From assembly GCF_024385575.1 (NCBI RefSeq), contig NZ_JANFMV010000004.1, forward strand, positions 124,001 to 188,000: a DNA stretch of 64,000 nucleotides. The letters are read 5' to 3'. The notes under the pieces were generated by a model. It did no database searches. It saw only the letters and a program-made list of their open reading frames with translations, and was not told the origin of the DNA. Below are positions 1-64,000 of this stretch, piece after piece (within the stretch, counting starts at the first letter, position 1; each line of letters begins with the position of its first letter). A program made the translations under genes and the position numbers. The DNA comes from Rhizobium sp. NRK18 (lineage in GTDB: Bacteria > Pseudomonadota > Alphaproteobacteria > Rhizobiales > Rhizobiaceae).

Positions 1-128
1 CGGAGAGCTAGACCTCCGAACGCCCGGCGAAACGAAACTGACGCTTGGCACCGCACACTCCGCTCTCGACCGGCCTGCCACGCAACAGGCGCACGCCATT
101 CACAGCACGGAACGCCTTATTTCTCGCC

Positions 129-851
129 TCAGCGCACGCTAGCGAGGAACGTCTTCGTTTCCGGATGCTGGGGGTCGCCGAAGATCTGGTCGGGCGTGCC
201 GATCTCGGCCATCACGCCCTTGTGGAAATAGGCGACGCGGTTGGACACGTCGCGGGCAAAGGCCATTTCATGCGTGACGCAGATCATCGTCATGCCTTCC
301 TCGGCGAGCATTTTCAGCGTTTCCAGCACTTCGCCGACGAGCTGCGGGTCGAGCGCCGAGGTCACTTCGTCGAACAGCATGTAGTCGGGCGACATGGCGA
401 GCGCGCGGGCAATCGCCATGCGCTGCTGCTGGCCGCCTGACAGGCGCGATGGATAGGTCGTCAGCTTGTCGGCGAGACCGACATGCTTCAACTGCTCCTC
501 GGCAATGGCTTCCGCTTCCGCCTTGCCCATACCGAGCACCTTACGCGGCGCCAGCGTGACATTTTCCAGCACCGTCAGATGCGGAAAGGCGTTCCACTGC
601 TGAAACACGATGCCGATCTTCTGGCGAAGCTTGTTGAGATTGGTCGATTTCGCATGCACCTCGGTGCCGTCGACGAGGATTTTGCCGGAGTCGATCGGCT
701 CGAGCCCGTTGATGCAGGTGAGCAACGTCGACTTGCCCGATCCGGAGCCGCCGATGACCGTGACGACCTCGCCCTTCTCGACGGTCAGGTTGATGCCCTT
801 GAGAACCTCCAGTGGACCAAAGGACTTGTGGACGTTCTGGATCTCAATCAT
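129..851 (-). CDS. Polar amino-acid ABC transporter ATPase (GlnQ/HisP type)
   Basis: Energy-coupling ATPase of a periplasmic-binding-protein-dependent amino-acid importer. It is 240 aa, the usual size for this family. Walker A GGSGSGKS is at residues 34-41, the Q-loop at about 84, the LSGGQ signature at about 137-141, Walker B YMLFDE at 157-162 and the switch His at 194. A longer reading frame begins at 890. The internal ATG at 851 is preferred because it overlaps the end of the upstream permease gene by 8 bases, as expected for a coupled operon, and the protein then begins with the standard MIEI..VHKSFG start. It is the last gene of a binding protein-permease-permease-ATPase operon. The exact amino acid cannot be read from sequence. 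Confidence 0.95.
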   Translation of the reverse strand: MIEIQNVHKSFGPLEVLKGINLTVEKGEVVTVIGGSGSGKSTLLTCINGLEPIDSGKILVDGTEVHAKSTNLNKLRQKIGIVFQQWNAFPHLTVLENVTLAPRKVLGMGKAEAEAIAEEQLKHVGLADKLTTYPSRLSGGQQQRMAIARALAMSPDYMLFDEVTSALDPQLVGEVLETLKMLAEEGMTMICVTHEMAFARDVSNRVAYFHKGVMAEIGTPDQIFGDPQHPETKTFLASVR

Positions 852-1497
852 TGGACCACCTTTTTTCGAGATAGCCGCCGAAACGGGCAAGCGGGAAGCT
901 GATGATGAAGTAGAAGGCGCCGCAGATCATGAGCAGGAACAGCGGCTCCTGCAGGCGGGTGATCAGGATCTGGGTCGACTTCAGCAGTTCGGTGACCTGA
1001 ACCACGTAGACGAGTGCCGAATCCTTCATGACGCCGAGCGCCAGACCGATCCATGACGGCAGCGCCACGCGGGTGGCGAGCGGCAGCACGATATAGCGCA
1101 TGTCCTGCCCCCAGCTCATGCCGAGCGAGCGCGCCGCACGGCGCGTGGTGGACGGCACGGCGTCGATGCCGCCGCGCACGATTTCTGCGCAATAGGCGGC
1201 GGTGTAGAGCGACAGCACCATGCAGGCCACCGCAAATCCCGAAAGCTGCAGGCGCAACACCACGCCCATGAAGGCATTGGCGAGCACCAGCTGGATCAAG
1301 AGCGGGACGGAGCGGAAGATATCAAGGAAGAACGTCAGCGGCGCCGAAGCGACGGCACCGAGTTGCACGCGCAGAATGCCGAACAGGATGCCGAGCAGGG
1401 TTCCGATGACGACCGAGATCGCGGTGACGATCAGCGTCATGCCGGCGCCCTTGGCGAGGAAGACGAGATCGGAGGAGGACAGAGCGGTATCGAACAT
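844..1497 (-). CDS. Amino-acid ABC transporter permease (HisM/ArtM type)
   Basis: Inner-membrane permease of 217 aa with about five hydrophobic segments. The BPD/EAA loop typical of polar amino-acid permeases lies around residues 115-150 (AARSLGMSWGQ.MRYIVLP). It lies 14 bases downstream of a second permease gene and its stop overlaps the ATPase start, so the two permeases probably form a heterodimer in one importer. The family is clear; the substrate is not. Confidence 0.93.
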   Translation of the reverse strand: MFDTALSSSDLVFLAKGAGMTLIVTAISVVIGTLLGILFGILRVQLGAVASAPLTFFLDIFRSVPLLIQLVLANAFMGVVLRLQLSGFAVACMVLSLYTAAYCAEIVRGGIDAVPSTTRRAARSLGMSWGQDMRYIVLPLATRVALPSWIGLALGVMKDSALVYVVQVTELLKSTQILITRLQEPLFLLMICGAFYFIISFPLARFGGYLEKRWSND

Positions 1498-1511
1498 GGT
1501 CGCGCCGCCCC

Positions 1512-2177
1512 TTAGTAGCGGAACAGGCGCGCGGCGATCAGGCGGGCGCTCAGCGTGATGATCTTGGTGATGATGTAGAACATCACACCGGCGATGGCGA
1601 AAAGCTCGAAGGTCCGGAAGGTCAGTGCGTTCAGGTCCTGTGTGACGCCGTAAAGGTCGGAATTCATGCCGACGGTGACGCCGAGCGAAGTCATCAGCAC
1701 CGCCCAGACCATCTGGTTGGTCATCGGCAGGAAGGAAATGCGCAGCATCTGCGGCAGGATAATGTAGCGGAAGGCCTGCAGCTGCGACATGCCAAGCGAC
1801 CGCCCGGCCCGTGTCTGTGTGTCCGGGATCGCTTTCAACGCGCCGCGGAAATTCTCAGCCAGATAACCGGCATTGTTGAAGGTGATGCCGATCAGCAGCG
1901 ACACGAATGGGCTGAAATGAATGCCGAAACTGGCAATGCCGAAATGCGCCATGTAAATCTGGAAAAGCGCCGGCGTGTTGCGGGCAATTTCGACCCAGCT
2001 GGTGGCGACGGCCTTGAGCGGGCGGGATCCGGACAGGCGAAACACGGTCAGGAGAATGGCGAAAGCAATGCCGATCAGCATCGACAGCACCGCCACCTCG
2101 ATCGTGACCACCGCGCCGTCCAGCATTTTCGGAAGCCGGGCGAAGGCCTGGTTCCATTGGAAGGTGTATCCGAACAT
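1512..2177 (-). CDS. Amino-acid ABC transporter permease (HisQ/GltK type)
   Basis: Inner-membrane permease of 221 aa. The conserved cytoplasmic EAA-like loop (GRSLGMSQLQAFRYIILPQ) is near residues 122-140 and hydrophobic helices flank it. It partners the permease immediately downstream. The gap between it and the upstream binding-protein gene carries a strong hairpin (2202-2253), which probably lowers expression of the membrane genes relative to the binding protein. Confidence 0.93.
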   Translation of the reverse strand: MFGYTFQWNQAFARLPKMLDGAVVTIEVAVLSMLIGIAFAILLTVFRLSGSRPLKAVATSWVEIARNTPALFQIYMAHFGIASFGIHFSPFVSLLIGITFNNAGYLAENFRGALKAIPDTQTRAGRSLGMSQLQAFRYIILPQMLRISFLPMTNQMVWAVLMTSLGVTVGMNSDLYGVTQDLNALTFRTFELFAIAGVMFYIITKIITLSARLIAARLFRY

Positions 2178-2201
2178 GAGCGTTTCCTACCAGAAGGGAT
2201 G

Positions 2202-2253
2202 CGGACGCAAATCGGCGCGGACGTATCCGCGCCGATCATACGTCGTGCGTCCG
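2202..2253 (-). terminator. Nested hairpin after the binding-protein gene (attenuator or mRNA stabiliser)
   Basis: An 11-bp perfect stem, ATCGGCGCGGA (2211-2221) with TCCGCGCCGAT (2226-2236), has a 4-base loop. An outer 8-bp stem, CGGACGCA with TGCGTCCG, encloses it. It begins 2 bases after the binding-protein stop in the direction of transcription and is not followed by a T run. Partial termination or 3'-end protection of the binding-protein message is therefore likelier than full termination. Confidence 0.6.
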
Positions 2254-2254
2254 A

Positions 2255-3061
2255 TTAGCGATAGGCGTTCGGAACGAGCAGGGAGGGAACTTCGCCGCCA
2301 ACCCACTTTTCATACAGTTCCTTGTAACGGCCGGTACGAATCTGCTGGTTGACGAACAGGTTGAGGTAGTTGATCAGGCCGTATTCGTTGCGGTTGGTGA
2401 ACAGCGCAACGTAGTCGGTATCGAACGGCGCCTTGCCGACGACCGAGATGCCCGGATAGTTGCCGGTCTTGACGTTGGCCTGCGCCACAGTCGAGGTCGA
2501 CACGGTTGCTTCGAGCTGTCCCTGGCTGAGCGCCAGGAAGACGTCGGCCTGGGTCTGGTACGGACGGAAGGTGCCGGAGCCCCATTCGTTGATCTGCTTT
2601 TCGAGCGCGATCGCCTCATAGGTGCCGGCCACGGCGCCGACGGTGTGACCCTTCATGTCCTCATAGGACTTGATGCCCGACTTGTCGTTGGCGGTAACAG
2701 CCATTTCGAATGCGAAGTAGGGAATGGTGAAGCCGACGGTCTTGGCGCGCTCCAGCGTATCGGAGGTCGAGGCGACGCCGACATCGACGCGGCCCGACAT
2801 CAGGGCGGGAATGCGTTCCGGGAACGGCGTTTCGACGATCTCGGCCTTGACGCCCAGCACCTTGGCGAGGTCGTTGCAATAATCAACGTCGAAGCCTTCC
2901 GGCTCGTTGTTGGCATTGCGCTGTCCCATCGGCGGGAAGTCGAGAACCACGGCGCAGCGAAGCGTGCCCGAGGCAATGATGTCATCCAGTTTATCGGCCT
3001 TTGCGGCACCGGCGAAACCCACCGCTGCGATCAAGGCTGTGGCCCAAAGTGTCTTCTGCAT
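2255..3061 (-). CDS. Amino-acid ABC transporter periplasmic binding protein
   Basis: Family 3 solute-binding protein (SBP_bac_3) that captures the substrate in the periplasm. It is 268 aa with a signal peptide of about 21 residues ending AKA before DKLDDI. The mature part has the two-lobe pattern of polar amino-acid receptors, including GTLRCAVVLDFPP near the start and the central GFDVDYCNDLAK segment. The start at 3061 is chosen because AAGGGGAG lies just upstream and the signal peptide begins there; a longer frame to 3103 has no support. It is the first gene of the importer operon. Confidence 0.94.
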   Translation of the reverse strand: MQKTLWATALIAAVGFAGAAKADKLDDIIASGTLRCAVVLDFPPMGQRNANNEPEGFDVDYCNDLAKVLGVKAEIVETPFPERIPALMSGRVDVGVASTSDTLERAKTVGFTIPYFAFEMAVTANDKSGIKSYEDMKGHTVGAVAGTYEAIALEKQINEWGSGTFRPYQTQADVFLALSQGQLEATVSTSTVAQANVKTGNYPGISVVGKAPFDTDYVALFTNRNEYGLINYLNLFVNQQIRTGRYKELYEKWVGGEVPSLLVPNAYR

Positions 3062-3122
3062 CTGCGTTACTCCCCTTGTTGGTTGAGGAGACCGTAGAGG
3101 CAAATTTTATTTCTCGCAACTA

Positions 3123-3145
3123 AATTTTTTCATATAAGAAAAATT
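3123..3145. promoter_or_regulatory. AT-rich inverted repeat upstream of the amino-acid importer
   Basis: AATTTTT (3123-3129) and AAAAATT (3139-3145) form a perfect 7-bp inverted repeat with a 9-base spacer. It lies in a very AT-rich stretch about 60 bases upstream of the binding-protein start. Placement suits an operator or promoter region; the cognate regulator is not visible. Confidence 0.35.
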
Positions 3146-3259
3146 CTGGACCTAAAGAAAAAATCTCCGGCAGGTCGACATGCCGGGGTCCGCCACTGCC
3201 GCGCCTGATCCGATCCCTTCCCCGCCACGTATGTCCCTGAAACAACGGGAGGTGCCAGG

Positions 3260-3790
3260 ATGAGCACGACAAGAGCATGGGCCGCACTGCTGTGCAGCTT
3301 TCTGATGGTGCCGGCATTGCCTGCCGCCGCGACAGAGGCGGGGGGCAAGGTCGTTCGCGTCGGTATCAGCCACTATCGCGGCACGTGGCTGGAAATCGCC
3401 CGCCGGCCGATGTTCATCACCGACGGGTGCGTGGCCGGTTACACCACCTACAAGCCGACGTCGAACAGGTCAGTGATCGCCGTCGAGGACGGCTGCCACA
3501 AGGGCACGCCGGACGGTCCCTTGCGCAACGTCCATGCCTATGGCCGGATCGAGGATTTCGGCAGCACGAACGCCAGGCTTACGGTCAACTATCCCTTCTT
3601 CATCACCTTCAAATACTGGGTTCGCTACCAGTCGCCCGACCGGTCATGGTTCATCAGCGCCGATCCCGACATGAAGGACCTCTGGATATACGCCCGCCAC
3701 GTCCCCTCCAAACGGCAGCTCGCGGTCATGGTCGCAAAGGCGAAATCACTCGGCTACGACGTCAGCAAGCTGGAGTTCCCGGCGCAATAG
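3260..3790 (+). CDS. Exported lipocalin family protein (Blc-like)
   Basis: 176-aa protein with a signal peptide of about 24 residues (cut near AAA-TEA). The mature part has the lipocalin signature G-T-W at residues 41-43, two cysteines (57 and 79) and a late YWVRYQ...DLWIYARHVP segment. Its ending GYDVSKLEF resembles the end of bacterial Blc lipocalins. Blc proteins bind fatty acids or lysophospholipids at the envelope. There is no lipobox Cys after the signal, so it is probably periplasmic rather than a lipoprotein. GGAGG lies just upstream of the ATG. It is a single gene, not obviously tied to its neighbours. Confidence 0.75.
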   Translation: MSTTRAWAALLCSFLMVPALPAAATEAGGKVVRVGISHYRGTWLEIARRPMFITDGCVAGYTTYKPTSNRSVIAVEDGCHKGTPDGPLRNVHAYGRIEDFGSTNARLTVNYPFFITFKYWVRYQSPDRSWFISADPDMKDLWIYARHVPSKRQLAVMVAKAKSLGYDVSKLEFPAQ

Positions 3791-3798
3791 AAAAGCGA

Positions 3799-3817
3799 AC
3801 CCGCGTCCATTGCGGGT
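3799..3817 (-). terminator. Short hairpin between convergent genes
   Basis: ACCCGC (3799-3804) and GCGGGT (3812-3817) enclose a 7-base loop. Read on the minus strand it follows the phosphatase gene and is followed by CGCTTTTC, a weak intrinsic-terminator layout. Confidence 0.45.
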
Positions 3818-3828
3818 AGGCATGGCGA

Positions 3829-4656
3829 TCAGGACGCGCGACTTGCGCTTTCGCGGGGAAGACCGGCGATGAAGGTCAGGTCGTCCATGGTTCCCGGACC
3901 GGCGGCAAGCACGGGGGCGCCCTTCGTCAGCCTTTCGCCAGCCGTCGGAAATGGCAGGAAATCGCCTCCGGCTTCGCGCACGAGGCAGTAGCCTGCCAGG
4001 CAATCCCAGGCATGCATGTAGGGCTCGTAGTAGCCGACGAGACGGCCGGCGGCGACGTAGGCGAGCATCAGCGCGCCGGAACCGTTGCGGATGAAGGTGC
4101 CGTTCTGCTCCAGCAGTCTCTCGATGATGCCGGCGACGGTTGCGGGAGAGACGTAGTTGTTGGCGCCAATGCCGGTGACGCCGTTGCGGATCGTCTTCGC
4201 GCCGTCGAGCACCATCCGCCGCCCGTTGAGCGTCGCGCCCCGTCCTTCGGCAGCGGAATAGACCTCCCGCATGACCGGCGCGACGATCACACCAACCACC
4301 GGCCGCTCCTCGTAAAGAACGGCGATCGACACGCACCATGACGGCATGCCGTTGACGAAGGGGCTGGTGCCGTCGATCGGGTCGATAACCCAGGTGAAGC
4401 CGGAACTGCCGGCCTCAAGGCCGTATTCTTCGCCGAGGATGCCATCTTCAGGGAAAGCTTCGGAAATACGTGCGCGGATCAGCGTCTCGACGTCGCGGTC
4501 GGCAATCGAGACCACGTCCTGCGGGTCGCGCTTGGTTTCGATCGTGAGCGTGTCGCGGCGCTCAAAATAGTCGAGTGCCAGCGCGCCGGCGGATTGGCCG
4601 ATGCTTTCGGCCAGCGTGTGCCGGGCGGCAATGCCGGAAATGGTCGTAGTCGTCAT
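3829..4656 (-). CDS. Inositol monophosphatase family phosphatase
   Basis: 275-aa magnesium-dependent phosphatase of the IMPase/HisN/CysQ fold. The metal-site motifs are present: GILGEE at 72-77, DPIDGT at 92-97, and the late W-D motif in HAWDCLAGY. Known members hydrolyse inositol phosphates, histidinol phosphate or PAP, so the substrate is not fixed by family. It is the last gene of the AfuABC-like importer operon, 28 bases after the ATPase, which suggests it dephosphorylates the imported compound. The ATG at 4656 is chosen over an in-frame GTG at 4665 because AGGA is only 2 bases from that GTG. Confidence 0.85.
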   Translation of the reverse strand: MTTTTISGIAARHTLAESIGQSAGALALDYFERRDTLTIETKRDPQDVVSIADRDVETLIRARISEAFPEDGILGEEYGLEAGSSGFTWVIDPIDGTSPFVNGMPSWCVSIAVLYEERPVVGVIVAPVMREVYSAAEGRGATLNGRRMVLDGAKTIRNGVTGIGANNYVSPATVAGIIERLLEQNGTFIRNGSGALMLAYVAAGRLVGYYEPYMHAWDCLAGYCLVREAGGDFLPFPTAGERLTKGAPVLAAGPGTMDDLTFIAGLPRESASRAS

Positions 4657-4684
4657 GATTGTCACGGTCCTGATGGAATGAATG

Positions 4685-5770
4685 CTATTGCGAGTCGTTG
4701 ATTAGGGCGATGCCCCGGTCGGCGAGATGGATGGCGACTTCGGTCGAGGTCGGCATGGGAATGACGGCGGAATTGTCGACGACGAAGAGCCGCCCCTGGC
4801 TGGTCTCCACCTCGTATTCCACATGGTTGCCGAGATAGGCGGATGACGTGATCATGCCCCTGAAACCGCCGCTGGCGGCCCCCGCTTCGAGCCGGATCGC
4901 GCCCGGGCGAACCGCCAGCTTGGCAGGTCCCGGTACCGCGCTTCGCGCCGGCAGCAGCGAACGAGAGCCCTCGACCTCGACCGTCGCCTTGCCGTCGTCG
5001 ATCGAAACGATGTTGCACGCAATCACATTCGCCTCGCCCATGAAATCGGCGACGAAGGACGAGGCCGGTGCCTCATAGAGATCGCGCGGCGCGCCTTCCT
5101 GTGCGATGCGGCCGTCCTTCATGACGATGATCCGGTCGGAGACGGCGAGCGCCTCGTCCTGATCGTGGGTGACATAGACGGCGGTAAAGCCGAGCCGCTG
5201 CTGCAGATCACGGATCTCCGTCCTCACCTTGCGCCGCAGCCGCGCGTCGAGATTAGACAGCGGCTCGTCGAGCAGCAGCACCTGCGGCTCGAGAACCAGC
5301 GCACGAGCGACGGCGACGCGCTGCTGCTGACCGCCCGAAAGTTCGGCCGGCAGGCGTTGGCCGAGCCCGCCGAGGCCGACGAGCTGCATGCCTTCTTCGG
5401 CCCGCTCGCGCGCCTCGCGCTTCTTCATGCCGGACGATTCCAGGCCGTAGGCGACGTTGTCGAGCGCGCTCATATGCGGAAACAGCGCGTAGGACTGAAA
5501 CACCATCGAGACGTCGCGCTCGTTGGCCGGCAGCATGGTCACGTCGCGCCCGCCGATCAGGATGCGTCCCGCCGTCGGATGTTCGAGGCCGGCCAGCATG
5601 CGCAACGTCGTCGTCTTGCCGCAGCCGGAGGGCCCGAGCAGCGTCACGAGCTGGCCCGGCTCGATTGCGATCGAAAGATCCGGAATCGCGGTGAACGCGC
5701 CGAATGTCTTCCTGATGTTCTCGAAGACGACGGAACCGGGCTTGTCGAGTGGCGTCTTGTCGGCGCTCAT
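4685..5770 (-). CDS. ABC transporter ATPase (FbpC/AfuC/PotA type)
   Basis: 361-aa ATPase with Walker A GPSGCGKT at 46-53, an LSGGQQQR signature, Walker [17 protein letters not shown] and a C-terminal TOBE-like region. The true start is the ATG at 5770, which overlaps the permease stop by 4 bases. The same frame stays open a further 2 kb upstream, but that part runs antiparallel to nothing recognisable and lies inside the permease gene. Databases usually label this family ferric-iron or polyamine importers; the binding protein here suggests a sugar phosphate instead. Confidence 0.92.
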   Translation of the reverse strand: MSADKTPLDKPGSVVFENIRKTFGAFTAIPDLSIAIEPGQLVTLLGPSGCGKTTTLRMLAGLEHPTAGRILIGGRDVTMLPANERDVSMVFQSYALFPHMSALDNVAYGLESSGMKKREARERAEEGMQLVGLGGLGQRLPAELSGGQQQRVAVARALVLEPQVLLLDEPLSNLDARLRRKVRTEIRDLQQRLGFTAVYVTHDQDEALAVSDRIIVMKDGRIAQEGAPRDLYEAPASSFVADFMGEANVIACNIVSIDDGKATVEVEGSRSLLPARSAVPGPAKLAVRPGAIRLEAGAASGGFRGMITSSAYLGNHVEYEVETSQGRLFVVDNSAVIPMPTSTEVAIHLADRGIALINDSQ

Positions 5771-7992
5771 GCGGACTTCTCCTGATTGAATGGCCGGCTC
5801 TTTGTCACGGCGAGGACGCGGTTCTCGCGTCTCAGCCGGCGTTCGCCGACGAGGAACTGGAAGCCGGCGATAATGGCGACCATGACGACGATCAGCGTCG
5901 AGGAATAGGCGATGGCGACGCCGTATTCGCCGTTCTCGACCAGGCCGACGATATAGGCGGTCGCCATGTTGTACTGGGCGGAAACGAGGAAGATGACGGC
6001 GCTGATGGAGGTGATCGCCCGCACGAAGGAATAGACGAGTGCTGCGGTGATCGCCGGGCGCAGCAGCGGCAGGATGACCTTGCGAATGGTGCGGAAGCTG
6101 TTGGCGCGCAGCGTCAGCGACGCCTCGTCGAGGCTCTTGTCGAGCTGGCTCATCGCCGCAATGCCGCCGCGCACGCCGACCGGCATGTTGCGGAACACGA
6201 AGCAGGCGACGAGGATCAACGCCGTACCGGTCATCTCCAGCGGCGGCAGGTTGAACGCCATGATGTAGCTGATGCCGATGACCGTGCCGGGAATGGCAAA
6301 GCTCATCATCAGCGCGAATTCGAACAGGTTGCGCCCGGCAAAGCGCTGGCGGACAATGATATAGGCCGTCAGCAGGCCCACCGCCGCCGTCAGCGGCGCC
6401 GAGATGAGGGCGATTTCCATCGTCGTCCAGAAGGAGTTCCATGCAACTCCGGTCCAGGCAATGCCACCGTCGCGGATGGCGACCGAGAAGGCCCGGACGT
6501 AATGTTCGACGGTCAGCGAGTTGTCGAGACCCCAGGTTTTGACGAAGCCTCCGAACAGGATCATAGCATAGACGACCAGCGTGAAGATGCCCCAGCCGAT
6601 GACGATGACATGGGCGATGATCGAAATCGATTTCGGCAGGCTGGCATGCTGGCCGGAATCGCCCTTGCCGGTCACGGTCGCATAGTTGCGGCCGGTCAGC
6701 CACAGCCGCTGTGCCAGGAACGCGGTCAGCGTGAAGCAGAGCAGGATCAGGGCGAGCACCGCGGCGCGCGACGGATCGTTCTGGGCGCCGACGACGGCGA
6801 AGAAGATCTCGGTCGACAGCACGCCATGGCTGCCGCCGAGCACCAGCGGATTGCCAAAATCGGCCATGCTCTCGATGAAGCCGATCAGGAAGGCGTTGGC
6901 GAGCCCCGGTTTCATCAGCGGCAGGGATATCTTCCAGAAGGTCCGCCAGCGATCGGCCCGCAACGTCTGCGAAGCCTCTTCCATCGATGGCGAGACACCC
7001 TCGACGACACCAATCAACACCAGGAAGGAAATCGGCGTGAAGGACAGGACCTGCGCGATCCAGATGCCGGTCAGGCCGTAGAGCCAACGGCTCCCCTCGA
7101 TGCCGAGAATGTCGGCAACCACCTGCGTCACGACGCCAGAGCGTCCGAGAAGCAGCGTCAAAGCCAGCCCGACGACGAAGGGCGGCGTGATGATCGGCAG
7201 GATGGTCAAAAGACGAAGTCCCTTCTTGAAGGGAAAATTCGTCCGCGTGGCGACGAGTGCGAAAGCGAGGCCGAGCAGGGTGGAGCCGCCGGCCGTCATG
7301 ATCGCCAGCCAGAGCGTGCGCCAGGCGATACCGCAGCGGTTGCCTCCGACCAGGCAGTCGAGCGACCAGATCGAGGTGTCCTGGATATTCGCGATGAAGC
7401 CGTCGGGATTGAAGGAGCCGTCGAAATCCTGGAAGGCGCCGACGAACATGCTGCCGATCGGATAGAAGACGAAGATCGCCACCAGGAAGACCAGCATGCT
7501 GATCGCGCCGACCACGAAGGCGTCGCCCTTCATCACGCCGCGCTCCGCAAGGCCGAAGGCAAACATCAGCACAAAGGCGATGCCGAGCACCACGGCCCCC
7601 GCCCCCATTGACGGCTGGCCGTCGGCCATTGCGCCGAACATGGCTTCGAGAAAGGTCCAGCTCCAACCGCCAAAGCTGATCGCCAGCCCCTCGAAGGTGA
7701 GATAAGCGATTCCGATAACGCCGCTCCAGACCATCAGCGAACTGCGGACCAGCGGATCCTTCAGAAGGCGGGCGGACAGCCCGCAGAGCGCGATGACAGC
7801 GGCAATGGCAAGCCACGGCCGGCCGAAAGAGAAAACCTGCAGGATGGCGGGAGCAACCGCGCTGTCACCCGGGTACCGGGCAATCCAGCCGAAACCGAAG
7901 AAGCCGTTCTCGATCCTGTACCAGGGAAGAAGAAGGAAACCGATGGCCGCGAGCGCGATGACAAAGTCCAGTCGGCGGTTCTGTTGCGTCAT
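5767..7992 (-). CDS. Fused ABC transporter permease (FbpB/AfuB type)
   Basis: 741-aa inner-membrane protein formed by two BPD permease domains in one chain. There are about twelve or more hydrophobic segments and two EAA loops (around ASQTLRADRWRTFWKISLP and ASLTLRANSFRTIRKVILP). This fused form is typical of FbpB, AfuB and related systems. The start at 7992 is preferred to longer upstream starts because the membrane domain begins right after it; the ribosome site (GGGACGAG) is only moderate. Its stop overlaps the ATPase start. Confidence 0.92.
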   Translation of the reverse strand: MTQQNRRLDFVIALAAIGFLLLPWYRIENGFFGFGWIARYPGDSAVAPAILQVFSFGRPWLAIAAVIALCGLSARLLKDPLVRSSLMVWSGVIGIAYLTFEGLAISFGGWSWTFLEAMFGAMADGQPSMGAGAVVLGIAFVLMFAFGLAERGVMKGDAFVVGAISMLVFLVAIFVFYPIGSMFVGAFQDFDGSFNPDGFIANIQDTSIWSLDCLVGGNRCGIAWRTLWLAIMTAGGSTLLGLAFALVATRTNFPFKKGLRLLTILPIITPPFVVGLALTLLLGRSGVVTQVVADILGIEGSRWLYGLTGIWIAQVLSFTPISFLVLIGVVEGVSPSMEEASQTLRADRWRTFWKISLPLMKPGLANAFLIGFIESMADFGNPLVLGGSHGVLSTEIFFAVVGAQNDPSRAAVLALILLCFTLTAFLAQRLWLTGRNYATVTGKGDSGQHASLPKSISIIAHVIVIGWGIFTLVVYAMILFGGFVKTWGLDNSLTVEHYVRAFSVAIRDGGIAWTGVAWNSFWTTMEIALISAPLTAAVGLLTAYIIVRQRFAGRNLFEFALMMSFAIPGTVIGISYIMAFNLPPLEMTGTALILVACFVFRNMPVGVRGGIAAMSQLDKSLDEASLTLRANSFRTIRKVILPLLRPAITAALVYSFVRAITSISAVIFLVSAQYNMATAYIVGLVENGEYGVAIAYSSTLIVVMVAIIAGFQFLVGERRLRRENRVLAVTKSRPFNQEKSA

Positions 7993-8076
7993 GTCAATCT
8001 CGTCCCAGGCCGTCGATATTCCAGTTCGGGCACACCGCGCCCGTGACGCGGTGTGCCGCAATGTTTCAAGCCGACA

Positions 8077-9105
8077 TCAGTTGGCGATGGCGCCGATTTC
8101 CTTGTCCCAGCGTTCCAGCAGCGCCTTGCGCTTGGCCGGATCGCCATAGGTCTTGAAATCGTAGTCGATCAGCTTGATGTCCTCGAACTTCGGGGCCTCC
8201 TTCGGCACCTCGGCATTCTTGTTGGACGGCAGCTGGAAGGACTTGGCGTCCTTCATGTGCGACTGCACGTCTGCCGACAGCGCCCAGTCGTACCATTTCT
8301 TGGCATTGTCGAGGTTGCGGGCGCCCTTGACGATCGACATCGAGCCGATCTCGTAACCCGTCCCCTCGCAGGGTGCGCCGACCGTGATCGGGAAGCCTTC
8401 GACGGCCTGTGCGACGGCGTCATGCATGAAGACGATGCCGAGGCCCGCTTCACCGCGTGCCGCAGCCTTGACCGGCGCCGAGCCGGACTTCGTATACTGC
8501 GAGACGTTGTCGTTGAGCTTCTTCAGATAGTCGAATGCCTGATCTTCGCCCATGATCTGGACGAGCGTGGCGAGCGCCGTGTAGGCGGTGCCGGACGAGT
8601 TGGGATTGGCCACCTGGATCTCGCCCTTGAGCGACGGATCGGTCAGGTCCGACCAGCATTTCGGCGCCTTCAGGCCCTTCCGCTTGAAGATGTCCGTGTT
8701 GTAGCCCCAGCCGAGCGCGCCGGCATAGACGCCGACCGTGCGATAGCCGGAGCTTTCCGCCTGTTTCTGCGCCCAGTCCTGCAGCTGATCGAGCATCGGC
8801 GACTTGTATTCGAGCGTCAGTCCTTCGGATGCGGCCTGCAGGTGCGGGTCGCCCGTGCCGGCCCACCAGATATCGGTCTTGGGATTGCGGGCCTCGGCGC
8901 GCACCTTGGCGTAGGATTCGCCGGACGACATGCGAACCATGTTCACGTCGATGCCGGTTTCCTTCTCGAAGCTGTTCGTCATCATCTCGCAGATGACCAC
9001 GTCGGCCGAGCAGATGAGGTTGAGCGTACCCTCCGCCTGGGCGGCGTAGGCATAGAAAGTTACCCCCGCGGCAAAGCTTGCCGCAGCCAGTTTAAGCGAA
9101 CCCAT
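8077..9105 (-). CDS. AfuA-like periplasmic binding protein, probable sugar-phosphate receptor
   Basis: 342-aa binding protein of the FbpA/AfuA class with a signal peptide of about 24 residues (cut near AQA-EG). A strong AAGGAGG site fixes the start. It lacks the paired tyrosines that bind iron in FbpA. It carries Ser33, the His228-Asp229 pair and Glu252, with exactly 23 residues from Asp to Glu. As I recall, this matches the Ser/His/Asp/Glu set that holds hexose phosphate in Actinobacillus AfuA. Together with the phosphatase and LacI genes this favours a phosphorylated carbohydrate or polyol. Iron is the conventional label and remains an alternative. Confidence 0.75.
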   Translation of the reverse strand: MGSLKLAAASFAAGVTFYAYAAQAEGTLNLICSADVVICEMMTNSFEKETGIDVNMVRMSSGESYAKVRAEARNPKTDIWWAGTGDPHLQAASEGLTLEYKSPMLDQLQDWAQKQAESSGYRTVGVYAGALGWGYNTDIFKRKGLKAPKCWSDLTDPSLKGEIQVANPNSSGTAYTALATLVQIMGEDQAFDYLKKLNDNVSQYTKSGSAPVKAAARGEAGLGIVFMHDAVAQAVEGFPITVGAPCEGTGYEIGSMSIVKGARNLDNAKKWYDWALSADVQSHMKDAKSFQLPSNKNAEVPKEAPKFEDIKLIDYDFKTYGDPAKRKALLERWDKEIGAIAN

Positions 9106-9149
9106 GATTTCCTCCTTGTAAGTGCAGCGCCTCCACGCTGCCCGCCTCT

Positions 9150-9165
9150 TTGCAAGCGTGTGCAA
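9150..9165. promoter_or_regulatory. Putative LacI operator O1 (TTGCA-N6-TGCAA)
   Basis: Perfect inverted repeat TTGCA-AGCGTG-TGCAA, 44 bases upstream of the binding-protein start. A second copy of the same pattern lies 88 bases away, beside the divergent LacI gene. Confidence 0.65.
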
Positions 9166-9237
9166 ATGCTGCATGAGATAAAAATGCCTGTCAATGCGTT
9201 GTCATAAAAAATTCACACTCATACCACTTCCAGACGA

Positions 9238-9253
9238 TTGCACTCTCGTGCAA
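9238..9253. promoter_or_regulatory. Putative LacI operator O2 (TTGCA-N6-TGCAA)
   Basis: Perfect inverted repeat TTGCAC-TCTC-GTGCAA, 38 bases upstream of the LacI start. It shares the TTGCA-N6-TGCAA pattern with 9150-9165. Two such sites in one divergent promoter region suggest autoregulation plus control of the importer, possibly through looping. Confidence 0.65.
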
Positions 9254-9291
9254 AGACGTACAGACTTTGTCACAGTCAGGGGGAGATCGCG

Positions 9292-10311
9292 GTGACGCGG
9301 AAGGAATTTGTCAGCGCGCTGGATGTGGCGAAAAAGGCGGGCGTGTCGCGCTCGGCGGTGTCGCGCACCTTCACGCCGGGCGCCAGCGTCTCGGATGATA
9401 CGCGGCGCAAGGTGCTGGCTGCGGCCGATGCGCTCGGCTACCACGTCAACCAGCTGGCACGCGGCCTGATGCGCAACGAGAGCGGCATCGTCTGCCTGAT
9501 CGTTTCGGAAATCGCCACGCCCTATCGCTCGGCGCTGATCAGCAGCCTCACGCAACGCCTGCAGGACGCCGGCAAGGTCGCCATGCTGATCAACACCGAC
9601 CGCTCCGACGGCAGCGTTGACCTCGCGCTCAGGCAGGCGATCCGTTACCGTGCCGACGCTTCCATCATCCTGTCCGGCATGCCTGACAAATCGATCACCC
9701 AGCTGTGCCTGCGCAGCGGCCAAAGGCTGGTGCTGATCAACCGCGATGATGACCAGCCGGGACCGCTGCGCATCAATCTCGACGACGCGGAGGCGGCGCA
9801 GCGCATTCTGACGGCCTTCCTGAGAGCCGGCTGCAAGAGGCTGGCCTTTGCAAATTCCGAAGCCGGCACGCCCAGCCTGATGGCCCGCGAGAACGGCTTC
9901 CTGGCGGCAGCCCAACGGGCCGGCGTCGAGGTGTCGGTCATGCGGCATGGACCGACAAGCTACGAGTCCGGCCGGGTTCTGGCGCAGCGCCTCATGACGC
10001 TCGACGCGCCGCCGGACGCCGTCTTCTGCGTCACCGACCTCGTGGCCTGCGGCTTCATGGATGCCGCGCGCCAGCAATTCTCGCTGTCAGTGCCGCAGGA
10101 TCTCTGCATTGCCGGCTTCGACAATATCGAGCAGGCCGGATGGGGATCCTACAGCCTCACCACATTCGAACAGCCCATCGCAAGGATCGCGGATGCAGCC
10201 GTCGAATGGCTGGAAGGCAGCCCCAACGAACCGTCGAAACCGCTCAGGTTGAATGCCGAGCTCATCTGGCGCGGTTCCATTCGCGCCCCGCAGACCCAGA
10301 CGCCAAAATAG
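9292..10311 (+). CDS. LacI family transcriptional regulator of the AfuABC-like operon
   Basis: 339-aa repressor with an N-terminal LacI helix-turn-helix (SALDVAKKAGVSRSAVSRTF, about residues 6-26), hinge region and a periplasmic-binding-like sensor domain. GTG at 9292 is chosen as start because CAGGGGGAGA precedes it and the HTH then begins at the usual position; a TTG at 9238 in frame lies inside an operator. It is divergent from the importer operon, so the effector is probably the imported phosphate or its dephosphorylated product. Confidence 0.9.
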   Translation: MTRKEFVSALDVAKKAGVSRSAVSRTFTPGASVSDDTRRKVLAAADALGYHVNQLARGLMRNESGIVCLIVSEIATPYRSALISSLTQRLQDAGKVAMLINTDRSDGSVDLALRQAIRYRADASIILSGMPDKSITQLCLRSGQRLVLINRDDDQPGPLRINLDDAEAAQRILTAFLRAGCKRLAFANSEAGTPSLMARENGFLAAAQRAGVEVSVMRHGPTSYESGRVLAQRLMTLDAPPDAVFCVTDLVACGFMDAARQQFSLSVPQDLCIAGFDNIEQAGWGSYSLTTFEQPIARIADAAVEWLEGSPNEPSKPLRLNAELIWRGSIRAPQTQTPK

Positions 10312-10450
10312 CAGCGCTCATCAGCGCAAAGCTCCGTGGTTGCGATCCGCCTTGCGGTGGATTTCGGCAATTCGCCGATCGCCGGGAGATCTTCGTCACC
10401 CCCAGGTCGCACTTGATATTGACAGAACATTTTCGCGGGAAAGCGACCAA

Positions 10451-10479
10451 ATAAACTTGACTCCTTTTGTTAAGTTTAT
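10451..10479. promoter_or_regulatory. Probable iron-responsive operator upstream of the TonB receptor
   Basis: ATAAACTT (10451-10458) and AAGTTTAT (10472-10479) form a perfect 8-bp inverted repeat. Its centre holds TGA-N9-TTA (10458-10472), one base from the rhizobial RirA iron-responsive motif TGA-N9-TCA. It lies about 70 bases before the receptor start. Confidence 0.5.
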
Positions 10480-10547
10480 AAACGTGCGCCCGCCAGGGTG
10501 GCGGACGGTTCGTCCTGGCAACCGACTTCTGCGTAATGGGGTGACGA

Positions 10548-12689
10548 ATGTATTTCAGATATTTCTCTCGACAGATTGATTTTACGAACCAGCGGCCGGC
10601 AGCCTCGGCGGCGATGGTGAAGGCCGGCATGGCGCTGCTGGCCCTCTCGGTCTCGCCGCTGGTCGCCCATGCCGACGACACGACCGTGCTGGAGCAGATT
10701 ACGATCCAGGGCAACGACGACAATCCGGCAAAGACGGTCGTCGTGAGGAAAACCACGACCGGCAGCAAGACCAGTGCGGATATTGCCGACGTCCCGGCTT
10801 CCGTATCCGTGGTGACCGAGAAGGAAATGCAGGAGCGCGGCGTCCAGAACCTGCAGGACGTCCTCGCCTATACGTCCAGCGTCTCCACCGACGAGTTCGG
10901 CTCGGACGATCGCTACGACTATTATCGCATCCGTGGTTTCGACCAGACGGCGCTCGGAACCTATCGCGACGGCCTTTCGGCGCGCATCCCGGCCTGGTTT
11001 ACGGCAAGCCGCGTCGAACCCTACGGCCTGGAGCGCGTCGACATTCTGAAGGGCTCCACCTCGACCCTGTTCGGGCTCAACGGTCCGGGCGGCCTCGTCA
11101 ACGCGATCACCAAGCGTCCGCCGGACGAGTTCCAGGCCGAGGCCTATACGACCTTCGGGAAGAACCATGCCGAAGCCGGCGTCGATGTCGGCGGACCGAT
11201 CGACGATGAGGGTGTCTGGAAATACCGCTTCACGGCCCTCGCCCAGGATGGCGACCAGGGAACCGACTATTCCAACGACGACCGCCTCTATATCGCGCCG
11301 GCCCTGACCATCAGTCCCGAAGAGGGCACGTCGCTGACGATCCTGACCGATTATTCGAAGCGGAACGGAACGGGCGCGCGCGGCTATCCGATGGGCGTCG
11401 ACATCGACACCACGTCCTTCCTCGGAGAGCCGGATTACAACAAGTTCAACACCGAGCAGGCCGATATCGGCTACCAGTTCACGCACGAAATCACCGACGG
11501 TCTGACATTCCGCCAGAACGCCCGCTTCACCCATGTCGGGCTCAATTATGAAGAGGTCTACGGCGGAACGACCAATCCGTCGGACGATCGCACGTCCTTT
11601 GCCGTTTACGGCCAGTCCAACCGCTTCGCCATCGACAACCAGCTGGAATATGACGCGTCCTGGAACGCAGTCGACAGCAAGACGCTGGCGGGTATCGACT
11701 TCACCTATGACCGCACCCACGAGAATATCTTCTACGGAACGGCTGACGGAATCGACATCTTCAACCCGGTCTATTGCGGACGATCCTGCGTCCATCCAGC
11801 TCCTTATGTGAACTGGATCGTCGACCAGAAGGCCGTCGGCATCTACGGCCAGGAAGAGCTGACCTTCGACGACCGCTGGATCCTGACGCTCGGCGGGCGC
11901 TACGACCATATCGACACCAAGGCCGACTATCTGCTGGATGGAACCAGCGATCATGACACCGCCAGCGCCTTCACCAAGAGGGTCGGCCTGACCTACAAGG
12001 TCACCGACGGCCTGTCGCTCTATGCCAACTATTCGGAATCCTTCCAGCCGCTCGTCTCGGCGACTGCCAACGGCTATGCCGTCGACGGCTCCCTGAAGCC
12101 CCAGGAGGGCCGGCAATATGAGGCCGGCGTGAAGTACCGGCCGGACTCCTTCGACGGGCTGTTCACGCTTGCCTATTTCGACCTCACACAGACCAACGTG
12201 CCGAGCTATGTCAGCCCGTCGGTGCAGCGCCAGATCGGCAAGGTTGGCGTGCGGGGCGTCGAATTTGAAGGCAAGGCCGCGCTGACCGACCGGATGAACC
12301 TCTCGGTCGCCTATTCCTACTGGGACGCGGAGATCCTGGAAGACGGTACCGGCGGCAATGTCGGCAACCGGCCGTCGCGCGTTCCCAAGAACATCGCTTC
12401 CGCCTGGTTCGATTACACCATTCCCGGCGAGAACCGGCGTGGCGACCTGACGCTCGGCGGCGGCGTGCGCTACATCGGCAGCACCTATGGCGACGATGCA
12501 AACACCGTGAAGGTTGACGGACATGTCGTCTTCGACATGTGGGCGGACTACAAGGTCACCGAGAATGTCAGCCTGAAGGTCAGCGTCACCAATCTCTTCG
12601 ACGAGAAGTACGCCTCAACCTGCTATTACGGCACATGCTATTATGGCGATCGCCGTGAGATCTACGGCTCCCTGAAGTACACGTGGTAG
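10548..12689 (+). CDS. TonB-dependent siderophore receptor
   Basis: 713-aa outer-membrane receptor that takes up ferric siderophore with TonB energy. It has an N-terminal signal (cut near AHA-DD at 42), a TonB-box-like TTVLEQITI at 45-53, a plug domain at about 75-180 (VPASVSVVTEKEM, VDILKGSTSTLFGLNGPGG) and a 22-strand-type barrel ending in an aromatic residue. The plug pattern fits the FhuA/FhuE/FoxA group of hydroxamate receptors. Two cysteines near the end (CYYGTC) are unusual. It overlaps the downstream fhuF-like gene and faces an fhuCDB operon, so a hydroxamate siderophore is likely. Confidence 0.93.
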   Translation: MYFRYFSRQIDFTNQRPAASAAMVKAGMALLALSVSPLVAHADDTTVLEQITIQGNDDNPAKTVVVRKTTTGSKTSADIADVPASVSVVTEKEMQERGVQNLQDVLAYTSSVSTDEFGSDDRYDYYRIRGFDQTALGTYRDGLSARIPAWFTASRVEPYGLERVDILKGSTSTLFGLNGPGGLVNAITKRPPDEFQAEAYTTFGKNHAEAGVDVGGPIDDEGVWKYRFTALAQDGDQGTDYSNDDRLYIAPALTISPEEGTSLTILTDYSKRNGTGARGYPMGVDIDTTSFLGEPDYNKFNTEQADIGYQFTHEITDGLTFRQNARFTHVGLNYEEVYGGTTNPSDDRTSFAVYGQSNRFAIDNQLEYDASWNAVDSKTLAGIDFTYDRTHENIFYGTADGIDIFNPVYCGRSCVHPAPYVNWIVDQKAVGIYGQEELTFDDRWILTLGGRYDHIDTKADYLLDGTSDHDTASAFTKRVGLTYKVTDGLSLYANYSESFQPLVSATANGYAVDGSLKPQEGRQYEAGVKYRPDSFDGLFTLAYFDLTQTNVPSYVSPSVQRQIGKVGVRGVEFEGKAALTDRMNLSVAYSYWDAEILEDGTGGNVGNRPSRVPKNIASAWFDYTIPGENRRGDLTLGGGVRYIGSTYGDDANTVKVDGHVVFDMWADYKVTENVSLKVSVTNLFDEKYASTCYYGTCYYGDRREIYGSLKYTW

Positions 12690-13513
12690 AAGCGGAGATG
12701 CCTCAGGGAGACCACAACCCGGGGTATGACAGGGCGGCCTTACCTCTTCAGGCGGCCGCCCGTCACGGCCTTTCGGAGATGTTACGGGCGGAAACCGCCG
12801 GGCGTTACCCTGATATGGGAGAAGCGTTTCTGCTGGACGACCCCGGCGACGCGGATCGGGTACCCTGCCGCGCGCTGTTTTCCGCTGACCGGTTCACCTC
12901 CGTCATCGATCGCTTCGCTGCCTCCTACCCGGGCTCCGACCGGCGCGCGCTTGTCTCGCTCTGGACCCACTTCTATTTCAGCGCGCTTGGCATCGGCGCA
13001 CTTCTGTTCTGGCTGGAGCTCAGGCGCATGCTGCCGCTCGGCGCCGGTGAGGTCGACGTCCTGCTCGACCCGTCCAGCGGCGTTCCCAAGGGATTTCTGC
13101 TGCCGGATGCCGGGCGTCATCGTCCCGAAGCCGACATATACGCGGCGATGCGGGCGCCGATCCGCGATCATCTGGACGAGATCATTCCGCAGATCGCCGC
13201 CCAGTCAGGGCTTGGCCGCAAGGTTCTTTGGACCAACGCCAACGCCTACATGCAATGGATCGTCCGGGAAATGAGCCGTTCCTATGGCGCCGCTCCGGCC
13301 TTGACGACGGAGGGCCTTGCCTTGCTGGAGGAGCCGCAGTGGCCGGACGGCTGGAAGAACCCGATGGTCCGCACCATCCGCATGGAGACGGCGGAAAGCG
13401 GCGATCTCCTCGGCTTCCGCCGCATCTGCTGCCTGCGCTATGCCGTGCCCTGCGTCGGCGGCTGCGGTGAAATCTGCCCCGTGCCCGAGGGCAAGGCGGC
13501 GGCGAACGGCTGA
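12683..13513 (+). CDS. fhuF: FhuF-like siderophore-iron reductase
   Basis: 276-aa cytoplasmic protein that probably reduces ferric siderophore to release iron. The diagnostic C-terminal cysteine cluster is present (CCLRYAVP, then three further cysteines before PVPEG), expected to hold a [2Fe-2S] centre. The spacing is CC-x10-C-x3-C with an extra Cys inside, whereas classical FhuF has CC-x10-C-x2-C. The GTG at 12683 overlaps the receptor stop by 7 bases; an ATG at 12698 is an alternative, and neither has a good ribosome site. It is co-transcribed with the receptor. Confidence 0.82.
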   Translation: MVEAEMPQGDHNPGYDRAALPLQAAARHGLSEMLRAETAGRYPDMGEAFLLDDPGDADRVPCRALFSADRFTSVIDRFAASYPGSDRRALVSLWTHFYFSALGIGALLFWLELRRMLPLGAGEVDVLLDPSSGVPKGFLLPDAGRHRPEADIYAAMRAPIRDHLDEIIPQIAAQSGLGRKVLWTNANAYMQWIVREMSRSYGAAPALTTEGLALLEEPQWPDGWKNPMVRTIRMETAESGDLLGFRRICCLRYAVPCVGGCGEICPVPEGKAAANG

Positions 13514-13532
13514 ACCCCGGACCGATGCTCCT

Positions 13533-15494
13533 CTAGCCGCGCCGGCGGATGAGGAGGATCAGGAACGGTGCGCCGATCAGGGCCGAGACCAGTCCGGCCG
13601 GTATTTCATACGGAAACACGATCGTGCGGCCGGCCCAGTCGGCCAGCACCATCAATCCGCCGCCGATGATCGCAGCGCCGGCGGTCGTCGCCCGCGCGCC
13701 CTTGAGGCCGATTTCCCGGGCGGCATGCGGCGCCATCAGCCCGATAAAGCTCAGCGGCCCGACGCACAATGTACCGGCCGCGCTCAAGAGACCGGCGATC
13801 GCAAGAAGCGTCAGGCGTGCGGTCGGCAATGAAACGCCGAGCGAAGAGGCGGCGGCGGGACCAAGCGGCAGAAGATCGAGCCAGCGATGGAAGACTAGGG
13901 CCGCGGTCAGCAGGAGCACCGCGCAAAGCGTGACGACCCACACGGTCGGAACCTCCACGGCGTAGGTCGAGCCGCTCATCCAGCGTAGGAGGAACATGGC
14001 GCGCGGATCGCCGGTAGCACCCAGCACGCCGACGATGGCATCGACCATCGCCGATAGCGCGATGCCGCCGAGCAGGACGCGCTCCGGCGCCAGCCCCGAC
14101 CGTAGCGTGATCAGGAAGATGGCGGCAAGCACGGTCAGCGCGCCCGCGGACGCCAGGGCAAGCTGCAGACCGACGCTCGGCTCCATGACGACGAAGAGGC
14201 CGGCGGCCACGCCAAGCGTCGCGCCGGCACCAATGCCCAGCACTTCAGGGCTCGCCATCTCGTTGCCGGTCAGGCGCTGCAGGATGACGCCAGCCACCGC
14301 GAGCATGACGCCGGCGAGGAAGGCAGCGGCAATGCGCGGCAGGCGCAGGCCGCCAAGCGTGGAAAACAGGTCGTGGGACAGAAGCGCCCAGTCGCCACCC
14401 GGCAGGCGACCGACGACAAGCGCCGCGCCGGCAATCAGCAGCGTCATCGCTGCTGCGACCACGATGATGGTCCGCGGTCTTGAACGGCGCTGCGCCTGTC
14501 GCACGCCGCTTTCCGCTGGCCTGTGACGGCTCTTCAGCCGCGGCAGCAGCAGAAGAAGGAGCGGTGACCCGAAGACGGCCGTCACCGCGCCCGTCGGCAG
14601 GAAATCGGACATCGCGCCGGCGAGATACATGACCGAGACATCGGTCAGGAACAGCAGGCTGGCTCCGATCAGCGTCGACCACACGAGAATCTCGACCGGT
14701 CGCCGCGCGCCAGAGAGCCTTGCAATCGTCGGCGCGACCAGGCCAATGAAGCCGATGACGCCGACGGCGCTGGTGACGAAGGCGGCGAGCGCCACGGCCA
14801 AGAGGACCGCGGCGAAACGCAAGGTTCCGATCCTGAGGCCGAGCGCCGTCGCGCCCGCCTCCCCCAGTTCGATCAGCGTCAAGGGGCGCACAAGCAGGGC
14901 GGCCAGAAGCGCGATGACGCCGACCTTCGGCAAAAGCGACAGCGGGATGACCCAGCTCTGCTGCGACAGGGAGCCCGAGCCCCATATGAACAGGCTGACG
15001 AGGTAACGCTCGTTGAGGAGCGTCAGGACGGCGGCAAGCGCGCCGCACCACAGGCTGATGACAAGTCCCGCCATGACCAGGGCAAAGGGCGAGAAACCGC
15101 GCCGGGCGCCAAGCAGGAAGACGAGCCCCGCCGCGACGGCCGAGCCGACGAGGGCAACAAGGTCCCGTCCGAAACCTAACAGGCCCGGCATGTAGAGCAT
15201 GGCGAGCACCAAAGCGAGATTGGCGCCGGAGGAAATCCCAAGCGTGGTGGGAGAGGCAAGCGGATTGCGCAGCACCTGCTGGAAGAGCGCCCCGGAAAGC
15301 GCCAGCGCCGCCCCGCATATCAACGCCGTCGCCATGCGCGGCAGCGTGGAATAGAGAAGAACCATATGGCCGATGTCATAGCCGCCGCCGGCGCTCGACA
15401 TATCCGCCCGGGTCAAGAGCCAGGCTACGAGCAGCGCCGCAACACTGCTGAGCGCCGTGACCATCGCCGGCCCGAAACTGCTCCTGATCGTCAT
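13533..15494 (-). CDS. fhuB: Ferric-hydroxamate ABC transporter permease, fused FecCD type
   Basis: 653-aa inner-membrane protein made of two FecCD domains in tandem (about 1-325 and 335-653), the arrangement of FhuB. Each half repeats the family pattern (LSGALFQQVLRNPLASP... and VAGVILQRLTGNEMASP...; GFIGLVAPTIAR and SFIGLMAPHAAR). The start at 15494 overlaps the binding-protein stop by 4 bases (ATGA); the frame is open further upstream but only inside that gene. It is the last gene of the fhuCDB operon and ends 19 bases from the convergent fhuF-like gene. Confidence 0.93.
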   Translation of the reverse strand: MTIRSSFGPAMVTALSSVAALLVAWLLTRADMSSAGGGYDIGHMVLLYSTLPRMATALICGAALALSGALFQQVLRNPLASPTTLGISSGANLALVLAMLYMPGLLGFGRDLVALVGSAVAAGLVFLLGARRGFSPFALVMAGLVISLWCGALAAVLTLLNERYLVSLFIWGSGSLSQQSWVIPLSLLPKVGVIALLAALLVRPLTLIELGEAGATALGLRIGTLRFAAVLLAVALAAFVTSAVGVIGFIGLVAPTIARLSGARRPVEILVWSTLIGASLLFLTDVSVMYLAGAMSDFLPTGAVTAVFGSPLLLLLLPRLKSRHRPAESGVRQAQRRSRPRTIIVVAAAMTLLIAGAALVVGRLPGGDWALLSHDLFSTLGGLRLPRIAAAFLAGVMLAVAGVILQRLTGNEMASPEVLGIGAGATLGVAAGLFVVMEPSVGLQLALASAGALTVLAAIFLITLRSGLAPERVLLGGIALSAMVDAIVGVLGATGDPRAMFLLRWMSGSTYAVEVPTVWVVTLCAVLLLTAALVFHRWLDLLPLGPAAASSLGVSLPTARLTLLAIAGLLSAAGTLCVGPLSFIGLMAPHAAREIGLKGARATTAGAAIIGGGLMVLADWAGRTIVFPYEIPAGLVSALIGAPFLILLIRRRG

Positions 15495-16393
15495 GATACG
15501 GTTTCCAGATAGTCCGTCACGAGCCCGGCAAAGCGGACGGCCTCGTTGACCATGCCGAACATCAGGGCACCGGGAAGGATCGCGTAGCCGCCCGGCCGGG
15601 AAAATGGCAGCGTATTCCACAGCGGGCTTTCAGCCAGCGTGGGCAAGGCGTCCGGCGGCACCGGCTCGAAGATGATCAGCCGCGCCTCGGGATCACGGAC
15701 CTTCGAGAGGTCTTCGATCCCGATCGTGTCGAAACCCCAATAGTTCGACTTGTCCGTCCAGGCATTGGGAATGCCGATGCGGGCGAGCACGTTGTCGTAG
15801 AGGCCGGGGGAGGAATAGATGCGTGCGTGGCGGGCATCGAGAAGATTGACGAGCGCAAGCGGGCGCGGTCCGGCGCGATTGACGCGCGCGCTGCAGGCGT
15901 CGAACGTCGCTTCCGCCTTGCCGATGAAATCTTCGGCTTCCGCCGTCCTGCCGATCGCCGCCCCGAGCTTCCGGGTCGCGGCAATTGCCTTTGGCAGGAT
16001 GTCGCCACCATCCGGCGCGTAGATGTCGAGCTGCAGTACCGTCGCGACCGTCTCGAGTTTCGGCTTGAGCTGTTCGAGATAGGGGGTCGTCAGGATGAGG
16101 TCCGGCTTCAGCGCCGCCAGCACCTCGAAATTGACCTGCATCGCGGCGCCGAGATCGACGACGCTCGGCGGCATCTCCGGCTCGACCACCCAGATATGCC
16201 AGTCGGCGAGATCGGCAATGCCGGCCGGAACGACGCCCAGCGACAGAAGCGTCGAGGACAGCCCGTAGTCGAGGCTGACGATGCGCGGCGCCTCTGCCGC
16301 GAAAAGAGGGCATGCCCCCTGCAAGAGACCGGCGGCCAGCCCGGCCATGAAGGTCCGCCGGTGCATGTGAGGCATGCCGCGTTCAATAAACAT
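15491..16393 (-). CDS. fhuD: Ferric-siderophore periplasmic binding protein (FhuD type)
   Basis: About 300-aa type III binding protein with a twin-arginine-style signal (HRRTFMAGLAAGLL), as in E. coli FhuD. The mature part shows the family opening (APRIVSLDYG, VVPAGIADL), the ALKPDLILTTPY segment and a long linker helix. Three in-frame ATGs are possible: 16393 (overlaps the ATPase end by 11 bases), 16375 and 16366, none with a clear ribosome site. I use 16393 because the overlap suggests translational coupling. It delivers ferric hydroxamate to FhuB. Confidence 0.87.
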   Translation of the reverse strand: MFIERGMPHMHRRTFMAGLAAGLLQGACPLFAAEAPRIVSLDYGLSSTLLSLGVVPAGIADLADWHIWVVEPEMPPSVVDLGAAMQVNFEVLAALKPDLILTTPYLEQLKPKLETVATVLQLDIYAPDGGDILPKAIAATRKLGAAIGRTAEAEDFIGKAEATFDACSARVNRAGPRPLALVNLLDARHARIYSSPGLYDNVLARIGIPNAWTDKSNYWGFDTIGIEDLSKVRDPEARLIIFEPVPPDALPTLAESPLWNTLPFSRPGGYAILPGALMFGMVNEAVRFAGLVTDYLETVS

Positions 16394-17198
16394 AGGCAAG
16401 CGGAATGGACTGCGTCGGATGGCTGATGACATCCATGCGGATATTGTAGATGTCTTCGAGCGTGCCGCCGGTCATCAGGTCGACGGGTTTGCCGGCCGCG
16501 ACCAGCCTGCCGCGCTTCAGCGCATAGATCGCGTCGCAATAGCGCGCCGCCATGTTGATGTCGTGCAGGACGATGACGACCGAAAGGCCTTTCTCATGCG
16601 CTAGCCGGCGGATGAGCGACAGCACCTCGACCTGATGGGCGATATCCAGCGCCGAGGTCGGCTCATCCAGAAGAAGGCAGCGGCTGTCCTGGGCGATCAG
16701 CATGGCAATCCAGGCGCGCTGTCGTTCGCCGCCGGAAAGCGTCTCGATCAGCCGGTCGGCCATGTCCACCACGTCGGTGAGTTCCATCGCCTCGGCGACC
16801 TTCTGCCGGTCGGTCTCGGTGAAGCGTCCGATCGCTCCGTGCCAGGGATAGCGTCCGCATCCGACGAGCTCCTTCACCGTCATGCCGGCGGCGGTCGACA
16901 GGTCCTGCGGCAGATAGGCGACGGAGCGGGCAAATGCGCGGGCTCCGACGTCGGCGGCGCTGCAGCCGTCAATGCGGATCTGGCCGCGGGACGCGACGAT
17001 CTGGCGTGCCATCAGCTTCAGGAGCGTCGACTTTCCCGATCCGTTGTGTCCGACCAGCGCCGAGATCATGCCCGGCTGAAAGGCGATCGAGACATCTGCC
17101 AGGACTGCGCGTCCCTCGACCTCGTAGCCGAGCCCCTCGACCTCGAAGGCGATGGGGGCCTTCGCCCCGGACCGGGCGGGATCGTCGATAGCTGGCAT
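16383..17198 (-). CDS. fhuC: Ferric-siderophore ABC transporter ATPase (FhuC type)
   Basis: 271-aa ATPase with Walker A GHNGSGKS at 50-57, signature LSGGERQR, Walker B CLLLDEPTSALD and the switch His in VVIVLHDINMA, a sequence typical of iron-siderophore ATPases. AGGAG 7 bases before the ATG at 17198 supports this start. It is the first gene of the fhuCDB operon, and a perfect TGA-N9-TCA iron box lies about 55 bases upstream. Confidence 0.93.
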   Translation of the reverse strand: MPAIDDPARSGAKAPIAFEVEGLGYEVEGRAVLADVSIAFQPGMISALVGHNGSGKSTLLKLMARQIVASRGQIRIDGCSAADVGARAFARSVAYLPQDLSTAAGMTVKELVGCGRYPWHGAIGRFTETDRQKVAEAMELTDVVDMADRLIETLSGGERQRAWIAMLIAQDSRCLLLDEPTSALDIAHQVEVLSLIRRLAHEKGLSVVIVLHDINMAARYCDAIYALKRGRLVAAGKPVDLMTGGTLEDIYNIRMDVISHPTQSIPLAYVY

Positions 17199-17250
17199 GC
17201 GTGCGCTCCTTGTCGCCTCAGCGGCATTGATGGATGGCACCTACTAAAGA

Positions 17251-17265
17251 TGATTATTTTTATCA
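17251..17265. promoter_or_regulatory. Perfect RirA iron-responsive (IRO) box
   Basis: TGATTATTTTTATCA matches TGA-N9-TCA exactly and sits in an AT-rich promoter region before fhuC. RirA is the iron-sulfur Rrf2-family repressor of iron uptake in Rhizobiaceae. Confidence 0.65.
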
Positions 17266-17326
17266 AGTATAAACACGCAGATTTTCACCGCGTAGACCGC
17301 AGCCAACCCGAAGAAGTCTGACGAGA

Positions 17327-17352
17327 AAGGCCCTCGCAAACACGAGGGCCTT
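17327..17352 (-). terminator. Rho-independent terminator of the first TRAP operon
   Basis: AAGGCCCTCG (17327-17336) and CGAGGGCCTT (17343-17352) form a perfect 10-bp stem with a 6-base loop. It lies 33 bases after the TRAP large-permease stop on the minus strand and separates that operon from the fhu promoter. Confidence 0.8.
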
Positions 17353-17384
17353 CCATTCCAACGGTCACGGCAGAGAGCCGAACG

Positions 17385-18686
17385 TCAATAGAGCAGCCGA
17401 GGCAGCCAGAGGGCGATCTGGGGGAAGGCGAACAGCAGCAGGATCAGCGCGAACGGCGCCAGCAGGAAGGGCAGGATCGCGACGTAAAGCTGCTTGATCT
17501 TGATGTCGGGCGCCTGCGCCTGGATGATGAACAGGTTCATGCCGACCGGCGGATGAATGAGGCCCAGTTCCACGACGATGACGACGATGATCGCAAACCA
17601 GATCGGGTCATAGCCGAAGCTCATGACGACCGGCAGGAAAACCGGCACCGTGATCAGCACCATACCGATACCTTCGAGGAAGCAGCCCATGAGGATGTAG
17701 ATGAGAATGATCAGCGCCATGACGGCCCATGGTGCCAGATGCAGCGCCTGGGCGCCGGCAAGCAGCAGATCCGGCAGCTTCGTCTGGACGATGAAGTTTG
17801 CGAAGATCGTGGCGCCGATGATGATCGTGAATAGCACGCAACTGGTTATCACCGTCACCTTCAGCGCATGGGTCAGCCCCTGCCAGGTCAGCCGGCGGCC
17901 GAGAAAACCAAGCAGGATCGCGCCGAAGGCGCCGACGGCCGCGGCCTCGTTCGGAGAGAAGACGCCGGCATAGATTCCACCGATCGTCGCGATGAACAGT
18001 GCGAGGAACTGCCACGGGTCCTTCAGCGCCAGCAAGCGGGCCTTGAGGCTGGCCGGCGGATCGACCGGCACATTGTCCTTCTTCCGTCTGGCGACGATCA
18101 GGGCAACGAGAATGTAGAGCAGCATCAACAGAATGCCCGGCAGCAGCGCGGCGGCAAACAGTTGCGGCAGGGGCTGCTCGGAAATCGCCGCATAGATCAC
18201 CAGGATGATCGACGGCGGGATCAGGATGCCGAGGCTGCCGCCGGCGGCAACCGATGCGGTGGCAAGGCCGTCGTCATAGCCGGCTTCGCGCATTTCCGGC
18301 AGCGAGATCCGCGTCATGGTCGCGGCGGTCGCGACCGACGATCCGCACACGGCGCCAAACGCGCCGGACGCGCCGATCGTGGCTACGGCCAGACCGCCGG
18401 GAATGCCGGAAAGGATGACGCGAGCCGCCTTGAAGAGTTCGGCCGAGAGACGACTGTTCGTTGCCACCTCACCCATCAGGATGAAGAGAGGAATGACCGA
18501 CAGGCCGTAATTGGAGGCCGTGTCGAAAGCGTTGGTTCCGGTGACGGCAGCCGCGACCGACAGGCGCGAGAGCAAGGTGTTGCCGACGATGCCGCAGATC
18601 AGCAGGGCAAGCCAGACCGGCATCCTCAAGAACAGGATGCCGAACATGAAGATGACGACGAACAGACCGATCAGCGACGCACTCAT
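17385..18686 (-). CDS. TRAP transporter large permease (DctM family)
   Basis: 433-aa inner-membrane protein with about twelve hydrophobic segments, the main channel subunit of a sodium-driven TRAP importer. Family marks include GASGAFGAVCGSSVATAATM and the PPSIILVIYA half-helix. The start at 18686 overlaps the small-permease stop by 4 bases. It is the last gene of an operon of aromatic catabolic enzymes, so the cargo is probably an aromatic acid or a ring-cleavage intermediate. Confidence 0.94.
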   Translation of the reverse strand: MSASLIGLFVVIFMFGILFLRMPVWLALLICGIVGNTLLSRLSVAAAVTGTNAFDTASNYGLSVIPLFILMGEVATNSRLSAELFKAARVILSGIPGGLAVATIGASGAFGAVCGSSVATAATMTRISLPEMREAGYDDGLATASVAAGGSLGILIPPSIILVIYAAISEQPLPQLFAAALLPGILLMLLYILVALIVARRKKDNVPVDPPASLKARLLALKDPWQFLALFIATIGGIYAGVFSPNEAAAVGAFGAILLGFLGRRLTWQGLTHALKVTVITSCVLFTIIIGATIFANFIVQTKLPDLLLAGAQALHLAPWAVMALIILIYILMGCFLEGIGMVLITVPVFLPVVMSFGYDPIWFAIIVVIVVELGLIHPPVGMNLFIIQAQAPDIKIKQLYVAILPFLLAPFALILLLFAFPQIALWLPRLLY

Positions 18687-19204
18687 AGGGCACCCTCGGC
18701 TTCCACCGATCCAGTGTCCGGGGTTCCTGCCCCGAAGAGGACCGCAATCGCTGCAATGATGCTGTTGAAGAGGCCGAACAGCGCCATGACCCAGATGATC
18801 CACACCGGGAAGTTCAACTCGAGCTTCATGTCGCCGAAGTCATAGGCGTCGCGCGCCGGTTTCAGCATCGACCAGAAGATGAAGCAGAGCACGACGACGG
18901 CGGCAATCGCCGCAACCGACTTCATGACCTTGACGAGCCTTGCGGGCACGAGACCGTCGATCAGGTCGATGACGATCTGGTGGCCCTCCAGGATCACTGC
19001 GGGCAGTGCGAAATAGATGCTGACCAGCAGGCAGATCTCGACGGTGTCATAGGAGCCGCGGATCGGCGCGTTGAACACGTAGCGCATGAAGACATCGGCA
19101 ACGGTGGTGAGCATCATCGCCACAAGCGCAAGGATGGGGATGACGAGCAGCAGGCGAAAATACCGCTCCAGAAGCCGGGAAAATCCGGCTGACGACAGTG
19201 ACAT
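18683..19204 (-). CDS. TRAP transporter small permease (DctQ family)
   Basis: 173-aa four-helix membrane protein with the DctQ core (VADVFMRYVFNAPIRGSYDTVEI... and EGHQIVIDL). It partners the large permease. GAGGAGG 8-9 bases before the ATG at 19204 fixes the start, although the frame is open further upstream. Confidence 0.92.
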   Translation of the reverse strand: MSLSSAGFSRLLERYFRLLLVIPILALVAMMLTTVADVFMRYVFNAPIRGSYDTVEICLLVSIYFALPAVILEGHQIVIDLIDGLVPARLVKVMKSVAAIAAVVVLCFIFWSMLKPARDAYDFGDMKLELNFPVWIIWVMALFGLFNSIIAAIAVLFGAGTPDTGSVEAEGAL

Positions 19205-19268
19205 TAGCTGAGCCTCCTCGCGCAGTATCGAACCGCGCCGCCCGATCAGGGCGACGCGGTGTGTCATG

Positions 19269-20270
19269 TTACTTCGTATAGGCTTCGATGAAAGCGCTGC
19301 CGGGCTTTCCGTCCGCATCCAGAGCGTCGACGGCCTTCTTCACGATCGGCTCGACGGCCTGCTTGAACGGCGTCAGCTGCTCGTCCGTCAGGGTTTCGAT
19401 CTTGACGTTGTTGTCGACCATGTACTGGCGACCGTCCGCCTCGCTCGCATCCCACCGGCGACCGAAAGCCTCGGCGCGGGCGGGGCCTGTCGTTTCCTCG
19501 ATCAGCTTCTGGTCGTCGGCGCTCAAGCCGTCGAAGACCGACTGGTTGATGACCAGAGCGAAGGTGGCTGACGCCAGACCCGGTTCGAGCGAATACTTCA
19601 CGACCGAGCCAAGGTTGAAGGATTTCGTCGCTTCATAGGGGAACATCGCGCCATCGGCGACACCCTTCGAGAGCGCGTCGACCGTTTCACCCGGCGGGAT
19701 CGGCAGCGGTGCGGCGCCGAAGGCTTCCAGCATTTCCTGGAACACCTTGCCGGCATAGCGCACGCGCAGGCCCTTGACGTCTGCGACCGTCGTCACATCC
19801 GTCTTGGTGGTGTGCAGCTTCAAGGGCGGCGTGACCGCCATCCAGAGGATCTTCGTCTCCGGATGCTCGGCAGCCAGATATTCCGGTGCCAGTTCCGTCA
19901 GGCGCCGAGACATGATCTCGCTGGTCTTGCCGCTCGAAGGAAATGTCAGCGGCTGGCCGGCAAGCTCCGTCATAGGAAAGCGGCCGGGCGTCGCGCTGTG
20001 CAGGATGACGGCGATGTCGGCGACACCATTCGTGACGAGCTGATACTGGCGGTTCGGCGGGCCGAGCTGCGCGGCCGGGAAGATCTGAAGCGTGAGTTCG
20101 CCCTTGGACTTCTCCTTGAGCTCTTCGCCCCAGGCCTCGAGCTCCTTCTGCCAGGCGTTGTTCGGCGGCAGGAAGCTCGACACCTTGAGCGTCGTCTGGG
20201 CCGACGCCGGCGCCATGCCGGCGAGTAGGAGCGTGATCGCGGCAACGCCGCCTGCGAGATATCTGTTCAT
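19269..20270 (-). CDS. TRAP transporter periplasmic binding protein (DctP family)
   Basis: 333-aa DctP-type receptor with a signal peptide of about 24 residues (cut near ASA-QT). Family features include LQIFPAAQLGPP near residue 70, and GLRVRYAGKVFQEML near 160 with the conserved Arg that usually binds a substrate carboxylate. GGGAGGAT before the ATG fixes the start. It is encoded with an FAH enzyme, a hydroxylase, a dioxygenase and a decarboxylase, so a carboxylated aromatic is the likely ligand. Confidence 0.93.
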   Translation of the reverse strand: MNRYLAGGVAAITLLLAGMAPASAQTTLKVSSFLPPNNAWQKELEAWGEELKEKSKGELTLQIFPAAQLGPPNRQYQLVTNGVADIAVILHSATPGRFPMTELAGQPLTFPSSGKTSEIMSRRLTELAPEYLAAEHPETKILWMAVTPPLKLHTTKTDVTTVADVKGLRVRYAGKVFQEMLEAFGAAPLPIPPGETVDALSKGVADGAMFPYEATKSFNLGSVVKYSLEPGLASATFALVINQSVFDGLSADDQKLIEETTGPARAEAFGRRWDASEADGRQYMVDNNVKIETLTDEQLTPFKQAVEPIVKKAVDALDADGKPGSAFIEAYTK

Positions 20271-20387
20271 TTCATCCTCCCGATGGTCATGAATGGCCGC
20301 CGATCGACGGCCGGGGTTGCATTCAGTCGCTTGAACTTGTCTTCCGTCTTCGCGAACCGGCCACATCGGGCCGGTCGCGTCTGCCGG

Positions 20388-21233
20388 TCAGGCCTCCTGG
20401 CCGATCGGATTCCTCAAGATGCCGAGCTTGTCGATTTCGACCTCGACGATATCGCCGGGCTTCATCCACAGCGGCGGATTGCGCTTGGCGCCGACACCGC
20501 CGGGCGTGCCCGTGGCGATCACGTCGCCGGCTTCCAGCCGGGTGAACGACGAGCAGTATTCGATGATGCGGGCGACGTCGAAGATCATCATGCCGAAGGT
20601 GGCGTCCTGCACGACCTCGCCATTGAGGCGGGTCTGGATCCGCAGCGGATCAAGCTCGCCGAGCTCGTCCGGCGTCATCATCCAGGGGCCGAAGGCACCC
20701 GTATCGGGAAAGTTCTTGCCCGGCGTGAACTGATGGGTATGGCGCTGGAAATCCCGGACGCTGCCGTCATTGTAGATCGAGTAGCCGGCAACATGCTCCA
20801 GCGCGTTCTCGCGGCTGATATAGCGGCCTGGCTTGGAAATGATGACCGCCAGTTCGCCTTCGTAATCGAGATCGCTCGATACCTTCGGCCGCACGATCGG
20901 CGCCATGTGGCCGATCTGGCTGTTGGCGTAGCGGGCGAAGATGGTCGGATTCTCAACGACGCTCCGGCCCGTCTCCTGGCGGTGCATCTCATAGTTCAGG
21001 CCGACACAGAGGATCTTGTCCGGGTTCGGAATGACGGCCAGCCACTCGACGTTGGATGTCGGGTAAGTCGCAGCACCGGTCTTCGCCTCGCCGACGCCTG
21101 CGAGGCCGGCGGCAACGGCCTGCTTGAGGTCCGTATAGGTTGCCTTCATCGCCTCGCCGACGTCGTGGAAGGTCTCGCCTTCGACGATGCCCCAGGTCAC
21201 GCGTCCCGCGATCTTGACGGTGGAAAGTTTCAT
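20388..21233 (-). CDS. Fumarylacetoacetate hydrolase family enzyme
   Basis: 281-aa FAH-superfamily protein. Probable metal ligands are Glu125, Glu127 (DYEGELAV) and Asp156 (NDGS). Relatives cleave acylpyruvates, or act as hydratases, decarboxylases or isomerases on 2-oxo acids from extradiol ring cleavage. Position in an operon with a type I extradiol dioxygenase and an ACMSD-like decarboxylase favours processing of a hydroxymuconate-type intermediate. The start follows GGAGAGA closely. Confidence 0.88.
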   Translation of the reverse strand: MKLSTVKIAGRVTWGIVEGETFHDVGEAMKATYTDLKQAVAAGLAGVGEAKTGAATYPTSNVEWLAVIPNPDKILCVGLNYEMHRQETGRSVVENPTIFARYANSQIGHMAPIVRPKVSSDLDYEGELAVIISKPGRYISRENALEHVAGYSIYNDGSVRDFQRHTHQFTPGKNFPDTGAFGPWMMTPDELGELDPLRIQTRLNGEVVQDATFGMMIFDVARIIEYCSSFTRLEAGDVIATGTPGGVGAKRNPPLWMKPGDIVEVEIDKLGILRNPIGQEA

Positions 21234-21327
21234 GCTCTGTCTCTCCTTGCATGCGGGCCGTCTGTTGAACCCGCGGTCTTGTTCCTGTCGCCAAGCCGCG
21301 GGTCGCGGCTTCGACGCAAATCCTTCT

Positions 21328-22905
21328 TCAGGCGAGCTTGCGCTTCAGCTCGCCGAGCTCCGCCACCAGATCCGCCTGCGTACGGGCGGTGGCGAAGACG
21401 TAGTGGTCCGGCCGCACCAGTGCGGCATGCGTTCCATGGCGATCGAACCATCCGGCAATCACATCGTCCTTCTCTGCCAGGGTGCCGGGCGACGCGCCGT
21501 CGGAGCCGGGTGGAACGATGGTCACGACAGCGAGGCCGATTTCATTGGCGAGCGCCGCGACATCCCGCATCGCAATGTCGCCCCTGCCGTCAACGATCAG
21601 CCGCCAGCCGGTACCGATGAGCTTGTCCAGAAGCCGCTCGCCGTCCGCCTGTCGAATGACGGGTTGGGGAAACAGCGTTCCCCGTGCCGGACAGGCTGCT
21701 GCCGCAAGCAGCCCCTCCTGCAACGGCGGAACGATCTCCTGCCGAGTGATGGTCGGCGGGGTGCCGCCGCCCTCGGCCAGAATGCGGGCGTCGCGCGCAT
21801 CCGCCTCGGCCGGGTCGCGGATGCAGATCATCTCGCCGATCGCCTTGATCTTGCCGGTCAGTTCGATGACGTGGCGCTTGCGTTCGACCCCGTAGGTGTC
21901 GAGCAGGCCGTCGGACGACGTGCCGTTGATCACACGGTCGAGCTTCCAGATGAGGTTGGTGACATCGCGCAGGCCCTGGCACATGCCCTGGCCGATGAAG
22001 GGCGGCTGCTGGTGCGCGGCATCGCCGGCGATGAAGACACGGCCGTCGCGCCATTTCTCGGCGACAAGGGCGTGGAAACGATAGGCTGCGGCGCGCCAGA
22101 GCGTACCGTCATCCGGCGTCAGCCACGGGGACAGAAGCGACCAGACATTCTCCGGCTTCTCCATCTCGCGCGGGTTTTCACCCGGCAGCAGCATGATTTC
22201 CCAGCGGCGGTGATTCTTCGGCCCCATCACGAAGCTCGTCGGGCGGGCCGGATCGCAGAACTGCGCGGAGGTCTGAGGCAGCTTGGCGAGACCGGCTTCA
22301 TTGACCTTGACGTCGATGACCAGCCACGGCTCGTCGAAGATCAGGTCTTCCAGGCGGAAGTCGACGAGCTGGCGAACCGTGCTGGAGGCGCCGTCACAGC
22401 CAATCAGATAATCGGCCGTCACCGACCGAACCCGGCCATCGGCAAACTTGAGCTCGGCCGAGACACCGTCGGCATCGTGCGTCAGGCCGATCAGCTCCAC
22501 GCCAAGCTCGACGTCGACGCAATCGAAGCTCTCCGCGTGATGCCGCATGGCCGCTTCGACCGGCGGCTGGGTGAAGACCATGCTCGGCGTGTAACCGAGC
22601 GGATAGGGCTCCGGCACCATGTCGATGCGACGGATCAGCTGACCCTTGGCGCCAAAGTGCTGCGAGGCGGTGAACGGCGCGACATGGGGCATGACCTCCT
22701 CGGCGATCCCCATATTGTCCAGGTGACGGAGAATTTCGTGATCGAGCGCGATGGCGCGCGGCTTGTCGTAGATGTCGGCCAGCCGGTCGATGACCAGCGT
22801 GCGATGGCCGAGCTTGCCCAGAAGGCCTGCGGCAACGGCACCGGCGGGGCCGAAGCCCACAACCAGGACTGTGTAATGATCGGTTTTTGCTTTGTCGTTC
22901 GTCAC
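21328..22905 (-). CDS. FAD-dependent aromatic hydroxylase (class A flavoprotein monooxygenase)
   Basis: 525-aa protein with the FAD motif G-F-G-P-A-G at 17-22, a central DYLIGCDGASSTVRQ motif and a RVFIAGDAAHQQPP motif. These mark the PHBH/MhpA group, which uses NAD(P)H and oxygen to hydroxylate phenolic rings. The C-terminal 130 residues are of the MhpA/PheA type. No ATG lies near the mature start; GTG at 22905 with AGGCAG upstream is preferred, and a TTG at 22923 is possible. It would prepare the substrate of the neighbouring dioxygenase. Confidence 0.88.
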   Translation of the reverse strand: MTNDKAKTDHYTVLVVGFGPAGAVAAGLLGKLGHRTLVIDRLADIYDKPRAIALDHEILRHLDNMGIAEEVMPHVAPFTASQHFGAKGQLIRRIDMVPEPYPLGYTPSMVFTQPPVEAAMRHHAESFDCVDVELGVELIGLTHDADGVSAELKFADGRVRSVTADYLIGCDGASSTVRQLVDFRLEDLIFDEPWLVIDVKVNEAGLAKLPQTSAQFCDPARPTSFVMGPKNHRRWEIMLLPGENPREMEKPENVWSLLSPWLTPDDGTLWRAAAYRFHALVAEKWRDGRVFIAGDAAHQQPPFIGQGMCQGLRDVTNLIWKLDRVINGTSSDGLLDTYGVERKRHVIELTGKIKAIGEMICIRDPAEADARDARILAEGGGTPPTITRQEIVPPLQEGLLAAAACPARGTLFPQPVIRQADGERLLDKLIGTGWRLIVDGRGDIAMRDVAALANEIGLAVVTIVPPGSDGASPGTLAEKDDVIAGWFDRHGTHAALVRPDHYVFATARTQADLVAELGELKRKLA

Positions 22906-22942
22906 GGAAAACTGCCTGCTCAAAACTGTCGTGGTGATTGGT

Positions 22943-23836
22943 TCATGGACCGGCGAAAGAGACGGACACCTGCGCCTTCTTGCAGTCGTCGCTCTTGGGC
23001 GGGGCGATGCCCCAGTGATCGGTGCGTCCGGGCGGCCAGACCCATTCGGACGGCCCGCGGAAGCGGTAGCTGTCGTCGACCTGCAGAACCTCGGCGGTGT
23101 ATTCGATGACGACGCCGGTCGGATCGACGAAATAGGCGAAGACATTGTCGCCCGGGCCATGCCGGCCAACGCCCCAGCCGATCGGATAACCGGCATCCTT
23201 CACGCGACCCGAACCGCGCATGACGGATTCAAGGTCCGGCATCTGGAACGCGATATGGTTCAGGCCGTTGACGTCGGCCTCGGCAAGCACCACCGAATGA
23301 TGGTCGCTGTTGCAGCACAGGAAGGCCATCATCTTCGACCGGTCGGTGAGGCGGAAGCCGAGAGCCGAGCGATAAAGGGCAGTCAGCGCTTCGATATCGC
23401 TGGAATTGATGTTCACATGCGCCAGCCGCAGCGGGACGTTTGGCACGATCCGTTCCGCTTTCGTCTTGTCGCCGAAGACGAATTCGAGCGTCGAGCCCTG
23501 CGGCTCCCGCACCACGAAACGCTCGCCGCCGGCCGGAGAATCGGCCGGACCCAGGGCGCGCAACAGCGTGCAGCCGGCGGCGACCAGGGTCTCTTCGAGT
23601 GTTGCCAGCGCCTCGCGCGACCGGGCACGGAAGGTTACCTTGCGCAAGAGGGGCGCGTCACCCGGCTTCAGTTCCAGCACGTGAAAATCGCTGCCGGTGG
23701 CTGCCAGAAAGACCTTGCCCTGCTCCCGGGCGACCTCTTCGAGGCCCCAGACGCGGGTGTAGAAATCGACGGATCCTTCCAGATCCGGCGTGGACAGTTC
23801 CACGCTTCTCAGTCCGGCGAGCGGAAAGTCGGACAT
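22943..23836 (-). CDS. Type I extradiol ring-cleavage dioxygenase (VOC superfamily)
   Basis: 297-aa two-domain vicinal-oxygen-chelate enzyme. Expected metal ligands are His140 (LAHVN), His194 (LNHIAF) and Glu245 (VIEYTAE). His180 and His226 sit where acid-base histidines are found in catechol 2,3-dioxygenases. It opens catecholic rings beside the two hydroxyls using oxygen. The ATG overlaps the upstream gene's stop (TGATG). The ring substrate is unknown; the decarboxylase next door suggests a carboxylated catechol. Confidence 0.87.
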   Translation of the reverse strand: MSDFPLAGLRSVELSTPDLEGSVDFYTRVWGLEEVAREQGKVFLAATGSDFHVLELKPGDAPLLRKVTFRARSREALATLEETLVAAGCTLLRALGPADSPAGGERFVVREPQGSTLEFVFGDKTKAERIVPNVPLRLAHVNINSSDIEALTALYRSALGFRLTDRSKMMAFLCCNSDHHSVVLAEADVNGLNHIAFQMPDLESVMRGSGRVKDAGYPIGWGVGRHGPGDNVFAYFVDPTGVVIEYTAEVLQVDDSYRFRGPSEWVWPPGRTDHWGIAPPKSDDCKKAQVSVSFAGP

Positions 23837-24894
23837 CACGCGGCCTCCTCAAGGTTCAGAAATGCGGCGGCGTTGGCGAAGGCCAGCCGATCGCGTGAGC
23901 CCGCATCCTCGAATGCGGCCTCGATGCGGGCAAGCGGCGCACGCTCATGGAAATTGAATGGGTAATCCGTCCCGATCAAAATCCGGTTGTCGCCGAAGAT
24001 CGTCGAAAGATGACGCAGGGTCGGCTCGTCATAGACGAGTGAATCGACATAGAAGCGCCGGGCCTGATCATAGGGGTCCGCCTGCAGGGCATCGGCGAGC
24101 GCCGGGAAGATCTTCCAGCCCTCCCTCAGACGCGGCAAGAGGCTCGCCAGCGTTCCGCCGCCATGGCTGAAGGCGATGCGCAGCTTCGGCAGCTTCATCA
24201 GGAGATTGGCTGTGATGCAGGATGCCGCTGCCAGTCCGATATCGGTCGGATAGGCAAGCACCTGCTGCAACTGACCGGGGCCGACGAGGCGATCCATGCC
24301 GGCCGGGCGCACGGCATGCACGAAGACGGCCGCGCCGAGCTTCTCGGCTTCCTCGAAGAAGGGCAGGAAACGCGGATCGCCGATCGGCACGCCGTTGACA
24401 TTGCTGCCGATCTCGACGCCTGCAAATCCGAGCGTTTCGACGGCGCGCCACAGTTCGGCGATGGCGAGGTCGAGCGACTGGAGGGGAACGGCGGCGAGGC
24501 CCGCAAAGCGGCCCCTGCCCTCCTCCACCATGCCGGCGATCACGTCATTGATATAGCGAAGCAGGTCATCGGCCGGCCGCGGGTCCATCCAGTAGCTGAA
24601 CAGTTCCGGCATCGGCGAAAGCGCCTGCACGCCGATGCCGGCCTTATCCATGTCGGCGATCCGGCGCTCGACCGACCAGCAGGCGTCGCTGACGGTCCGG
24701 TAGTTCTTTCCATCGACGACCATGGTGCGGTGGCAGCCATCGGCCGGTTGCATCGAGGGCCACGATTTCGGGACAGCGTCTCCGGCGAAGCGGGGAAAGT
24801 CAAAGGGAACGACATGCGCATGAACGTCCAGGCCGCAGCATACGCAGCTGCGACCGAAGGCAAATTTCCTGTTTTGACGCGCATTGCCGTCCAC
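23836..24894 (-). CDS. ACMSD-like metal-dependent decarboxylase (amidohydrolase_2)
   Basis: 352-aa TIM-barrel enzyme. Putative zinc ligands and base are His25, His27, His193, His244 and Asp310. The spacings (166, 51 and 66 residues) equal those I recall for Pseudomonas ACMSD (His11, His177, His228, Asp294), which decarboxylates a carboxymuconate semialdehyde. That argues for a decarboxylase acting on a ring-cleavage product or a hydroxybenzoate rather than a hydrolase. The start is GTG, with GGAGG 8 bases upstream. It is the first gene of the operon, divergent from a GntR gene. Confidence 0.83.
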   Translation of the reverse strand: MDGNARQNRKFAFGRSCVCCGLDVHAHVVPFDFPRFAGDAVPKSWPSMQPADGCHRTMVVDGKNYRTVSDACWSVERRIADMDKAGIGVQALSPMPELFSYWMDPRPADDLLRYINDVIAGMVEEGRGRFAGLAAVPLQSLDLAIAELWRAVETLGFAGVEIGSNVNGVPIGDPRFLPFFEEAEKLGAAVFVHAVRPAGMDRLVGPGQLQQVLAYPTDIGLAAASCITANLLMKLPKLRIAFSHGGGTLASLLPRLREGWKIFPALADALQADPYDQARRFYVDSLVYDEPTLRHLSTIFGDNRILIGTDYPFNFHERAPLARIEAAFEDAGSRDRLAFANAAAFLNLEEAA

Positions 24895-24951
24895 GGCCGA
24901 TCCTCCCTTTCTATGCTTGGAATAAAATACAAAATAAGTTCTGTAAATATG

Positions 24952-24965
24952 AAATTTATAAATTT
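24952..24965. promoter_or_regulatory. Palindrome in the divergent promoter region (possible GntR site)
   Basis: AAATTTATAAATTT is a perfect 14-bp palindrome within about 90 bases of AT-rich DNA between the decarboxylase and GntR starts. Its position suits an operator for the adjacent FCD-type regulator. Confidence 0.4.
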
Positions 24966-25019
24966 TCTATTTCTAGCGATTGATGTATATGAAATTGAGA
25001 TCAACTGCACGAGACGAAC

Positions 25020-25709
25020 ATGCGCCAGGACACGATCGAGAAATCCGCGGAAGCCCCGGCCACCCGGGCGACGGGCATCTATGAACGCCTGAAGGCCGAC
25101 ATCCTGTCCGCGGAGCTCGAGCCCGGCCGCAAATTGCAACTGCGGTTCCTCACCGAGCACTACGGGTCCGGCCAGACGCCGATCCGCGAGGCGCTGAACC
25201 GACTGGCGAGCGAGGAACTGGTGATCGGCAAGGAGCAGCGCGGCTTCTTCGTCAAGCCGATCAGCCTTGATGAATTGCAGGAACTGACGAAGACGCGTTG
25301 CTGGGTCGAAGGGATTGCGCTGAGTGAATCGATCCAGCGGGCAACGGCGGACTGGGAAGAGGCGCTGCTGATCGCCCATCACCGGCTCGACCGGACGCCG
25401 CGCTCACTCGATCCGGAAAATTTCAAGGACAATCCCGAATGGGAGCGGCATCATCGCCGCTTCCATGCGCTGCTCATCGGCAACTGCGGCTCCAAGCCGT
25501 TGATCGGATTTTGCGAACAGCTGGCGGACCGTCTTTACCGCTACCGCGCCCTGTCGATCCGCAAGGCGTTCAGGGTCCGCAAGGTCAGCGACGAACATGT
25601 CCAGATCTTCAAGGCCGCCATCGAGAGGCGGACGGAAGACGCGGTCGCCCTCCTGCAGAACCACTATCGCCGGACGGCCGACATCATTCGCGCCGACCTC
25701 GGCGAATAA
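25020..25709 (+). CDS. GntR family regulator, FCD subfamily
   Basis: 229-aa regulator with an N-terminal winged helix (about 18-85, including GQTPIREALNRLASEELV) and an alpha-helical FCD sensor domain. Histidines in EWERHHRRFH and DEHVQIFKA fit the metal-binding FCD pattern. FCD sensors usually bind small carboxylates. It is divergent from the decarboxylase-dioxygenase-TRAP operon and probably represses it. Confidence 0.9.
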   Translation: MRQDTIEKSAEAPATRATGIYERLKADILSAELEPGRKLQLRFLTEHYGSGQTPIREALNRLASEELVIGKEQRGFFVKPISLDELQELTKTRCWVEGIALSESIQRATADWEEALLIAHHRLDRTPRSLDPENFKDNPEWERHHRRFHALLIGNCGSKPLIGFCEQLADRLYRYRALSIRKAFRVRKVSDEHVQIFKAAIERRTEDAVALLQNHYRRTADIIRADLGE

Positions 25710-25733
25710 GGCCGGCGGGGTTCGCCGCCGGCC
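25710..25733. terminator. Bidirectional terminator hairpin
   Basis: GGCCGGCGG (25710-25718) and CCGCCGGCC (25725-25733) make a perfect 9-bp stem with a 6-base loop. It sits between the convergent GntR and aldehyde dehydrogenase genes. No T run follows. Confidence 0.65.
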
Positions 25734-25740
25734 CTGTTGA

Positions 25741-27186
25741 TCAGAACGGGTAGTGCTGCCCGGAATCCTCGATCGTCACCCAGCGCAGGTCAGTGAATTC
25801 CGCAATGCCCGCCCTGCCGCCGAAACGGCCATAGCCGGACGCCTTGACGCCGCCGAACGGCATCTGCGGCTCGTCCGAGACGGTCGGCCCGTTGATATGG
25901 CAGATACCGGACTGGATCTGGTCGGCCACACGCATCGCCCGCTGGATGTCGCGGCTGAAGACCGCCGACGACAGGCCGTATTCGGTGTCGTTTGCGACGC
26001 GGATCGCCTCCGCCTCGCCCTTGACCCGGATGACCGGTTTCACAGGCCCGAAGGATTCGTCGGAATAGATGGTCATGCCGGGGCCGACATTATCGATCAC
26101 GGTCGCCTCGACGATCGCGCCATCGCGCTTGCCGCCGGCAACGATCCGCGCACCCTTGGCCGTCGCATCGGCCATGATCGCCTCCATCTTGGCGGCGGCT
26201 TCCGGCGTCACCAGCGCGCCGAGCACCACATGCTCGCGCGGGTTGCCGGCCGGAAGTGCCGCAGCGCGCGCGGCCAGCTTTTCGACGAATTCGTCGGCGA
26301 TCGTCTCGTCGACGATGATCCGCTCGGTCGACATGCAGATCTGCCCCTGGTTCATGAAGGCGCCGAAGATCGCCGCATTGACGGCACCGTCGATGTCGGC
26401 GTCATCGAGGACGACGAGCGGTGCCTTGCCGCCGAGTTCGAGCAGCGACGGCTTGAGGTGCTCGCCGGCAAGCCGGCCGATGATCCGCCCGACGCGCGAG
26501 GAGCCGGTGAAATTGACGTGGCGCACGCGCGGATCGGCGATCAGCGCTTCGACGATCTCCGCCGCCTCTTCCGGCCTGTTGCTGACGACATTGAGGACAC
26601 CTTCCGGAATGCCGGCCTCGGCGAAGCACTCGCCGATCAGCCGATGCGTCGCCGGGCACAGTTCGGAAGCCTTGAGGACCACCGTGTTGCCGCAGGCGAT
26701 CGGCACCGCAACGGCGCGGGTTCCGAGAATGACAGGCGCGTTCCACGGCGCGATGCCCAGGCAAACGCCCTTAGGCTTCAGCACGCCCATGGCCAGCGTG
26801 TTCGGCTTGTCGGACGGTATGATCTCGCCGCCGATCTGGGTGACGAGTGACGCCGCTTCCCGGATCATGCCGGCGGCGAGCTTGACGTTGAAGCCGGCCC
26901 AGAGCCCGGTCGCTCCCGTCTCGGCAATCATGGCGGCGATAAAGTCGCCGGCCTTCGCATCCATCACGTCGGCGGCCTTCATCAGCAGCGTCCGTCGTTC
27001 GCCCGGCCCCGTTTTCGACCAGGTCTCGAAGGCCTTGGCGGCCGAAGCGACGGCGCGCCCAACGTCGGCAACGCTGGCCGCCGCCGCCGTGGTCGCGACT
27101 TCACCGGTGACCGGGTCCAGCCGGTCATAGCTCCGGCCGCCCTCGGCTGGCGACCCCTTACCGTCGATCAGCAATTCGATCTTCAT
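25741..27186 (-). CDS. Aromatic aldehyde dehydrogenase (salicylaldehyde/vanillin type)
   Basis: 481-aa NAD(P)-dependent aldehyde dehydrogenase. Catalytic Glu250 (LLELGGKAP) and Cys284 (GQICMSTER) are at the same positions I recall for naphthalene-pathway NahF, and the C-terminus ending YPF also matches. It oxidises hydroxybenzaldehydes to hydroxybenzoates. GGAGG before the ATG at 27186 fixes the start. It is the last gene of the operon with the stilbene-cleaving oxygenase, whose products are aromatic aldehydes. Confidence 0.9.
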   Translation of the reverse strand: MKIELLIDGKGSPAEGGRSYDRLDPVTGEVATTAAAASVADVGRAVASAAKAFETWSKTGPGERRTLLMKAADVMDAKAGDFIAAMIAETGATGLWAGFNVKLAAGMIREAASLVTQIGGEIIPSDKPNTLAMGVLKPKGVCLGIAPWNAPVILGTRAVAVPIACGNTVVLKASELCPATHRLIGECFAEAGIPEGVLNVVSNRPEEAAEIVEALIADPRVRHVNFTGSSRVGRIIGRLAGEHLKPSLLELGGKAPLVVLDDADIDGAVNAAIFGAFMNQGQICMSTERIIVDETIADEFVEKLAARAAALPAGNPREHVVLGALVTPEAAAKMEAIMADATAKGARIVAGGKRDGAIVEATVIDNVGPGMTIYSDESFGPVKPVIRVKGEAEAIRVANDTEYGLSSAVFSRDIQRAMRVADQIQSGICHINGPTVSDEPQMPFGGVKASGYGRFGGRAGIAEFTDLRWVTIEDSGQHYPF

Positions 27187-27211
27187 GCCACAATCCTCCA
27201 TTCTGTTATCG

Positions 27212-27646
27212 TTATTTCGGAACGCCGGTCACTGCCGCAAAGCCCGCGGCCTCGATGCCGGCAATCGCGCAGATTTCGTCATTGCCGCCGATGTCGCCGG
27301 ATATGCCGACAGCGCCGACGACGGTACTGCTGTCATCCAGGATCAGCACGCCGCCCGGAGATGGTACCACCCGTCCGCCGCTGACGGTCGAAAGCACGCT
27401 GATGAATGTCGGGTTCTTTTCCGCCCGCTCCGTCAGTTCACGCGAACCGAAGCCCATGCCGAGCGATCCCCAGGCCTTGCCGAAGGCGATATCGAAACGG
27501 ACGATGCCGGCGCCGTCCTCGCGCTTGTAGGCAACCAGATGACCGCCGGCGTCGAGCACAGCGACGGCCAATGGCGCGAAATTTTCCGCCCGCGCCTTTT
27601 CAAGCGCTGCGTCAATGATGGTGGTGGCTTTGGACAGGGACAACAT
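27212..27646 (-). CDS. GlcG/HbpS family heme-binding-like protein
   Basis: 144-aa protein of the GlcG/HbpS family (also called DUF336). It has the typical pattern AVAVLDAGGHLVAYKREDGA and a late PGGVLI...VVGAVGISGD. Family members include heme-binding sensors and small proteins of catabolic operons; the function is poorly known. The ATG at 27646 is the likely start; an ATG at 27664 would add six residues. It lies between the GST and aldehyde dehydrogenase genes. Confidence 0.82.
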   Translation of the reverse strand: MLSLSKATTIIDAALEKARAENFAPLAVAVLDAGGHLVAYKREDGAGIVRFDIAFGKAWGSLGMGFGSRELTERAEKNPTFISVLSTVSGGRVVPSPGGVLILDDSSTVVGAVGISGDIGGNDEICAIAGIEAAGFAAVTGVPK

Positions 27647-27702
27647 GATCTTTTCAAACTCCATGAACTGAAATGGGCATTCGACCGGCGCAGGCAAGCC
27701 GG

Positions 27703-28365
27703 TCAGAGAAACATTGCGAAGATATCCCGCGAACTTGGCGGTCTGGGAACGCGGAACTGGACACTGGCGAGGTCGATCGCGCCGGGCCGCGCGAGGCAGC
27801 TTTCAAGCCAGCGCTTCATCGCCGGCCAGGGCGAGATGTCGACGCCGGCGATCGGAATGAAGTGCATGACGGCGGCGACATTGATGTCAGCCACCGTCAA
27901 GCGGTCGCCGACGATGAACTCCCGGTCTTCGAGATGCCCATCCAGAACCGAGAATGGCCGGGCCAGCTTCTTCATGGTGATCGCCTCTTCCTCTCCGTCC
28001 GGCGCGCATGGATCGAAAAGATATCGGACCGCGGACGTCAACAGAAGCGGCTTTTCGACCTCGGTCGCCACCCACAGCGACCACTGCGTCATCAAAGCGT
28101 CTTCCTTCGGCGTTTGCGGTCCGAGCAGATCGCCGTAACGACGTGCCAGGTAGAGATTGATGGCCAGCGATTCAAACAGCACGAAATCGCCGTCGACGAG
28201 TGTCGGGCATTTGCCGTTCGGATTGAGAGCGAGGAATTCCGGGGGCTTGGCATCGCCCGGCCGGAAGGCCAGCGGCTCCCGGGCATGCTCGATGCCGATC
28301 TCGTTGAGCATCCAGCTGCAGCGATTTGCGCGTGTTTTCGTCACGTCGCCATAAAGCGTGATCAT
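27703..28365 (-). CDS. Glutathione S-transferase
   Basis: 220-aa cytosolic GST. The N-terminal thioredoxin-like domain (1-80) contains the NGKCPTLVDGDFVLFESLAI glutathione-binding segment, and a helical C-terminal domain carries VGDRLTVADI. GSTs in aromatic operons cleave ether bonds, isomerise ring-cleavage products or remove reactive aldehydes. It lies downstream of the stilbene-cleaving oxygenase. The specific reaction cannot be inferred. Confidence 0.9.
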   Translation of the reverse strand: MITLYGDVTKTRANRCSWMLNEIGIEHAREPLAFRPGDAKPPEFLALNPNGKCPTLVDGDFVLFESLAINLYLARRYGDLLGPQTPKEDALMTQWSLWVATEVEKPLLLTSAVRYLFDPCAPDGEEEAITMKKLARPFSVLDGHLEDREFIVGDRLTVADINVAAVMHFIPIAGVDISPWPAMKRWLESCLARPGAIDLASVQFRVPRPPSSRDIFAMFL

Positions 28366-28495
28366 CAGGGTCGTACCTTTGGAACGGGTTTCGGCACCGG
28401 ACAGCGAAGCATGTCACGGCGGCAGTCGGTGCCGGCCAGGGTCCGGAGGTCTGACCGGCCCTGCCCGGCACACGAACCGCGGGAGGATAGACGAT

Positions 28496-28523
28496 GGCGG
28501 TCTGCAGCAAGCCGCAGACCGCC
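28496..28523 (-). terminator. Hairpin after the carotenoid/stilbene oxygenase gene
   Basis: GGCGGTCTGC (28496-28505) and GCAGACCGCC (28514-28523) form a perfect 10-bp stem with an 8-base loop. It starts 7 bases after the oxygenase stop on the minus strand. No T run follows, so partial attenuation within the operon is likely. Confidence 0.55.
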
Positions 28524-28530
28524 GCGGGGG

Positions 28531-30018
28531 CTAGAAGCCGCGGTCTGATCCGAGCGCGCTGCCCGGCACCCAGATGCCGTGGAAGCCCTCATGCACACGG
28601 CAGGGGAACTTGACCACAGCAAGGGGACCCTGCGACAGCCTGCGTGCATCGAGAATGACGAGGTCGGTGCGGTTTTCCTTCCGTCGTCCGACCATGGTCA
28701 TCAGGAAGCCGTCGCCCTCTTCCGCATCCGGGCTGCGCGGCACGAAGCACGGCTCTTCCGGTGACGCATCGGGGCCGGCATAGAAGAGTTCGATCTTGCC
28801 GGTCTGCTCGTCGAAATGGCCGAGGCAGGTGAAGGGAGGGCCTTTCGGTCCGGGTTCGAGCATCGGCCATTTTGCCGGATGGTTGGTGCCGAACCAGTAG
28901 TGGCGCGTGCGCCGCATCGAGAAGCGGTTGTCGACCACGGGCATTTCACCGATGTGGTTGATGAAGCGCTCGATCTTGACGTCGCTCCCTTCGCTGGAAA
29001 GGTCGACGATCCAGCGCTCGCCGAACGGCGGCATCTCGTGGGCATGGGGATTGTGAATGTCGGGAAACTGGCTGAGCCAGCCCGATTCCGTCACGAAGTG
29101 GTCGAGAACCAGACGGCTTCCGTCGTCCCAGGCGTTGAAGGTGTGGGTCTGCATGGCGATCTTCGGGGCCGTGAACCAGCGGATCGCCTTCACCCCCTGA
29201 TCGCGCGGAATAACCGCGATGTATGTGCTCTTGTGGCTGTCCCAGTGCCAGTAGGCCTCGCCCTTTTCCACCCGGTCCCATTCGCAGACCATCGGGCAGA
29301 TGACGAAGGCGATGTAGTTTCGCGAGACCATGAAGTCGTGGACCATCGAGCAATACGGCGCCTTGAAGCGCTCGGTGCGGGTGAACTGGCCTTCCTTGTC
29401 GATGGAGTAGACCTCGATCTCGTCGCTGGCGACGCCTTCGCAGTTATAGGCGAAAGCCACACATTCGCCGGTCACCGGATCGATCTTCGGATGGGCGGTG
29501 AAGGTGCGGCTTTTCAGCTGTCCGCCGAAATCCGTTTCGCCGCGGGTCGTCAGGTCATTCGGATCGAGCTCGTAGGGACGTCCCGCTTCTTTCAGGGCAT
29601 AGAGCTTGCCGTGGTGCCACAGGACGGACGTGTTCGCGGTGTTGGCATCCTCGCCCTCGACTTCCGGGCTGTCCGTGAAGGGGTTGCGGTAAGCGCCGAA
29701 CAACGCGCGGCGCGCCGAGCGTTCCAGCTCGAACTTGCGGGTGCGGACATATTTCATCGTCAGGTCCGCATGCCCGTTCTGGAAGCGCACCATGTGGACC
29801 ATGCCGTCGCCGTTGAGGAAGATGTCCTTGCCGTGCAGCGGCGGATAGGCGTGGTCGGCGCTGTTGCGGATATAGATGCCTTCCAGTTCGGCCGGAATAC
29901 GGCCGATCACCTCGAGGTCATGCACTTCGCCTTCGATCCGGACGGGGGCCGCGTAGCCGTTGAAGACGATGTCGTCAGGAAACTGCAGGCCGGGCCTCAA
30001 GTTGGTATGCTGGTTCAT
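28531..30018 (-). CDS. Lignostilbene-dioxygenase-type carotenoid cleavage oxygenase
   Basis: 495-aa seven-blade propeller oxygenase with four Fe(II)-binding histidines: His176 (TAHP), His227 (MVHDF), His292 (QTHTF) and His476 or 480 (VHEGFHG). Tyr110 and Lys143 are 33 residues apart. As I recall, this equals Tyr101 and Lys134, which anchor the 4-hydroxyl of stilbenes in NOV1 and LSD enzymes. This favours cleavage of lignostilbene, resveratrol or isoeugenol to aromatic aldehydes over carotenoid cleavage. TTGGAG before the ATG fixes the start. An aldehyde dehydrogenase follows in the same operon. Confidence 0.88.
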   Translation of the reverse strand: MNQHTNLRPGLQFPDDIVFNGYAAPVRIEGEVHDLEVIGRIPAELEGIYIRNSADHAYPPLHGKDIFLNGDGMVHMVRFQNGHADLTMKYVRTRKFELERSARRALFGAYRNPFTDSPEVEGEDANTANTSVLWHHGKLYALKEAGRPYELDPNDLTTRGETDFGGQLKSRTFTAHPKIDPVTGECVAFAYNCEGVASDEIEVYSIDKEGQFTRTERFKAPYCSMVHDFMVSRNYIAFVICPMVCEWDRVEKGEAYWHWDSHKSTYIAVIPRDQGVKAIRWFTAPKIAMQTHTFNAWDDGSRLVLDHFVTESGWLSQFPDIHNPHAHEMPPFGERWIVDLSSEGSDVKIERFINHIGEMPVVDNRFSMRRTRHYWFGTNHPAKWPMLEPGPKGPPFTCLGHFDEQTGKIELFYAGPDASPEEPCFVPRSPDAEEGDGFLMTMVGRRKENRTDLVILDARRLSQGPLAVVKFPCRVHEGFHGIWVPGSALGSDRGF

Positions 30019-30066
30019 CTGAAACTCCAATATTTGAAAATCGTACAGTCTTGGGAGGACTTGAAA

Positions 30067-31254
30067 TCAGGCGGCGACCACCGCCGCCTGTTCGGGTTGA
30101 CGCGCCAATTCGCGACGGGTCATGAGCATGAACGTCACCGCCACGAGGGCAAAACAGCTGACCGCCCAGCCGAGAGCCGGATAACCGACGGTGGCGACAA
30201 CGAAACCGCCGAGTGCAGGGCCTGCCGCCGATCCGAGCATCATCATTGCCGGCGTCGCGGCGACGGCACGTCCCGTCTCGTCAACCCGGCTAAGAAGGCC
30301 GAACATGAAGGTGTGGGTGAAGATCACCAGTGGCACGTAGAGCGTCGCAGGGACGGCGAAGAAGGCGAATGTCGTGGCGCCCGTCACGGAGAGGGCGAAT
30401 AGCGCCTGGAGGATCGGGCCGGCGATGCCGACATTGACCGGCGCAAACTTCTTCTGCAGCACGGCGGCGAGAATGCCCGGCAACAGGTTGACGAAACCGG
30501 TGACGATCAGGACGCTCTGGATTGCGTTCCCGCCGAAATTGCGCATGTCACCGATCCGCTCCACAAAGGCAAAGACCATGGCCTGATTGAGGGCGATGCA
30601 GACGATTGTGCCGATCGTCAGCCACGCGGCCTTCGGAAGCGGCTTCTTCACGGCGGCAGCCCGCTGAGCGGCGGCGGCGACATTTGCCTGCGGAACCTCC
30701 GGGAAGAAGAGAACGGCGACGACCGCACCAAAGGCCATCGTGATGGTGAAGGCGACGAAGATGCTTGGTCCGCCGTAAGCGGCAATGATGCCCGGCAAGA
30801 CGGCAAACATGATGACAGCCAGAACGCCCATCGCCACATTGGCAATGCCGAACAGACGGTGCGGGTTGGCCGATCGTCCCATGGCGCCGTGGGTTACCGA
30901 AAGCGCCGCGCCAACGCCGAGACCGGCCACGGCATGCAGCAGCATGAAATTCACGAGACTGTCCGGCGACACCGGCAGCCAGGAAGCGGTCAGGAAAGCA
31001 CAGCCGGCCACACAATAGCCCAAGAAGGCGAAGACGCGGTGTTTGAGCCGCGTGAACATCGGCGCGAATATAACGCTCGAAATGACCACGGAGGCGAGAA
31101 AGGCGGTCACCGTCAGCCCGGCTTCAGGGGCGGCAAGGCCGTAAAATTTCATCAGGCTGCCGATCCACAGCGGCAAGGCCGCCAGATCGATCATGCCGGC
31201 CATGTGGCCGATGCTCAGGGTCGCTTGCCCGCCCCAACTGTTCAGTTTCGTCAT
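30067..31254 (-). CDS. MFS transporter, possible aromatic-compound carrier
   Basis: 395-aa inner-membrane protein with about twelve hydrophobic segments and the major-facilitator layout (central cytoplasmic loop near residue 195). It lacks a recognisable drug or sugar signature. GGAGGAAG precedes the ATG. It lies between an outer-membrane protein gene and the stilbene-cleaving oxygenase in one operon, so uptake of the operon's substrate is the simplest role. Confidence 0.85.
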   Translation of the reverse strand: MTKLNSWGGQATLSIGHMAGMIDLAALPLWIGSLMKFYGLAAPEAGLTVTAFLASVVISSVIFAPMFTRLKHRVFAFLGYCVAGCAFLTASWLPVSPDSLVNFMLLHAVAGLGVGAALSVTHGAMGRSANPHRLFGIANVAMGVLAVIMFAVLPGIIAAYGGPSIFVAFTITMAFGAVVAVLFFPEVPQANVAAAAQRAAAVKKPLPKAAWLTIGTIVCIALNQAMVFAFVERIGDMRNFGGNAIQSVLIVTGFVNLLPGILAAVLQKKFAPVNVGIAGPILQALFALSVTGATTFAFFAVPATLYVPLVIFTHTFMFGLLSRVDETGRAVAATPAMMMLGSAAGPALGGFVVATVGYPALGWAVSCFALVAVTFMLMTRRELARQPEQAAVVAA

Positions 31255-31334
31255 TGCTTCCTCCCGGAACGCTCATCGTTCCCGTTGTCATCGCGCCGTC
31301 TCCTGTTCCCACGGCGCGGATGTCTTGCGATGGT

Positions 31335-31360
31335 GGCCGCGGCTCCCGGGACCCGCGGCC
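31335..31360 (-). terminator. Hairpin between the outer-membrane protein and MFS genes
   Basis: GGCCGCGG (31335-31342) and CCGCGGCC (31353-31360) form a perfect 8-bp stem with a 10-base loop. It lies 12 bases after the outer-membrane protein stop. Without a T run it may limit read-through into the MFS gene. Confidence 0.45.
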
Positions 31361-31371
31361 GTGTCACAGCG

Positions 31372-32463
31372 TCAGAAGTTCATCGTCAGCGTGCCGACGA
31401 TGGCCTGGTTCCAGCGGCGTCCCTCCAGCCCCTGATGGCGCGTGTAGGAAATCTCGAACCGGTTGCCGTGGCCGAAGGTCCTGGATATGCCGGCGCCGAA
31501 AACCGCATAGGTCGGATCGTCGACAACGCCGTCGAGATCGTTGACGAATTCCTGCTCGATGCCGAGAAGGAGATTGGGCGACCAGCCGCCGGGCGGGACC
31601 TCCTTTTCCAGCCGCATATGCGCCCAGACCGTGCCGTAGTCCTCGGTCGAGCCGACCACGCCGGACGAAACGGCACCGAAGCTGTTGGCAGTCGCCTCGA
31701 TGAAGCTGCGCTGGAACTGAACGCCGAGCACCGGGTGGAAAACCCAGTCTTCGGGGATGAACACGAAGTCGTCGTGGCGATATTGACCGATCAGCTCGGC
31801 CTGTGTGTAGAGGTGGTCGTCCCCCTGCTTGTGCTCCATGACCAGGCCGGGCCCGACATTGATCTTGAGGTCGGACTCGCCCCAGGAATATTCGGCGCGC
31901 GCGGCAACGCCCCAATGCTCGCTGAACTCGTTGAGGAAGTCGGCACGCACACCGCCAGCCGGGCGCTTGATCGATCCTGACCCCTCGATATCGAGGTCGG
32001 TGTACTCAAAGAAGCCTCCCAGCGCCCACATCGTGTCGGGGTTGGGAAAGCGCAGATACTGCAGATCGACACGGCCGGTACCGCCGTCGAGCTCGACGGG
32101 ATAATTGGCCCCGTTCGAAAAAGTGCCGCGCACGCCGAGGCGGAGCGCTGACTGGCCGTCCGGCAGGCCGAACAAGAAATTCAGCGGAATGACCGTGTCC
32201 GTGGTGCCATCCTTGTAATGGCTGTTCGGCAGCCCGGAAGACTCGGCGGCGCCGATCGTGACGCGGGCCTGACCGACCCGCCATTGCGTGGAACCGAACT
32301 GGTCGCTATCGAAATACGAGCGAAGAAGACCTGCCTTCCCCAGATTGGACAACGCGATGGCGGATGCGGGCGGCTGGAAGCCCCCTTCGATTGCATCGGC
32401 GCCCAAGGCATCGGTTGCGACGAATGAAACGGCGGCAACGGCCGCCCAGTGCGAAATTCTCAT
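31372..32463 (-). CDS. Outer-membrane beta-barrel protein, probable aromatic-compound channel
   Basis: 363-aa protein with a signal peptide of about 25 residues (cut near ALG-AD), alternating amphipathic strands rich in Gly, Tyr and Trp, and a terminal Phe (LTMNF) as in outer-membrane barrels. It resembles the phenol/meta-pathway (Phenol_MetA_deg, SphA-like) porins, though this is a pattern judgement. GGGAGGGG before the ATG at 32463 is a strong start signal. It is the first gene of the operon controlled from the divergent NodD-like promoter. Confidence 0.7.
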   Translation of the reverse strand: MRISHWAAVAAVSFVATDALGADAIEGGFQPPASAIALSNLGKAGLLRSYFDSDQFGSTQWRVGQARVTIGAAESSGLPNSHYKDGTTDTVIPLNFLFGLPDGQSALRLGVRGTFSNGANYPVELDGGTGRVDLQYLRFPNPDTMWALGGFFEYTDLDIEGSGSIKRPAGGVRADFLNEFSEHWGVAARAEYSWGESDLKINVGPGLVMEHKQGDDHLYTQAELIGQYRHDDFVFIPEDWVFHPVLGVQFQRSFIEATANSFGAVSSGVVGSTEDYGTVWAHMRLEKEVPPGGWSPNLLLGIEQEFVNDLDGVVDDPTYAVFGAGISRTFGHGNRFEISYTRHQGLEGRRWNQAIVGTLTMNF

Positions 32464-32599
32464 ATCCCCTCCCAATGGTAGATCCCGAAGAGCCGGTTGA
32501 CGGGTCTTCTCGATGTCACGGCACGTTCCTCCAGTGCCGGTGGCGACAGGGAAAAATTAACGTCTGTCAAAGAAATGAAAATCAGATAATATTCATGAT

Positions 32600-32618
32600 A
32601 TCTATCAATTTGATCGAT
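32600..32618. promoter_or_regulatory. Two overlapping ATC-N9-GAT motifs (nod-box-like core)
   Basis: ATC at 32600 pairs with GAT at 32612, and ATC at 32604 with GAT at 32616, both with 9-base spacing. ATC-N9-GAT is the core unit of NodD-bound nod boxes. It also contains the 11-bp palindrome ATCAATTTGAT. It lies 24 bases before the NodD-like gene and in its divergent promoter region. Confidence 0.5.
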
Positions 32619-32641
32619 ACCTATTGGGAGTTGAGAGACGC

Positions 32642-33559
32642 ATGCGGCTGGACCGTTTCGATTTAAATCTTCTGGTTGTTCTCGATGTCCTCCTGGAAGA
32701 GCGCAATGTCACGCGCGCGAGTGAACGCCTTTGCATCGGCCAGTCCGCCACCAGCGCGGCACTCTCACGGCTACGCGACTATTTCGGGGATGCGCTTCTC
32801 GTTCAGGTGGGTCGCCGAATGGAACCGACCCCGCTGGCCCAGAGCCTGGCCGCGCCGATCCGGGACGTTCTGATGCGTGCCCGGGTTGCAGTCTCCATGC
32901 GACCCGTCTTCGATCCGGCGGAAATCGAATGCAATTTTACGATTGCCGCGTCGGACTACATGATCGACCTCGTGCTGGCCGAAACCGCCTGCAATCTGGC
33001 CCGCACGACGCCGGGCATGTGCCTCAACATGGGAAGCGTGCCGGAAGACATACAGGCCATGTTCGAGCGCGGTGCAATCGATCTGCTGATCGTGCCGGAG
33101 CAATACGCTTCCCATATGAAGCATCCGCAGGCGGAACTCTTGCAGGACGAGCATGTCTGCATGATGTGCGCGGAGGAAGCCCGCGATATCGATGTCCTGA
33201 CGATGGACGACTATCTCGATCGCGGGCACGTGGCCATCAAGCTGGGCGATGACGCGAGCCTCGCCTTCGAGGAGTGGTTCCTGCCCCGCTTTGGCCGCCA
33301 GCGCCGCGTCGAGTGCACGATCGACCAGTTCAATGTCGCACCGTTACTGGTTACAGGTACCCGGCGCGTCGTCACCATTCACCGTCGTCTTGCGGAGAAA
33401 ATGGCGGCGATGCATCCCGTCAAGCTGTTGCCCGCGCCTTTCGAGATGCAACCTCTTCGCGAGTTCATGGTGTGGCCACGCTATCTCGACGAGGACCCGG
33501 CCCATCGCTGGCTGCGGGAATCCATCAGGGCAACCGTCGAGCGTGCCGAAGCCGCCTGA
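32642..33559 (+). CDS. NodD-like LysR family regulator
   Basis: 305-aa LysR regulator. It opens with MRLDRFDLNLLVVLDVLL, and LRDYFGDALLVQVGRRMEPTP closes the DNA-binding domain, both close to NodD, NahR and LinR proteins. The sensor domain follows the same subgroup (RVECTIDQFNVAPLLVTGTRRVVTIHRR). Members respond to flavonoids, salicylate or chlorinated phenols. ATG at 32642 is preferred to an upstream TTG. It is divergent from the operon containing the stilbene-cleaving oxygenase, so it probably activates that operon in response to a phenolic inducer. Confidence 0.88.
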   Translation: MRLDRFDLNLLVVLDVLLEERNVTRASERLCIGQSATSAALSRLRDYFGDALLVQVGRRMEPTPLAQSLAAPIRDVLMRARVAVSMRPVFDPAEIECNFTIAASDYMIDLVLAETACNLARTTPGMCLNMGSVPEDIQAMFERGAIDLLIVPEQYASHMKHPQAELLQDEHVCMMCAEEARDIDVLTMDDYLDRGHVAIKLGDDASLAFEEWFLPRFGRQRRVECTIDQFNVAPLLVTGTRRVVTIHRRLAEKMAAMHPVKLLPAPFEMQPLREFMVWPRYLDEDPAHRWLRESIRATVERAEAA

Positions 33560-33571
33560 GACGTTACGGAC

Positions 33572-33589
33572 GGGGCGGTATGCCGCCCC
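33572..33589. terminator. Bidirectional terminator between convergent LysR and mobA
   Basis: GGGGCGG (33572-33578) and CCGCCCC (33583-33589) form a perfect 7-bp stem with a TATG loop, 12 bases after the LysR stop and 9 bases from the mobA stop. Confidence 0.6.
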
Positions 33590-33598
33590 CGCCGCACC

Positions 33599-35515
33599 TC
33601 ACTTCGAAACCGGCAGAAGGAAGCCGTCGAAGAACCGCGCCAGTTCTTCATGCGCATCGAAGGGCAGGACATGGGCGACATGCTGATCGGGACGGACAAG
33701 CACGAGGCATCCCTGTTCGCGATCGATGGACCGCAGGTCGAAGATGTCGCGTCCGTCTCCGGGGCAAGCGCAGAAGATCTTCTCGTAGTCGACCAGACCG
33801 AGCCTGCCCTTTCGCGGCAGGAGGAAGGTCGGCAGAGTTTCCAGCACCAGGTCGCGGCTGTGCTGCTGGAAGACGACCCGCAGGTCGATTGCCGAGTCGA
33901 TGTCGGCGCCGGACGACGTGTATTTGCGGATCGGCGAATTGGCGGAAGTGTCGAGGAATGCGCACAGCCGGCGAACAGCCGAGCCCTCTGCGGCGGGATC
34001 GCCCGACGGACTGAAGGCAAACAGCCGCCAGCGCGCATCCGCCTTGACCACATGGCCGAGTTCGATCGGCTTGGCATCGGCGAGCCGGACGACCGGCGCG
34101 GAATGAAAGCGCGCGCCGATCTCGAAGCCGGGCGCCAGCGCCTGCCAGGTCTTCTCCCCGGTCAGCAGCGACGGCGTGTAGACGACCGACATGCCCGCCG
34201 TATAGCGCCCGTGCTGGATGAAGTAGCGCTGGAACCGCGGCGCGTCGCCGCCCGCACCGGGCTCCGGCCGTTCGCTCATGATCCGCGACCATTCGCGGTC
34301 GAACTCGATCAGGTCCCGGGCTACGGCCTGGCGCTCGGCTGAATAGCTGTGCAGGATGCCCGGCGGCGAGCGGCCCTCAAGGACGGAGACAAGCTTCCAG
34401 CCAAGATTGAAGGCGTCGCCCATGGAGACGTTCATGCCCTGCCCCGCCTTCGGACTGTGGGTATGGCAGGCGTCGCCGCAGATGAAGACATGCGGCAGGC
34501 GGGTGCCGACGGCGTCTTGCGGGACGTCGTCGAACTTGTCGGTAAGCCGCTGGCCGATCTCGTAGACCGACCACCAGACCACGTCCCTGACATCGAAGGA
34601 GAACGGCTTGAAGATGCGCTGCGCCGCCGCGATCAGGTGATCGATCGTGATGTTGCGGCCGGCGACCCGCTCGCCCGCATTGAGCTTGTCGAGCTCGATG
34701 TAAAGGCGCACGAGATAGCCGCCCTCGCGCGGAATGATGATGATATTGCCCTCTTTTGCCGACTGGATCAGTGTCTTGCAGCGAATATCAGGGAAATCGG
34801 TGACGACGAGAACGTCCATGACGCCCCAGGCCTGGTTTGCGGAATCGCCCACGAGTTCGCGGCCGATGGCGCGGCGCACTGCGCTTCTCGCCCCGTCGCA
34901 CCCCACCACGTAGCGGGCCCTGACCGTGCGGCGCTGCCCCTCGGCCTCACCCTCCGCCCGCTCGAGCGACACGGTGACGGGATAGTCGGCGGCCCCCGGA
35001 TCGACCGTCAGATCGACGAGCTGCCAGGCATAATCCGGCTCCAGCCGCGACGGCGACTTGCGCATGATCTCGAGATACATGTCATGCACCCGTGCCTGAT
35101 TGAGGATCATGTGCGGCATCTCGGAGAGACCGTCCTCGACATCCTGGATGCGGCCGTTGCGGGTGATGTGCCCAGGATTAGCGGCGTCAGGCTTCCAGAA
35201 CGTGGTCTCGTTCACCCAGTACCCCTGCTTGAGGATCTTCTCGGCAAACCCGAACGCGTTGAACATTTCCATGGAGCGGCAGGAAATGCCGTCTGCCTGT
35301 CCCTTTTCCATCGGGCCGGCCCGACGCTCGACGATGCGCGTTGAAATGTCGGGAAAGGCGGACAGCTGGGCTGCAAGCGTCAAACCGGCAGGGCCTGTCC
35401 CGACGATGAGAACATCGACCGTCTCGGGCAGGTCTGCCTGCGCACCATCCCTTCCGGCCGCAGCGGCCTGAAGTTCCGGGTCGCCGGGTCGAAATCCATT
35501 GAGGTGATACTGCAT
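33599..35515 (-). CDS. mobA: 3-Hydroxybenzoate 4-monooxygenase (MobA)
   Basis: 638-aa FAD-dependent hydroxylase converting 3-hydroxybenzoate, NADPH and oxygen to protocatechuate. Comamonas MobA is 639 aa and very similar throughout, from MQYHLNGFRPGDP at the start to LVLVRPDQHVAHVLP near the end. The FAD motif GTGPAG is at about 39-44, the DG motif is VVGCDGARSAVRRAIG and the GD motif is FICGDACHTHSPKAGQG. The C-terminal thioredoxin-like domain is complete. GGGAGGA lies before the ATG. It is divergent from a MarR gene, the same arrangement as Comamonas mobA/mobR. It could also hydroxylate 3,5-dihydroxybenzoate to gallate (inference). Confidence 0.92.
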   Translation of the reverse strand: MQYHLNGFRPGDPELQAAAAGRDGAQADLPETVDVLIVGTGPAGLTLAAQLSAFPDISTRIVERRAGPMEKGQADGISCRSMEMFNAFGFAEKILKQGYWVNETTFWKPDAANPGHITRNGRIQDVEDGLSEMPHMILNQARVHDMYLEIMRKSPSRLEPDYAWQLVDLTVDPGAADYPVTVSLERAEGEAEGQRRTVRARYVVGCDGARSAVRRAIGRELVGDSANQAWGVMDVLVVTDFPDIRCKTLIQSAKEGNIIIIPREGGYLVRLYIELDKLNAGERVAGRNITIDHLIAAAQRIFKPFSFDVRDVVWWSVYEIGQRLTDKFDDVPQDAVGTRLPHVFICGDACHTHSPKAGQGMNVSMGDAFNLGWKLVSVLEGRSPPGILHSYSAERQAVARDLIEFDREWSRIMSERPEPGAGGDAPRFQRYFIQHGRYTAGMSVVYTPSLLTGEKTWQALAPGFEIGARFHSAPVVRLADAKPIELGHVVKADARWRLFAFSPSGDPAAEGSAVRRLCAFLDTSANSPIRKYTSSGADIDSAIDLRVVFQQHSRDLVLETLPTFLLPRKGRLGLVDYEKIFCACPGDGRDIFDLRSIDREQGCLVLVRPDQHVAHVLPFDAHEELARFFDGFLLPVSK

Positions 35516-35541
35516 CCATAGTCCTCCCTATGACGCCAATT

Positions 35542-35560
35542 AGTAAGTTGACTTACCATT
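35542..35560. promoter_or_regulatory. Putative MobR operator 1
   Basis: AGTAAGTTGACTTACCATT contains the perfect inverted repeat GTAAGT-TG-ACTTAC (35543-35556). It matches 16 of 19 bases of a second site 49 bases away in the mobA-mobR divergent region. Confidence 0.65.
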
Positions 35561-35590
35561 TATCAACACCCGCCAAAGGTCAATTAAAAA

Positions 35591-35609
35591 AGTATGTCGA
35601 CTTATCATT
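35591..35609. promoter_or_regulatory. Putative MobR operator 2
   Basis: AGTATGTCGACTTATCATT repeats the first site with three differences and keeps the dyad (GTATGT-CG-ACTTAT, imperfect). It lies 36 bases before the mobR start, suggesting autoregulation. Confidence 0.6.
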
Positions 35610-35645
35610 TTTTGCTATGAAGAGGGAAAGCCACGAGGAAGTGCG

Positions 35646-36107
35646 ATGAACGAAGAGAGCGAAGGCGCCTTGAGCGCCATGATGCCCGGGCACCTGATCC
35701 GCCGCCTGCACCAGATATCGACCCAGGTGTTCGCCAGGAGAATTCGGGAAGCGGGGTCGGACCTGACGCCCGTCCAGTTCGCCGCGCTCGATGCCATTCA
35801 CCAACAGCCGGGCGTCGATCAGGCGAGCCTTGCGCATTCCATCGCCAAGGACCGCGCGACCGTCGGCGCCGTTGTCGACCGCATGGAGCAGAAAGGGCTC
35901 CTGACGCGCGTCGTCAGCGATCAGGACAAGCGCGCCCGCGAGCTGACACTGACCGACGAAGGGCGCGAGGCGCTTAAGGCGCTGATGCCTATTGTCACCG
36001 ACCTTCAGAAGGAAATCCTCGGCGGCCTGAACGAGGAGGAATACCGCCAGTTCATCGCACTCGCGGCAAAGGCCGCGTGGTCGGCCACACCGGCGGACGA
36101 AGGCTGA
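35646..36107 (+). CDS. mobR: MarR family repressor (MobR)
   Basis: 153-aa MarR-type regulator with a winged helix at about 38-105 (LTPVQFAALDAIHQQPGVDQASLA..., DRATVGAVVDRMEQKGLLTR) and the wing DQDKRARELTLTDEG. MobR of Comamonas represses mobA and is released by 3-hydroxybenzoate. The divergent arrangement and paired operators are the same here, which supports the assignment. GAGGAAG precedes the ATG. Confidence 0.87.
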   Translation: MNEESEGALSAMMPGHLIRRLHQISTQVFARRIREAGSDLTPVQFAALDAIHQQPGVDQASLAHSIAKDRATVGAVVDRMEQKGLLTRVVSDQDKRARELTLTDEGREALKALMPIVTDLQKEILGGLNEEEYRQFIALAAKAAWSATPADEG

Positions 36108-36126
36108 CGATCGACGAAACGCCAAT

Positions 36127-36153
36127 GGCCCGCCCGGGGGGACCGGACGGGCC
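36127..36153. terminator. Bidirectional terminator between mobR and the second TRAP operon
   Basis: GGCCCG-C-CCGG (36127-36137) and CCGG-A-CGGGCC (36143-36153) form an 11-bp stem with one mismatch and a 5-base loop, between two convergent genes. Confidence 0.6.
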
Positions 36154-36184
36154 GTCTGGCAAATGTCAGCTGCTAAGCCGTCGA

Positions 36185-37174
36185 TCAATTCCCCTTCAGG
36201 GCCTTGACGAAGGCGCTGGCCTCAAGCCCCTGCGCATCGGCGTCGGCGATGATCTTTTCGACGGCGGCACTGCTCGCGGCATTGAACTTGGCGGCTTCAT
36301 CCGGCGCCAGCGTGATGACTTCCTTGCCATCCGTGGCGGAGAAATCGGCAAGCGCCTTGTCGGCGACGGCAAGCCATGCCTTGTTGCCGTTGACAGCCGC
36401 CGTGCGGCCGGCATCCAGCACGATCTTCTGCTGATCGTCGCTCAGCTCACCGAAGCTGTCGCGGTTCATGACCAGGAAGAAATCGGACATCGTGGTGTCC
36501 ATCCCTTGTGTGATGTACTTCGTGACTTCGGCCAGCTTGAACGCCTTCAGCGTCGTCGCATCGATCATCGCCCCGTCGATGACGCCGGTCTGCATCGCAT
36601 TGTAGATTTCCGGCGCCGGCATCGAAACAGGCGTCGCCCCCCAGGCCTCGACGACCAGACCGGCATTGCGCGACGGCACGCGAATCTTCAGGCCCTTCAG
36701 GTCGTCCAGGCTGCGGATCGGCTTTTCGGCCGTAAACAAGAGGTTCGGTGCATTGTTCCAGAGGCCCAGCAGGACCACGCGCTTGTACTCGGCCGACAGC
36801 TTGTCGAGATTGGCAAGTATACGCTCCGTCCCGTTTTCGGCGGTGATGACGCCCGGCAGTTCGGCCAGCAGCGTCTTGGGGAAGTTGGCAGCCGTATAGC
36901 CCGGCAGACCGAAGGCGATGTCGGCGACGCCCTCAAGCGCCCGGTTGTACTGCTCGGCCGGACCGGGACCGATCTCGCCGCCCATGTAGAGCGTCACCGT
37001 CACCGCGCCGCCGGTCTTGTCGGCTATGGTGGCCGCAAAGGGCTTGTAGGTGGAATCGACCACGAAATGGGTCGGCGGCTGGAAGTCGGCCAGCTTGAGA
37101 TCTTCGGCGGATGCAAAGGATGCAGCCAGCGTGAACGTCGCTGCAAGGGCAGCCGTGAGTGTCTTCAGTTTCAT
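36185..37174 (-). CDS. TRAP transporter periplasmic binding protein (DctP family), second system
   Basis: 329-aa DctP-type receptor with a signal peptide of about 23 residues (cut near ASA-ED). It has LYMGGEIGPGPAEQYNRALEG near residue 65 and GLKIRVPSRNAGLVVEAWG near 165, including the usual carboxylate-binding Arg. GGAGGAA before the ATG fixes the start. It lies downstream of its two permeases, an order opposite to the first TRAP set. Neighbouring mobA and gal genes suggest a hydroxybenzoate ligand. Confidence 0.92.
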   Translation of the reverse strand: MKLKTLTAALAATFTLAASFASAEDLKLADFQPPTHFVVDSTYKPFAATIADKTGGAVTVTLYMGGEIGPGPAEQYNRALEGVADIAFGLPGYTAANFPKTLLAELPGVITAENGTERILANLDKLSAEYKRVVLLGLWNNAPNLLFTAEKPIRSLDDLKGLKIRVPSRNAGLVVEAWGATPVSMPAPEIYNAMQTGVIDGAMIDATTLKAFKLAEVTKYITQGMDTTMSDFFLVMNRDSFGELSDDQQKIVLDAGRTAAVNGNKAWLAVADKALADFSATDGKEVITLAPDEAAKFNAASSAAVEKIIADADAQGLEASAFVKALKGN

Positions 37175-37298
37175 CCCGTATTCCTCCGTTTGTGGATGAT
37201 TGAATGCTGCCAGACCGGCACTGCGGGGTCTGGTCTTTGACCTGGCGTTTCCGCCCTGTCAGCATGCGAAAACATGATCGAACTGCCTGACATGCCGC

Positions 37299-38603
37299 TC
37301 ACCCGAACATCGTGTTGGGCAGGAACAGCGCAATCCCGGGTATCGCGATGATCAGCAGCAGGCCGACGATCATGGCGAGAAGGAACGGCGCGACGCCGCG
37401 GAAGATGGTTGTCAGCGGCACGTCCCCGGCGACGGCGCGGACGACGAAGACGTTGAGCCCGACGGGCGGCGTGATCATGCCCATTTCGATGACGATCACC
37501 GCGACGACGCCGAACCAGACCGGATCGAAGCCGAGCGCCGTGATGACCGGAAAGACGATCGGGATCGTGATGACGAGCATGGACAGCCCGTCCATGAACA
37601 TGCCGAGCACGATGTAGGCGAAGATGATGACGAAGAGCGTGCCGTATGCGCCGAGGCCCAGCGCACCGAGACCCTCGCCAAGCGTTGATGGGATGCGGGT
37701 GACCGCAAAGAACGGATTGAGCACATTGGCGCCGATCACGATGGCATAGAGCATGGCCGAGGTGCTGAGCGTACTCATCACCGCGTCGCGGAAATCCTTG
37801 AACGACAGGCGCCGCTTGATGACGGCCAGCAGGATCACCAGCGCCGCCCCGACACCGGAGGCTTCGACGGGTGTGAATATGCCCACATAGATGCCGCCGA
37901 TGGAGAGCACGATAACGAGAAGAAGCGGCGCGGCCTGCCCGAAGATCCGGAAACGGTCGGCCAGCGCCACGGGTTCGCCGCGCGGGCCCGCCTTCGGATC
38001 GAAATACGAGATCAGCCAGACCACCGCCATGAACAGCGCCGTCAGCAGCAGCCCGGGCACGACGCCGGCCATGAACAGGCGGCCGATCGATTCCTCGGTG
38101 AGGATGGCGTAGAGAACGAATCCGGTCGAAGGCGGTATAAGAAAGCCGAGCGTACCGCCCGCCGCGATCGCGCCGGTAGAGAGACCGGGGGCGTAGCCCA
38201 GCCGGCGCATTTCCGGCAGCGCCACCTTGCCGAGTGTCACGGCGGTGGCGACGGAAGAGCCGGAAACGGCGGCGAAGACGGCGCAGCCCAGCACCGACGC
38301 GGACGCCAGCCCGCCCCGGAAGCGGCCGACCCAGGCAAAGGCCGCATCGTAGAGGCCGCGACTGAAGCCCGCCGCAGACGAAACGTTGCCCAAGAGCACG
38401 AACATCGGCACGACGATGAGATTGTAGTTGGATATGGCCGAGTAGCTTTCCGTCAGCAGGACGCCGCCGGCGCTGCGCGACCCTTCCAGAACCCAGTAGC
38501 CGCCGAAACCGACGATCAGCATGGAGAAGGCAACCGGGACACGCACGATGAGAAGCGCAAACAGGCAGGCGATGCCCACGAAGCCGGCGACGAAAGGCGT
38601 CAT
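37299..38603 (-). CDS. TRAP transporter large permease (DctM family), second system
   Basis: 434-aa membrane protein with about twelve hydrophobic segments and the DctM marks VFAAVSGSSVATAVTLGKVALPEM and IPPSTGFVLYAIL. The ATG at 38603 overlaps the small-permease stop by one base (TGATG). It forms the channel of the second TRAP importer. Confidence 0.93.
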   Translation of the reverse strand: MTPFVAGFVGIACLFALLIVRVPVAFSMLIVGFGGYWVLEGSRSAGGVLLTESYSAISNYNLIVVPMFVLLGNVSSAAGFSRGLYDAAFAWVGRFRGGLASASVLGCAVFAAVSGSSVATAVTLGKVALPEMRRLGYAPGLSTGAIAAGGTLGFLIPPSTGFVLYAILTEESIGRLFMAGVVPGLLLTALFMAVVWLISYFDPKAGPRGEPVALADRFRIFGQAAPLLLVIVLSIGGIYVGIFTPVEASGVGAALVILLAVIKRRLSFKDFRDAVMSTLSTSAMLYAIVIGANVLNPFFAVTRIPSTLGEGLGALGLGAYGTLFVIIFAYIVLGMFMDGLSMLVITIPIVFPVITALGFDPVWFGVVAVIVIEMGMITPPVGLNVFVVRAVAGDVPLTTIFRGVAPFLLAMIVGLLLIIAIPGIALFLPNTMFG

Positions 38604-39100
38604 CACTTTGCCCCCTTCACGATAAGGACAACCAGCTGCACGGCAAAGGTAAGCACGCACAGCGCGGCCCCGGCAGCGAGGATGGCGTAGAACGGCCAGA
38701 TCGGCATGCGCAGCATGTTGGTCGCATCGCCCCACTCCAGGGCGTCGAGCGCCTTGAGGACCGCGCGCTGCGCCAGGATGGCCATCACGAAGCCCGAGAG
38801 GCAGTAGGCGACGATGTCGCCGATGAACCGGCCCCAGCGGCCGAGAATGCGTTCGAAGACATCGACGGCAACATGGTCGCGCTTTGCGGTACAGTAGGGA
38901 AGCGATGCCATGATCAGGGCGACGGCGGTCAATTGCACGAATTCGTTGACGCCGAGGATCGGAATGCCCAGGACGTAGCGCATAACGACGCCCACCGTGA
39001 CGATGGCGACGATCGCCAGCAGGCAGATGGCGCCGACCAGCGCCAGATAGAAGGTTGCCCTCTCGAACCGGGCCGACCAGATATCAATGGTGTCACGCAT
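38603..39100 (-). CDS. TRAP transporter small permease (DctQ family), second system
   Basis: 165-aa four-helix membrane protein with the DctQ core (VGVVMRYVLGIPILGVNEFVQL and KRDHVAVDVF). The ATG at 39100 with GGGAGC upstream is preferred; the frame extends to a TTG at 39169 without support. It is the first gene of the second TRAP operon, with a palindromic site about 140 bases upstream. Confidence 0.9.
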   Translation of the reverse strand: MRDTIDIWSARFERATFYLALVGAICLLAIVAIVTVGVVMRYVLGIPILGVNEFVQLTAVALIMASLPYCTAKRDHVAVDVFERILGRWGRFIGDIVAYCLSGFVMAILAQRAVLKALDALEWGDATNMLRMPIWPFYAILAAGAALCVLTFAVQLVVLIVKGAK

Positions 39101-39237
39101 CGATTTGCGAAGCTCCCACGCTGACGGCCTCGCGAAGGCCCCGGTCGAAGGGCCCGCTTGAGCCTTCAACTAGGCGGCAGGTCCATGCCTCTGTCAGCAG
39201 GTTCAAAAACGCCGTTGTCATTCGACCTCCCATTCAA

Positions 39238-39256
39238 ATTGCGCACGGAGCGCAAT
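39238..39256. promoter_or_regulatory. Palindromic operator candidate before the second TRAP operon
   Basis: ATTGCGC (39238-39244) and GCGCAAT (39250-39256) form a perfect 7-bp inverted repeat with a 5-base spacer in the 233-base gap between the tandem-HTH LysR gene and the TRAP operon. It could be bound by that LysR protein, but no second copy was found. Confidence 0.5.
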
Positions 39257-39333
39257 CGTCCTCTTGATTTCAGACTATTGGAAAAAGGGCCCGGCAAGCC
39301 AATTCAAAGGCGGCGACCCTGGATTAGTTGACG

Positions 39334-40509
39334 CTATAGCGTTTCGTCTTCCACGCTTTCGCGCAGCAACGATAGGAGCAGTTCCTGCGCCTTGGTCGGC
39401 GCCCAGCTGGCGCGGTAGGTCAGACCGATCTGCCGCGCCTGCCAGTCGGCCTTGACCTTGACTTCCGTGACCAGCCCTTTGGATATTTCCGCACGCGCCT
39501 GCGCGCTGGAGATGCAGCCGAGATGTTCGCTGTTGTCGAGGACTTCCCGCATGAACAGGATGGAGCCAGCCTCGATGATGCTTTCCGGCTGACCGACCCC
39601 GGCGAAGAAGGCGTCGAACTGGTCGCGGGCGGGCGTGCCCTGACGGGGAACCACCCAGGCGCATTCCTTCAGTTCCGCGAGGCTCACATCGTCGCGGCCG
39701 GCCAGCGGATGGTGATTGCCGGCCAGCACCGTGAGCTTGTCGGAAAACAACGGCTCCTGGACGATGTCGCCGATCGGCGCCGGCACCCGCAGCGCCCCGA
39801 CGATCATGTCGATTTCGCCGCGCCGCAGCCCGCCCAGCAATTCGTCGTAGAGCCCATCCATGATCAGCACCGCATGATGCGGACGCTGCTGGCGGAAGCG
39901 GACCAGCGTGCGCGGCAACAGCACGGAGCGCGACAGCGGCAACGCGCCGATGACGATGCGGCCCGCCTCCCCGCCGTCAAGTTCGGCGAGGTCCGATTCC
40001 AGCTGGTCCAGTTCGCGGAAGGCGAGCATGACCGCCTGGACGAGCGTCCGCGTCGCGCGTCCGGCAATCAGGCCGAACGCGGTCCGCTCGAACAAGTTGC
40101 GGCCGGCCTCCTGCTCGAGTTGCGAGATCGCCCGATGGACGGTGGGTTGTGCGAGACCCAGCCTGCGTGCGGCGAGCGTGAAATTCTCGGTCTCGTGTAC
40201 CGCGACCAGTCCCTGCAGCTGCGCCGTGGTGGCGGTCAGCCGCAGCCGGGGCGAGATATCGGAGAGTGCCGGATCGAGGAGCGCGAAGGCGCGCCGCACC
40301 CGGTTGGCCAGCACCTCTCCGCGCGGCGTGACAAAGAACCCCTGCCGGGTGCGGTCGAAGAGCGGACCGCCAGCCTCGTTCTCCAGCTTGCCGATCGCCT
40401 GCGTGACTGCGGGCTGCGATACATGGCAGGCCTCCGCGGACTGGGTCAGCGAACCGGTGCTGGCGACCCACAGATAGAGACGAAGATGGCGGAGATTGCG
40501 CGAAATCAC
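39334..40509 (-). CDS. LysR family regulator with two N-terminal HTH domains
   Basis: 391-aa regulator, about 90 residues longer than usual because two LysR-type winged helices lie in tandem. The first is at about 5-65 (SLTQSAEACHVSQPAVTQAIGKLE) and the second at about 95-155 (NFTLAARRLGLAQPTVHRAISQLE). A normal LysR effector domain follows (about 180-385). Both helices keep the recognition pattern, so both may bind DNA. GTG start overlaps the dehydrogenase stop (GTGA). It lies between the second TRAP operon and the gal operon and could regulate both. Confidence 0.87.
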   Translation of the reverse strand: MISRNLRHLRLYLWVASTGSLTQSAEACHVSQPAVTQAIGKLENEAGGPLFDRTRQGFFVTPRGEVLANRVRRAFALLDPALSDISPRLRLTATTAQLQGLVAVHETENFTLAARRLGLAQPTVHRAISQLEQEAGRNLFERTAFGLIAGRATRTLVQAVMLAFRELDQLESDLAELDGGEAGRIVIGALPLSRSVLLPRTLVRFRQQRPHHAVLIMDGLYDELLGGLRRGEIDMIVGALRVPAPIGDIVQEPLFSDKLTVLAGNHHPLAGRDDVSLAELKECAWVVPRQGTPARDQFDAFFAGVGQPESIIEAGSILFMREVLDNSEHLGCISSAQARAEISKGLVTEVKVKADWQARQIGLTYRASWAPTKAQELLLSLLRESVEDETL

Positions 40510-41378
40510 ATGCGGTCCAGCACTGTCTGGAGGCGGGCGCCGAGGTCGGCGGGTCCCGGATCTGCGTGCAGCCCGCCGATCTCATCCTGCCATTTTGCCG
40601 TCGCCGCACTCATGCCACCGGAAAGTCCGAGTTCCTGGATCGTCAGTGTCACCTCCCGCATTTCCGCTGCGCGCCGCAGGCCGTGCACCATCATCCGTTC
40701 GAGGTTATAGGCGCCGCGGCGACGCCATTCGAGTGCCGGATCGGAGGCCTCGAGCGAGCCGATGACGCTGTCTTCGACGCCGGCCCGCCTTGCGGCGAGG
40801 AAACATTCCGCCGTCAGCGCTTCAATGCCCTTGACCATCACCGAACGGATCATCTTGATCGAGGACGCCTGCCCCACTTCGCTTCCGGCTATCTCCGGGC
40901 GCATGTCGAGCGATTTCAGCGCGGCGACCGCCTGCTGCGCATGCGGACCGGAGACCAGCATCGGCACGTGATGACGCTTGGGGTGAACAGGCGCCATGAC
41001 CGCCACGTCAACATAGCGACCGCCGGCCATCTCGATGATCTCGGCCGCGCGGCGCTTCGTGCCCGGCGCGCAGGAATTGCAATCGAACCAGAAACTGCCG
41101 TGAGCAATGCCGGCGGCAGCCGCGCTCGCGGCGGCCAGCGCCTGATCGGCGGTCACCACGCTGAAGACCGCGTCGACGCCGTCCAGCGCCTGCTGACGCG
41201 TGTCGAAGCCGCAAACCTCATGAGACTGATAGCGCGCCTTCATCGCAGCGCCGGCATCGATATCGAACGCGTTGATCTTCAGGGGACGCCGCTCTCCCCA
41301 GCCGCTGACGAACGCCATGGCGGCCTCACCAAAACCGATGAATGCGAGCTGTTCAATCTTGCCGGAATTGCTTTTCAT
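40506..41378 (-). CDS. NAD(P)-dependent dehydrogenase, 6-phosphogluconate/3-hydroxyisobutyrate type with DUF1932-like C-terminus
   Basis: 290-aa beta-hydroxyacid-dehydrogenase-like protein. The N-terminal Rossmann motif is AFIGFGEAAMAF (about 14-25), and the C-terminal part contains SSIKMIRSVMVKGIEAL, where the usual Lys is kept. The reaction is unknown. It is divergent from galB and coupled to the tandem-HTH LysR gene, so it may act on an oxo or hydroxy acid of the gal pathway. It is not LigC, which belongs to the Gfo/Idh/MocA fold. GGAG before the ATG at 41378 fixes the start. Confidence 0.8.
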   Translation of the reverse strand: MKSNSGKIEQLAFIGFGEAAMAFVSGWGERRPLKINAFDIDAGAAMKARYQSHEVCGFDTRQQALDGVDAVFSVVTADQALAAASAAAAGIAHGSFWFDCNSCAPGTKRRAAEIIEMAGGRYVDVAVMAPVHPKRHHVPMLVSGPHAQQAVAALKSLDMRPEIAGSEVGQASSIKMIRSVMVKGIEALTAECFLAARRAGVEDSVIGSLEASDPALEWRRRGAYNLERMMVHGLRRAAEMREVTLTIQELGLSGGMSAATAKWQDEIGGLHADPGPADLGARLQTVLDRM

Positions 41379-41434
41379 GTCGATCTCCAACCATGCCCGC
41401 AGAGTGGCAAACGGTATCCGGCTTTGCCAGTCGT

Positions 41435-41452
41435 CATAGCATGAACTTATGC
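41435..41452. promoter_or_regulatory. LysR-box candidate in the galB divergent promoter region
   Basis: CATA-N9-TATG (41435-41451) fits the LysR T-N11-A pattern and overlaps GCAT-N6-ATGC (41439-41452). It lies about 57 bases from the dehydrogenase start and about 80 bases from the galB start. Confidence 0.45.
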
Positions 41453-41530
41453 AGGAGCACAGGCTTTCGAATTGTCTGGACAGGGGGCGGCATGGAATGT
41501 CTCAGGCAACGAAACCCAAGGAGTGAATAC

Positions 41531-42265
41531 ATGTCCGCCAAGAAAACCGCCCTCGTGATTTCTGCCCATGCCGCGGATTTCGTCTGGCGCTGCGGCGGCG
41601 CCATCGCCCTTCACGCGTCCATGGGTTATGAGGTGACGGTCGCCTGCCTGTCGTTCGGGGAGCGCGGTGAATCCGCCAAACTCTGGAAGCAGCCGGGCAT
41701 GACGCTGGATGTCGTCAAGCAGGCACGGCGCGCGGAAGCGGAGAAGGCCGCGGAAGCGCTCGGCGTCCACGATCTCGTCTGCCTCGACCTCGGCGACTAT
41801 CCGCTGGAGCTTTCCCGCGACGACAAGAACCGCTTGGTCGACGTGATCCGCAAGGTGCAGCCTTCCTTCATGCTGTCGCATTCGCAATACGACCCCTACA
41901 ACACCGACCACATGTACGCCACGCAGGTGGCGCTCGAATGCCGGATGATCGCCCAGGCCTGGGGCCACAATCCGGGGGAAAAGGTACTCGGCGCGCCACA
42001 GCTCTACCTGTTCGAACCGCACCAGACCGAGCAGATGGGGTGGAAGCCGGACACCTTCCTCGACATCACCCCGGTCTGGGAGAAGAAGCGGGCCGCGATC
42101 GAATGCATGGAAGGCCAGGAGCATCTGTGGGAATACTACACCCGCGTTGCCATCAATCGCGCCAACCACTTCAAGCGCAATTCGGGCGGCCAGTCGGGCG
42201 GGCGCGACTGCAAGTATGCCGAGGGCTTCCAGTCCATCTTCCCGCGTACGGTCGACGAACTCTGA
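41531..42265 (+). CDS. galB: 4-Oxalomesaconate hydratase (GalB, PIG-L fold)
   Basis: 244-aa zinc enzyme that hydrates 4-oxalomesaconate to 4-carboxy-4-hydroxy-2-oxoadipate. It has the PIG-L deacetylase fold but carries the GalB variant motif SAHAADFVWRCGG (His13, Asp16), with a third metal His in TDHMYA. Pseudomonas putida GalB is of this type, unlike the LigJ hydratase. AAGGAG 8 bases before the ATG fixes the start. It is followed by a dioxygenase, galC and galD. Confidence 0.9.
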   Translation: MSAKKTALVISAHAADFVWRCGGAIALHASMGYEVTVACLSFGERGESAKLWKQPGMTLDVVKQARRAEAEKAAEALGVHDLVCLDLGDYPLELSRDDKNRLVDVIRKVQPSFMLSHSQYDPYNTDHMYATQVALECRMIAQAWGHNPGEKVLGAPQLYLFEPHQTEQMGWKPDTFLDITPVWEKKRAAIECMEGQEHLWEYYTRVAINRANHFKRNSGGQSGGRDCKYAEGFQSIFPRTVDEL

Positions 42266-42287
42266 GCGAACCTTCGGGAGGATTGAG

Positions 42288-43250
42288 ATGACGGAACCCT
42301 GCTTTGATCTTGCCCATCTCGCCCATGTCGAGATGTACACCGACCGCTTCGAGGACAGTCTCGATTTCTTCACACGCATCTACGGGCTGAAGCTGTCCGG
42401 AATGGACGAGACCTCAGCCTATCTGCGCGCCTGGGACGACTACGAATTCCATTCACTGAAGCTCACACGCCACCACACCACCGGCGTCGGCCACATCGCC
42501 TATCGCGCCTCGTCCGAGGCCGCCCTCATGCGCCGCGTCAAGGCGATCGAGGAGAGCGGATACAAGGTGATCGGCTGGGTCGAGGGCGACCGTGGCCACG
42601 GCAAGGCTTTCCGCTTCGAGGATCCGTTCGGCCATGTCTTCGAGATCTACTGGGACACCGTCTGGTACGAGGCACAGGAAGACGCGGAGAAGGCGGCGCT
42701 GAAAAACACCGCATCCGCCTTCACCGGGGCTGCGCCACGCCGGATCGACCACCTCAATCTCCTGAGCGAGGACGTGAGCGAATTCCGCGCCTTCATGGAA
42801 ACCTGCCTCGGCAGCCGTGTCACCGAAATGATCCAGCTCGACAATGGCCGTCTCGGCGGCTGCTGGTTCACGATCAACAACAAGACCTATGATCTCGCCT
42901 GCACCGAAGAGCATGGCGGCGGCCAGGGACGGCTACACCATGTCACCTATGCGACCGACCAGCGCGAGGACATATTGCGCGCCGCCGACATCTTCCTGCA
43001 GAACGGCGTTCACATCGAAACGGGTCCGCACAAGCATGCGGTTCAGGGCACGTTCTTCCTCTACGTCTGGGAGCCGGCGGGCAATCGTGTCGAGCTCGCC
43101 AATTCCGGCGCGCGCCTCATTCTCGCTCCCGACTGGCAGCCGGTCGTCTGGACCGAGAAGGACCGCAAGAAGGGCCAGGCCTGGGGCCTGAAGACCATCG
43201 AGACATTCCATACGCACGGCACGCCGCCCGTTGAAACGAAGGGACACTGA
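42288..43250 (+). CDS. Type I extradiol dioxygenase (catechol 2,3-dioxygenase family) in the gal operon
   Basis: 320-aa VOC enzyme with two domains. Metal ligands are expected at His155 (RRIDHLNLL), His217 or 218 (RLHHVTYA) and Glu269 (GNRVEL). His209, His248/250 and Tyr259 sit where catalytic residues lie in XylE, so it looks fully active. The family opens catechols. Its place between galB and galC is unexpected, because gallate and protocatechuate 4,5-dioxygenases known to feed galBCD are LigB-type enzymes. The ring substrate may therefore be gallate or a related trihydroxybenzoate. GGAGG precedes the ATG. Confidence 0.88.
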
Positions 43251-43251
43251 C

Positions 43252-43923
43252 ATGGCCGTCGTCGTTCAGAACATCGCGCGCGCCGATCAGGCGATCATCG
43301 ACCGGCTAGCGGCTGCAGGCGTCGCCACCGTCCATGAAGCCCAAGGCCGCAAGGGCATGCTGTCGAGCTATATGCGGCCGATCTATGCCGGCGCGCAGAT
43401 CGCCGGTTCTGCCGTCACCATATCCGCGCCTCCGGGCGACAACTGGATGTTGCATGTGGCGATCGAACAGTTGAAGCCCGGGGATATTCTCGTGCTGGCG
43501 CCGACCTCACCGTGCGACAACGGCTATTTCGGCGACCTGCTGGCAACATCCGCCATGGCGCGCGGCTGCCGTGGCCTCGTCATCGACGCCGGCGTTCGCG
43601 ACATCCGCGACCTGACCGCGATGGGCTTTCCAGTCTGGTCGAAGGCGATCTCGGCGCAGGGCACGGTCAAGGAAACGCTGGGTTCGGTCAACGTCCCGGT
43701 CGTCTGCGCCGGCGCTCAGATTGAAGCCGGCGACATCATCGTTGCCGACGATGACGGCGTCTGCGTCGTTCGGCGCGAGGAAGCTGCCGCCGTGCTGGCC
43801 GCCGCCGAAAAGCGGCTGGCGGCAGAAGAAGCCAAACGCAAACGGCTGGCGGCCGGCGAACTCGGGCTCGACATCTACGACATGCGCCCGCGGCTCGCCG
43901 AGAAGGGCCTGAAATATGTCTGA
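43252..43923 (+). CDS. galC: 4-Carboxy-4-hydroxy-2-oxoadipate aldolase (GalC/LigK/RraA-like)
   Basis: 223-aa class II aldolase splitting 4-carboxy-4-hydroxy-2-oxoadipate into pyruvate and oxaloacetate, often also decarboxylating oxaloacetate. The family marks [15 protein letters not shown], the [20 protein letters not shown] segment and [15 protein letters not shown] (Arg and Asp of the metal/pyruvate site) are present. The ATG at 43252 starts one base after the dioxygenase stop; the stop region overlaps galD by 8 bases. Confidence 0.92.
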
Positions 43924-44968
43924 CGGCGGCATCCCCTGCTTGTGGATGCGGGGCGGCACCTCCAAGGGCGCCTATTTCCTCGCCCGGGACCTGCCATCCG
44001 ATCCAGAGGTGCGAAACAACCTTCTTCTGAAGATCATGGGTTCACCCGACCCCCGGCAGATCGACGGCATCGGCGGCGCCGATCCGCTCACCTCCAAGGT
44101 CGCCGTCCTGTCACCGCCAAGCCGGCTGGACGCGGATGTCGACTATCTCTTCCTTCAGGTTTTCGTCGACAAGGCGCTGGTCAGTGATGCCCAGGGCTGC
44201 GGCAATATCCTCGCCGGCGTCGGCCCGGCGGCCATCGAACGCGGACTTGTCGCGGCCACCGGCGAGGAAACGCAGGTGCGCATCCACATGGTCAACAGCG
44301 GCGAGATCGCGCTCGCCCGCATCCAGACACCCGGCGGCAAGGTCAGTTATGCCGGCAGCACCGAAATTGCCGGCGTGCCCGGTACCCATGCGGCAGTCCC
44401 CCTGCTCTTCCTCAACATCGCCGGCTCCATGTGCGGCTCGCTGCTGCCGACCGGCAACGCCTTCGACGTAATTGACGGCGTCGACTGCACGCTGATTGAC
44501 AATGGCATGCCATGCGTGATCATGCGTGCCGCCGATTTTGGCCTGTCCGGCAAGGAGGCGCGCGAAGATCTTGAAGCCATGACCGACATCAAGGACCGGA
44601 TCGAGGCCATCCGCCTGAAGGCCGGACCGATGATGAACCTTGGCGATGTCGAGAAGGCTTCCGTCCCGAAGATGACGCTGGTGTCTGCGCCGTACCAGGG
44701 CGGCGCGATTGCCACGCGTAGCTTCATCCCCCATCGCGTCCATGCCTCGGTCGGCGTCTTCGCCGCCATCACCGTGGCGACGGCGACGCGGATCGCCGGA
44801 AGCCCGGCGGCCGAACTATGCCAGCCGCCTGCCGACGGGCGCTACCGCGTCGAACATCCGACCGGCGACATGGAGGTCTTCCTCGACATTGCCGAAGATG
44901 GCGCGATCCGCGGCGCCGGCAATGTCCGCACCGCCCGCAAGCTCTTTGACGGCCGGGTCTTCGCCTAG
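43916..44968 (+). CDS. galD: 4-Oxalomesaconate tautomerase (GalD, PrpF family)
   Basis: 350-aa PrpF-type isomerase. It opens with [16 protein letters not shown], containing the family's nucleotide/substrate loop, has [16 protein letters not shown] and the Cys of [12 protein letters not shown]. GalD converts the keto form of oxalomesaconate to the enol form used by GalB. It overlaps galC and ends the operon. Related PrpF proteins isomerise aconitates, but the galB and galC neighbours settle the call. Confidence 0.92.
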
Positions 44969-45184
44969 TCGCGACGCCCGATACAGCGAACAGGGACGGC
45001 GTTTCGCGGCTTCCCCGCTGTCATAAAGCGCCTCCGTATCGCGGTGTTGGCACCGGTTCCCCGCGTGCCGCCCAATTCTTCACACCTGCCATTCCTGCCC
45101 GCCATCGTTCTCGTCGCTCGACTTCAGACGCGGTGTTTCGACGCCTGTCCGGCAGTGCCTTTCGCAATCCTCCCGAAGCACGCT

Positions 45185-45221
45185 TGACATCTTTCCCATT
45201 TCACGTTTTGGTAAGATGTCA
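45185..45221. promoter_or_regulatory. Long-spaced inverted repeat upstream of the GntR gene
   Basis: TGACATCTT (45185-45193) and AAGATGTCA (45213-45221) are perfect 9-bp inverted copies, 28 bases apart start to start. They lie within 70 bases of the GntR start, in a 285-base gap that otherwise holds nothing recognised. Likely regulator half-sites. Confidence 0.5.
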
Positions 45222-45253
45222 GACCAATTCAGACGGTCACAGGGGCAGGTAGA

Positions 45254-45979
45254 ATGTCGGGAGAGGACAGGGTGGAGAGACCGCGGATGGCGCCGCTGGC
45301 CCCGATCGACCGTGGCCAGCAGGTCAGCGACGCGCTCGCCAACTACATTTCCGACGAGAACCTGAAGGCCGGCGACCGCCTGCCCGCCGAGCGCGAACTC
45401 ATGGATGCGCTGGGCGTCGGACGCTCGACGATCCGCGAAGTCATCGGCCGCTTCCAGGCGCTCGGCGTGATGGAAACCCGCAAGGGCAGCGGCACCTACC
45501 TCCTGAAGCCGATCAGCAGCGGCACCATCCACATGCCGCTGACGCTCAACGCTATCGACCTGCGCGACGCGCTGATGCAGACGCTGGAGGTCCGGCGCGG
45601 TCTCGAAGTCGAAGCCGCCACGGTCGCCGCGCGCCGCCGTACCGCCGAGGATGTGAAGACCATCGAGGAGAAGCTCGACGCGATGGAGCACGTGCACTTG
45701 TCAAAGGGCACGTCCGGCCCGGAAGACCTGGCCTTTCACCTCGCGATCTACGATGCCACGCACAACCCGCTTTTCCGCCAGCTTCTGGAGCAGATGCGCG
45801 AAGCTTTCGAGCGCTTCTGGTCCAAGCCCTTCGACCGGCCGGACTTTGCCCGGCGGTCCTTTCCCTATCACCGAACACTTTTCAACGCGATCGCCGCCCA
45901 GGACACGGAAGCGGCGCGGCGCGAAACACTCAAGATTCTCGACGTCGTCGAGGAAGACATCAAGGAAATGTCCCGATGA
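45254..45979 (+). CDS. GntR family regulator, FadR/FCD subfamily
   Basis: 241-aa regulator with a winged helix at about 22-88 (DRLPAERELMDALGVGRSTIREVIGRFQALGVMETRKGSGTYL, quoted in part: AERELMDALGVGRS) and an FCD sensor domain containing the His residues in DLAFHLAIYDATHN and FPYHRTLF. AGGGGCAGG precedes the ATG. Its stop overlaps the start of the downstream lyase gene (ATGA), so it is co-transcribed with the operon it probably controls. Confidence 0.9.
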   Translation: MSGEDRVERPRMAPLAPIDRGQQVSDALANYISDENLKAGDRLPAERELMDALGVGRSTIREVIGRFQALGVMETRKGSGTYLLKPISSGTIHMPLTLNAIDLRDALMQTLEVRRGLEVEAATVAARRRTAEDVKTIEEKLDAMEHVHLSKGTSGPEDLAFHLAIYDATHNPLFRQLLEQMREAFERFWSKPFDRPDFARRSFPYHRTLFNAIAAQDTEAARRETLKILDVVEEDIKEMSR

Positions 45980-47145
45980 ACAACGGCCTGGACCCGTTTG
46001 AAGCCTTTTCGCTGATCACCGCCCATGACGAGGCCAATGCCTTCGAGGCGGTCGTGCCGCCGATCGTCCAGACGTCGCTGTTCACCTTCTCAAGCTATGA
46101 CGAGATGGTTTCGACCTATCGCGGCGAAAAGGTTCGCCCCGTCTATTCGCGCGGCCTCAACCCGACCGTCCGCATCTTCGAGGAAATGCTGGCCAGACTG
46201 GAAGGCGGCGAAGATGCACTCGGCTTTGCCAGCGGCATGGCGGCGATTTCATCGTCGGTCCTCGCCTTCGTCGAACCCGGCGACCGGATCGTCGCCGTCC
46301 GTCACGTCTATCCGGATGCCTTCCGCCTGTTCGGCACGATCCTGAAGCGGATGAAGATCGAGGTCACCTATGTCGACGGCCGCGACGAGGAGGCGGTCGC
46401 CAGGGCCCTGCCCGGTGCCAAGCTGCTCTATCTCGAAAGCCCGACGAGCTGGATCATGGAAGCCCATGACGTCGGCGCGCTGGCGGCACTTGCCAAAAGG
46501 CACGGCGTCGTCTCGGTGATCGACAACAGCTGGGCGAGCCCGGTCTTCCAGCAGCCGCTGACGCTCGGCGTCGATCTCGTCCTGCATTCGGCATCGAAAT
46601 ATCTCGGCGGCCACAGCGATGTTGTCGCCGGCGTCGTCGCCGGATCGAAGGTCCTGGTCGACCGCATTCGCGGCGAAAGCCTGCCCTATCTCGGCGGCAA
46701 GCTGTCGCCGTTCGACGCCTGGCTGCTGGTCCGCGGCATGCGCACCCTGCCGATCCGAATGAAGGCGCATGAAGCCTCCGCACTGGAGATCGCCCGTCGC
46801 CTGCAGGCGCTGGACATCGTCGACAAGGTCTTCCACCCGGCGCTCGCCAACCGTCTGCCGCCCGGCCTCAAGGGAACCTCCGGCCTGTTCTCGTTCACGT
46901 TCAGGGAAGGCATAGACATCCGCGCCTTCTGCGACCGGCTGAAGCTCTTCAAGCTCGGCGTCAGCTGGGGTGGCCACGAAAGCCTGATCGTGCCCGGCGA
47001 AGTCGTGCTCCAGCAGAAAGCCCAGCCCAATTCCGCGCAGACCTTCGGGATCGATGCGCGCTCCATCCGTCTCCATGTCGGCCTCGAAGGAACCGAGGCG
47101 CTGTGGAGCGATCTGGAGGCGGCGATCGCCGCTTCCCAGGACTGA
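45976..47145 (+). CDS. PLP-dependent Cys/Met metabolism enzyme (cystathionine gamma-synthase family)
   Basis: 389-aa fold-type I enzyme. The PLP lysine is Lys208 (HSASKYLGGHSD), with Asp183 (VIDNSWASP), Tyr57-Arg59 (VYSRG) and SGM at 86-88. Family members make or break C-S or C-C bonds at the gamma or beta carbon of amino acids: cystathionine synthase and lyase, methionine gamma-lyase and others. The substrate is unknown. It is unusual that it is encoded between a GntR gene and a sugar-type ABC importer, which suggests a catabolic role on an imported sulfur-containing or conjugated amino acid. Confidence 0.85.
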   Translation: MNNGLDPFEAFSLITAHDEANAFEAVVPPIVQTSLFTFSSYDEMVSTYRGEKVRPVYSRGLNPTVRIFEEMLARLEGGEDALGFASGMAAISSSVLAFVEPGDRIVAVRHVYPDAFRLFGTILKRMKIEVTYVDGRDEEAVARALPGAKLLYLESPTSWIMEAHDVGALAALAKRHGVVSVIDNSWASPVFQQPLTLGVDLVLHSASKYLGGHSDVVAGVVAGSKVLVDRIRGESLPYLGGKLSPFDAWLLVRGMRTLPIRMKAHEASALEIARRLQALDIVDKVFHPALANRLPPGLKGTSGLFSFTFREGIDIRAFCDRLKLFKLGVSWGGHESLIVPGEVVLQQKAQPNSAQTFGIDARSIRLHVGLEGTEALWSDLEAAIAASQD

Positions 47146-47186
47146 CAGAAGCAACCGCAGCCCGAACCACAAAAGGGGGAACGAAG

Positions 47187-48449
47187 ATGAAAAGACTGAT
47201 TACCGCAGCAATGATGGCCACGATGATGGCCGGCACCGCGCTCGCCGATACGACGCTGAAGCTGGTCGAAGTGATCACCAGCCCGGAACGCACCGAGACG
47301 CTGAAGTCCATTGTCGCCAAGTTCGAGGAAGCCAATCCGGGCACCAAGGTCGAGATCGTCTCGCTGCCCTGGGGCGAAGCCTTCCAGAAGTTCGCCACCA
47401 TGGTTTCTGCCGGCGACGTGCCGGACGTGATGGAAATGCCGGACACCTGGCTTTCGCTCTATGCCAATAACGGCATGCTTGAAAGCCTAGAGCCCTATCT
47501 CGAGAAGTGGGAAACGACGCCCGACCTCTCCGACCGCGCCCTGGAACTCGGCCGCGACGTCAAGGACACGGCCTACATGCTGCCCTACGGCTTCTATCTG
47601 CGCGCCATGTTCTACAACAAGAAGCTGCTCGCCGAAGCCGGCATCACCGAACCGCCGAAGACGATGGACGAGTTCCTGGAAGACTCCAAGAAGGTCTCCG
47701 CCCTTCCCGGCAAGTACGGCTACTGCCTGCGCGGCGGGCCGGGCGGTCTCAATGGCTGGGTGATGTTCGGCGCATCGATGGCCGGCTCCAACAAGTTCTT
47801 CAATGAAGACGGCACCTCGACCTTCAACTCCGAGGGCTGGACCAAGGGCCTGACCTGGCTGATCGATCTCTACAAGAACGGCTACGCGCCGAAGGATTCG
47901 GTCAACTGGGGCTTCAACGAGATCGTTGCCGGCTTCTATTCCGGCACCTGCGCCTTCCTCGACCAGGATCCGGATGCCCTGATCGCCATTGCCGAGCGCA
48001 TGAAGCCGGAAGACTTCGGCGTCACCACCATGCCGAAGGGTCCGGACGGCAAGACCTTCCCGACCATCGGTTACGCCGGCTGGTCGATGATGGCCTCGAG
48101 CGAGCACAAGGATCTCGCCTGGAAGCTGATCGCCACGCTCGAAGGACCGGAAGGCAACATCGCCTGGAACAAGCGTACCGGCGCCCTGCCCGCTCTGAAG
48201 TCGGCCGAGAAGGATCCGTTCTACGCGAACGATCAGTTCAAGGGCTGGTTCGAGGAGCTGGGCGACAAGGACGCTATTCCGACGACCATGCCGACCTATC
48301 TTGAAGAGTTCGCCTACTTCAAGGATTCGCTCGTCATCAAGACGTCCCAGGAAGCGCTTCTCGGCGACATCACGCCGGAAGACCTTGCAAACCAGTGGGC
48401 AGACTACCTGACCAAGGCTCAGCAGAAGTTCCTGGCAAGCAAGAAGTAA
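47187..48449 (+). CDS. CUT1 ABC transporter periplasmic binding protein
   Basis: 420-aa SBP_bac_1 receptor with a signal peptide of about 22 residues (cut near ALA-DT). The family pattern is clear (VAKFEEANPGTKVEIV, PYGFYLRAMFYNKKLLAEAG, a late GYAGWSMM segment). Such receptors normally bind oligosaccharides, polyols or glycerol phosphodiesters. AGGGGGA before the ATG at 47187 fixes the start. A hairpin follows the stop codon. Confidence 0.92.
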   Translation: MKRLITAAMMATMMAGTALADTTLKLVEVITSPERTETLKSIVAKFEEANPGTKVEIVSLPWGEAFQKFATMVSAGDVPDVMEMPDTWLSLYANNGMLESLEPYLEKWETTPDLSDRALELGRDVKDTAYMLPYGFYLRAMFYNKKLLAEAGITEPPKTMDEFLEDSKKVSALPGKYGYCLRGGPGGLNGWVMFGASMAGSNKFFNEDGTSTFNSEGWTKGLTWLIDLYKNGYAPKDSVNWGFNEIVAGFYSGTCAFLDQDPDALIAIAERMKPEDFGVTTMPKGPDGKTFPTIGYAGWSMMASSEHKDLAWKLIATLEGPEGNIAWNKRTGALPALKSAEKDPFYANDQFKGWFEELGDKDAIPTTMPTYLEEFAYFKDSLVIKTSQEALLGDITPEDLANQWADYLTKAQQKFLASKK

Positions 48450-48460
48450 GCCTCTGCATC

Positions 48461-48486
48461 CGGGCGGGGACGATGTTCCCCGCCCG
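48461..48486 (+). terminator. Intra-operon attenuating terminator
   Basis: CGGGCGGGGA (48461-48470) and TCCCCGCCCG (48477-48486) form a perfect 10-bp stem with a 6-base loop, followed by TTTT. It lies between the binding-protein and permease genes and probably reduces permease expression. Confidence 0.75.
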
Positions 48487-48523
48487 TTTTCCTATGACAG
48501 ACACACCAGAGACCAGATAGTTC

Positions 48524-49447
48524 ATGACCAGCTACGCATCACCGCAAAACCGGTTGCCTCTCCGGCGCCGGATGGCCATCGCGACGGAGCCCTATCTCTA
48601 CAGCGCGCCGGCGCTGATCCTGATCGTCGCCGTCATGCTGGTGCCGCTGGTGCTCGGCATTTCCTACGCGTTCCGCGACGTCCAGCTCCTCAATCCGTTT
48701 TCCGGCGGCTTCATCGGGCTCGATCATTTCCGCGAACTCGCCCACGACCAGTCCTTCTACCGCGCGCTGAAGAACACGCTCTGGTGGACCGGCGCCTCGG
48801 TCTTCTTCCAGTTCCTGTTCGGCCTGATCCTCGCGCTCCTGCTCGACAAGCCCTTCGTCGGTCGCGGCATCGTCCAGGCCCTCGTCTTCCTGCCCTGGGC
48901 CGTGCCGACGTTCCTGGCCGGCCTCAACTGGGCGTGGATGTTCAATCCGGTCATCGGCCCGATCCCGCACTGGCTCTATGCGCTGGGCCTGCTCGATCAG
49001 CCGAACAACATTCTCTCCGACCCCAATCTCGCCATGTGGGGTCCGATCATCGCCAATGTCTGGTGGGGCATTCCCTTCTTCGCCATCACCCTGCTCGCCG
49101 CCCTTCAGGCGATCCCGCGCGACCTCTACGAGGCTGCCGCAATCGATGGCGCGAGCCCGACGCAGCGCTTTCTCTCCATCACGCTGCCCTTCCTCGCCCC
49201 GACGATTGCCATCACCGTCCTGTTGCGCACCGTCTGGATCGCCAACTTTGCCGATCTCATCGTGGTCATGACCAATGGCGGCCCCGCCGACCGCACCCAG
49301 ATTGTTGCGAGCTACATCTTCACCCAGGCCTTCAAGCGTCTCGACTTCGGCTACGCCTCGGCAATCGCACTCGTTCTCCTGGCGCTGCTGCTCGCCTATT
49401 CGATGCTGATCGTGCTTCTGCGCCAGACGCTCTTGAACAAGGATTGA
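48524..49447 (+). CDS. CUT1 ABC transporter permease (MalF/UgpA type)
   Basis: 307-aa inner-membrane permease with six hydrophobic segments and the EAA loop EAAAIDGASPTQRFLSITLP near residue 205. It pairs with the next gene. No strong ribosome site is seen before the ATG at 48524, but the start fits the usual N-terminal length. Confidence 0.93.
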   Translation: MTSYASPQNRLPLRRRMAIATEPYLYSAPALILIVAVMLVPLVLGISYAFRDVQLLNPFSGGFIGLDHFRELAHDQSFYRALKNTLWWTGASVFFQFLFGLILALLLDKPFVGRGIVQALVFLPWAVPTFLAGLNWAWMFNPVIGPIPHWLYALGLLDQPNNILSDPNLAMWGPIIANVWWGIPFFAITLLAALQAIPRDLYEAAAIDGASPTQRFLSITLPFLAPTIAITVLLRTVWIANFADLIVVMTNGGPADRTQIVASYIFTQAFKRLDFGYASAIALVLLALLLAYSMLIVLLRQTLLNKD

Positions 49448-49451
49448 TCCC

Positions 49452-50285
49452 ATGCGCGCCCGCCGTATCCCACTCATCATCGCGCACCGCCTGGCGATCC
49501 TCTGCTACATCGTCTTCGCGCTCTTCCCGCTGTTCTGGCTCCTGAAGGTGGCCGTCACGCCGAACGACCTGCTTTATACCGAAGGCGTCCGGATGTGGCC
49601 CTCGCATGCGACGCTCGACCACTTCGCCTTCGTGATTGCCCACAGCGCCTTCCCGACCTTTTTCCGCAACAGCGTCATCGTCGCCGGCTCCACCGCCTTC
49701 GCCGTCACCATCCTCGCCTCGCTGTCGGGATACGCGCTGTCGCGCTTCACGTTCCGGGCCAAGTACTGGATCGTGGCGCTCATGCTGATCACGCAGATGT
49801 TTCCGCTGGTCATGCTGGTCGCGCCGATCTTCAAGATGCTCTCGCCGCTCGGCCTGACCAACAGCCTCACCGGCCTGGTGATCGTCTATACCGCATTCAA
49901 CGTGCCGTTCGCGACCTTCCTCATGCAGTCCTTCTTCGACGGCATTCCGAAGGATCTCGAGGAGGCGGCGATGATCGACGGCGCCACGCAGTTCATGGCC
50001 TTCCGGCAGATCATCCTGCCGCTGACGCTGCCCGGCATTGCCGCCACGCTCGGTTTTGTCTTCACCGCCGCCTGGAGCGAGCTGCTCTTCGCGCTGATGC
50101 TGATCTCCGGCAACGATGCCGCGACCTTCCCGGTAGGACTTCTGACCTTCGTTTCCAAATTCTCCGTGGATTTCGGACAGATGATGGCGGCGGGCGTGCT
50201 TGCGCTCATCCCGGCCTGCCTCTTCTTCCTGATGATCCAGCGATACCTCGTACAGGGCCTGACGGCCGGCGCCGTCAAAGGCTGA
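49452..50285 (+). CDS. CUT1 ABC transporter permease (MalG/UgpE type)
   Basis: 277-aa inner-membrane permease with six hydrophobic segments and the EAA loop [21 protein letters not shown] near residue 176. It starts four bases after the first permease gene. It completes the membrane channel. Confidence 0.93.
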
Positions 50286-50296
50286 AAGGACACCCC

Positions 50297-51364
50297 ATGG
50301 CTTCCATCGATATTCAAGGCGTTCGCAAGAGCTACGGCGACTTTCCGGTCCTGCACGGCGTCGATCTCGACATCAGGGACGGCGAGTTCATCGTGCTGGT
50401 CGGTCCGTCCGGCTGCGGCAAGTCCACGCTGTTGCGCATGATCGCCGGGCTGGAGGATATTTCCAGCGGCGACATCCGCATCGCCGACCGGCGCGTCAAC
50501 GACCTGCCGCCGAAGGACCGCGACATCGCCATGGTCTTCCAGTCTTATGCGCTCTATCCGCACATGACGGTCGCCGACAACATGAGCTACAGCCTGCGAC
50601 TGCGGAAGACGGCCAAGGAGAAGATCGCCGATGCGGTGCACGGCGCCGCCTCCAAGCTTGGCCTCGACCCGCTGCTCGAACGTCGCCCGAAGGCGCTTTC
50701 CGGCGGCCAGCGTCAGCGCGTCGCCATGGGCCGCGCCATCGTACGCCAGCCGAAAGCCTTCCTGTTCGACGAACCGCTGTCCAACCTCGATGCCCGCCTG
50801 CGCGAGCAGATGCGCGCCGAAATCAAGAAGCTTCACGGCGATCTCGGCGCCACCTCGATCTACGTGACGCACGACCAGATCGAGGCGATGACGCTCGCCG
50901 ACCGCATCGTCGCCATGCATGGCGGCATCGTGCAGCAGGTCGGCTCGCCGCTCGAACTCTACGACCGGCCGGCCAATCTCTTCGTCGCCGGTTTCATCGG
51001 TTCGCCGGGGATGAACTTCCTTCAGGGACATTACCATGTGAGCGGCAGCGAGGCGGAATTCCGGCTCGCCGACGGCACGATGGTTCCCGTCCGGGCCCGC
51101 CAGGGCATCGCGAACGGGTCGGAGGCGACGCTCGGCATCCGTCCCGAACACGTGGTGATTTCAGATAACGGACGCTGGAGCGCCGAGGTGGAACTCGTCG
51201 AGCCGACGGGCTTCGGCATCATCGTGCACCTCGTGCTGCACGGCCAGCGCTTCAAGGTCTTCACGCTCGATCGCGCCGCACTCAGCCTGCCGCCGACAAT
51301 CCATGTCGACTTCCCCACCGAGCACCTCCACGTCTTCGACGCCGAAGGTCGGCGGACGGACTGA
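50297..51364 (+). CDS. CUT1 ABC transporter ATPase (UgpC/MalK/MsmK type)
   Basis: 355-aa ATPase with Walker A GPSGCGKS at 36-43, an LSGGQRQR signature, [15 protein letters not shown] as Walker B and a C-terminal TOBE/MalK regulatory region. GAAAGGA before the ATG at 50297 supports the start; the same frame is open far upstream inside the permease gene without meaning. It energises the importer encoded just upstream. Confidence 0.93.
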
Positions 51365-51403
51365 TCACGCAACCGGTAGCGGCGGCAGCAGTGGCAGGGC
51401 CAT

Positions 51404-52471
51404 CTACAGTCTCAGCCCTGTCTGCGCATCGAAGAGGTGCATCTGCGCCGCATCGAATGCGACGCCGACCTTATCTCCGGGGCACACATCGGTGCGGCCG
51501 TTGACTACGAGATTGAAATCCTCTGTGCCGTCGGCGGCGAGATAAGTGCTGGAGCCGGTGTTTTCGACCGATCCCACCGGGAATGCCAGCATGGCTTCAT
51601 CGCCCGATGCGAGACGCATATGCTCGGGCCTGAGCCCGACGGTGACGTCGCGCCCGGCCGGCAGCTCAGTGGCAACCGCGATCGTCTGCGCACCCCCGAG
51701 GTCAAGAACAAGCGACTTGCCGTCCGTCCCGACCCTGGCATCGACGAAGTTCATCGCCGGCGAGCCGATGAAGCCGGCCACGAACCGGTTGACCGGTCGG
51801 TCGTAGAGTTCGAGCGGCGAACCCTGCTGCTCGATGACACCGGCACGCATGACCACCACATGGTCGGCCATGGTCATGGCTTCGATCTGGTCGTGCGTGA
51901 CGTAGACGGACGTGGCACCCAGCCGGTTGTGCAGGGCTCGGATCTCCTTGCGCATCTGCACCCGGAGAGCCGCGTCGAGATTGGACAGCGGCTCGTCGAA
52001 CAGGAAGGCCTTCGGATTGCGGATGATGGCGCGGCCCATGGCGACGCGCTGACGCTGGCCACCAGAAAGCTCGCGCGGATATCGCTTGAGGAGGTCGGAG
52101 AGACCGGTAGAGGCGGCAACCTCTGCGGCGCGCCGGCGCCGGTCCGCCTTGGACACCTTCTTCCAGCGCAGGGAGTAGGTGAGATTGTCCTCGACGGTCA
52201 TATGCGGATAGAGCGCATAGGATTGGAACACCATGGCCACGTCGCGCTTGCGCGGCGGGACATTCGTGACATCGGCGTGCTCGATGCTGATGTCACCGGA
52301 AGAAATGCTCTCCAGCCCGGCCAGAGTGCGCAGGAGCGTCGACTTCCCGCAGCCGGACGGACCGACAAGCGCGACGAAGCTCCCCTTCTTGATGTCGAGG
52401 TCGATGGTCTTCAGCGCATGATAAGCGCCGTAGAATTTCTCGAGTTTTCGGATCTCGATCTGTGATGTCAT
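51404..52471 (-). CDS. CUT1 ABC transporter ATPase, second system
   Basis: 355-aa MalK/UgpC-like ATPase with Walker A GPSGCGKS at 37-44, [23 protein letters not shown] and a C-terminal TOBE region. The start at 52471 overlaps the permease stop by 4 bases (ATGA). It ends a sugar-uptake operon and is convergent with the previous ATPase gene, 39 bases away. Confidence 0.93.
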   Translation of the reverse strand: MTSQIEIRKLEKFYGAYHALKTIDLDIKKGSFVALVGPSGCGKSTLLRTLAGLESISSGDISIEHADVTNVPPRKRDVAMVFQSYALYPHMTVEDNLTYSLRWKKVSKADRRRRAAEVAASTGLSDLLKRYPRELSGGQRQRVAMGRAIIRNPKAFLFDEPLSNLDAALRVQMRKEIRALHNRLGATSVYVTHDQIEAMTMADHVVVMRAGVIEQQGSPLELYDRPVNRFVAGFIGSPAMNFVDARVGTDGKSLVLDLGGAQTIAVATELPAGRDVTVGLRPEHMRLASGDEAMLAFPVGSVENTGSSTYLAADGTEDFNLVVNGRTDVCPGDKVGVAFDAAQMHLFDAQTGLRL

Positions 52472-53292
52472 TTCAGGGCTCCCGAGGTCAGGCCGGAGAC
52501 GATGCGCCGTTGCAGGATGACGAAGATGGCGAGGATCGGTGTCACGTAGATCGCCGAATAGGCCATGATCGAACTCCAGTCGGAGGAGTTCGGGCCGAGG
52601 AACGCGCTGAGGCCGACGCTTGCGGGCTGGAACAACGGATCCTGGATAATGGATTTGGAGTAGATGTATTCGCCGAACGCCTGCATGAAGGTAAGAATTG
52701 CGCAGACGAGGATGCCATTGCGGGCAAGGGGCAGGACGATGAAGAAGAAGGCCCCGACCCGCGAATTGCCGTCGACCAGAGCCGATTCCTCCAGTTCGCG
52801 CGGCACGCTCATGAAGGTCGCCCTGACGAGAACCACGAAGAACGGCATCGATTTCGCCGCTGTCGCCAGCACCACGGCAAGCCGCGGGAAATTCAGGAGC
52901 CCGATCTGGTTGAAGCCGACAAAGAGCGGCGTGATCATCACGGACGCCGGCAACACCTGCAGCATCAGGACGAAGAACAGGCCGATGTCGATCCAGACGC
53001 TGCGATAGCGCGCCAGCACATAGGCGCATCCCGTTCCGAGCAGCACCGTGACCGCGGTCACCCCGCTGGCGATGATCAGCGAGTTCTTCATGAACACCGG
53101 CATGGACTTGCGGATCCAGACGTCGGGATAGATCGTGAAATCCGGGTGAAGCGGCCAGAAGGTCGGCGGATTGGCATAGATCTCCGAGTTCGACTTCAGG
53201 CTGGTGACATACATCCAGTAGAGCGGGAACAGGTAGAAGGCGGCGAGGATGAGCGCGAGAAGAAGGCTCCAGTTTGCGGCTCTCCGGGTCAT
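52468..53292 (-). CDS. CUT1 ABC transporter permease (MalG type), second system
   Basis: 274-aa permease with six hydrophobic segments and the EAA-like loop ELEESALVDGNSRVGAFFFIVLP near residue 167. Its start overlaps the stop of the upstream permease by 4 bases and its stop overlaps the ATPase start, so the three genes are tightly coupled. Confidence 0.92.
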   Translation of the reverse strand: MTRRAANWSLLLALILAAFYLFPLYWMYVTSLKSNSEIYANPPTFWPLHPDFTIYPDVWIRKSMPVFMKNSLIIASGVTAVTVLLGTGCAYVLARYRSVWIDIGLFFVLMLQVLPASVMITPLFVGFNQIGLLNFPRLAVVLATAAKSMPFFVVLVRATFMSVPRELEESALVDGNSRVGAFFFIVLPLARNGILVCAILTFMQAFGEYIYSKSIIQDPLFQPASVGLSAFLGPNSSDWSSIMAYSAIYVTPILAIFVILQRRIVSGLTSGALK

Positions 53293-54188
53293 CCGCGCAC
53301 CTCATGCCGGGTCGAGCGCACGTAGACGATCGAGGCGATCAGCACGAGCACGAAGAGCATCACGGAGATCGTCGCGCCCTTGGCGAAATCATAGAGCTTG
53401 AAGGACATCTGCCACGACCAGTATTGCGCCACATTGGAGGAATTGGCAGGCCCGCCCTCCGTCAGCGCCGGGAAGAGATCGAACTGCTGGAGGGTCGCGA
53501 TCATGCCGAGCGCCAGCACGGCGCCGACGGTCGAGCGCATCATCGGCAGCGTGATCGTGCAGAAGCGCTGCCAGGCATTGGCCCCGTCGAGCTCTGCAGC
53601 CTCGTAGAGGTCGCGCGGGATGGCGGCAAGGCCGACGGAAAGCAGCAGCATGTTGAAGGCGACGCCGAGCCAGATATTGGCAATCACCACCGCCCAGATC
53701 GAAAGAGACGGATCCGATTTCCAGAACAGCGGAGCGTCGATAAGGCCGATCCCTCTCAGGATCGAATTGAGGACACCGAAATCGCCGGCAAGGATCCAGC
53801 TCCAGATCGCGCCGACCACGAGGCCGGGCATGACCCAGGAGACGAGAAACAGGCCGCGGATGACCTTGGCGCCCGGAAAATCCTGACCGAAGAACACGGC
53901 GAGCGCAAAACCGATCGTAAACTGGCCGAGGATCGAGAAGAACACGAAGATCAGCGTGTTGCGGGCGACCATCCAGAATTCGGGCTGCCGGTAGACGTCG
54001 ATATAGTTCTGGAAGCCGGCAAACGGACGGATCAACGCGTTCAGCGTGAACATGTCGACCTTCTGGAAACTCATCAGCACATTGTAGACGAGCGGCAGGC
54101 CGGCAAGCGCCAGAAGGAACAGCAGGGCGGCGCCGACAAGCGCCAGGTCGAAGCCTATTCCGTCGCGCAGACTGGACAGGGGTTTCAT
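53289..54188 (-). CDS. CUT1 ABC transporter permease (MalF type), second system
   Basis: 299-aa permease with six hydrophobic segments and the EAA loop EAAELDGANAWQRFCTITLP near residue 200. ATG at 54188 with GGGAGA upstream is preferred to the open frame reaching 54299. Confidence 0.92.
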   Translation of the reverse strand: MKPLSSLRDGIGFDLALVGAALLFLLALAGLPLVYNVLMSFQKVDMFTLNALIRPFAGFQNYIDVYRQPEFWMVARNTLIFVFFSILGQFTIGFALAVFFGQDFPGAKVIRGLFLVSWVMPGLVVGAIWSWILAGDFGVLNSILRGIGLIDAPLFWKSDPSLSIWAVVIANIWLGVAFNMLLLSVGLAAIPRDLYEAAELDGANAWQRFCTITLPMMRSTVGAVLALGMIATLQQFDLFPALTEGGPANSSNVAQYWSWQMSFKLYDFAKGATISVMLFVLVLIASIVYVRSTRHEVRG

Positions 54189-54252
54189 TGCGATGGTCTC
54201 CCGAACTTGCGTTCGCACCCGGTCAGCAGGTCGCGGACCGGGTGCGGGTACG

Positions 54253-55482
54253 TCAGTTGACGATCGTCTCGATCGTGGCCTGTGCCTGATCGAGCGCATC
54301 CTTGGCCGACATCTGGCCGGTCAGGGCCGCCTGCTCGGCGTCGTAGATCGCCTTGGAGATCTTCTGCCATTCGGGATGCGGACCGCGCGGCTGGGCATAT
54401 TTCAGCTGCTCGAGGAACTTCGCGATGGCCGCGTCCTTGCGCTCATTGCCGCTCGAGGCGAGCTTGATGTCGCTGCGCGGCGGAATGTAGCCGAACTCGC
54501 TGTAGAGGCGCTTGGCCTGGGAATCGAAATATTCCAGCGCCTTGAAGGCTTCATCCGGATGCTTGGTGCCCGACATGATGCCCCAGTCGAAGCCGCCGAG
54601 CGCGGAAGACCGGTCACCGCCCTCGGTCAGCGTCGGCAACAGCGCCACGCCCCAGTCGAACTTGGCATCGTCCAGCATGCGATCGATTTCCCAGTTGCCG
54701 GAAACGGCCATCGCGGCATTGCCCGAATTGAACGTGCCGGTCGAATCCCACTGGCCAAGTGTGAGAACGTCCTTCGACGCCCAGCCGTTGTCGATCATCT
54801 TCTTCCAGAGTTCGAGGGTCTGCACCGCACCCTCGGTGTTGACCTTCTTGAAGCTGCCGCCGGACATCTGGATGATCGGCAGGAACTGGAACGTGCCTTC
54901 CTCGCCGGCGCGCGCCGAGAAGGTGGCGCCGTAGACGTGGTTTGCGGGGTCGGTCAGCTTTTCCGCATCAGCCGCGAATTCTTCCCATGTGACCGGCGGA
55001 TGATCGATGCCGGCCTTCTTGAACAGGTCCTTGTTGTAGAACACGGCGATCGTGTCGGTGTACTTCGGAATGCCGTAAAGCTTGCCGTCCCAGGTGACCG
55101 AGTTCAGCGGGCCGGGGAAGAAGTTGTCGGTCTTGATGATATCGGATTTTGCCACCCGGTCGGTGATGTCGAGCATGGCGCCGCGCGACGAGAACAGCGC
55201 GAAATCCGGGTTGTCGACCGAAACGATATCCGGCGCGTTGCCGGTGGCAAACGCCCTCAGCGTCTCGTTGACGATGTCGTCGAAGGCGATCATGCGGTAT
55301 TCGATCTTGATACCGTTATCCATGTCGCTGAATTCCTTGGAAAAGGTATCGGCGAGGCCCGGCCGGTCGCGGCCGTCGATCGACCAGACCTTGAGCGTGA
55401 CGTCTTCAGCCGAGGCAGTATGCGCTACGCCGATGGCGCCGAGTGCGGCGCAGGCGAGTAGTCCGATTTTCGAGAACTTCAT
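54253..55482 (-). CDS. CUT1 ABC transporter periplasmic binding protein, second system
   Basis: 409-aa SBP_bac_1 receptor with a signal peptide of about 24 residues (cut near ASA-ED). It carries the family features ([45 protein letters not shown]). AGGGAGGAAAG precedes the ATG at 55482. Neighbouring isomerase and oxidoreductase genes suggest a sugar, inositol or sugar-acid ligand. Confidence 0.92.
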
Positions 55483-55621
55483 GCTTTCCTCCCTTGTGGC
55501 AAATTGCCGGTGAATGAGCCGCGGCCTCCTTGCCGCGGCGGCGGTCGGGCAGCTCCTCACTTCCGCCCGAAATCTGCAGTCCAGCCCCCTCGCGTCCGCC
55601 TGCGAAGGCGCTCTCTATGGA

Positions 55622-56557
55622 TCAGTTCAGCGATGGATCGCCTCCCGCGTAGCGTGAGCTGGCATCGATGAAGCGCACGCCTCCGCGCGCCGCCTTCAGA
55701 TGGTTGAGCGCATGGATCTGGCCGGTCATCTCGAGATCGCCGCGATAGACGGGATCGTGCCAGCCCTCGATGTCGATGGCGCCGGTGTAACCGGCGAGCC
55801 GCAGCTCGGAGATGACGTCGGTCCAGTTGCTGTCGCCGAAACCGGGCGTGCGCATGAACACGAAGGGTTCCTTGCCGAAAATGCCGTGCTCGCGGATCAC
55901 GTCCCAGCGGATCGTCGCGTCCTTGCCGTGCACGTGAAAAATCTTGTGGGCCCATTTGCGGATCTGCGGCAGCGGGTCGATGAGATAGACCATCTGGTGG
56001 CAGGGTTCCCATTCGAGGCCGAGATTGTCGTCCGGCGTCTCGTTGAACATCATCTCCCAGGCGTCGGGATTGTGGGCGATGTTCCAGTCGCCGGTCTGCC
56101 AGTTGCCGTCCATCGCGCAGTTTTCGAAGGCGATCTTCACGCCCTTGTCGGCCGCCCGCCTGGCGAGCTCGCTCCAGACCTCGCGGTAGCGCGGCAGGCT
56201 TTCCGGCAGTGGCTTGTTGCGGATGCGGCCGGTAAAGCCGGCGACGCAGGTGGCGCCGAAATGATGGGCGTTGTCGATGCAGGCCTTCCAGCCATTCAGC
56301 GTCTCGATGTCGAGATCGTTCGTTTCCAGCGGATTGCCGAACATGCCGAGCGTCGAGATGGTGATGTCGCGGTCGCCGATCGCTTCCAGGCAGCGCTTGC
56401 CGAGTTCGGCGAGGTCCTGGCCGTTGGTGGTCTGCCAGAAGAAGGGCTCGAAGCTTTCAAAGCCGAGATCGGCGATGGCGGCAATGTTTTCCGGCGCCTT
56501 GCCTTCACTGGCTTGGATCATCGTGCCGATGCGGATTGCGTTCAATGGATTGCTCAC
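55622..56557 (-). CDS. Sugar phosphate isomerase/epimerase family protein (AP endonuclease 2 barrel)
   Basis: 311-aa TIM-barrel protein of the xylose-isomerase-like family. Probable metal-site residues lie in KIAFENCAMDG (Glu), the LEWEPCHQMV segment and KIFHVHGKDA (His). Relatives include IolE-like dehydratases, epimerases and isomerases. GTG start overlaps the oxidoreductase stop (GTGA) with AAGGA upstream. Pairing with a Gfo/Idh/MocA enzyme is typical of sugar-oxidation or inositol-type pathways. Confidence 0.87.
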   Translation of the reverse strand: MSNPLNAIRIGTMIQASEGKAPENIAAIADLGFESFEPFFWQTTNGQDLAELGKRCLEAIGDRDITISTLGMFGNPLETNDLDIETLNGWKACIDNAHHFGATCVAGFTGRIRNKPLPESLPRYREVWSELARRAADKGVKIAFENCAMDGNWQTGDWNIAHNPDAWEMMFNETPDDNLGLEWEPCHQMVYLIDPLPQIRKWAHKIFHVHGKDATIRWDVIREHGIFGKEPFVFMRTPGFGDSNWTDVISELRLAGYTGAIDIEGWHDPVYRGDLEMTGQIHALNHLKAARGGVRFIDASSRYAGGDPSLN

Positions 56558-57603
56558 GAAATCATTTCCTTTGCTTGCAGATCGACGGGAAGACCGGTCC
56601 GGGCGCTTTCGATCGCCCCGAAAACCATGGCGAGACTGTTGATGTTGTCGTCGCTTGCGGTTTCCGGCCGGGTTCCGGTCCTGATCGACCGGATGAAATC
56701 GGTGATGACACTCTGATGGCCGTGCAGCAGGTCGTCATCGGGTGCTTCCGGCATGTCGAGGACCTCGAAGCCGGCAAGCAGCCCCTCCTCGTGACCGGGC
56801 GTGGTGACGTCGAATGTGGCGTCGCCATCCCAGGTGATCATCCCGCGGGAGCCGACGAGCCGCCAGCTGCTTTCCCAGCTCGTCGGCCGACCTTCCGCAC
56901 ACCAGGAGCCGCGATAGGTGAGCACCGCATCGCCGGAGAGCCGGTAGATGGCATTCGCCGCCGCGCCATGAGCGTACCAGGAGCCGGGCGGATTGGTTTC
57001 GACGCAATAGACGGAGAGCGGCGTACGGCCGGACACGAAGCGGGCCGCGTCCAGGGTATGGATGGCCATGTCGAGAAGCAGGACATTGTCCATCGCCTCC
57101 CGGAAGCCGCCGAAATGCGGTCCCAGAAAGAAATCGCAATGGACGCCGGTGAGATCGCCGATCAGCCCGTCCTCGACCGCCCGCCTGAGCCTGCGGATGC
57201 CGGGAATGAAGCGGCGGTTCTGGACGACGGCATGGATTTTTCCGGCCTCGGCGGCCAGCCGGACCAGTTCGGATGCCTCCTGCATGGAGGCCGCCAGCGG
57301 CTTTTCGCTCAGCACATGGCACCCGTGGCGCAGGCCGGCTCGCGCTACCTGCGAACGTGCCCCCGGCACCACGACATCAAACAGCAGATCGGGATTGCAG
57401 CGCTCGAGCACGTCATCGAGATCCGTGCCGATGACGATGTCGCCAAGGTCAAATTCGATGGCAAGTGCTGCGGCTGTCTCGCGATTGAGATCGACGAGAC
57501 CGACCAGCTCGACGGCATCACGCAACTCATCGGTCGACTGCAATGCCCGGAGCCAGCCTTTGGCCATAGCTCCGCACCCGCACAGGACGGCTCTCATTTT
57601 CAC
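56554..57603 (-). CDS. Gfo/Idh/MocA family oxidoreductase
   Basis: 349-aa NAD(P)-dependent dehydrogenase. The Rossmann motif GCGAMA is at 9-14 and the conserved EKP at 100-102; a second-domain motif is LLDMAIHTLDAARF with the usual catalytic His. Members oxidise sugars, inositols or their derivatives. GTG at 57603 is chosen because GGAGG lies 6 bases upstream; an ATG two codons later is possible. It is the first gene of the operon and is preceded by two LacI-type operators. Confidence 0.9.
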   Translation of the reverse strand: MKMRAVLCGCGAMAKGWLRALQSTDELRDAVELVGLVDLNRETAAALAIEFDLGDIVIGTDLDDVLERCNPDLLFDVVVPGARSQVARAGLRHGCHVLSEKPLAASMQEASELVRLAAEAGKIHAVVQNRRFIPGIRRLRRAVEDGLIGDLTGVHCDFFLGPHFGGFREAMDNVLLLDMAIHTLDAARFVSGRTPLSVYCVETNPPGSWYAHGAAANAIYRLSGDAVLTYRGSWCAEGRPTSWESSWRLVGSRGMITWDGDATFDVTTPGHEEGLLAGFEVLDMPEAPDDDLLHGHQSVITDFIRSIRTGTRPETASDDNINSLAMVFGAIESARTGLPVDLQAKEMIS

Positions 57604-57644
57604 TTATTTCCTCCCTTCGGACGGCGATTTCCTCTTCCCGCACA

Positions 57645-57662
57645 TCCGTAAACGTTTACGGA
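57645..57662. promoter_or_regulatory. LacI-type operator 1 (perfect 18-bp palindrome)
   Basis: TCCGTAAACGTTTACGGA is a perfect palindrome with the central CG typical of LacI/GalR operators. It lies 42 bases upstream of the oxidoreductase start, in the gap shared with the divergent LacI gene. Confidence 0.8.
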
Positions 57663-57699
57663 AACTATGAACCTCTCTGCGAATATGTCAATGGGTTTG

Positions 57700-57713
57700 C
57701 GTAATCGTTTACG
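57700..57713. promoter_or_regulatory. LacI-type operator 2
   Basis: CGTAATCGTTTACG matches the core of operator 1 with one change. The centres are 53 bases apart, about five helical turns, which suits cooperative binding or looping. It lies 25 bases before the LacI start. Confidence 0.75.
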
Positions 57714-57738
57714 AAAAGTGACTGGCAGAGAGGAACCG

Positions 57739-58755
57739 ATGACAGGCATTCGCCAGCTAGCGGATCATCTGAACATTTCCATCGGCACCGTCTCGCGGGC
57801 GCTGAACGGCAAGCCTGACGTCAATCCGGAGACCCGCCGGCGGGTGATGGAGGCAGCCGAGAAGCTGGGCTATGTCGCCAATCAGGCCGGTCGCGCGCTA
57901 CGCAAGGGCAAGACCGGTATCGTCGGCTTCATGATGGAGACGGATCCGGAAGTCAGCCGCTACGGCGACCTCTTCTTCACCAGCGTCTTCGACGGCGTGC
58001 AGAGCGTGCTAACGCGCCATCAGCTCGATCTCGTGACACTCCTCTGTCCGTCGAGCGAAGACCCCGACGTCTATCTGGACCGCATGGTTGCCCGCGGATT
58101 TGCGGACGCGATCATCCTGTCGGGCACGCGCCGGCACGATCCACGTTTCACACTGCTGGCAAAGCGCAAGATCCCCTTCATTCCGCTCGGGCGAAGCCTC
58201 ACCGATGTCGGCCAGCCGTGGATCGATCTCGATTTCGAGGGGATGGCCGAGATCGCCGTCAACCGCTTCGTGGCAAATGGCCATCGCCGCATCGGCGTCA
58301 TCTGGCCGCATGGCGACCACAACCTCGCCTACATCTTCATCGACCAGGTCCGCGAGACGCTCGCGCGCCACCAGTTGACGCTTCCGGACCACTATATCTT
58401 CAAGGGGCCGCCCAACGAGGACGGCGGCTACCGCATTGCACGCGACATCAAGGCCTGCGCGGAACCTCCAACGGCAATCATTCTCGTCAACGAGGCGATC
58501 GTCATGGGGCTCTACCGGGGGCTGACGGAGGTGGGAATGAAGCCGGGCAAGGACGTCGCCATCATCGGCCGCTACAGCCCACAGGCGAAATTCCTCTCGC
58601 CCAGCCTGACATCCTTCGACCTCTCGCTGCGCGATCTCGGCGCCGCGCTGGCGGAGACGCTGCTGGGCTCCATGCCGGCCTACCGCCAGAGCTATCCCGA
58701 TATCATCAAGCGCCGAATCTGGCCGATGACGCTGGTCGAAGGCGAGAGCGGCTGA
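57739..58755 (+). CDS. LacI family transcriptional regulator of the second CUT1 operon
   Basis: 338-aa LacI/GalR protein with the HTH at residues 2-22 (TGIRQLADHLNISIGTVSRA), the hinge and a sensor domain. GAGAGGA before the ATG at 57739 fixes the start; an upstream ATG at 57667 would place operator 2 inside the gene. It is divergent from the oxidoreductase-isomerase-ABC operon, and the effector is probably the imported sugar or its first metabolite. Confidence 0.92.
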   Translation: MTGIRQLADHLNISIGTVSRALNGKPDVNPETRRRVMEAAEKLGYVANQAGRALRKGKTGIVGFMMETDPEVSRYGDLFFTSVFDGVQSVLTRHQLDLVTLLCPSSEDPDVYLDRMVARGFADAIILSGTRRHDPRFTLLAKRKIPFIPLGRSLTDVGQPWIDLDFEGMAEIAVNRFVANGHRRIGVIWPHGDHNLAYIFIDQVRETLARHQLTLPDHYIFKGPPNEDGGYRIARDIKACAEPPTAIILVNEAIVMGLYRGLTEVGMKPGKDVAIIGRYSPQAKFLSPSLTSFDLSLRDLGAALAETLLGSMPAYRQSYPDIIKRRIWPMTLVEGESG

Positions 58756-58786
58756 CGGCGCTGTCACAATAGCACCGTATATCTGC

Positions 58787-58800
58787 TCTTGCGCGCAAGA
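58787..58800. promoter_or_regulatory. Palindrome upstream of the AraC gene
   Basis: TCTTGCGCGCAAGA is a perfect 14-bp palindrome 24 bases before the AraC start and 32 bases after the LacI stop. It could be an operator, or chance in GC-rich DNA. Confidence 0.35.
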
Positions 58801-58823
58801 CGATCGAGCCATAAATTATCCCC

Positions 58824-59813
58824 ATGCTTGATCATTCGTCTCGACAGCCATCGCCACCGAATATCCCCATGGATGCGCTCAGCGAGGTCCTCCAGGACTT
58901 CCGCCTGAGTGGCGTCATCTATGGACGGTGCGAACTCCGTCACCCGTGGAGCATCGCCTTCCCCGAGCAGCAATTGCTTCGTTTTCACTTCGTCAGCCAG
59001 GGGCCGTGCTGGCTTCATACGGAAGCCGAAGGCTGGCAGGCCCTGAACGAAGGGGATCTGGTGCTATTGCCGCAAGGCATCGCCCATCGGCTGGCCAGCG
59101 CGCCGGATGTCGAAGGCGATTGCCTGAAAAGCTGCCAGATCACCAAGGTGGGTAGCAATGTCTGCGAGGTGGTGCGGGAAGGAGACGGTGCGACGAGCAC
59201 GCTTTTCTGCGGCTCGATGGCATTGAACGCGCAGGCGCTCGATCCCCTGATCGCCCTGATGCCGCCGATCATCTGGGGCTGTGACGTGGCCGGCAACGAC
59301 CCGATCATCGGCCCTCTTCTGACCGCCATGACGGCCGAGGCCTCGCAGCCGCAAATGGGCAGCGCCACGGTGCTGTCGCGCATGGCCGACCTTCTGGTCG
59401 CCAGGCTGATCCGCTGCTGGGTCAATTGCAGCGGTGCCGCAACCACCGGCTGGCTTGCCGCCATCCGCGACCCCCATCTCGGCCGCGTCCTCGCTGCCAT
59501 TCACCGCGATCCCGGGCATAACTGGACCCTCGAAAGCCTCGCCGGGGTGGCCGGCCAGTCCCGCTCGATCTTCGCCCAGCGGTTCAGCGCCGTTCTCGGC
59601 GAAGGCGCTGCGCGCTACATCACCCGACTGCGCATGCAGCTCGCCCGCGAACTGCTGGGACAAGGCCACATATCGGTCGCCGAGGTCGCAGAGCGCCTCG
59701 GCTATGAATCCGAGGCGTCCTTTTCGCGCGCCTTCAAACGGACCACCAAAGTCTCGCCCGGCGTTGTGCGTCGCAGCAAGTCAGGACGAACGGACATAAA
59801 TTTCGGATTTTAA
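58824..59813 (+). CDS. AraC family transcriptional regulator (cupin sensor)
   Basis: 329-aa regulator. The N-terminal half is a cupin-like sensor (about 20-200, with WLHTEAEGWQALNEGDLVLLPQGIAHRL quoted in part: GDLVLLPQGIAH). The C-terminal AraC DNA-binding domain at about 225-320 has two HTH units (WTLESLAGVAGQSRSIFAQRF and VAEVAERLGYESEASFSRAFKR). No clear ribosome site marks the start; an ATG at 58869 is an alternative. It lies 60 bases before an MFS efflux gene that it probably controls. Confidence 0.88.
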   Translation: MLDHSSRQPSPPNIPMDALSEVLQDFRLSGVIYGRCELRHPWSIAFPEQQLLRFHFVSQGPCWLHTEAEGWQALNEGDLVLLPQGIAHRLASAPDVEGDCLKSCQITKVGSNVCEVVREGDGATSTLFCGSMALNAQALDPLIALMPPIIWGCDVAGNDPIIGPLLTAMTAEASQPQMGSATVLSRMADLLVARLIRCWVNCSGAATTGWLAAIRDPHLGRVLAAIHRDPGHNWTLESLAGVAGQSRSIFAQRFSAVLGEGAARYITRLRMQLARELLGQGHISVAEVAERLGYESEASFSRAFKRTTKVSPGVVRRSKSGRTDINFGF

Positions 59814-59873
59814 GATGCATACCGTCCTATAGCCTTCCGCTATGAAGTGCATCCGTATTCAGGAGACACTTCA

Positions 59874-61082
59874 ATGACGGATACTTCATCACAATTTAAT
59901 GACGCGGCTCTGGACCTTGATATTGCAGAGCCAACCGCATGGAGCCCCGCCACATGGCTCGCCGTTCTGTCCATGGCGGCCACCAGCTTCGCGCTCGTTT
60001 CCGCGGAATTCCTTCCGGCAGGCCTTCTCACACCCATGGCCAACGATCTCGGGATCAGCGAGGGAACCGCCGGTCAGGTGGTGACGGCCACCGCCTCCGT
60101 CGGTGCCGTCACGGCGCTGCTCAGCAATGTCCTGATCGGCAGGCTGAACCGCAAGGCCGTCCTCGTCGCCCTCACCGCTCTGGCGATCGGCTCGAATATT
60201 CTTGCGGCCTTCGCGGCCGACCTTTGGCTCCTGCTTCTCGGGCGGGCCGGTCTCGGCATCGCGCTCAGCGGCTTCTGGGCGCTCTCGGTTGCCGTTGTGG
60301 CAAGGCTGGTGGGCGCCAATGCCACCGGTCGCGGCATGGCGATCGTCACCCTCGGCGTCTCGCTTGCCACCATTGCAGCCCCGTCGCTCGGCGCCCTCAT
60401 CAGTGACTGGATCGGCTGGCGCAGCGCCATGACCATGACGGCGGGGCTGGCGGCAATAGCCTTGCTGCTGCAGGTCATCAGCCTGCCGTCACTGCCGGCA
60501 AGCCAAAGCAACAGCCTTGGCGACGTCTTCCGGCTGACGCGGCGGCGTGGCGTCCAGCTTGGAATGCTCGCCATCCTTCTGCTGATGACGGGGCATTTTG
60601 CCGGTTCGGTCTATGTCCGCCCCTTCCTTGAAAAGGTGACACTGCTGGATACGGGTCCGATCGCCATGGCCCTGCTGGGCTTCGGCATCGCATCCGTCAT
60701 CGGCAACGTGGCCGGCGGGCGCATGGCGGACGCCAGCATTCGCATGGCGCTGATCGCCACCGCGACCTTGATGGGGGTCTCGGCAATTGCGCTGGTGCTC
60801 TGGGGCGCCAATATCGGCGTCGCATTCACCCTCGTCGCCCTTTGGGGGTTCGCCTTCGGTATGGCGCCGGTGGTGTTGCCGACCAACCTTTCCAGAGCCG
60901 CACCCGACGCGCTGGAAGCGGCCGGCAGCCTGATGGTCGTCTCCTTCCAGGTGGCGATCACCATCGGCGCGGTCCTGGGCGGCTTCATCGTCGACCACTA
61001 CGGCGCCGTCGGCCCCCTGACGCTGACCGCCGCCCTGGCTGCCGTCACCCTACTCCTGCCGCTGACACAGTCCCGTACCTGA
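59874..61082 (+). CDS. MFS efflux transporter (AraJ/NepI/PbuE-like)
   Basis: 402-aa inner-membrane protein with twelve hydrophobic segments. The opening FLPAGLLTPMANDLGISEGTAGQVVTATAS and LLGRAGLGIALSGFWALS are typical of DHA1 sugar/purine-nucleoside/drug efflux carriers. CAGGAG 8 bases before the ATG at 59874 fixes the start. It follows the AraC regulator in the same direction. Confidence 0.9.
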   Translation: MTDTSSQFNDAALDLDIAEPTAWSPATWLAVLSMAATSFALVSAEFLPAGLLTPMANDLGISEGTAGQVVTATASVGAVTALLSNVLIGRLNRKAVLVALTALAIGSNILAAFAADLWLLLLGRAGLGIALSGFWALSVAVVARLVGANATGRGMAIVTLGVSLATIAAPSLGALISDWIGWRSAMTMTAGLAAIALLLQVISLPSLPASQSNSLGDVFRLTRRRGVQLGMLAILLLMTGHFAGSVYVRPFLEKVTLLDTGPIAMALLGFGIASVIGNVAGGRMADASIRMALIATATLMGVSAIALVLWGANIGVAFTLVALWGFAFGMAPVVLPTNLSRAAPDALEAAGSLMVVSFQVAITIGAVLGGFIVDHYGAVGPLTLTAALAAVTLLLPLTQSRT

Positions 61083-61119
61083 TCGTCCGACATCAGGTGC
61101 TCCGGAAGGCCCAAATGAT

Positions 61120-61157
61120 ATCGGCGGGCGCGACCTCCACTGGTCGCGCCCTCCGAT
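61120..61157. terminator. Strong bidirectional terminator hairpin
   Basis: GGGCGCGACC (61126-61135) and GGTCGCGCCC (61142-61151) form a perfect 10-bp stem with a 6-base loop, extended by ATCGG/CCGAT outside one mismatch. It lies between the convergent MFS and DUF6074-like genes. Confidence 0.75.
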
Positions 61158-61185
61158 CTTGTATTCGTTAGCCGCAACCGGCTCG

Positions 61186-61434
61186 TTACTGGCCGGTGCC
61201 GCTTTCCACGGCATAGGCGGACTGCAACTCCAGCTGCACGGCCTGCATGAAGAGGCCGGCCTGCCGCGAGATTTCCGCTTCACTGACATTCTGCTCTCTC
61301 AGCGCTGACGCAAGTGCACTCATCTCGGTCCGCCAGAATGCGTTCGCAGCCTCGCCATGGAGCCCGAGAAGAGTTTCTGCGCAGCGTCTTACCTCCGCAA
61401 TGCGCCGATGGGCTGGGAATTGAACGAGTGTCAT
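61186..61434 (-). CDS. Small protein resembling the rhizobial DUF6074 family
   Basis: 82-aa soluble protein without signal or membrane segment. It has an FPAHRRIAEVRRCAETL start, then AFWRTEM and a helical C-terminal half (EISRQAGLFMQAVQLEL). This layout resembles DUF6074 proteins of Rhizobiales, whose function is unknown. GGAG precedes the ATG. It is a single gene between two terminator/operator regions; coding potential is supported by the family resemblance and the start signal only. Confidence 0.6.
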   Translation of the reverse strand: MTLVQFPAHRRIAEVRRCAETLLGLHGEAANAFWRTEMSALASALREQNVSEAEISRQAGLFMQAVQLELQSAYAVESGTGQ

Positions 61435-61531
61435 GGCGTCTCCGGTACCAAAGGGAATCAGTCTGTCCCGAGACTATTGACGCCAAGGGTTCACAATTGG
61501 TGAACTTCGCCGTGAGCCGGCCACGCGACGG

Positions 61532-62449
61532 CTAGGGCAGCCGATCAAGCTTCGCGTCGCCGAGGAGCTTGGCAAGCCAGTCGACGAAGACGCGCACCTT
61601 GTTGCTCAAATGGCGGGTCGGCGGATAGACGACATAGAGCGGCAGAGGCTCCCGGTTCCAGTCCGGGCATAGCTGCACCAGTTCCCCGGTCTCGAGCGCA
61701 TCGCCGATCATGAACAGGGGAAGCTGCGCGATGCCGAGGCCGGCACGCACCGCCGTCATGTAGCTGCGCGCGTCGTTGACGGAGACAATGTAGCGGCCGT
61801 CTATCTCTAGCTCGCTTTCCCCGTCCTTGCGAAACTCCAGCGGCAATATGCGGTTCGTTTCGGCACGCAGGTAATTGACGCAGTAATGGTCCTTCTCGAT
61901 GTCTCTCGGATGCTGCGGAACGCCGAACCTTTCCAGATACAGAGGGGACGCGCAGGTGATCAGGGCAACTTCGGCCACCCGCCGCGCAATCAGCGACTGG
62001 TCGGCAGGCGTTCCCCCGCGCAGGGCGCAGTCGACGTTTTCGGCCAGATAGTCGACAGTGCGGTCGCCGACGCCGAGGTCGATGCGGATGTCGGGATATT
62101 TCTGGTAGAAATCGCAGAGCGCCGGGATGACGATCCAGTCTGCAAATGCGCCGGCCATCTCGACGCGCAGACGACCGCTCGCCAGCCCGTGCGAGGTCGA
62201 AAGGCTGCTGTCGAGCTCCTCGAGTTCGGATACGATCTGCACCGCGCGCTCGTAGTAGAGCGCGCCGTCGGTCGTCACCATCACGCGGCGGGTGGTGCGG
62301 TTGAGCAACTTCGTCTGCAGATGGGATTCGAGCCCCTGGATAAGCGTGCTGACCGTTGCCTTCGGCATCCTGAGGGCTTCCGCGGCGCGGGAGAAATTGC
62401 CCGTTTCGACCACACGAATGAAGGCGCGCATTGCCGACAGTTGATCCAT
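61532..62449 (-). CDS. LysR family transcriptional regulator
   Basis: 305-aa regulator with an N-terminal winged helix (2-62, NFSRAAEALRMPKATVSTLIQGLE) and a standard LysR effector domain. The sequence falls in the CrgA/AaeR-like group, often linked to efflux or oxidoreductase genes. GGAGAGG precedes the ATG. It is divergent from the hydrolase-like gene and RND adaptor, with a perfect LysR-type dyad between them. Confidence 0.92.
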   Translation of the reverse strand: MDQLSAMRAFIRVVETGNFSRAAEALRMPKATVSTLIQGLESHLQTKLLNRTTRRVMVTTDGALYYERAVQIVSELEELDSSLSTSHGLASGRLRVEMAGAFADWIVIPALCDFYQKYPDIRIDLGVGDRTVDYLAENVDCALRGGTPADQSLIARRVAEVALITCASPLYLERFGVPQHPRDIEKDHYCVNYLRAETNRILPLEFRKDGESELEIDGRYIVSVNDARSYMTAVRAGLGIAQLPLFMIGDALETGELVQLCPDWNREPLPLYVVYPPTRHLSNKVRVFVDWLAKLLGDAKLDRLP

Positions 62450-62489
62450 CGTCGATTACCTCTCCATCTTGCGCTGCACTATTATCCCG

Positions 62490-62514
62490 AATTTTGAACA
62501 CTGAAATCAAAATT
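62490..62514. promoter_or_regulatory. LysR-type operator in the divergent promoter region
   Basis: AATTTTGA (62490-62497) and TCAAAATT (62507-62514) form a perfect 8-bp inverted repeat with a 9-base spacer, fitting T-N11-A. It lies 41 bases from the LysR start and about 100 bases from the hydrolase-like gene. Confidence 0.65.
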
Positions 62515-62616
62515 GGTTAGCTTGTACGTATAATTGAACAACGATACATTTTCCATCGAATTAGCAGATCGTGTGGATCTGCGCTGTGTTTTCCGATCAA
62601 GCCAAGGCCCAAGTCG

Positions 62617-63426
62617 ATGACGGTGGTGGTAAAGGATATGTTGCTGGACAAGGTGCCCCTCGGGCCCGTGTCTGCACGCGTCTACCAGGGCGCCGAAATC
62701 GCCAAGGGACCGCCTGTCATCCTGTTCTTTCACGGCGGTGCGTTTCTCGAGCGCGGGCTGAAGGACAATTCCGTGGCGTATTGCCTGGCAGGCACGGGCG
62801 CCATCGTTGTCGCACCCGACTACAACGCGCCGCTCGGCAACGCCTTTCCCAAGCCGCTCGAAGTCGGCTTCTCGATCCTCTCCTATCTCGCCAAGAAGCG
62901 CGCCGGATTGGGCGATCGGAAATCGCTTCTGTTTCTCTGTGGCACGGAAGCCGGAGGCAATGTTGCGGCCGGCGTCGCCCTCAAGGCCCGCGATCACTAC
63001 GCCAACGAGCTCGATGGCCAGATCCTGATCTCTCCTCTCGTCGATCCTTTCATGGGTTCGACCTCCATCCGCAAGGCGGACGAGATTGGCATGCGCGAGC
63101 GCTGGAGCGAGGGCTGGAGCCAGTATCTGAGCGGCGGCATGTGCCATCCTTACGCCGCTCCATGCCTCTGTTCGCGCTTGTCGGGCGTTGCACCCGCTCT
63201 CGTGCTGACCGCAGAGGACGATCCGCTTTGCGACGAGACGCTTGGCTATGCCGACCGTCTTCGGCAGGGCGGAACCAAAGTTCGCCAGCATGTCCTCCCC
63301 GCCGGGACCGGCTGGCCATCCATTTATGGCGGGAAAACCGAGCATGCCCCGACGTGGCAGGAGAGCCTCGCCGGTTTTTTCAGAACCTTTGCTGGGGACA
63401 TCAGCCAGAAATTGCTTTGCAAATAA
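62617..63426 (+). CDS. Alpha/beta-hydrolase-fold protein lacking catalytic Ser and His (HSL-like pseudoenzyme)
   Basis: 269-aa protein of the hormone-sensitive-lipase/acetyl-esterase family. The oxyanion motif HGG is at 39-41 and the acid Asp at about 202 (AEDDPLCDE). The nucleophile elbow reads G-T-E-A-G-G (109-114), with Glu111 in place of Ser, and the expected catalytic His near residue 232 is replaced (PAGTGW). The normal esterase reaction therefore looks impossible. It is the first gene before an RND adaptor, 44 bases upstream, so a binding or accessory role in efflux is possible. The ATG at 62617 has AAGG upstream. Confidence 0.82.
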   Translation: MTVVVKDMLLDKVPLGPVSARVYQGAEIAKGPPVILFFHGGAFLERGLKDNSVAYCLAGTGAIVVAPDYNAPLGNAFPKPLEVGFSILSYLAKKRAGLGDRKSLLFLCGTEAGGNVAAGVALKARDHYANELDGQILISPLVDPFMGSTSIRKADEIGMRERWSEGWSQYLSGGMCHPYAAPCLCSRLSGVAPALVLTAEDDPLCDETLGYADRLRQGGTKVRQHVLPAGTGWPSIYGGKTEHAPTWQESLAGFFRTFAGDISQKLLCK

Positions 63427-63437
63427 ATTGATCAGTC

Positions 63438-63455
63438 GCGTCCGTTCACGGACGC
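63438..63455 (+). other. Hairpin just upstream of the RND adaptor ribosome site
   Basis: GCGTCCG (63438-63444) and CGGACGC (63449-63455) form a perfect 7-bp stem with a TTCA loop, directly followed by AAGGAG. It could attenuate transcription or affect ribosome access between the two genes. Confidence 0.5.
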
Positions 63456-63470
63456 AAGGAGATTAGATAG

Positions 63471-64000
63471 ATGACATCCTTTGGGAAACGCTGGGCCCTT
63501 GCGGGCGCCGGCATGGGCTTGGCTGCGTCCGTTTTGGCCGCAACGCTCTATTTCGATTCACCGATGACCGCAACAGCAACCGAGACCGGCACGCCGGCGG
63601 CCCCTCCGGCCGTGCCCGTCACCGTGGCAGTGGTCGGCAGCAAGGACATCAGGACCTGGGAAGAATTTTCCGGCCGTCTCGAAGCCGTCGACGATGTGCA
63701 GATACGCTCGCGCGTCGCCGGGGCCATCCAGTCGGTGGAATTCCACGAAGGCGCGCTCGTGAAGGCGGGCGACCTGCTCTTCACCATCGATCCGGCTCCC
63801 TATCAGGCAGCCGTTGCCCAGATCCAGGGCCAGGTCGCCTCGGCGGAAGCGCGGCTGAACCTTGCTCGCATCGAACTGGAACGCGGCCACAAGCTTTCCG
63901 ACAACAAGACCATTTCGCAAAGCGAGCTGGACCAGCGTCAGAATGCTTTCGCCGAAGCCCAGGCAGGCCTGCAGACAGCCAAGGCAGCGCTGCAGGCGGC
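63471..64000 (+). CDS. RND efflux pump periplasmic adaptor (AcrA/MexA family), 3' end beyond window
   Basis: Partial gene, about 176 codons seen, open to the window end. After an N-terminal membrane/signal segment (about 8-28) it shows the membrane-fusion-protein pattern: TWEEFSGRLEAVDDVQIRSRV (quoted in part: FSGRLEAVDDVQIRSRV), the lipoyl half GALVKAGDLLFTIDPAPY, and the start of the coiled-coil hairpin (AEARLNLARIELERG). The adaptor links an inner-membrane RND pump to an outer-membrane channel; the pump gene should follow outside the window. AAGGAG precedes the ATG at 63471. The upstream LysR gene probably controls it. Confidence 0.9.
   Translation, partial: MTSFGKRWALAGAGMGLAASVLAATLYFDSPMTATATETGTPAAPPAVPVTVAVVGSKDIRTWEEFSGRLEAVDDVQIRSRVAGAIQSVEFHEGALVKAGDLLFTIDPAPYQAAVAQIQGQVASAEARLNLARIELERGHKLSDNKTISQSELDQRQNAFAEAQAGLQTAKAALQA

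Follow-up and report, generated by a model that had tools for sequence, protein, structure and literature searches.

A VOC-fold dioxygenase as the proposed gallate-opening enzyme of a galBCD operon in Rhizobium sp. NRK18

Introduction

Hydrolysable tannins are built around gallate, which also arises as an intermediate when syringyl lignin is broken down. To our knowledge, the bacterial gallate dioxygenases, GalA included, are of LigB type, and the NCBIfam model named "gallate dioxygenase" is matched by LigB proteins. DesB is classed as a type II dioxygenase in a published abstract. The gal cluster of P. putida KT2440 is given as galTAP, galBCD and galR, and 3-O-methylgallate is opened by LigAB, LigA2B2, DesZ or MgaAB in sphingomonads and Pseudomonas NGC7 (excerpts of PMC12314914).

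Here we analyze a galBCD operon within a 64,000-nucleotide stretch of the Rhizobium sp. NRK18 genome ("the window"). Judging from gene content and context, we consider it very likely that the full set of enzymes for meta-cleavage of gallate is encoded here, with a VOC-fold dioxygenase, probably dependent on Fe(II), in the place of LigB-fold GalA/DesB. The VOC gene is thus a putative non-orthologous replacement.

Results

The operon and its flanking genes

The operon comprises four genes:

41531..42265, + strand, galB, PIG-L-fold 4-oxalomesaconate/KCH hydratase (PF02585; match to 5cgz)
42288..43250, + strand, VOC-fold type I dioxygenase, proposed gallate dioxygenase (Pfam, NCBIfam, structure-sequence matches, residue alignment)
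43252..43923, + strand, galC, 4-carboxy-4-hydroxy-2-oxoadipate aldolase / oxaloacetate decarboxylase (NCBIfam; ATG at 43252)
43916..44968, + strand, galD, 4-oxalomesaconate tautomerase (NF033377)

All of them lie on the + strand and nearly touch or overlap, and the operon is genuine. The preliminary description of this locus had listed galB, galC and galD as all present, which is borne out by equivalog cut-offs for GalC (NF006731, 396.7 bits against a cut-off of 179; TIGR02798, 383.1 against 304.5) and GalD (NF033377, 498.8 bits against 440, the sole match genome-wide). For GalB, no model passed in the NCBIfam profile search, and the protein matches the solved 4-oxalomesaconate hydratase 5cgz over its full length (321.5 bits, E 3.9e-95), with the next solved relative at 47.6 bits. 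The operon's only ring-cleavage gene is indeed of VOC type, as had been stated: its product shows a two-domain VOC fold (Pfam glyoxalase domains), and a Pfam scan of the operon's genes found no LigB-type gene.

The operon is flanked by the following genes:

33599-35515, - strand, MobA-like 3-hydroxybenzoate 4-hydroxylase (2dkh, E 4.7e-270)
35646-36107, + strand, MarR regulator, divergent from the MobA-like gene (PF01047)
36185..39169, - strand, TRAP transporter as a whole (DctP, DctM and DctQ)
36185-37174, - strand, DctP (PF03480)
37299-38735, - strand, DctM (reading of the sequence; plasmid annotation at the same position)
38603-39169, - strand, DctQ (reading of the sequence; plasmid annotation at the same position)
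39334..40509, - strand, LysR-type regulator overlapping the DUF1932 gene (PF00126 in two stretches, HTH_1; PF03466)
40506..41390, - strand, DUF1932 / NAD-binding dehydrogenase-like gene, divergent (PF09130 and PF03446)

The LysR-type gene is probably the operon's regulator; 70 of 80 related loci have a homologue of it no more than 9 kb from the VOC gene, and at the same distance 39 have a homologue of DctM and 51 one of the DUF1932 gene. Upstream of galB, no T-N11-A LysR boxes were found at the threshold used, and a 10-base inverted repeat is present at 41402-41432. The MobA-like enzyme, with homologues within the retrieved stretch of 11/80 loci, possibly supplies protocatechuate, or gallate from 3,5-dihydroxybenzoate.

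Synteny and co-occurrence among relatives

The layout of the operon is far from chance, since the succession galB-VOC-galC-galD is strictly preserved in 72 of the 80 related loci. The preliminary description had dealt with one odd operon; we find a VOC family that is widespread across many bacteria, with near-identical operons, some of them accompanied by tannin-splitting enzymes. Among 297 genomes of the same order, galD is present in 28 of the 29 with a VOC gene at least 64% identical (a threshold picked after the table was seen), the exception being a truncated match, versus 47 of the 268 others. Only galD matches above the cut-off entered these counts (75 of 94 genomes with matches), and genome G328 was left out of the 64% group, as its VOC match covers only residues 142-316 (68% identity) and its galD is not above cut-off.

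The association also has its gaps, which weigh against the proposed role. No gal gene lies within 6 kb of the VOC gene in four of the 80 loci, galD is not within 12 kb of it in 10 of 28 order genomes, and a branch of 60-63%-identical VOC proteins comprises eight genomes without galD above cut-off. Pantoea sp. At-9b carries the VOC gene with galBCD not within 9 kb. Plasmid records gave 75 and 58 matches, of which 11 regions were examined. Also against the proposal, LigA is encoded in six of 28 VOC genomes, and VOC and LigAB genes share one cluster in locus L095 and on a Roseomonas plasmid.

The VOC protein and its active site

Aligned with homoprotocatechuate 2,3-dioxygenase (HPCD), the VOC protein presents H155, H218 and E269 as metal ligands (HPCD H155, H214 and E267), and this 2-His-1-Glu set is invariant in 100 of 100 VOC homologues. 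The statement that metal and acid-base residues are intact stands for these ligands and for H250 and Y259, which correspond to the second-sphere residues His248 and Tyr257 of HPCD. It fails for His200, replaced by Tyr201 here and by Tyr in 99 of the 100 homologues, so that the full second-sphere set His200/His248/Tyr257 is not found. HPCD R243 and R293, the carboxylate-binding arginines, align with T245 and G296, a point against the gallate reading; K199, beside Tyr201, is a candidate for binding the gallate carboxylate.

The His200 position governs extradiol versus intradiol cleavage, and both modes of cleavage convert gallate into the same product. Loss of the extradiol-enforcing residue may therefore be tolerable in a gallate enzyme. 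A more far-reaching reading, which we regard as doubtful though worth stating, is that gallate cleavage was invented a second time, independently, on the VOC fold, and that the active site shed its extradiol-enforcing His because the symmetry of gallate leads to 4-carboxy-2-hydroxymuconate either way; Tyr201 enzymes might then be mixed or even intradiol in their cleavage. If so, such regiochemistry would be visible only with asymmetric substrates, e.g., 3-O-methylgallate or protocatechuate.

Members of the family are usually annotated as "VOC family protein" or "catechol 2,3-dioxygenase". In a phylogeny of the kind suggested in the preliminary description, the window's VOC protein falls among mostly gal-linked relatives, although the outgroup branches are very long and the joining of locus L114 with AphC is unsure. 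We give next to no credence to the idea of an ordinary catechol or alkylcatechol 2,3-dioxygenase whose gene sits in the operon by chance. AphC and catechol 2,3-dioxygenases are the enzyme's nearest relatives of known activity and some records carry the catechol 2,3-dioxygenase annotation, but the protein scores below the cut-off of the corresponding NCBIfam model (TIGR03211, 290.8 bits against 320.2), many genera keep its gene between galB and galC, and the His200 position holds Tyr. We set this explanation aside on these three grounds; moreover, in established pathway knowledge, catechol products do not enter galBCD.

Other ring-cleavage routes in the genome

The preliminary description had suggested looking for GalA and LigAB in the rest of the genome. 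The source genome gave no match to LigA (PF07746), nor did the control genomes, while the same model finds LigA in 33 of 297 order relatives. The co-occurrence count given above omits seven weak matches (E 1.7e-8 or worse) and so retains 28 of these 33 genomes; VOC genomes G351 and G271 are among the five lost. A single LigB-family gene (112 bits) is present in the source genome, presumably DODA/YgiD, and gave no blastp match to the true LigB reference. GalA/LigAB, as an alternative source of ring cleavage, did not turn up in these searches and was rejected.

A pcaHG-like pair is also encoded, and by sequence it would serve protocatechuate. The reported absence of LigI from the window extends genome-wide, as the best of six amidohydrolases is only 31% identical to a LigI ortholog. 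The amidohydrolase at 23836-24894 was considered and rejected as LigI, since a search with LigI as query did not pick it up at E 1e-3.

Gallate-releasing genes linked to the cluster

Tannase, LigI and MobA genes were sought by tblastn in the 80 loci, and a LigM-type O-demethylase was met in a scan of chosen genes. PF07519 tannases lie beside the cluster in four loci and on a walnut Agrobacterium plasmid, subtype-B tannases in three loci, and the LigM-type demethylase in one. Genes that release gallate, from two unrelated tannase families and a demethylase family, have thus joined the VOC-gal cluster repeatedly. LigB-family genes were checked in 30 of the 80 loci, including all seven tannase loci, and in three LigA-positive genomes; four of the seven tannase genomes (assemblies of unstated completeness) had no LigB-family match, which argues for the VOC protein as their gallate enzyme. 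Locus L116 (genome G459) scores 225 bits to LigB and matches neither reference used for LigB-family assignment.

These links bear on two other substrates. The VOC enzyme might open protocatechuate at the 4,5 position, with the DUF1932 protein or an aldehyde dehydrogenase feeding galD, and so replace LigAB and not GalA. A MobA-like gene 6.8 kb from the VOC gene would fit this, as would LigI near the cluster in 6/80 loci (tblastn), where PDC could be an intermediate, and a 59%-identical VOC gene of Thermus oshimai, grouped with genes for GalB- and GalC-like proteins, a 4-hydroxybenzoate 3-monooxygenase and an aldehyde dehydrogenase. However, 29 of the 80 loci, some of them cut by contig ends, showed no DUF1932 gene up to 9 kb from the VOC gene, and these include five tannase-bearing Paracoccus loci (L015, L036, L037, L044 and L066). 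Tannases release gallate and not protocatechuate. With the pcaHG-like pair present and LigI missing in the source genome, we set 4,5-cleavage of protocatechuate aside as the main reading and judge it improbable.

The substrate might also be the 3-O-methylgallate of the syringate pathway, which would be converted to PDC or a methyl ester, gallate then being a secondary substrate. Described pathways do open this compound by dioxygenases (LigAB, LigA2B2, DesZ and MgaAB; excerpts of PMC12314914), the LigM-type demethylase adjoins one cluster, Rieske and VanB-family genes lie near a Roseomonas homologue, and LigI occurs near some clusters. Yet those are only six of 80, we saw neither a demethylase nor a methylesterase within the tannase-linked gal operons, and LigM itself would turn 3-O-methylgallate into gallate, which makes this proposal highly improbable.

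Discussion

Proposed pathway and its implications

Direct opening of gallate to oxalomesaconate by the VOC enzyme, as first proposed, is the explanation best supported by gene context. Its gene is linked with galBCD in many lineages. The GalBCD enzymes depend on another that forms oxalomesaconate, and the operon offers no other candidate for this step. Gallate is suggested as substrate by the two tannase families and the O-demethylase, all gallate-forming, that adjoin the same cluster elsewhere, and is favored over protocatechuate by the pcaHG-like pair and the absence of LigI for a 4,5-route. In this pathway, gallate would be taken up by the TRAP transporter and chelated to the metal via two adjacent hydroxyls. 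The ring would be cut beside the central hydroxyl to give 4-carboxy-2-hydroxymuconate, the enol of 4-oxalomesaconate, which GalD would tautomerise, GalB would hydrate and GalC would split into pyruvate and oxaloacetate.

We found no VOC-type gallate dioxygenase in the open-access literature (titles, term counts and abstract openings), and the earlier phrase "new solution" to this step is used in that sense. If the proposal is true, genomes scored as gallate-negative for missing GalA/LigAB have been misread, among them those of plant-associated Agrobacterium, Rhizobium and Pantoea. The conserved His-to-Tyr change offers a natural experiment on the long-debated problem of extradiol/intradiol selectivity.

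Comparison with known systems

The VOC protein shares fold and metal ligands with HPCD, whereas R243, R293 and His200 of that enzyme correspond to T245, G296 and Tyr201. Its closest solved sequence is PDB 9wgj (353 bits; deposited as "Catechol 1,2-dioxygenase"; no paper found in the open-access literature), which likewise carries Tyr at position 201, the three metal ligands and an N-K-x-Y stretch. AphC (7q2a) and RHA1 3lm4, VOC type I enzymes of the alkylcatechol/catechol type, share its fold, 34% identity, the metal ligands and the H250 and Y259 positions; AphC, however, keeps His in place of Tyr201, and both differ in operon and proposed substrate class. GalA/DesB, of type II and LigB fold, would carry out the same reaction to the same product, followed by the same GalD, GalB and GalC, and likewise have a LysR regulator and a transporter nearby, but they belong to another fold and superfamily, the VOC protein having neither a LigB nor a LigA domain. 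As far as the excerpted description of the KT2440 gal cluster goes, galBCD and a LysR regulator are common to both operons, with galA corresponding to the VOC gene and GalT to the TRAP transporter (PMC12314914).

A VOC-fold dioxygenase gene within a galBCD operon

Four genes form one tight run on the + strand of the window (41531-44968): galB, a gene for a type I (VOC-fold) dioxygenase, galC and galD. The preliminary description had proposed that this dioxygenase opens gallate or a related trihydroxybenzoate to oxalomesaconate, and the three gal genes on which it relied were all confirmed, GalC and GalD by scores above equivalog cut-offs and GalB by its match to 5cgz. The VOC protein carries Tyr201 where homoprotocatechuate dioxygenase has the second-sphere His200.

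Genes of the cluster
39334-40509, divergent from galB: LysR regulator gene with two HTH_1 stretches
40506-41390, divergent from galB: DUF1932 dehydrogenase-like gene
41531-42265, + strand: galB, 321.5 bits to the solved 4-oxalomesaconate hydratase 5cgz (next solved relative 47.6)
42288-43250, + strand: VOC-fold dioxygenase, scoring 290.8 bits with the catechol 2,3-dioxygenase model, under its cut-off of 320.2
43252-43923, + strand: galC, 396.7 bits, passing the curated equivalog cut-off of 179
43916-44968, + strand: galD, 498.8 bits, passing the curated equivalog cut-off of 440

The two HTH_1 stretches of the LysR regulator are an unusual layout; its homologues are similar in length (median 402 aa from rough gene calls). 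TRAP transporter genes lie beyond the DUF1932 and LysR genes. Roughly 6.8 kb separate VOC from a gene for a MobA-like 3-hydroxybenzoate 4-hydroxylase (E 4.7e-270 to 2dkh), which might form gallate from 3,5-dihydroxybenzoate and is encoded beside a MarR gene. The MobA-like gene and the divergent MarR gene occupy 33599-36107, and 11 of the 80 loci compared below have a MobA homologue in the sequence fetched for them. A second aromatic-type island (19269-31254) encodes a TRAP solute-binding protein, FAA hydrolase, FAD monooxygenase, amidohydrolase, aldehyde dehydrogenase, GST, RPE65-family (carotenoid oxygenase-type) protein and MFS transporter.

Conservation of the cluster

Scanning one genome per species (84,980) gave 559 stretches encoding relatives, of which the analysis retained the top 80 (81-98% identity). 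All three gal genes lie within 6 kb in 73 loci, and in 72 of these they share a strand and keep the strict order; the other loci have galC and galD (2), galC only (1) or no gal gene within 6 kb (4). Within 9 kb of the VOC gene we found LysR in 70, DUF1932 in 51 and the TRAP permease gene in 39 of the 80 loci, some of which end at contig ends.

Among 142 genomes of the class, the VOC gene (E 1e-60) was present in 6: it adjoins galD in the window's own genome (G000), G040 and G107, lies on a separate contig from galD in G117, and is represented by relatives of 41-43% identity without galD in G044 and G125. Across 297 genomes of the order, VOC occurs in 45 and galD above cut-off in 75. The 28 genomes whose full-length VOC reaches at least 64% identity, a post hoc threshold, all carry galD (within 12 kb in 18), compared to 47 of the remaining genomes (Fisher p ~2e-19, uncorrected for shared ancestry); G328, with a truncated match of 68% identity and no galD, was left out of this count. 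Independently of that threshold, galD is found in 36/45 VOC genomes versus 39/252 others. LigA is also present in 6 of the 28 genomes, and in 3 of 93 cases a single galD has both VOC and LigA within 12 kb. Gene order is reshuffled in distant members of the order (LigI-VOC-galB-galC-galD in L104, galD-galC-galB-VOC in L106, galD-galB-VOC in L105), a pattern that favours a functional link over hitch-hiking. A VOC branch of 60-63% identity is often without galD (e.g., L108 and L109), so its function may differ. Neither VOC nor LigA was seen within 12 kb of 58 of the 93 above-cut-off galD genes of the order, some on short contigs, and further undescribed routes to oxalomesaconate may therefore exist.

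Among 11 plasmid regions examined, galB-VOC-galC-galD stand in this order on plasmids of Agrobacterium tumefaciens (from walnut), A. vitis, Thioclava and two Rhizobium, and a rose-derived A. tumefaciens carries a plasmid with galC-galD, a transporter gene and VOC. By annotation, a gal cluster on a Pantoea piersonii plasmid comprises galB, aldolase, tautomerase, LysR and aromatic acid MFS transporter genes, with VOC in the place expected for gallate dioxygenase; Pantoea sp. At-9b has VOC but no galBCD within 9 kb. On a Roseomonas mucosa plasmid (L148, 3028-16588), LigA-like and LigB genes cluster with a VOC gene sharing Tyr201, as if both ring-opening solutions coexisted, together with genes for an alpha/beta hydrolase, an amidohydrolase of the LigI/sulfomuconolactone hydrolase kind and Rieske/VanB-family proteins. 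A DUF1932 gene recurs beside the VOC family in Roseomonas, Methylobacterium, Pantoea and Thermus (30% identity there).

Gallate or protocatechuate as possible substrate

Tannase action sets gallate free, and enzymes of the LigM type are able to produce it. Tannase genes occur in 7/80 loci: PF07519 tannases between galC and galD (L015, L036) or after galD (L044, L066), a subtype-B tannase unrelated to these between VOC and galC (L037; 370.9 bits, cut-off 300), and its relatives of 51-52% identity beyond the TRAP genes (L011, L016). On the walnut A. tumefaciens pAt plasmid, a gene annotated as tannase follows galD (56.6% identity to the L015 tannase; no NCBIfam model matched). By the same models, the carboxylesterase downstream on the A. 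vitis plasmid is not a tannase. In L105, from a genome of the window's family (G435), a protein encoded some 2 kb away from galD-galB-VOC matches the vanillate/3-O-methylgallate O-demethylase 5tl4 at 604 bits.

The LigB-family search, which gave strong matches in three LigA-positive genomes, found none in 14 of the 30 VOC genomes tested (of 80; completeness unreported), among them 4 of the 7 tannase genomes (G437, G438, G439, G441). The sole match in G440 resembles that of G000, and G442 and G443 each have one such gene plus a divergent LigB-like gene (32-33% identity).

G000 itself (4.5 Mb, 5 contigs, stated 100% complete) has one galD copy. The genome search suggested by the preliminary description recovered neither LigA nor LigI, and its one LigB-family gene (112 bits), which we take to be of the DODA/YgiD type, had no blastp match to true LigB. 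The silence of the LigA profile is informative because this model, silent in 14 control genomes, does find LigA in 33 of the 297 order relatives.

Protocatechuate cleavage requires a semialdehyde dehydrogenase and LigI. That the VOC enzyme opens protocatechuate, with another dehydrogenase feeding the product towards galD, is improbable: the best of six Amidohydro_2 proteins in G000 is only 31% identical to a LigI ortholog (itself 375 bits to LigI 4d8l), and one adjacent pair of PF00775 genes, which we took for pcaHG-like, is present. DUF1932 seems to be no essential step of the cluster, since it lies within 9 kb of VOC in only 51/80 loci and had no match in the five tannase-bearing Paracoccus loci as fetched. 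On a Thermus oshimai plasmid, from another phylum (L149, 5342-13355), a Tyr201 VOC gene (59% identity) neighbours GalB-like and GalC-like genes, a dehydrogenase-like gene, an aldehyde dehydrogenase gene in divergent orientation and a 4-hydroxybenzoate 3-monooxygenase gene; protocatechuate may be the substrate in this more distant branch. LigI, found near 6/80 clusters, may handle PDC that arises as a side product or from 3-O-methylgallate.

Proposed mechanism and relation to known enzymes

With a catechol, intradiol and extradiol cleavage lead to different products. Gallate is a symmetric 3,4,5-triol, and our own derivation predicts that a C3-C4 (intradiol) or C4-C5 (extradiol) cut would yield the same compound, 4-carboxy-2-hydroxymuconate, which would be the enol of 4-oxalomesaconate, the GalD substrate. 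Because both cuts would give one product, losing the histidine that enforces extradiol cleavage would cost little, and the tyrosine in its place could bind the third hydroxyl of gallate. The symmetry of gallate would explain the residue change, which by itself is no proof of substrate.

GalA is a LigB-type enzyme. DesB is described as a type II dioxygenase (PMC3962378). Our searches of open-access papers found no VOC-type gallate dioxygenase, and we rate the fold and the downstream pathway as known and the proposed enzyme of the ring-opening step, with its distinctive active-site change, as new.
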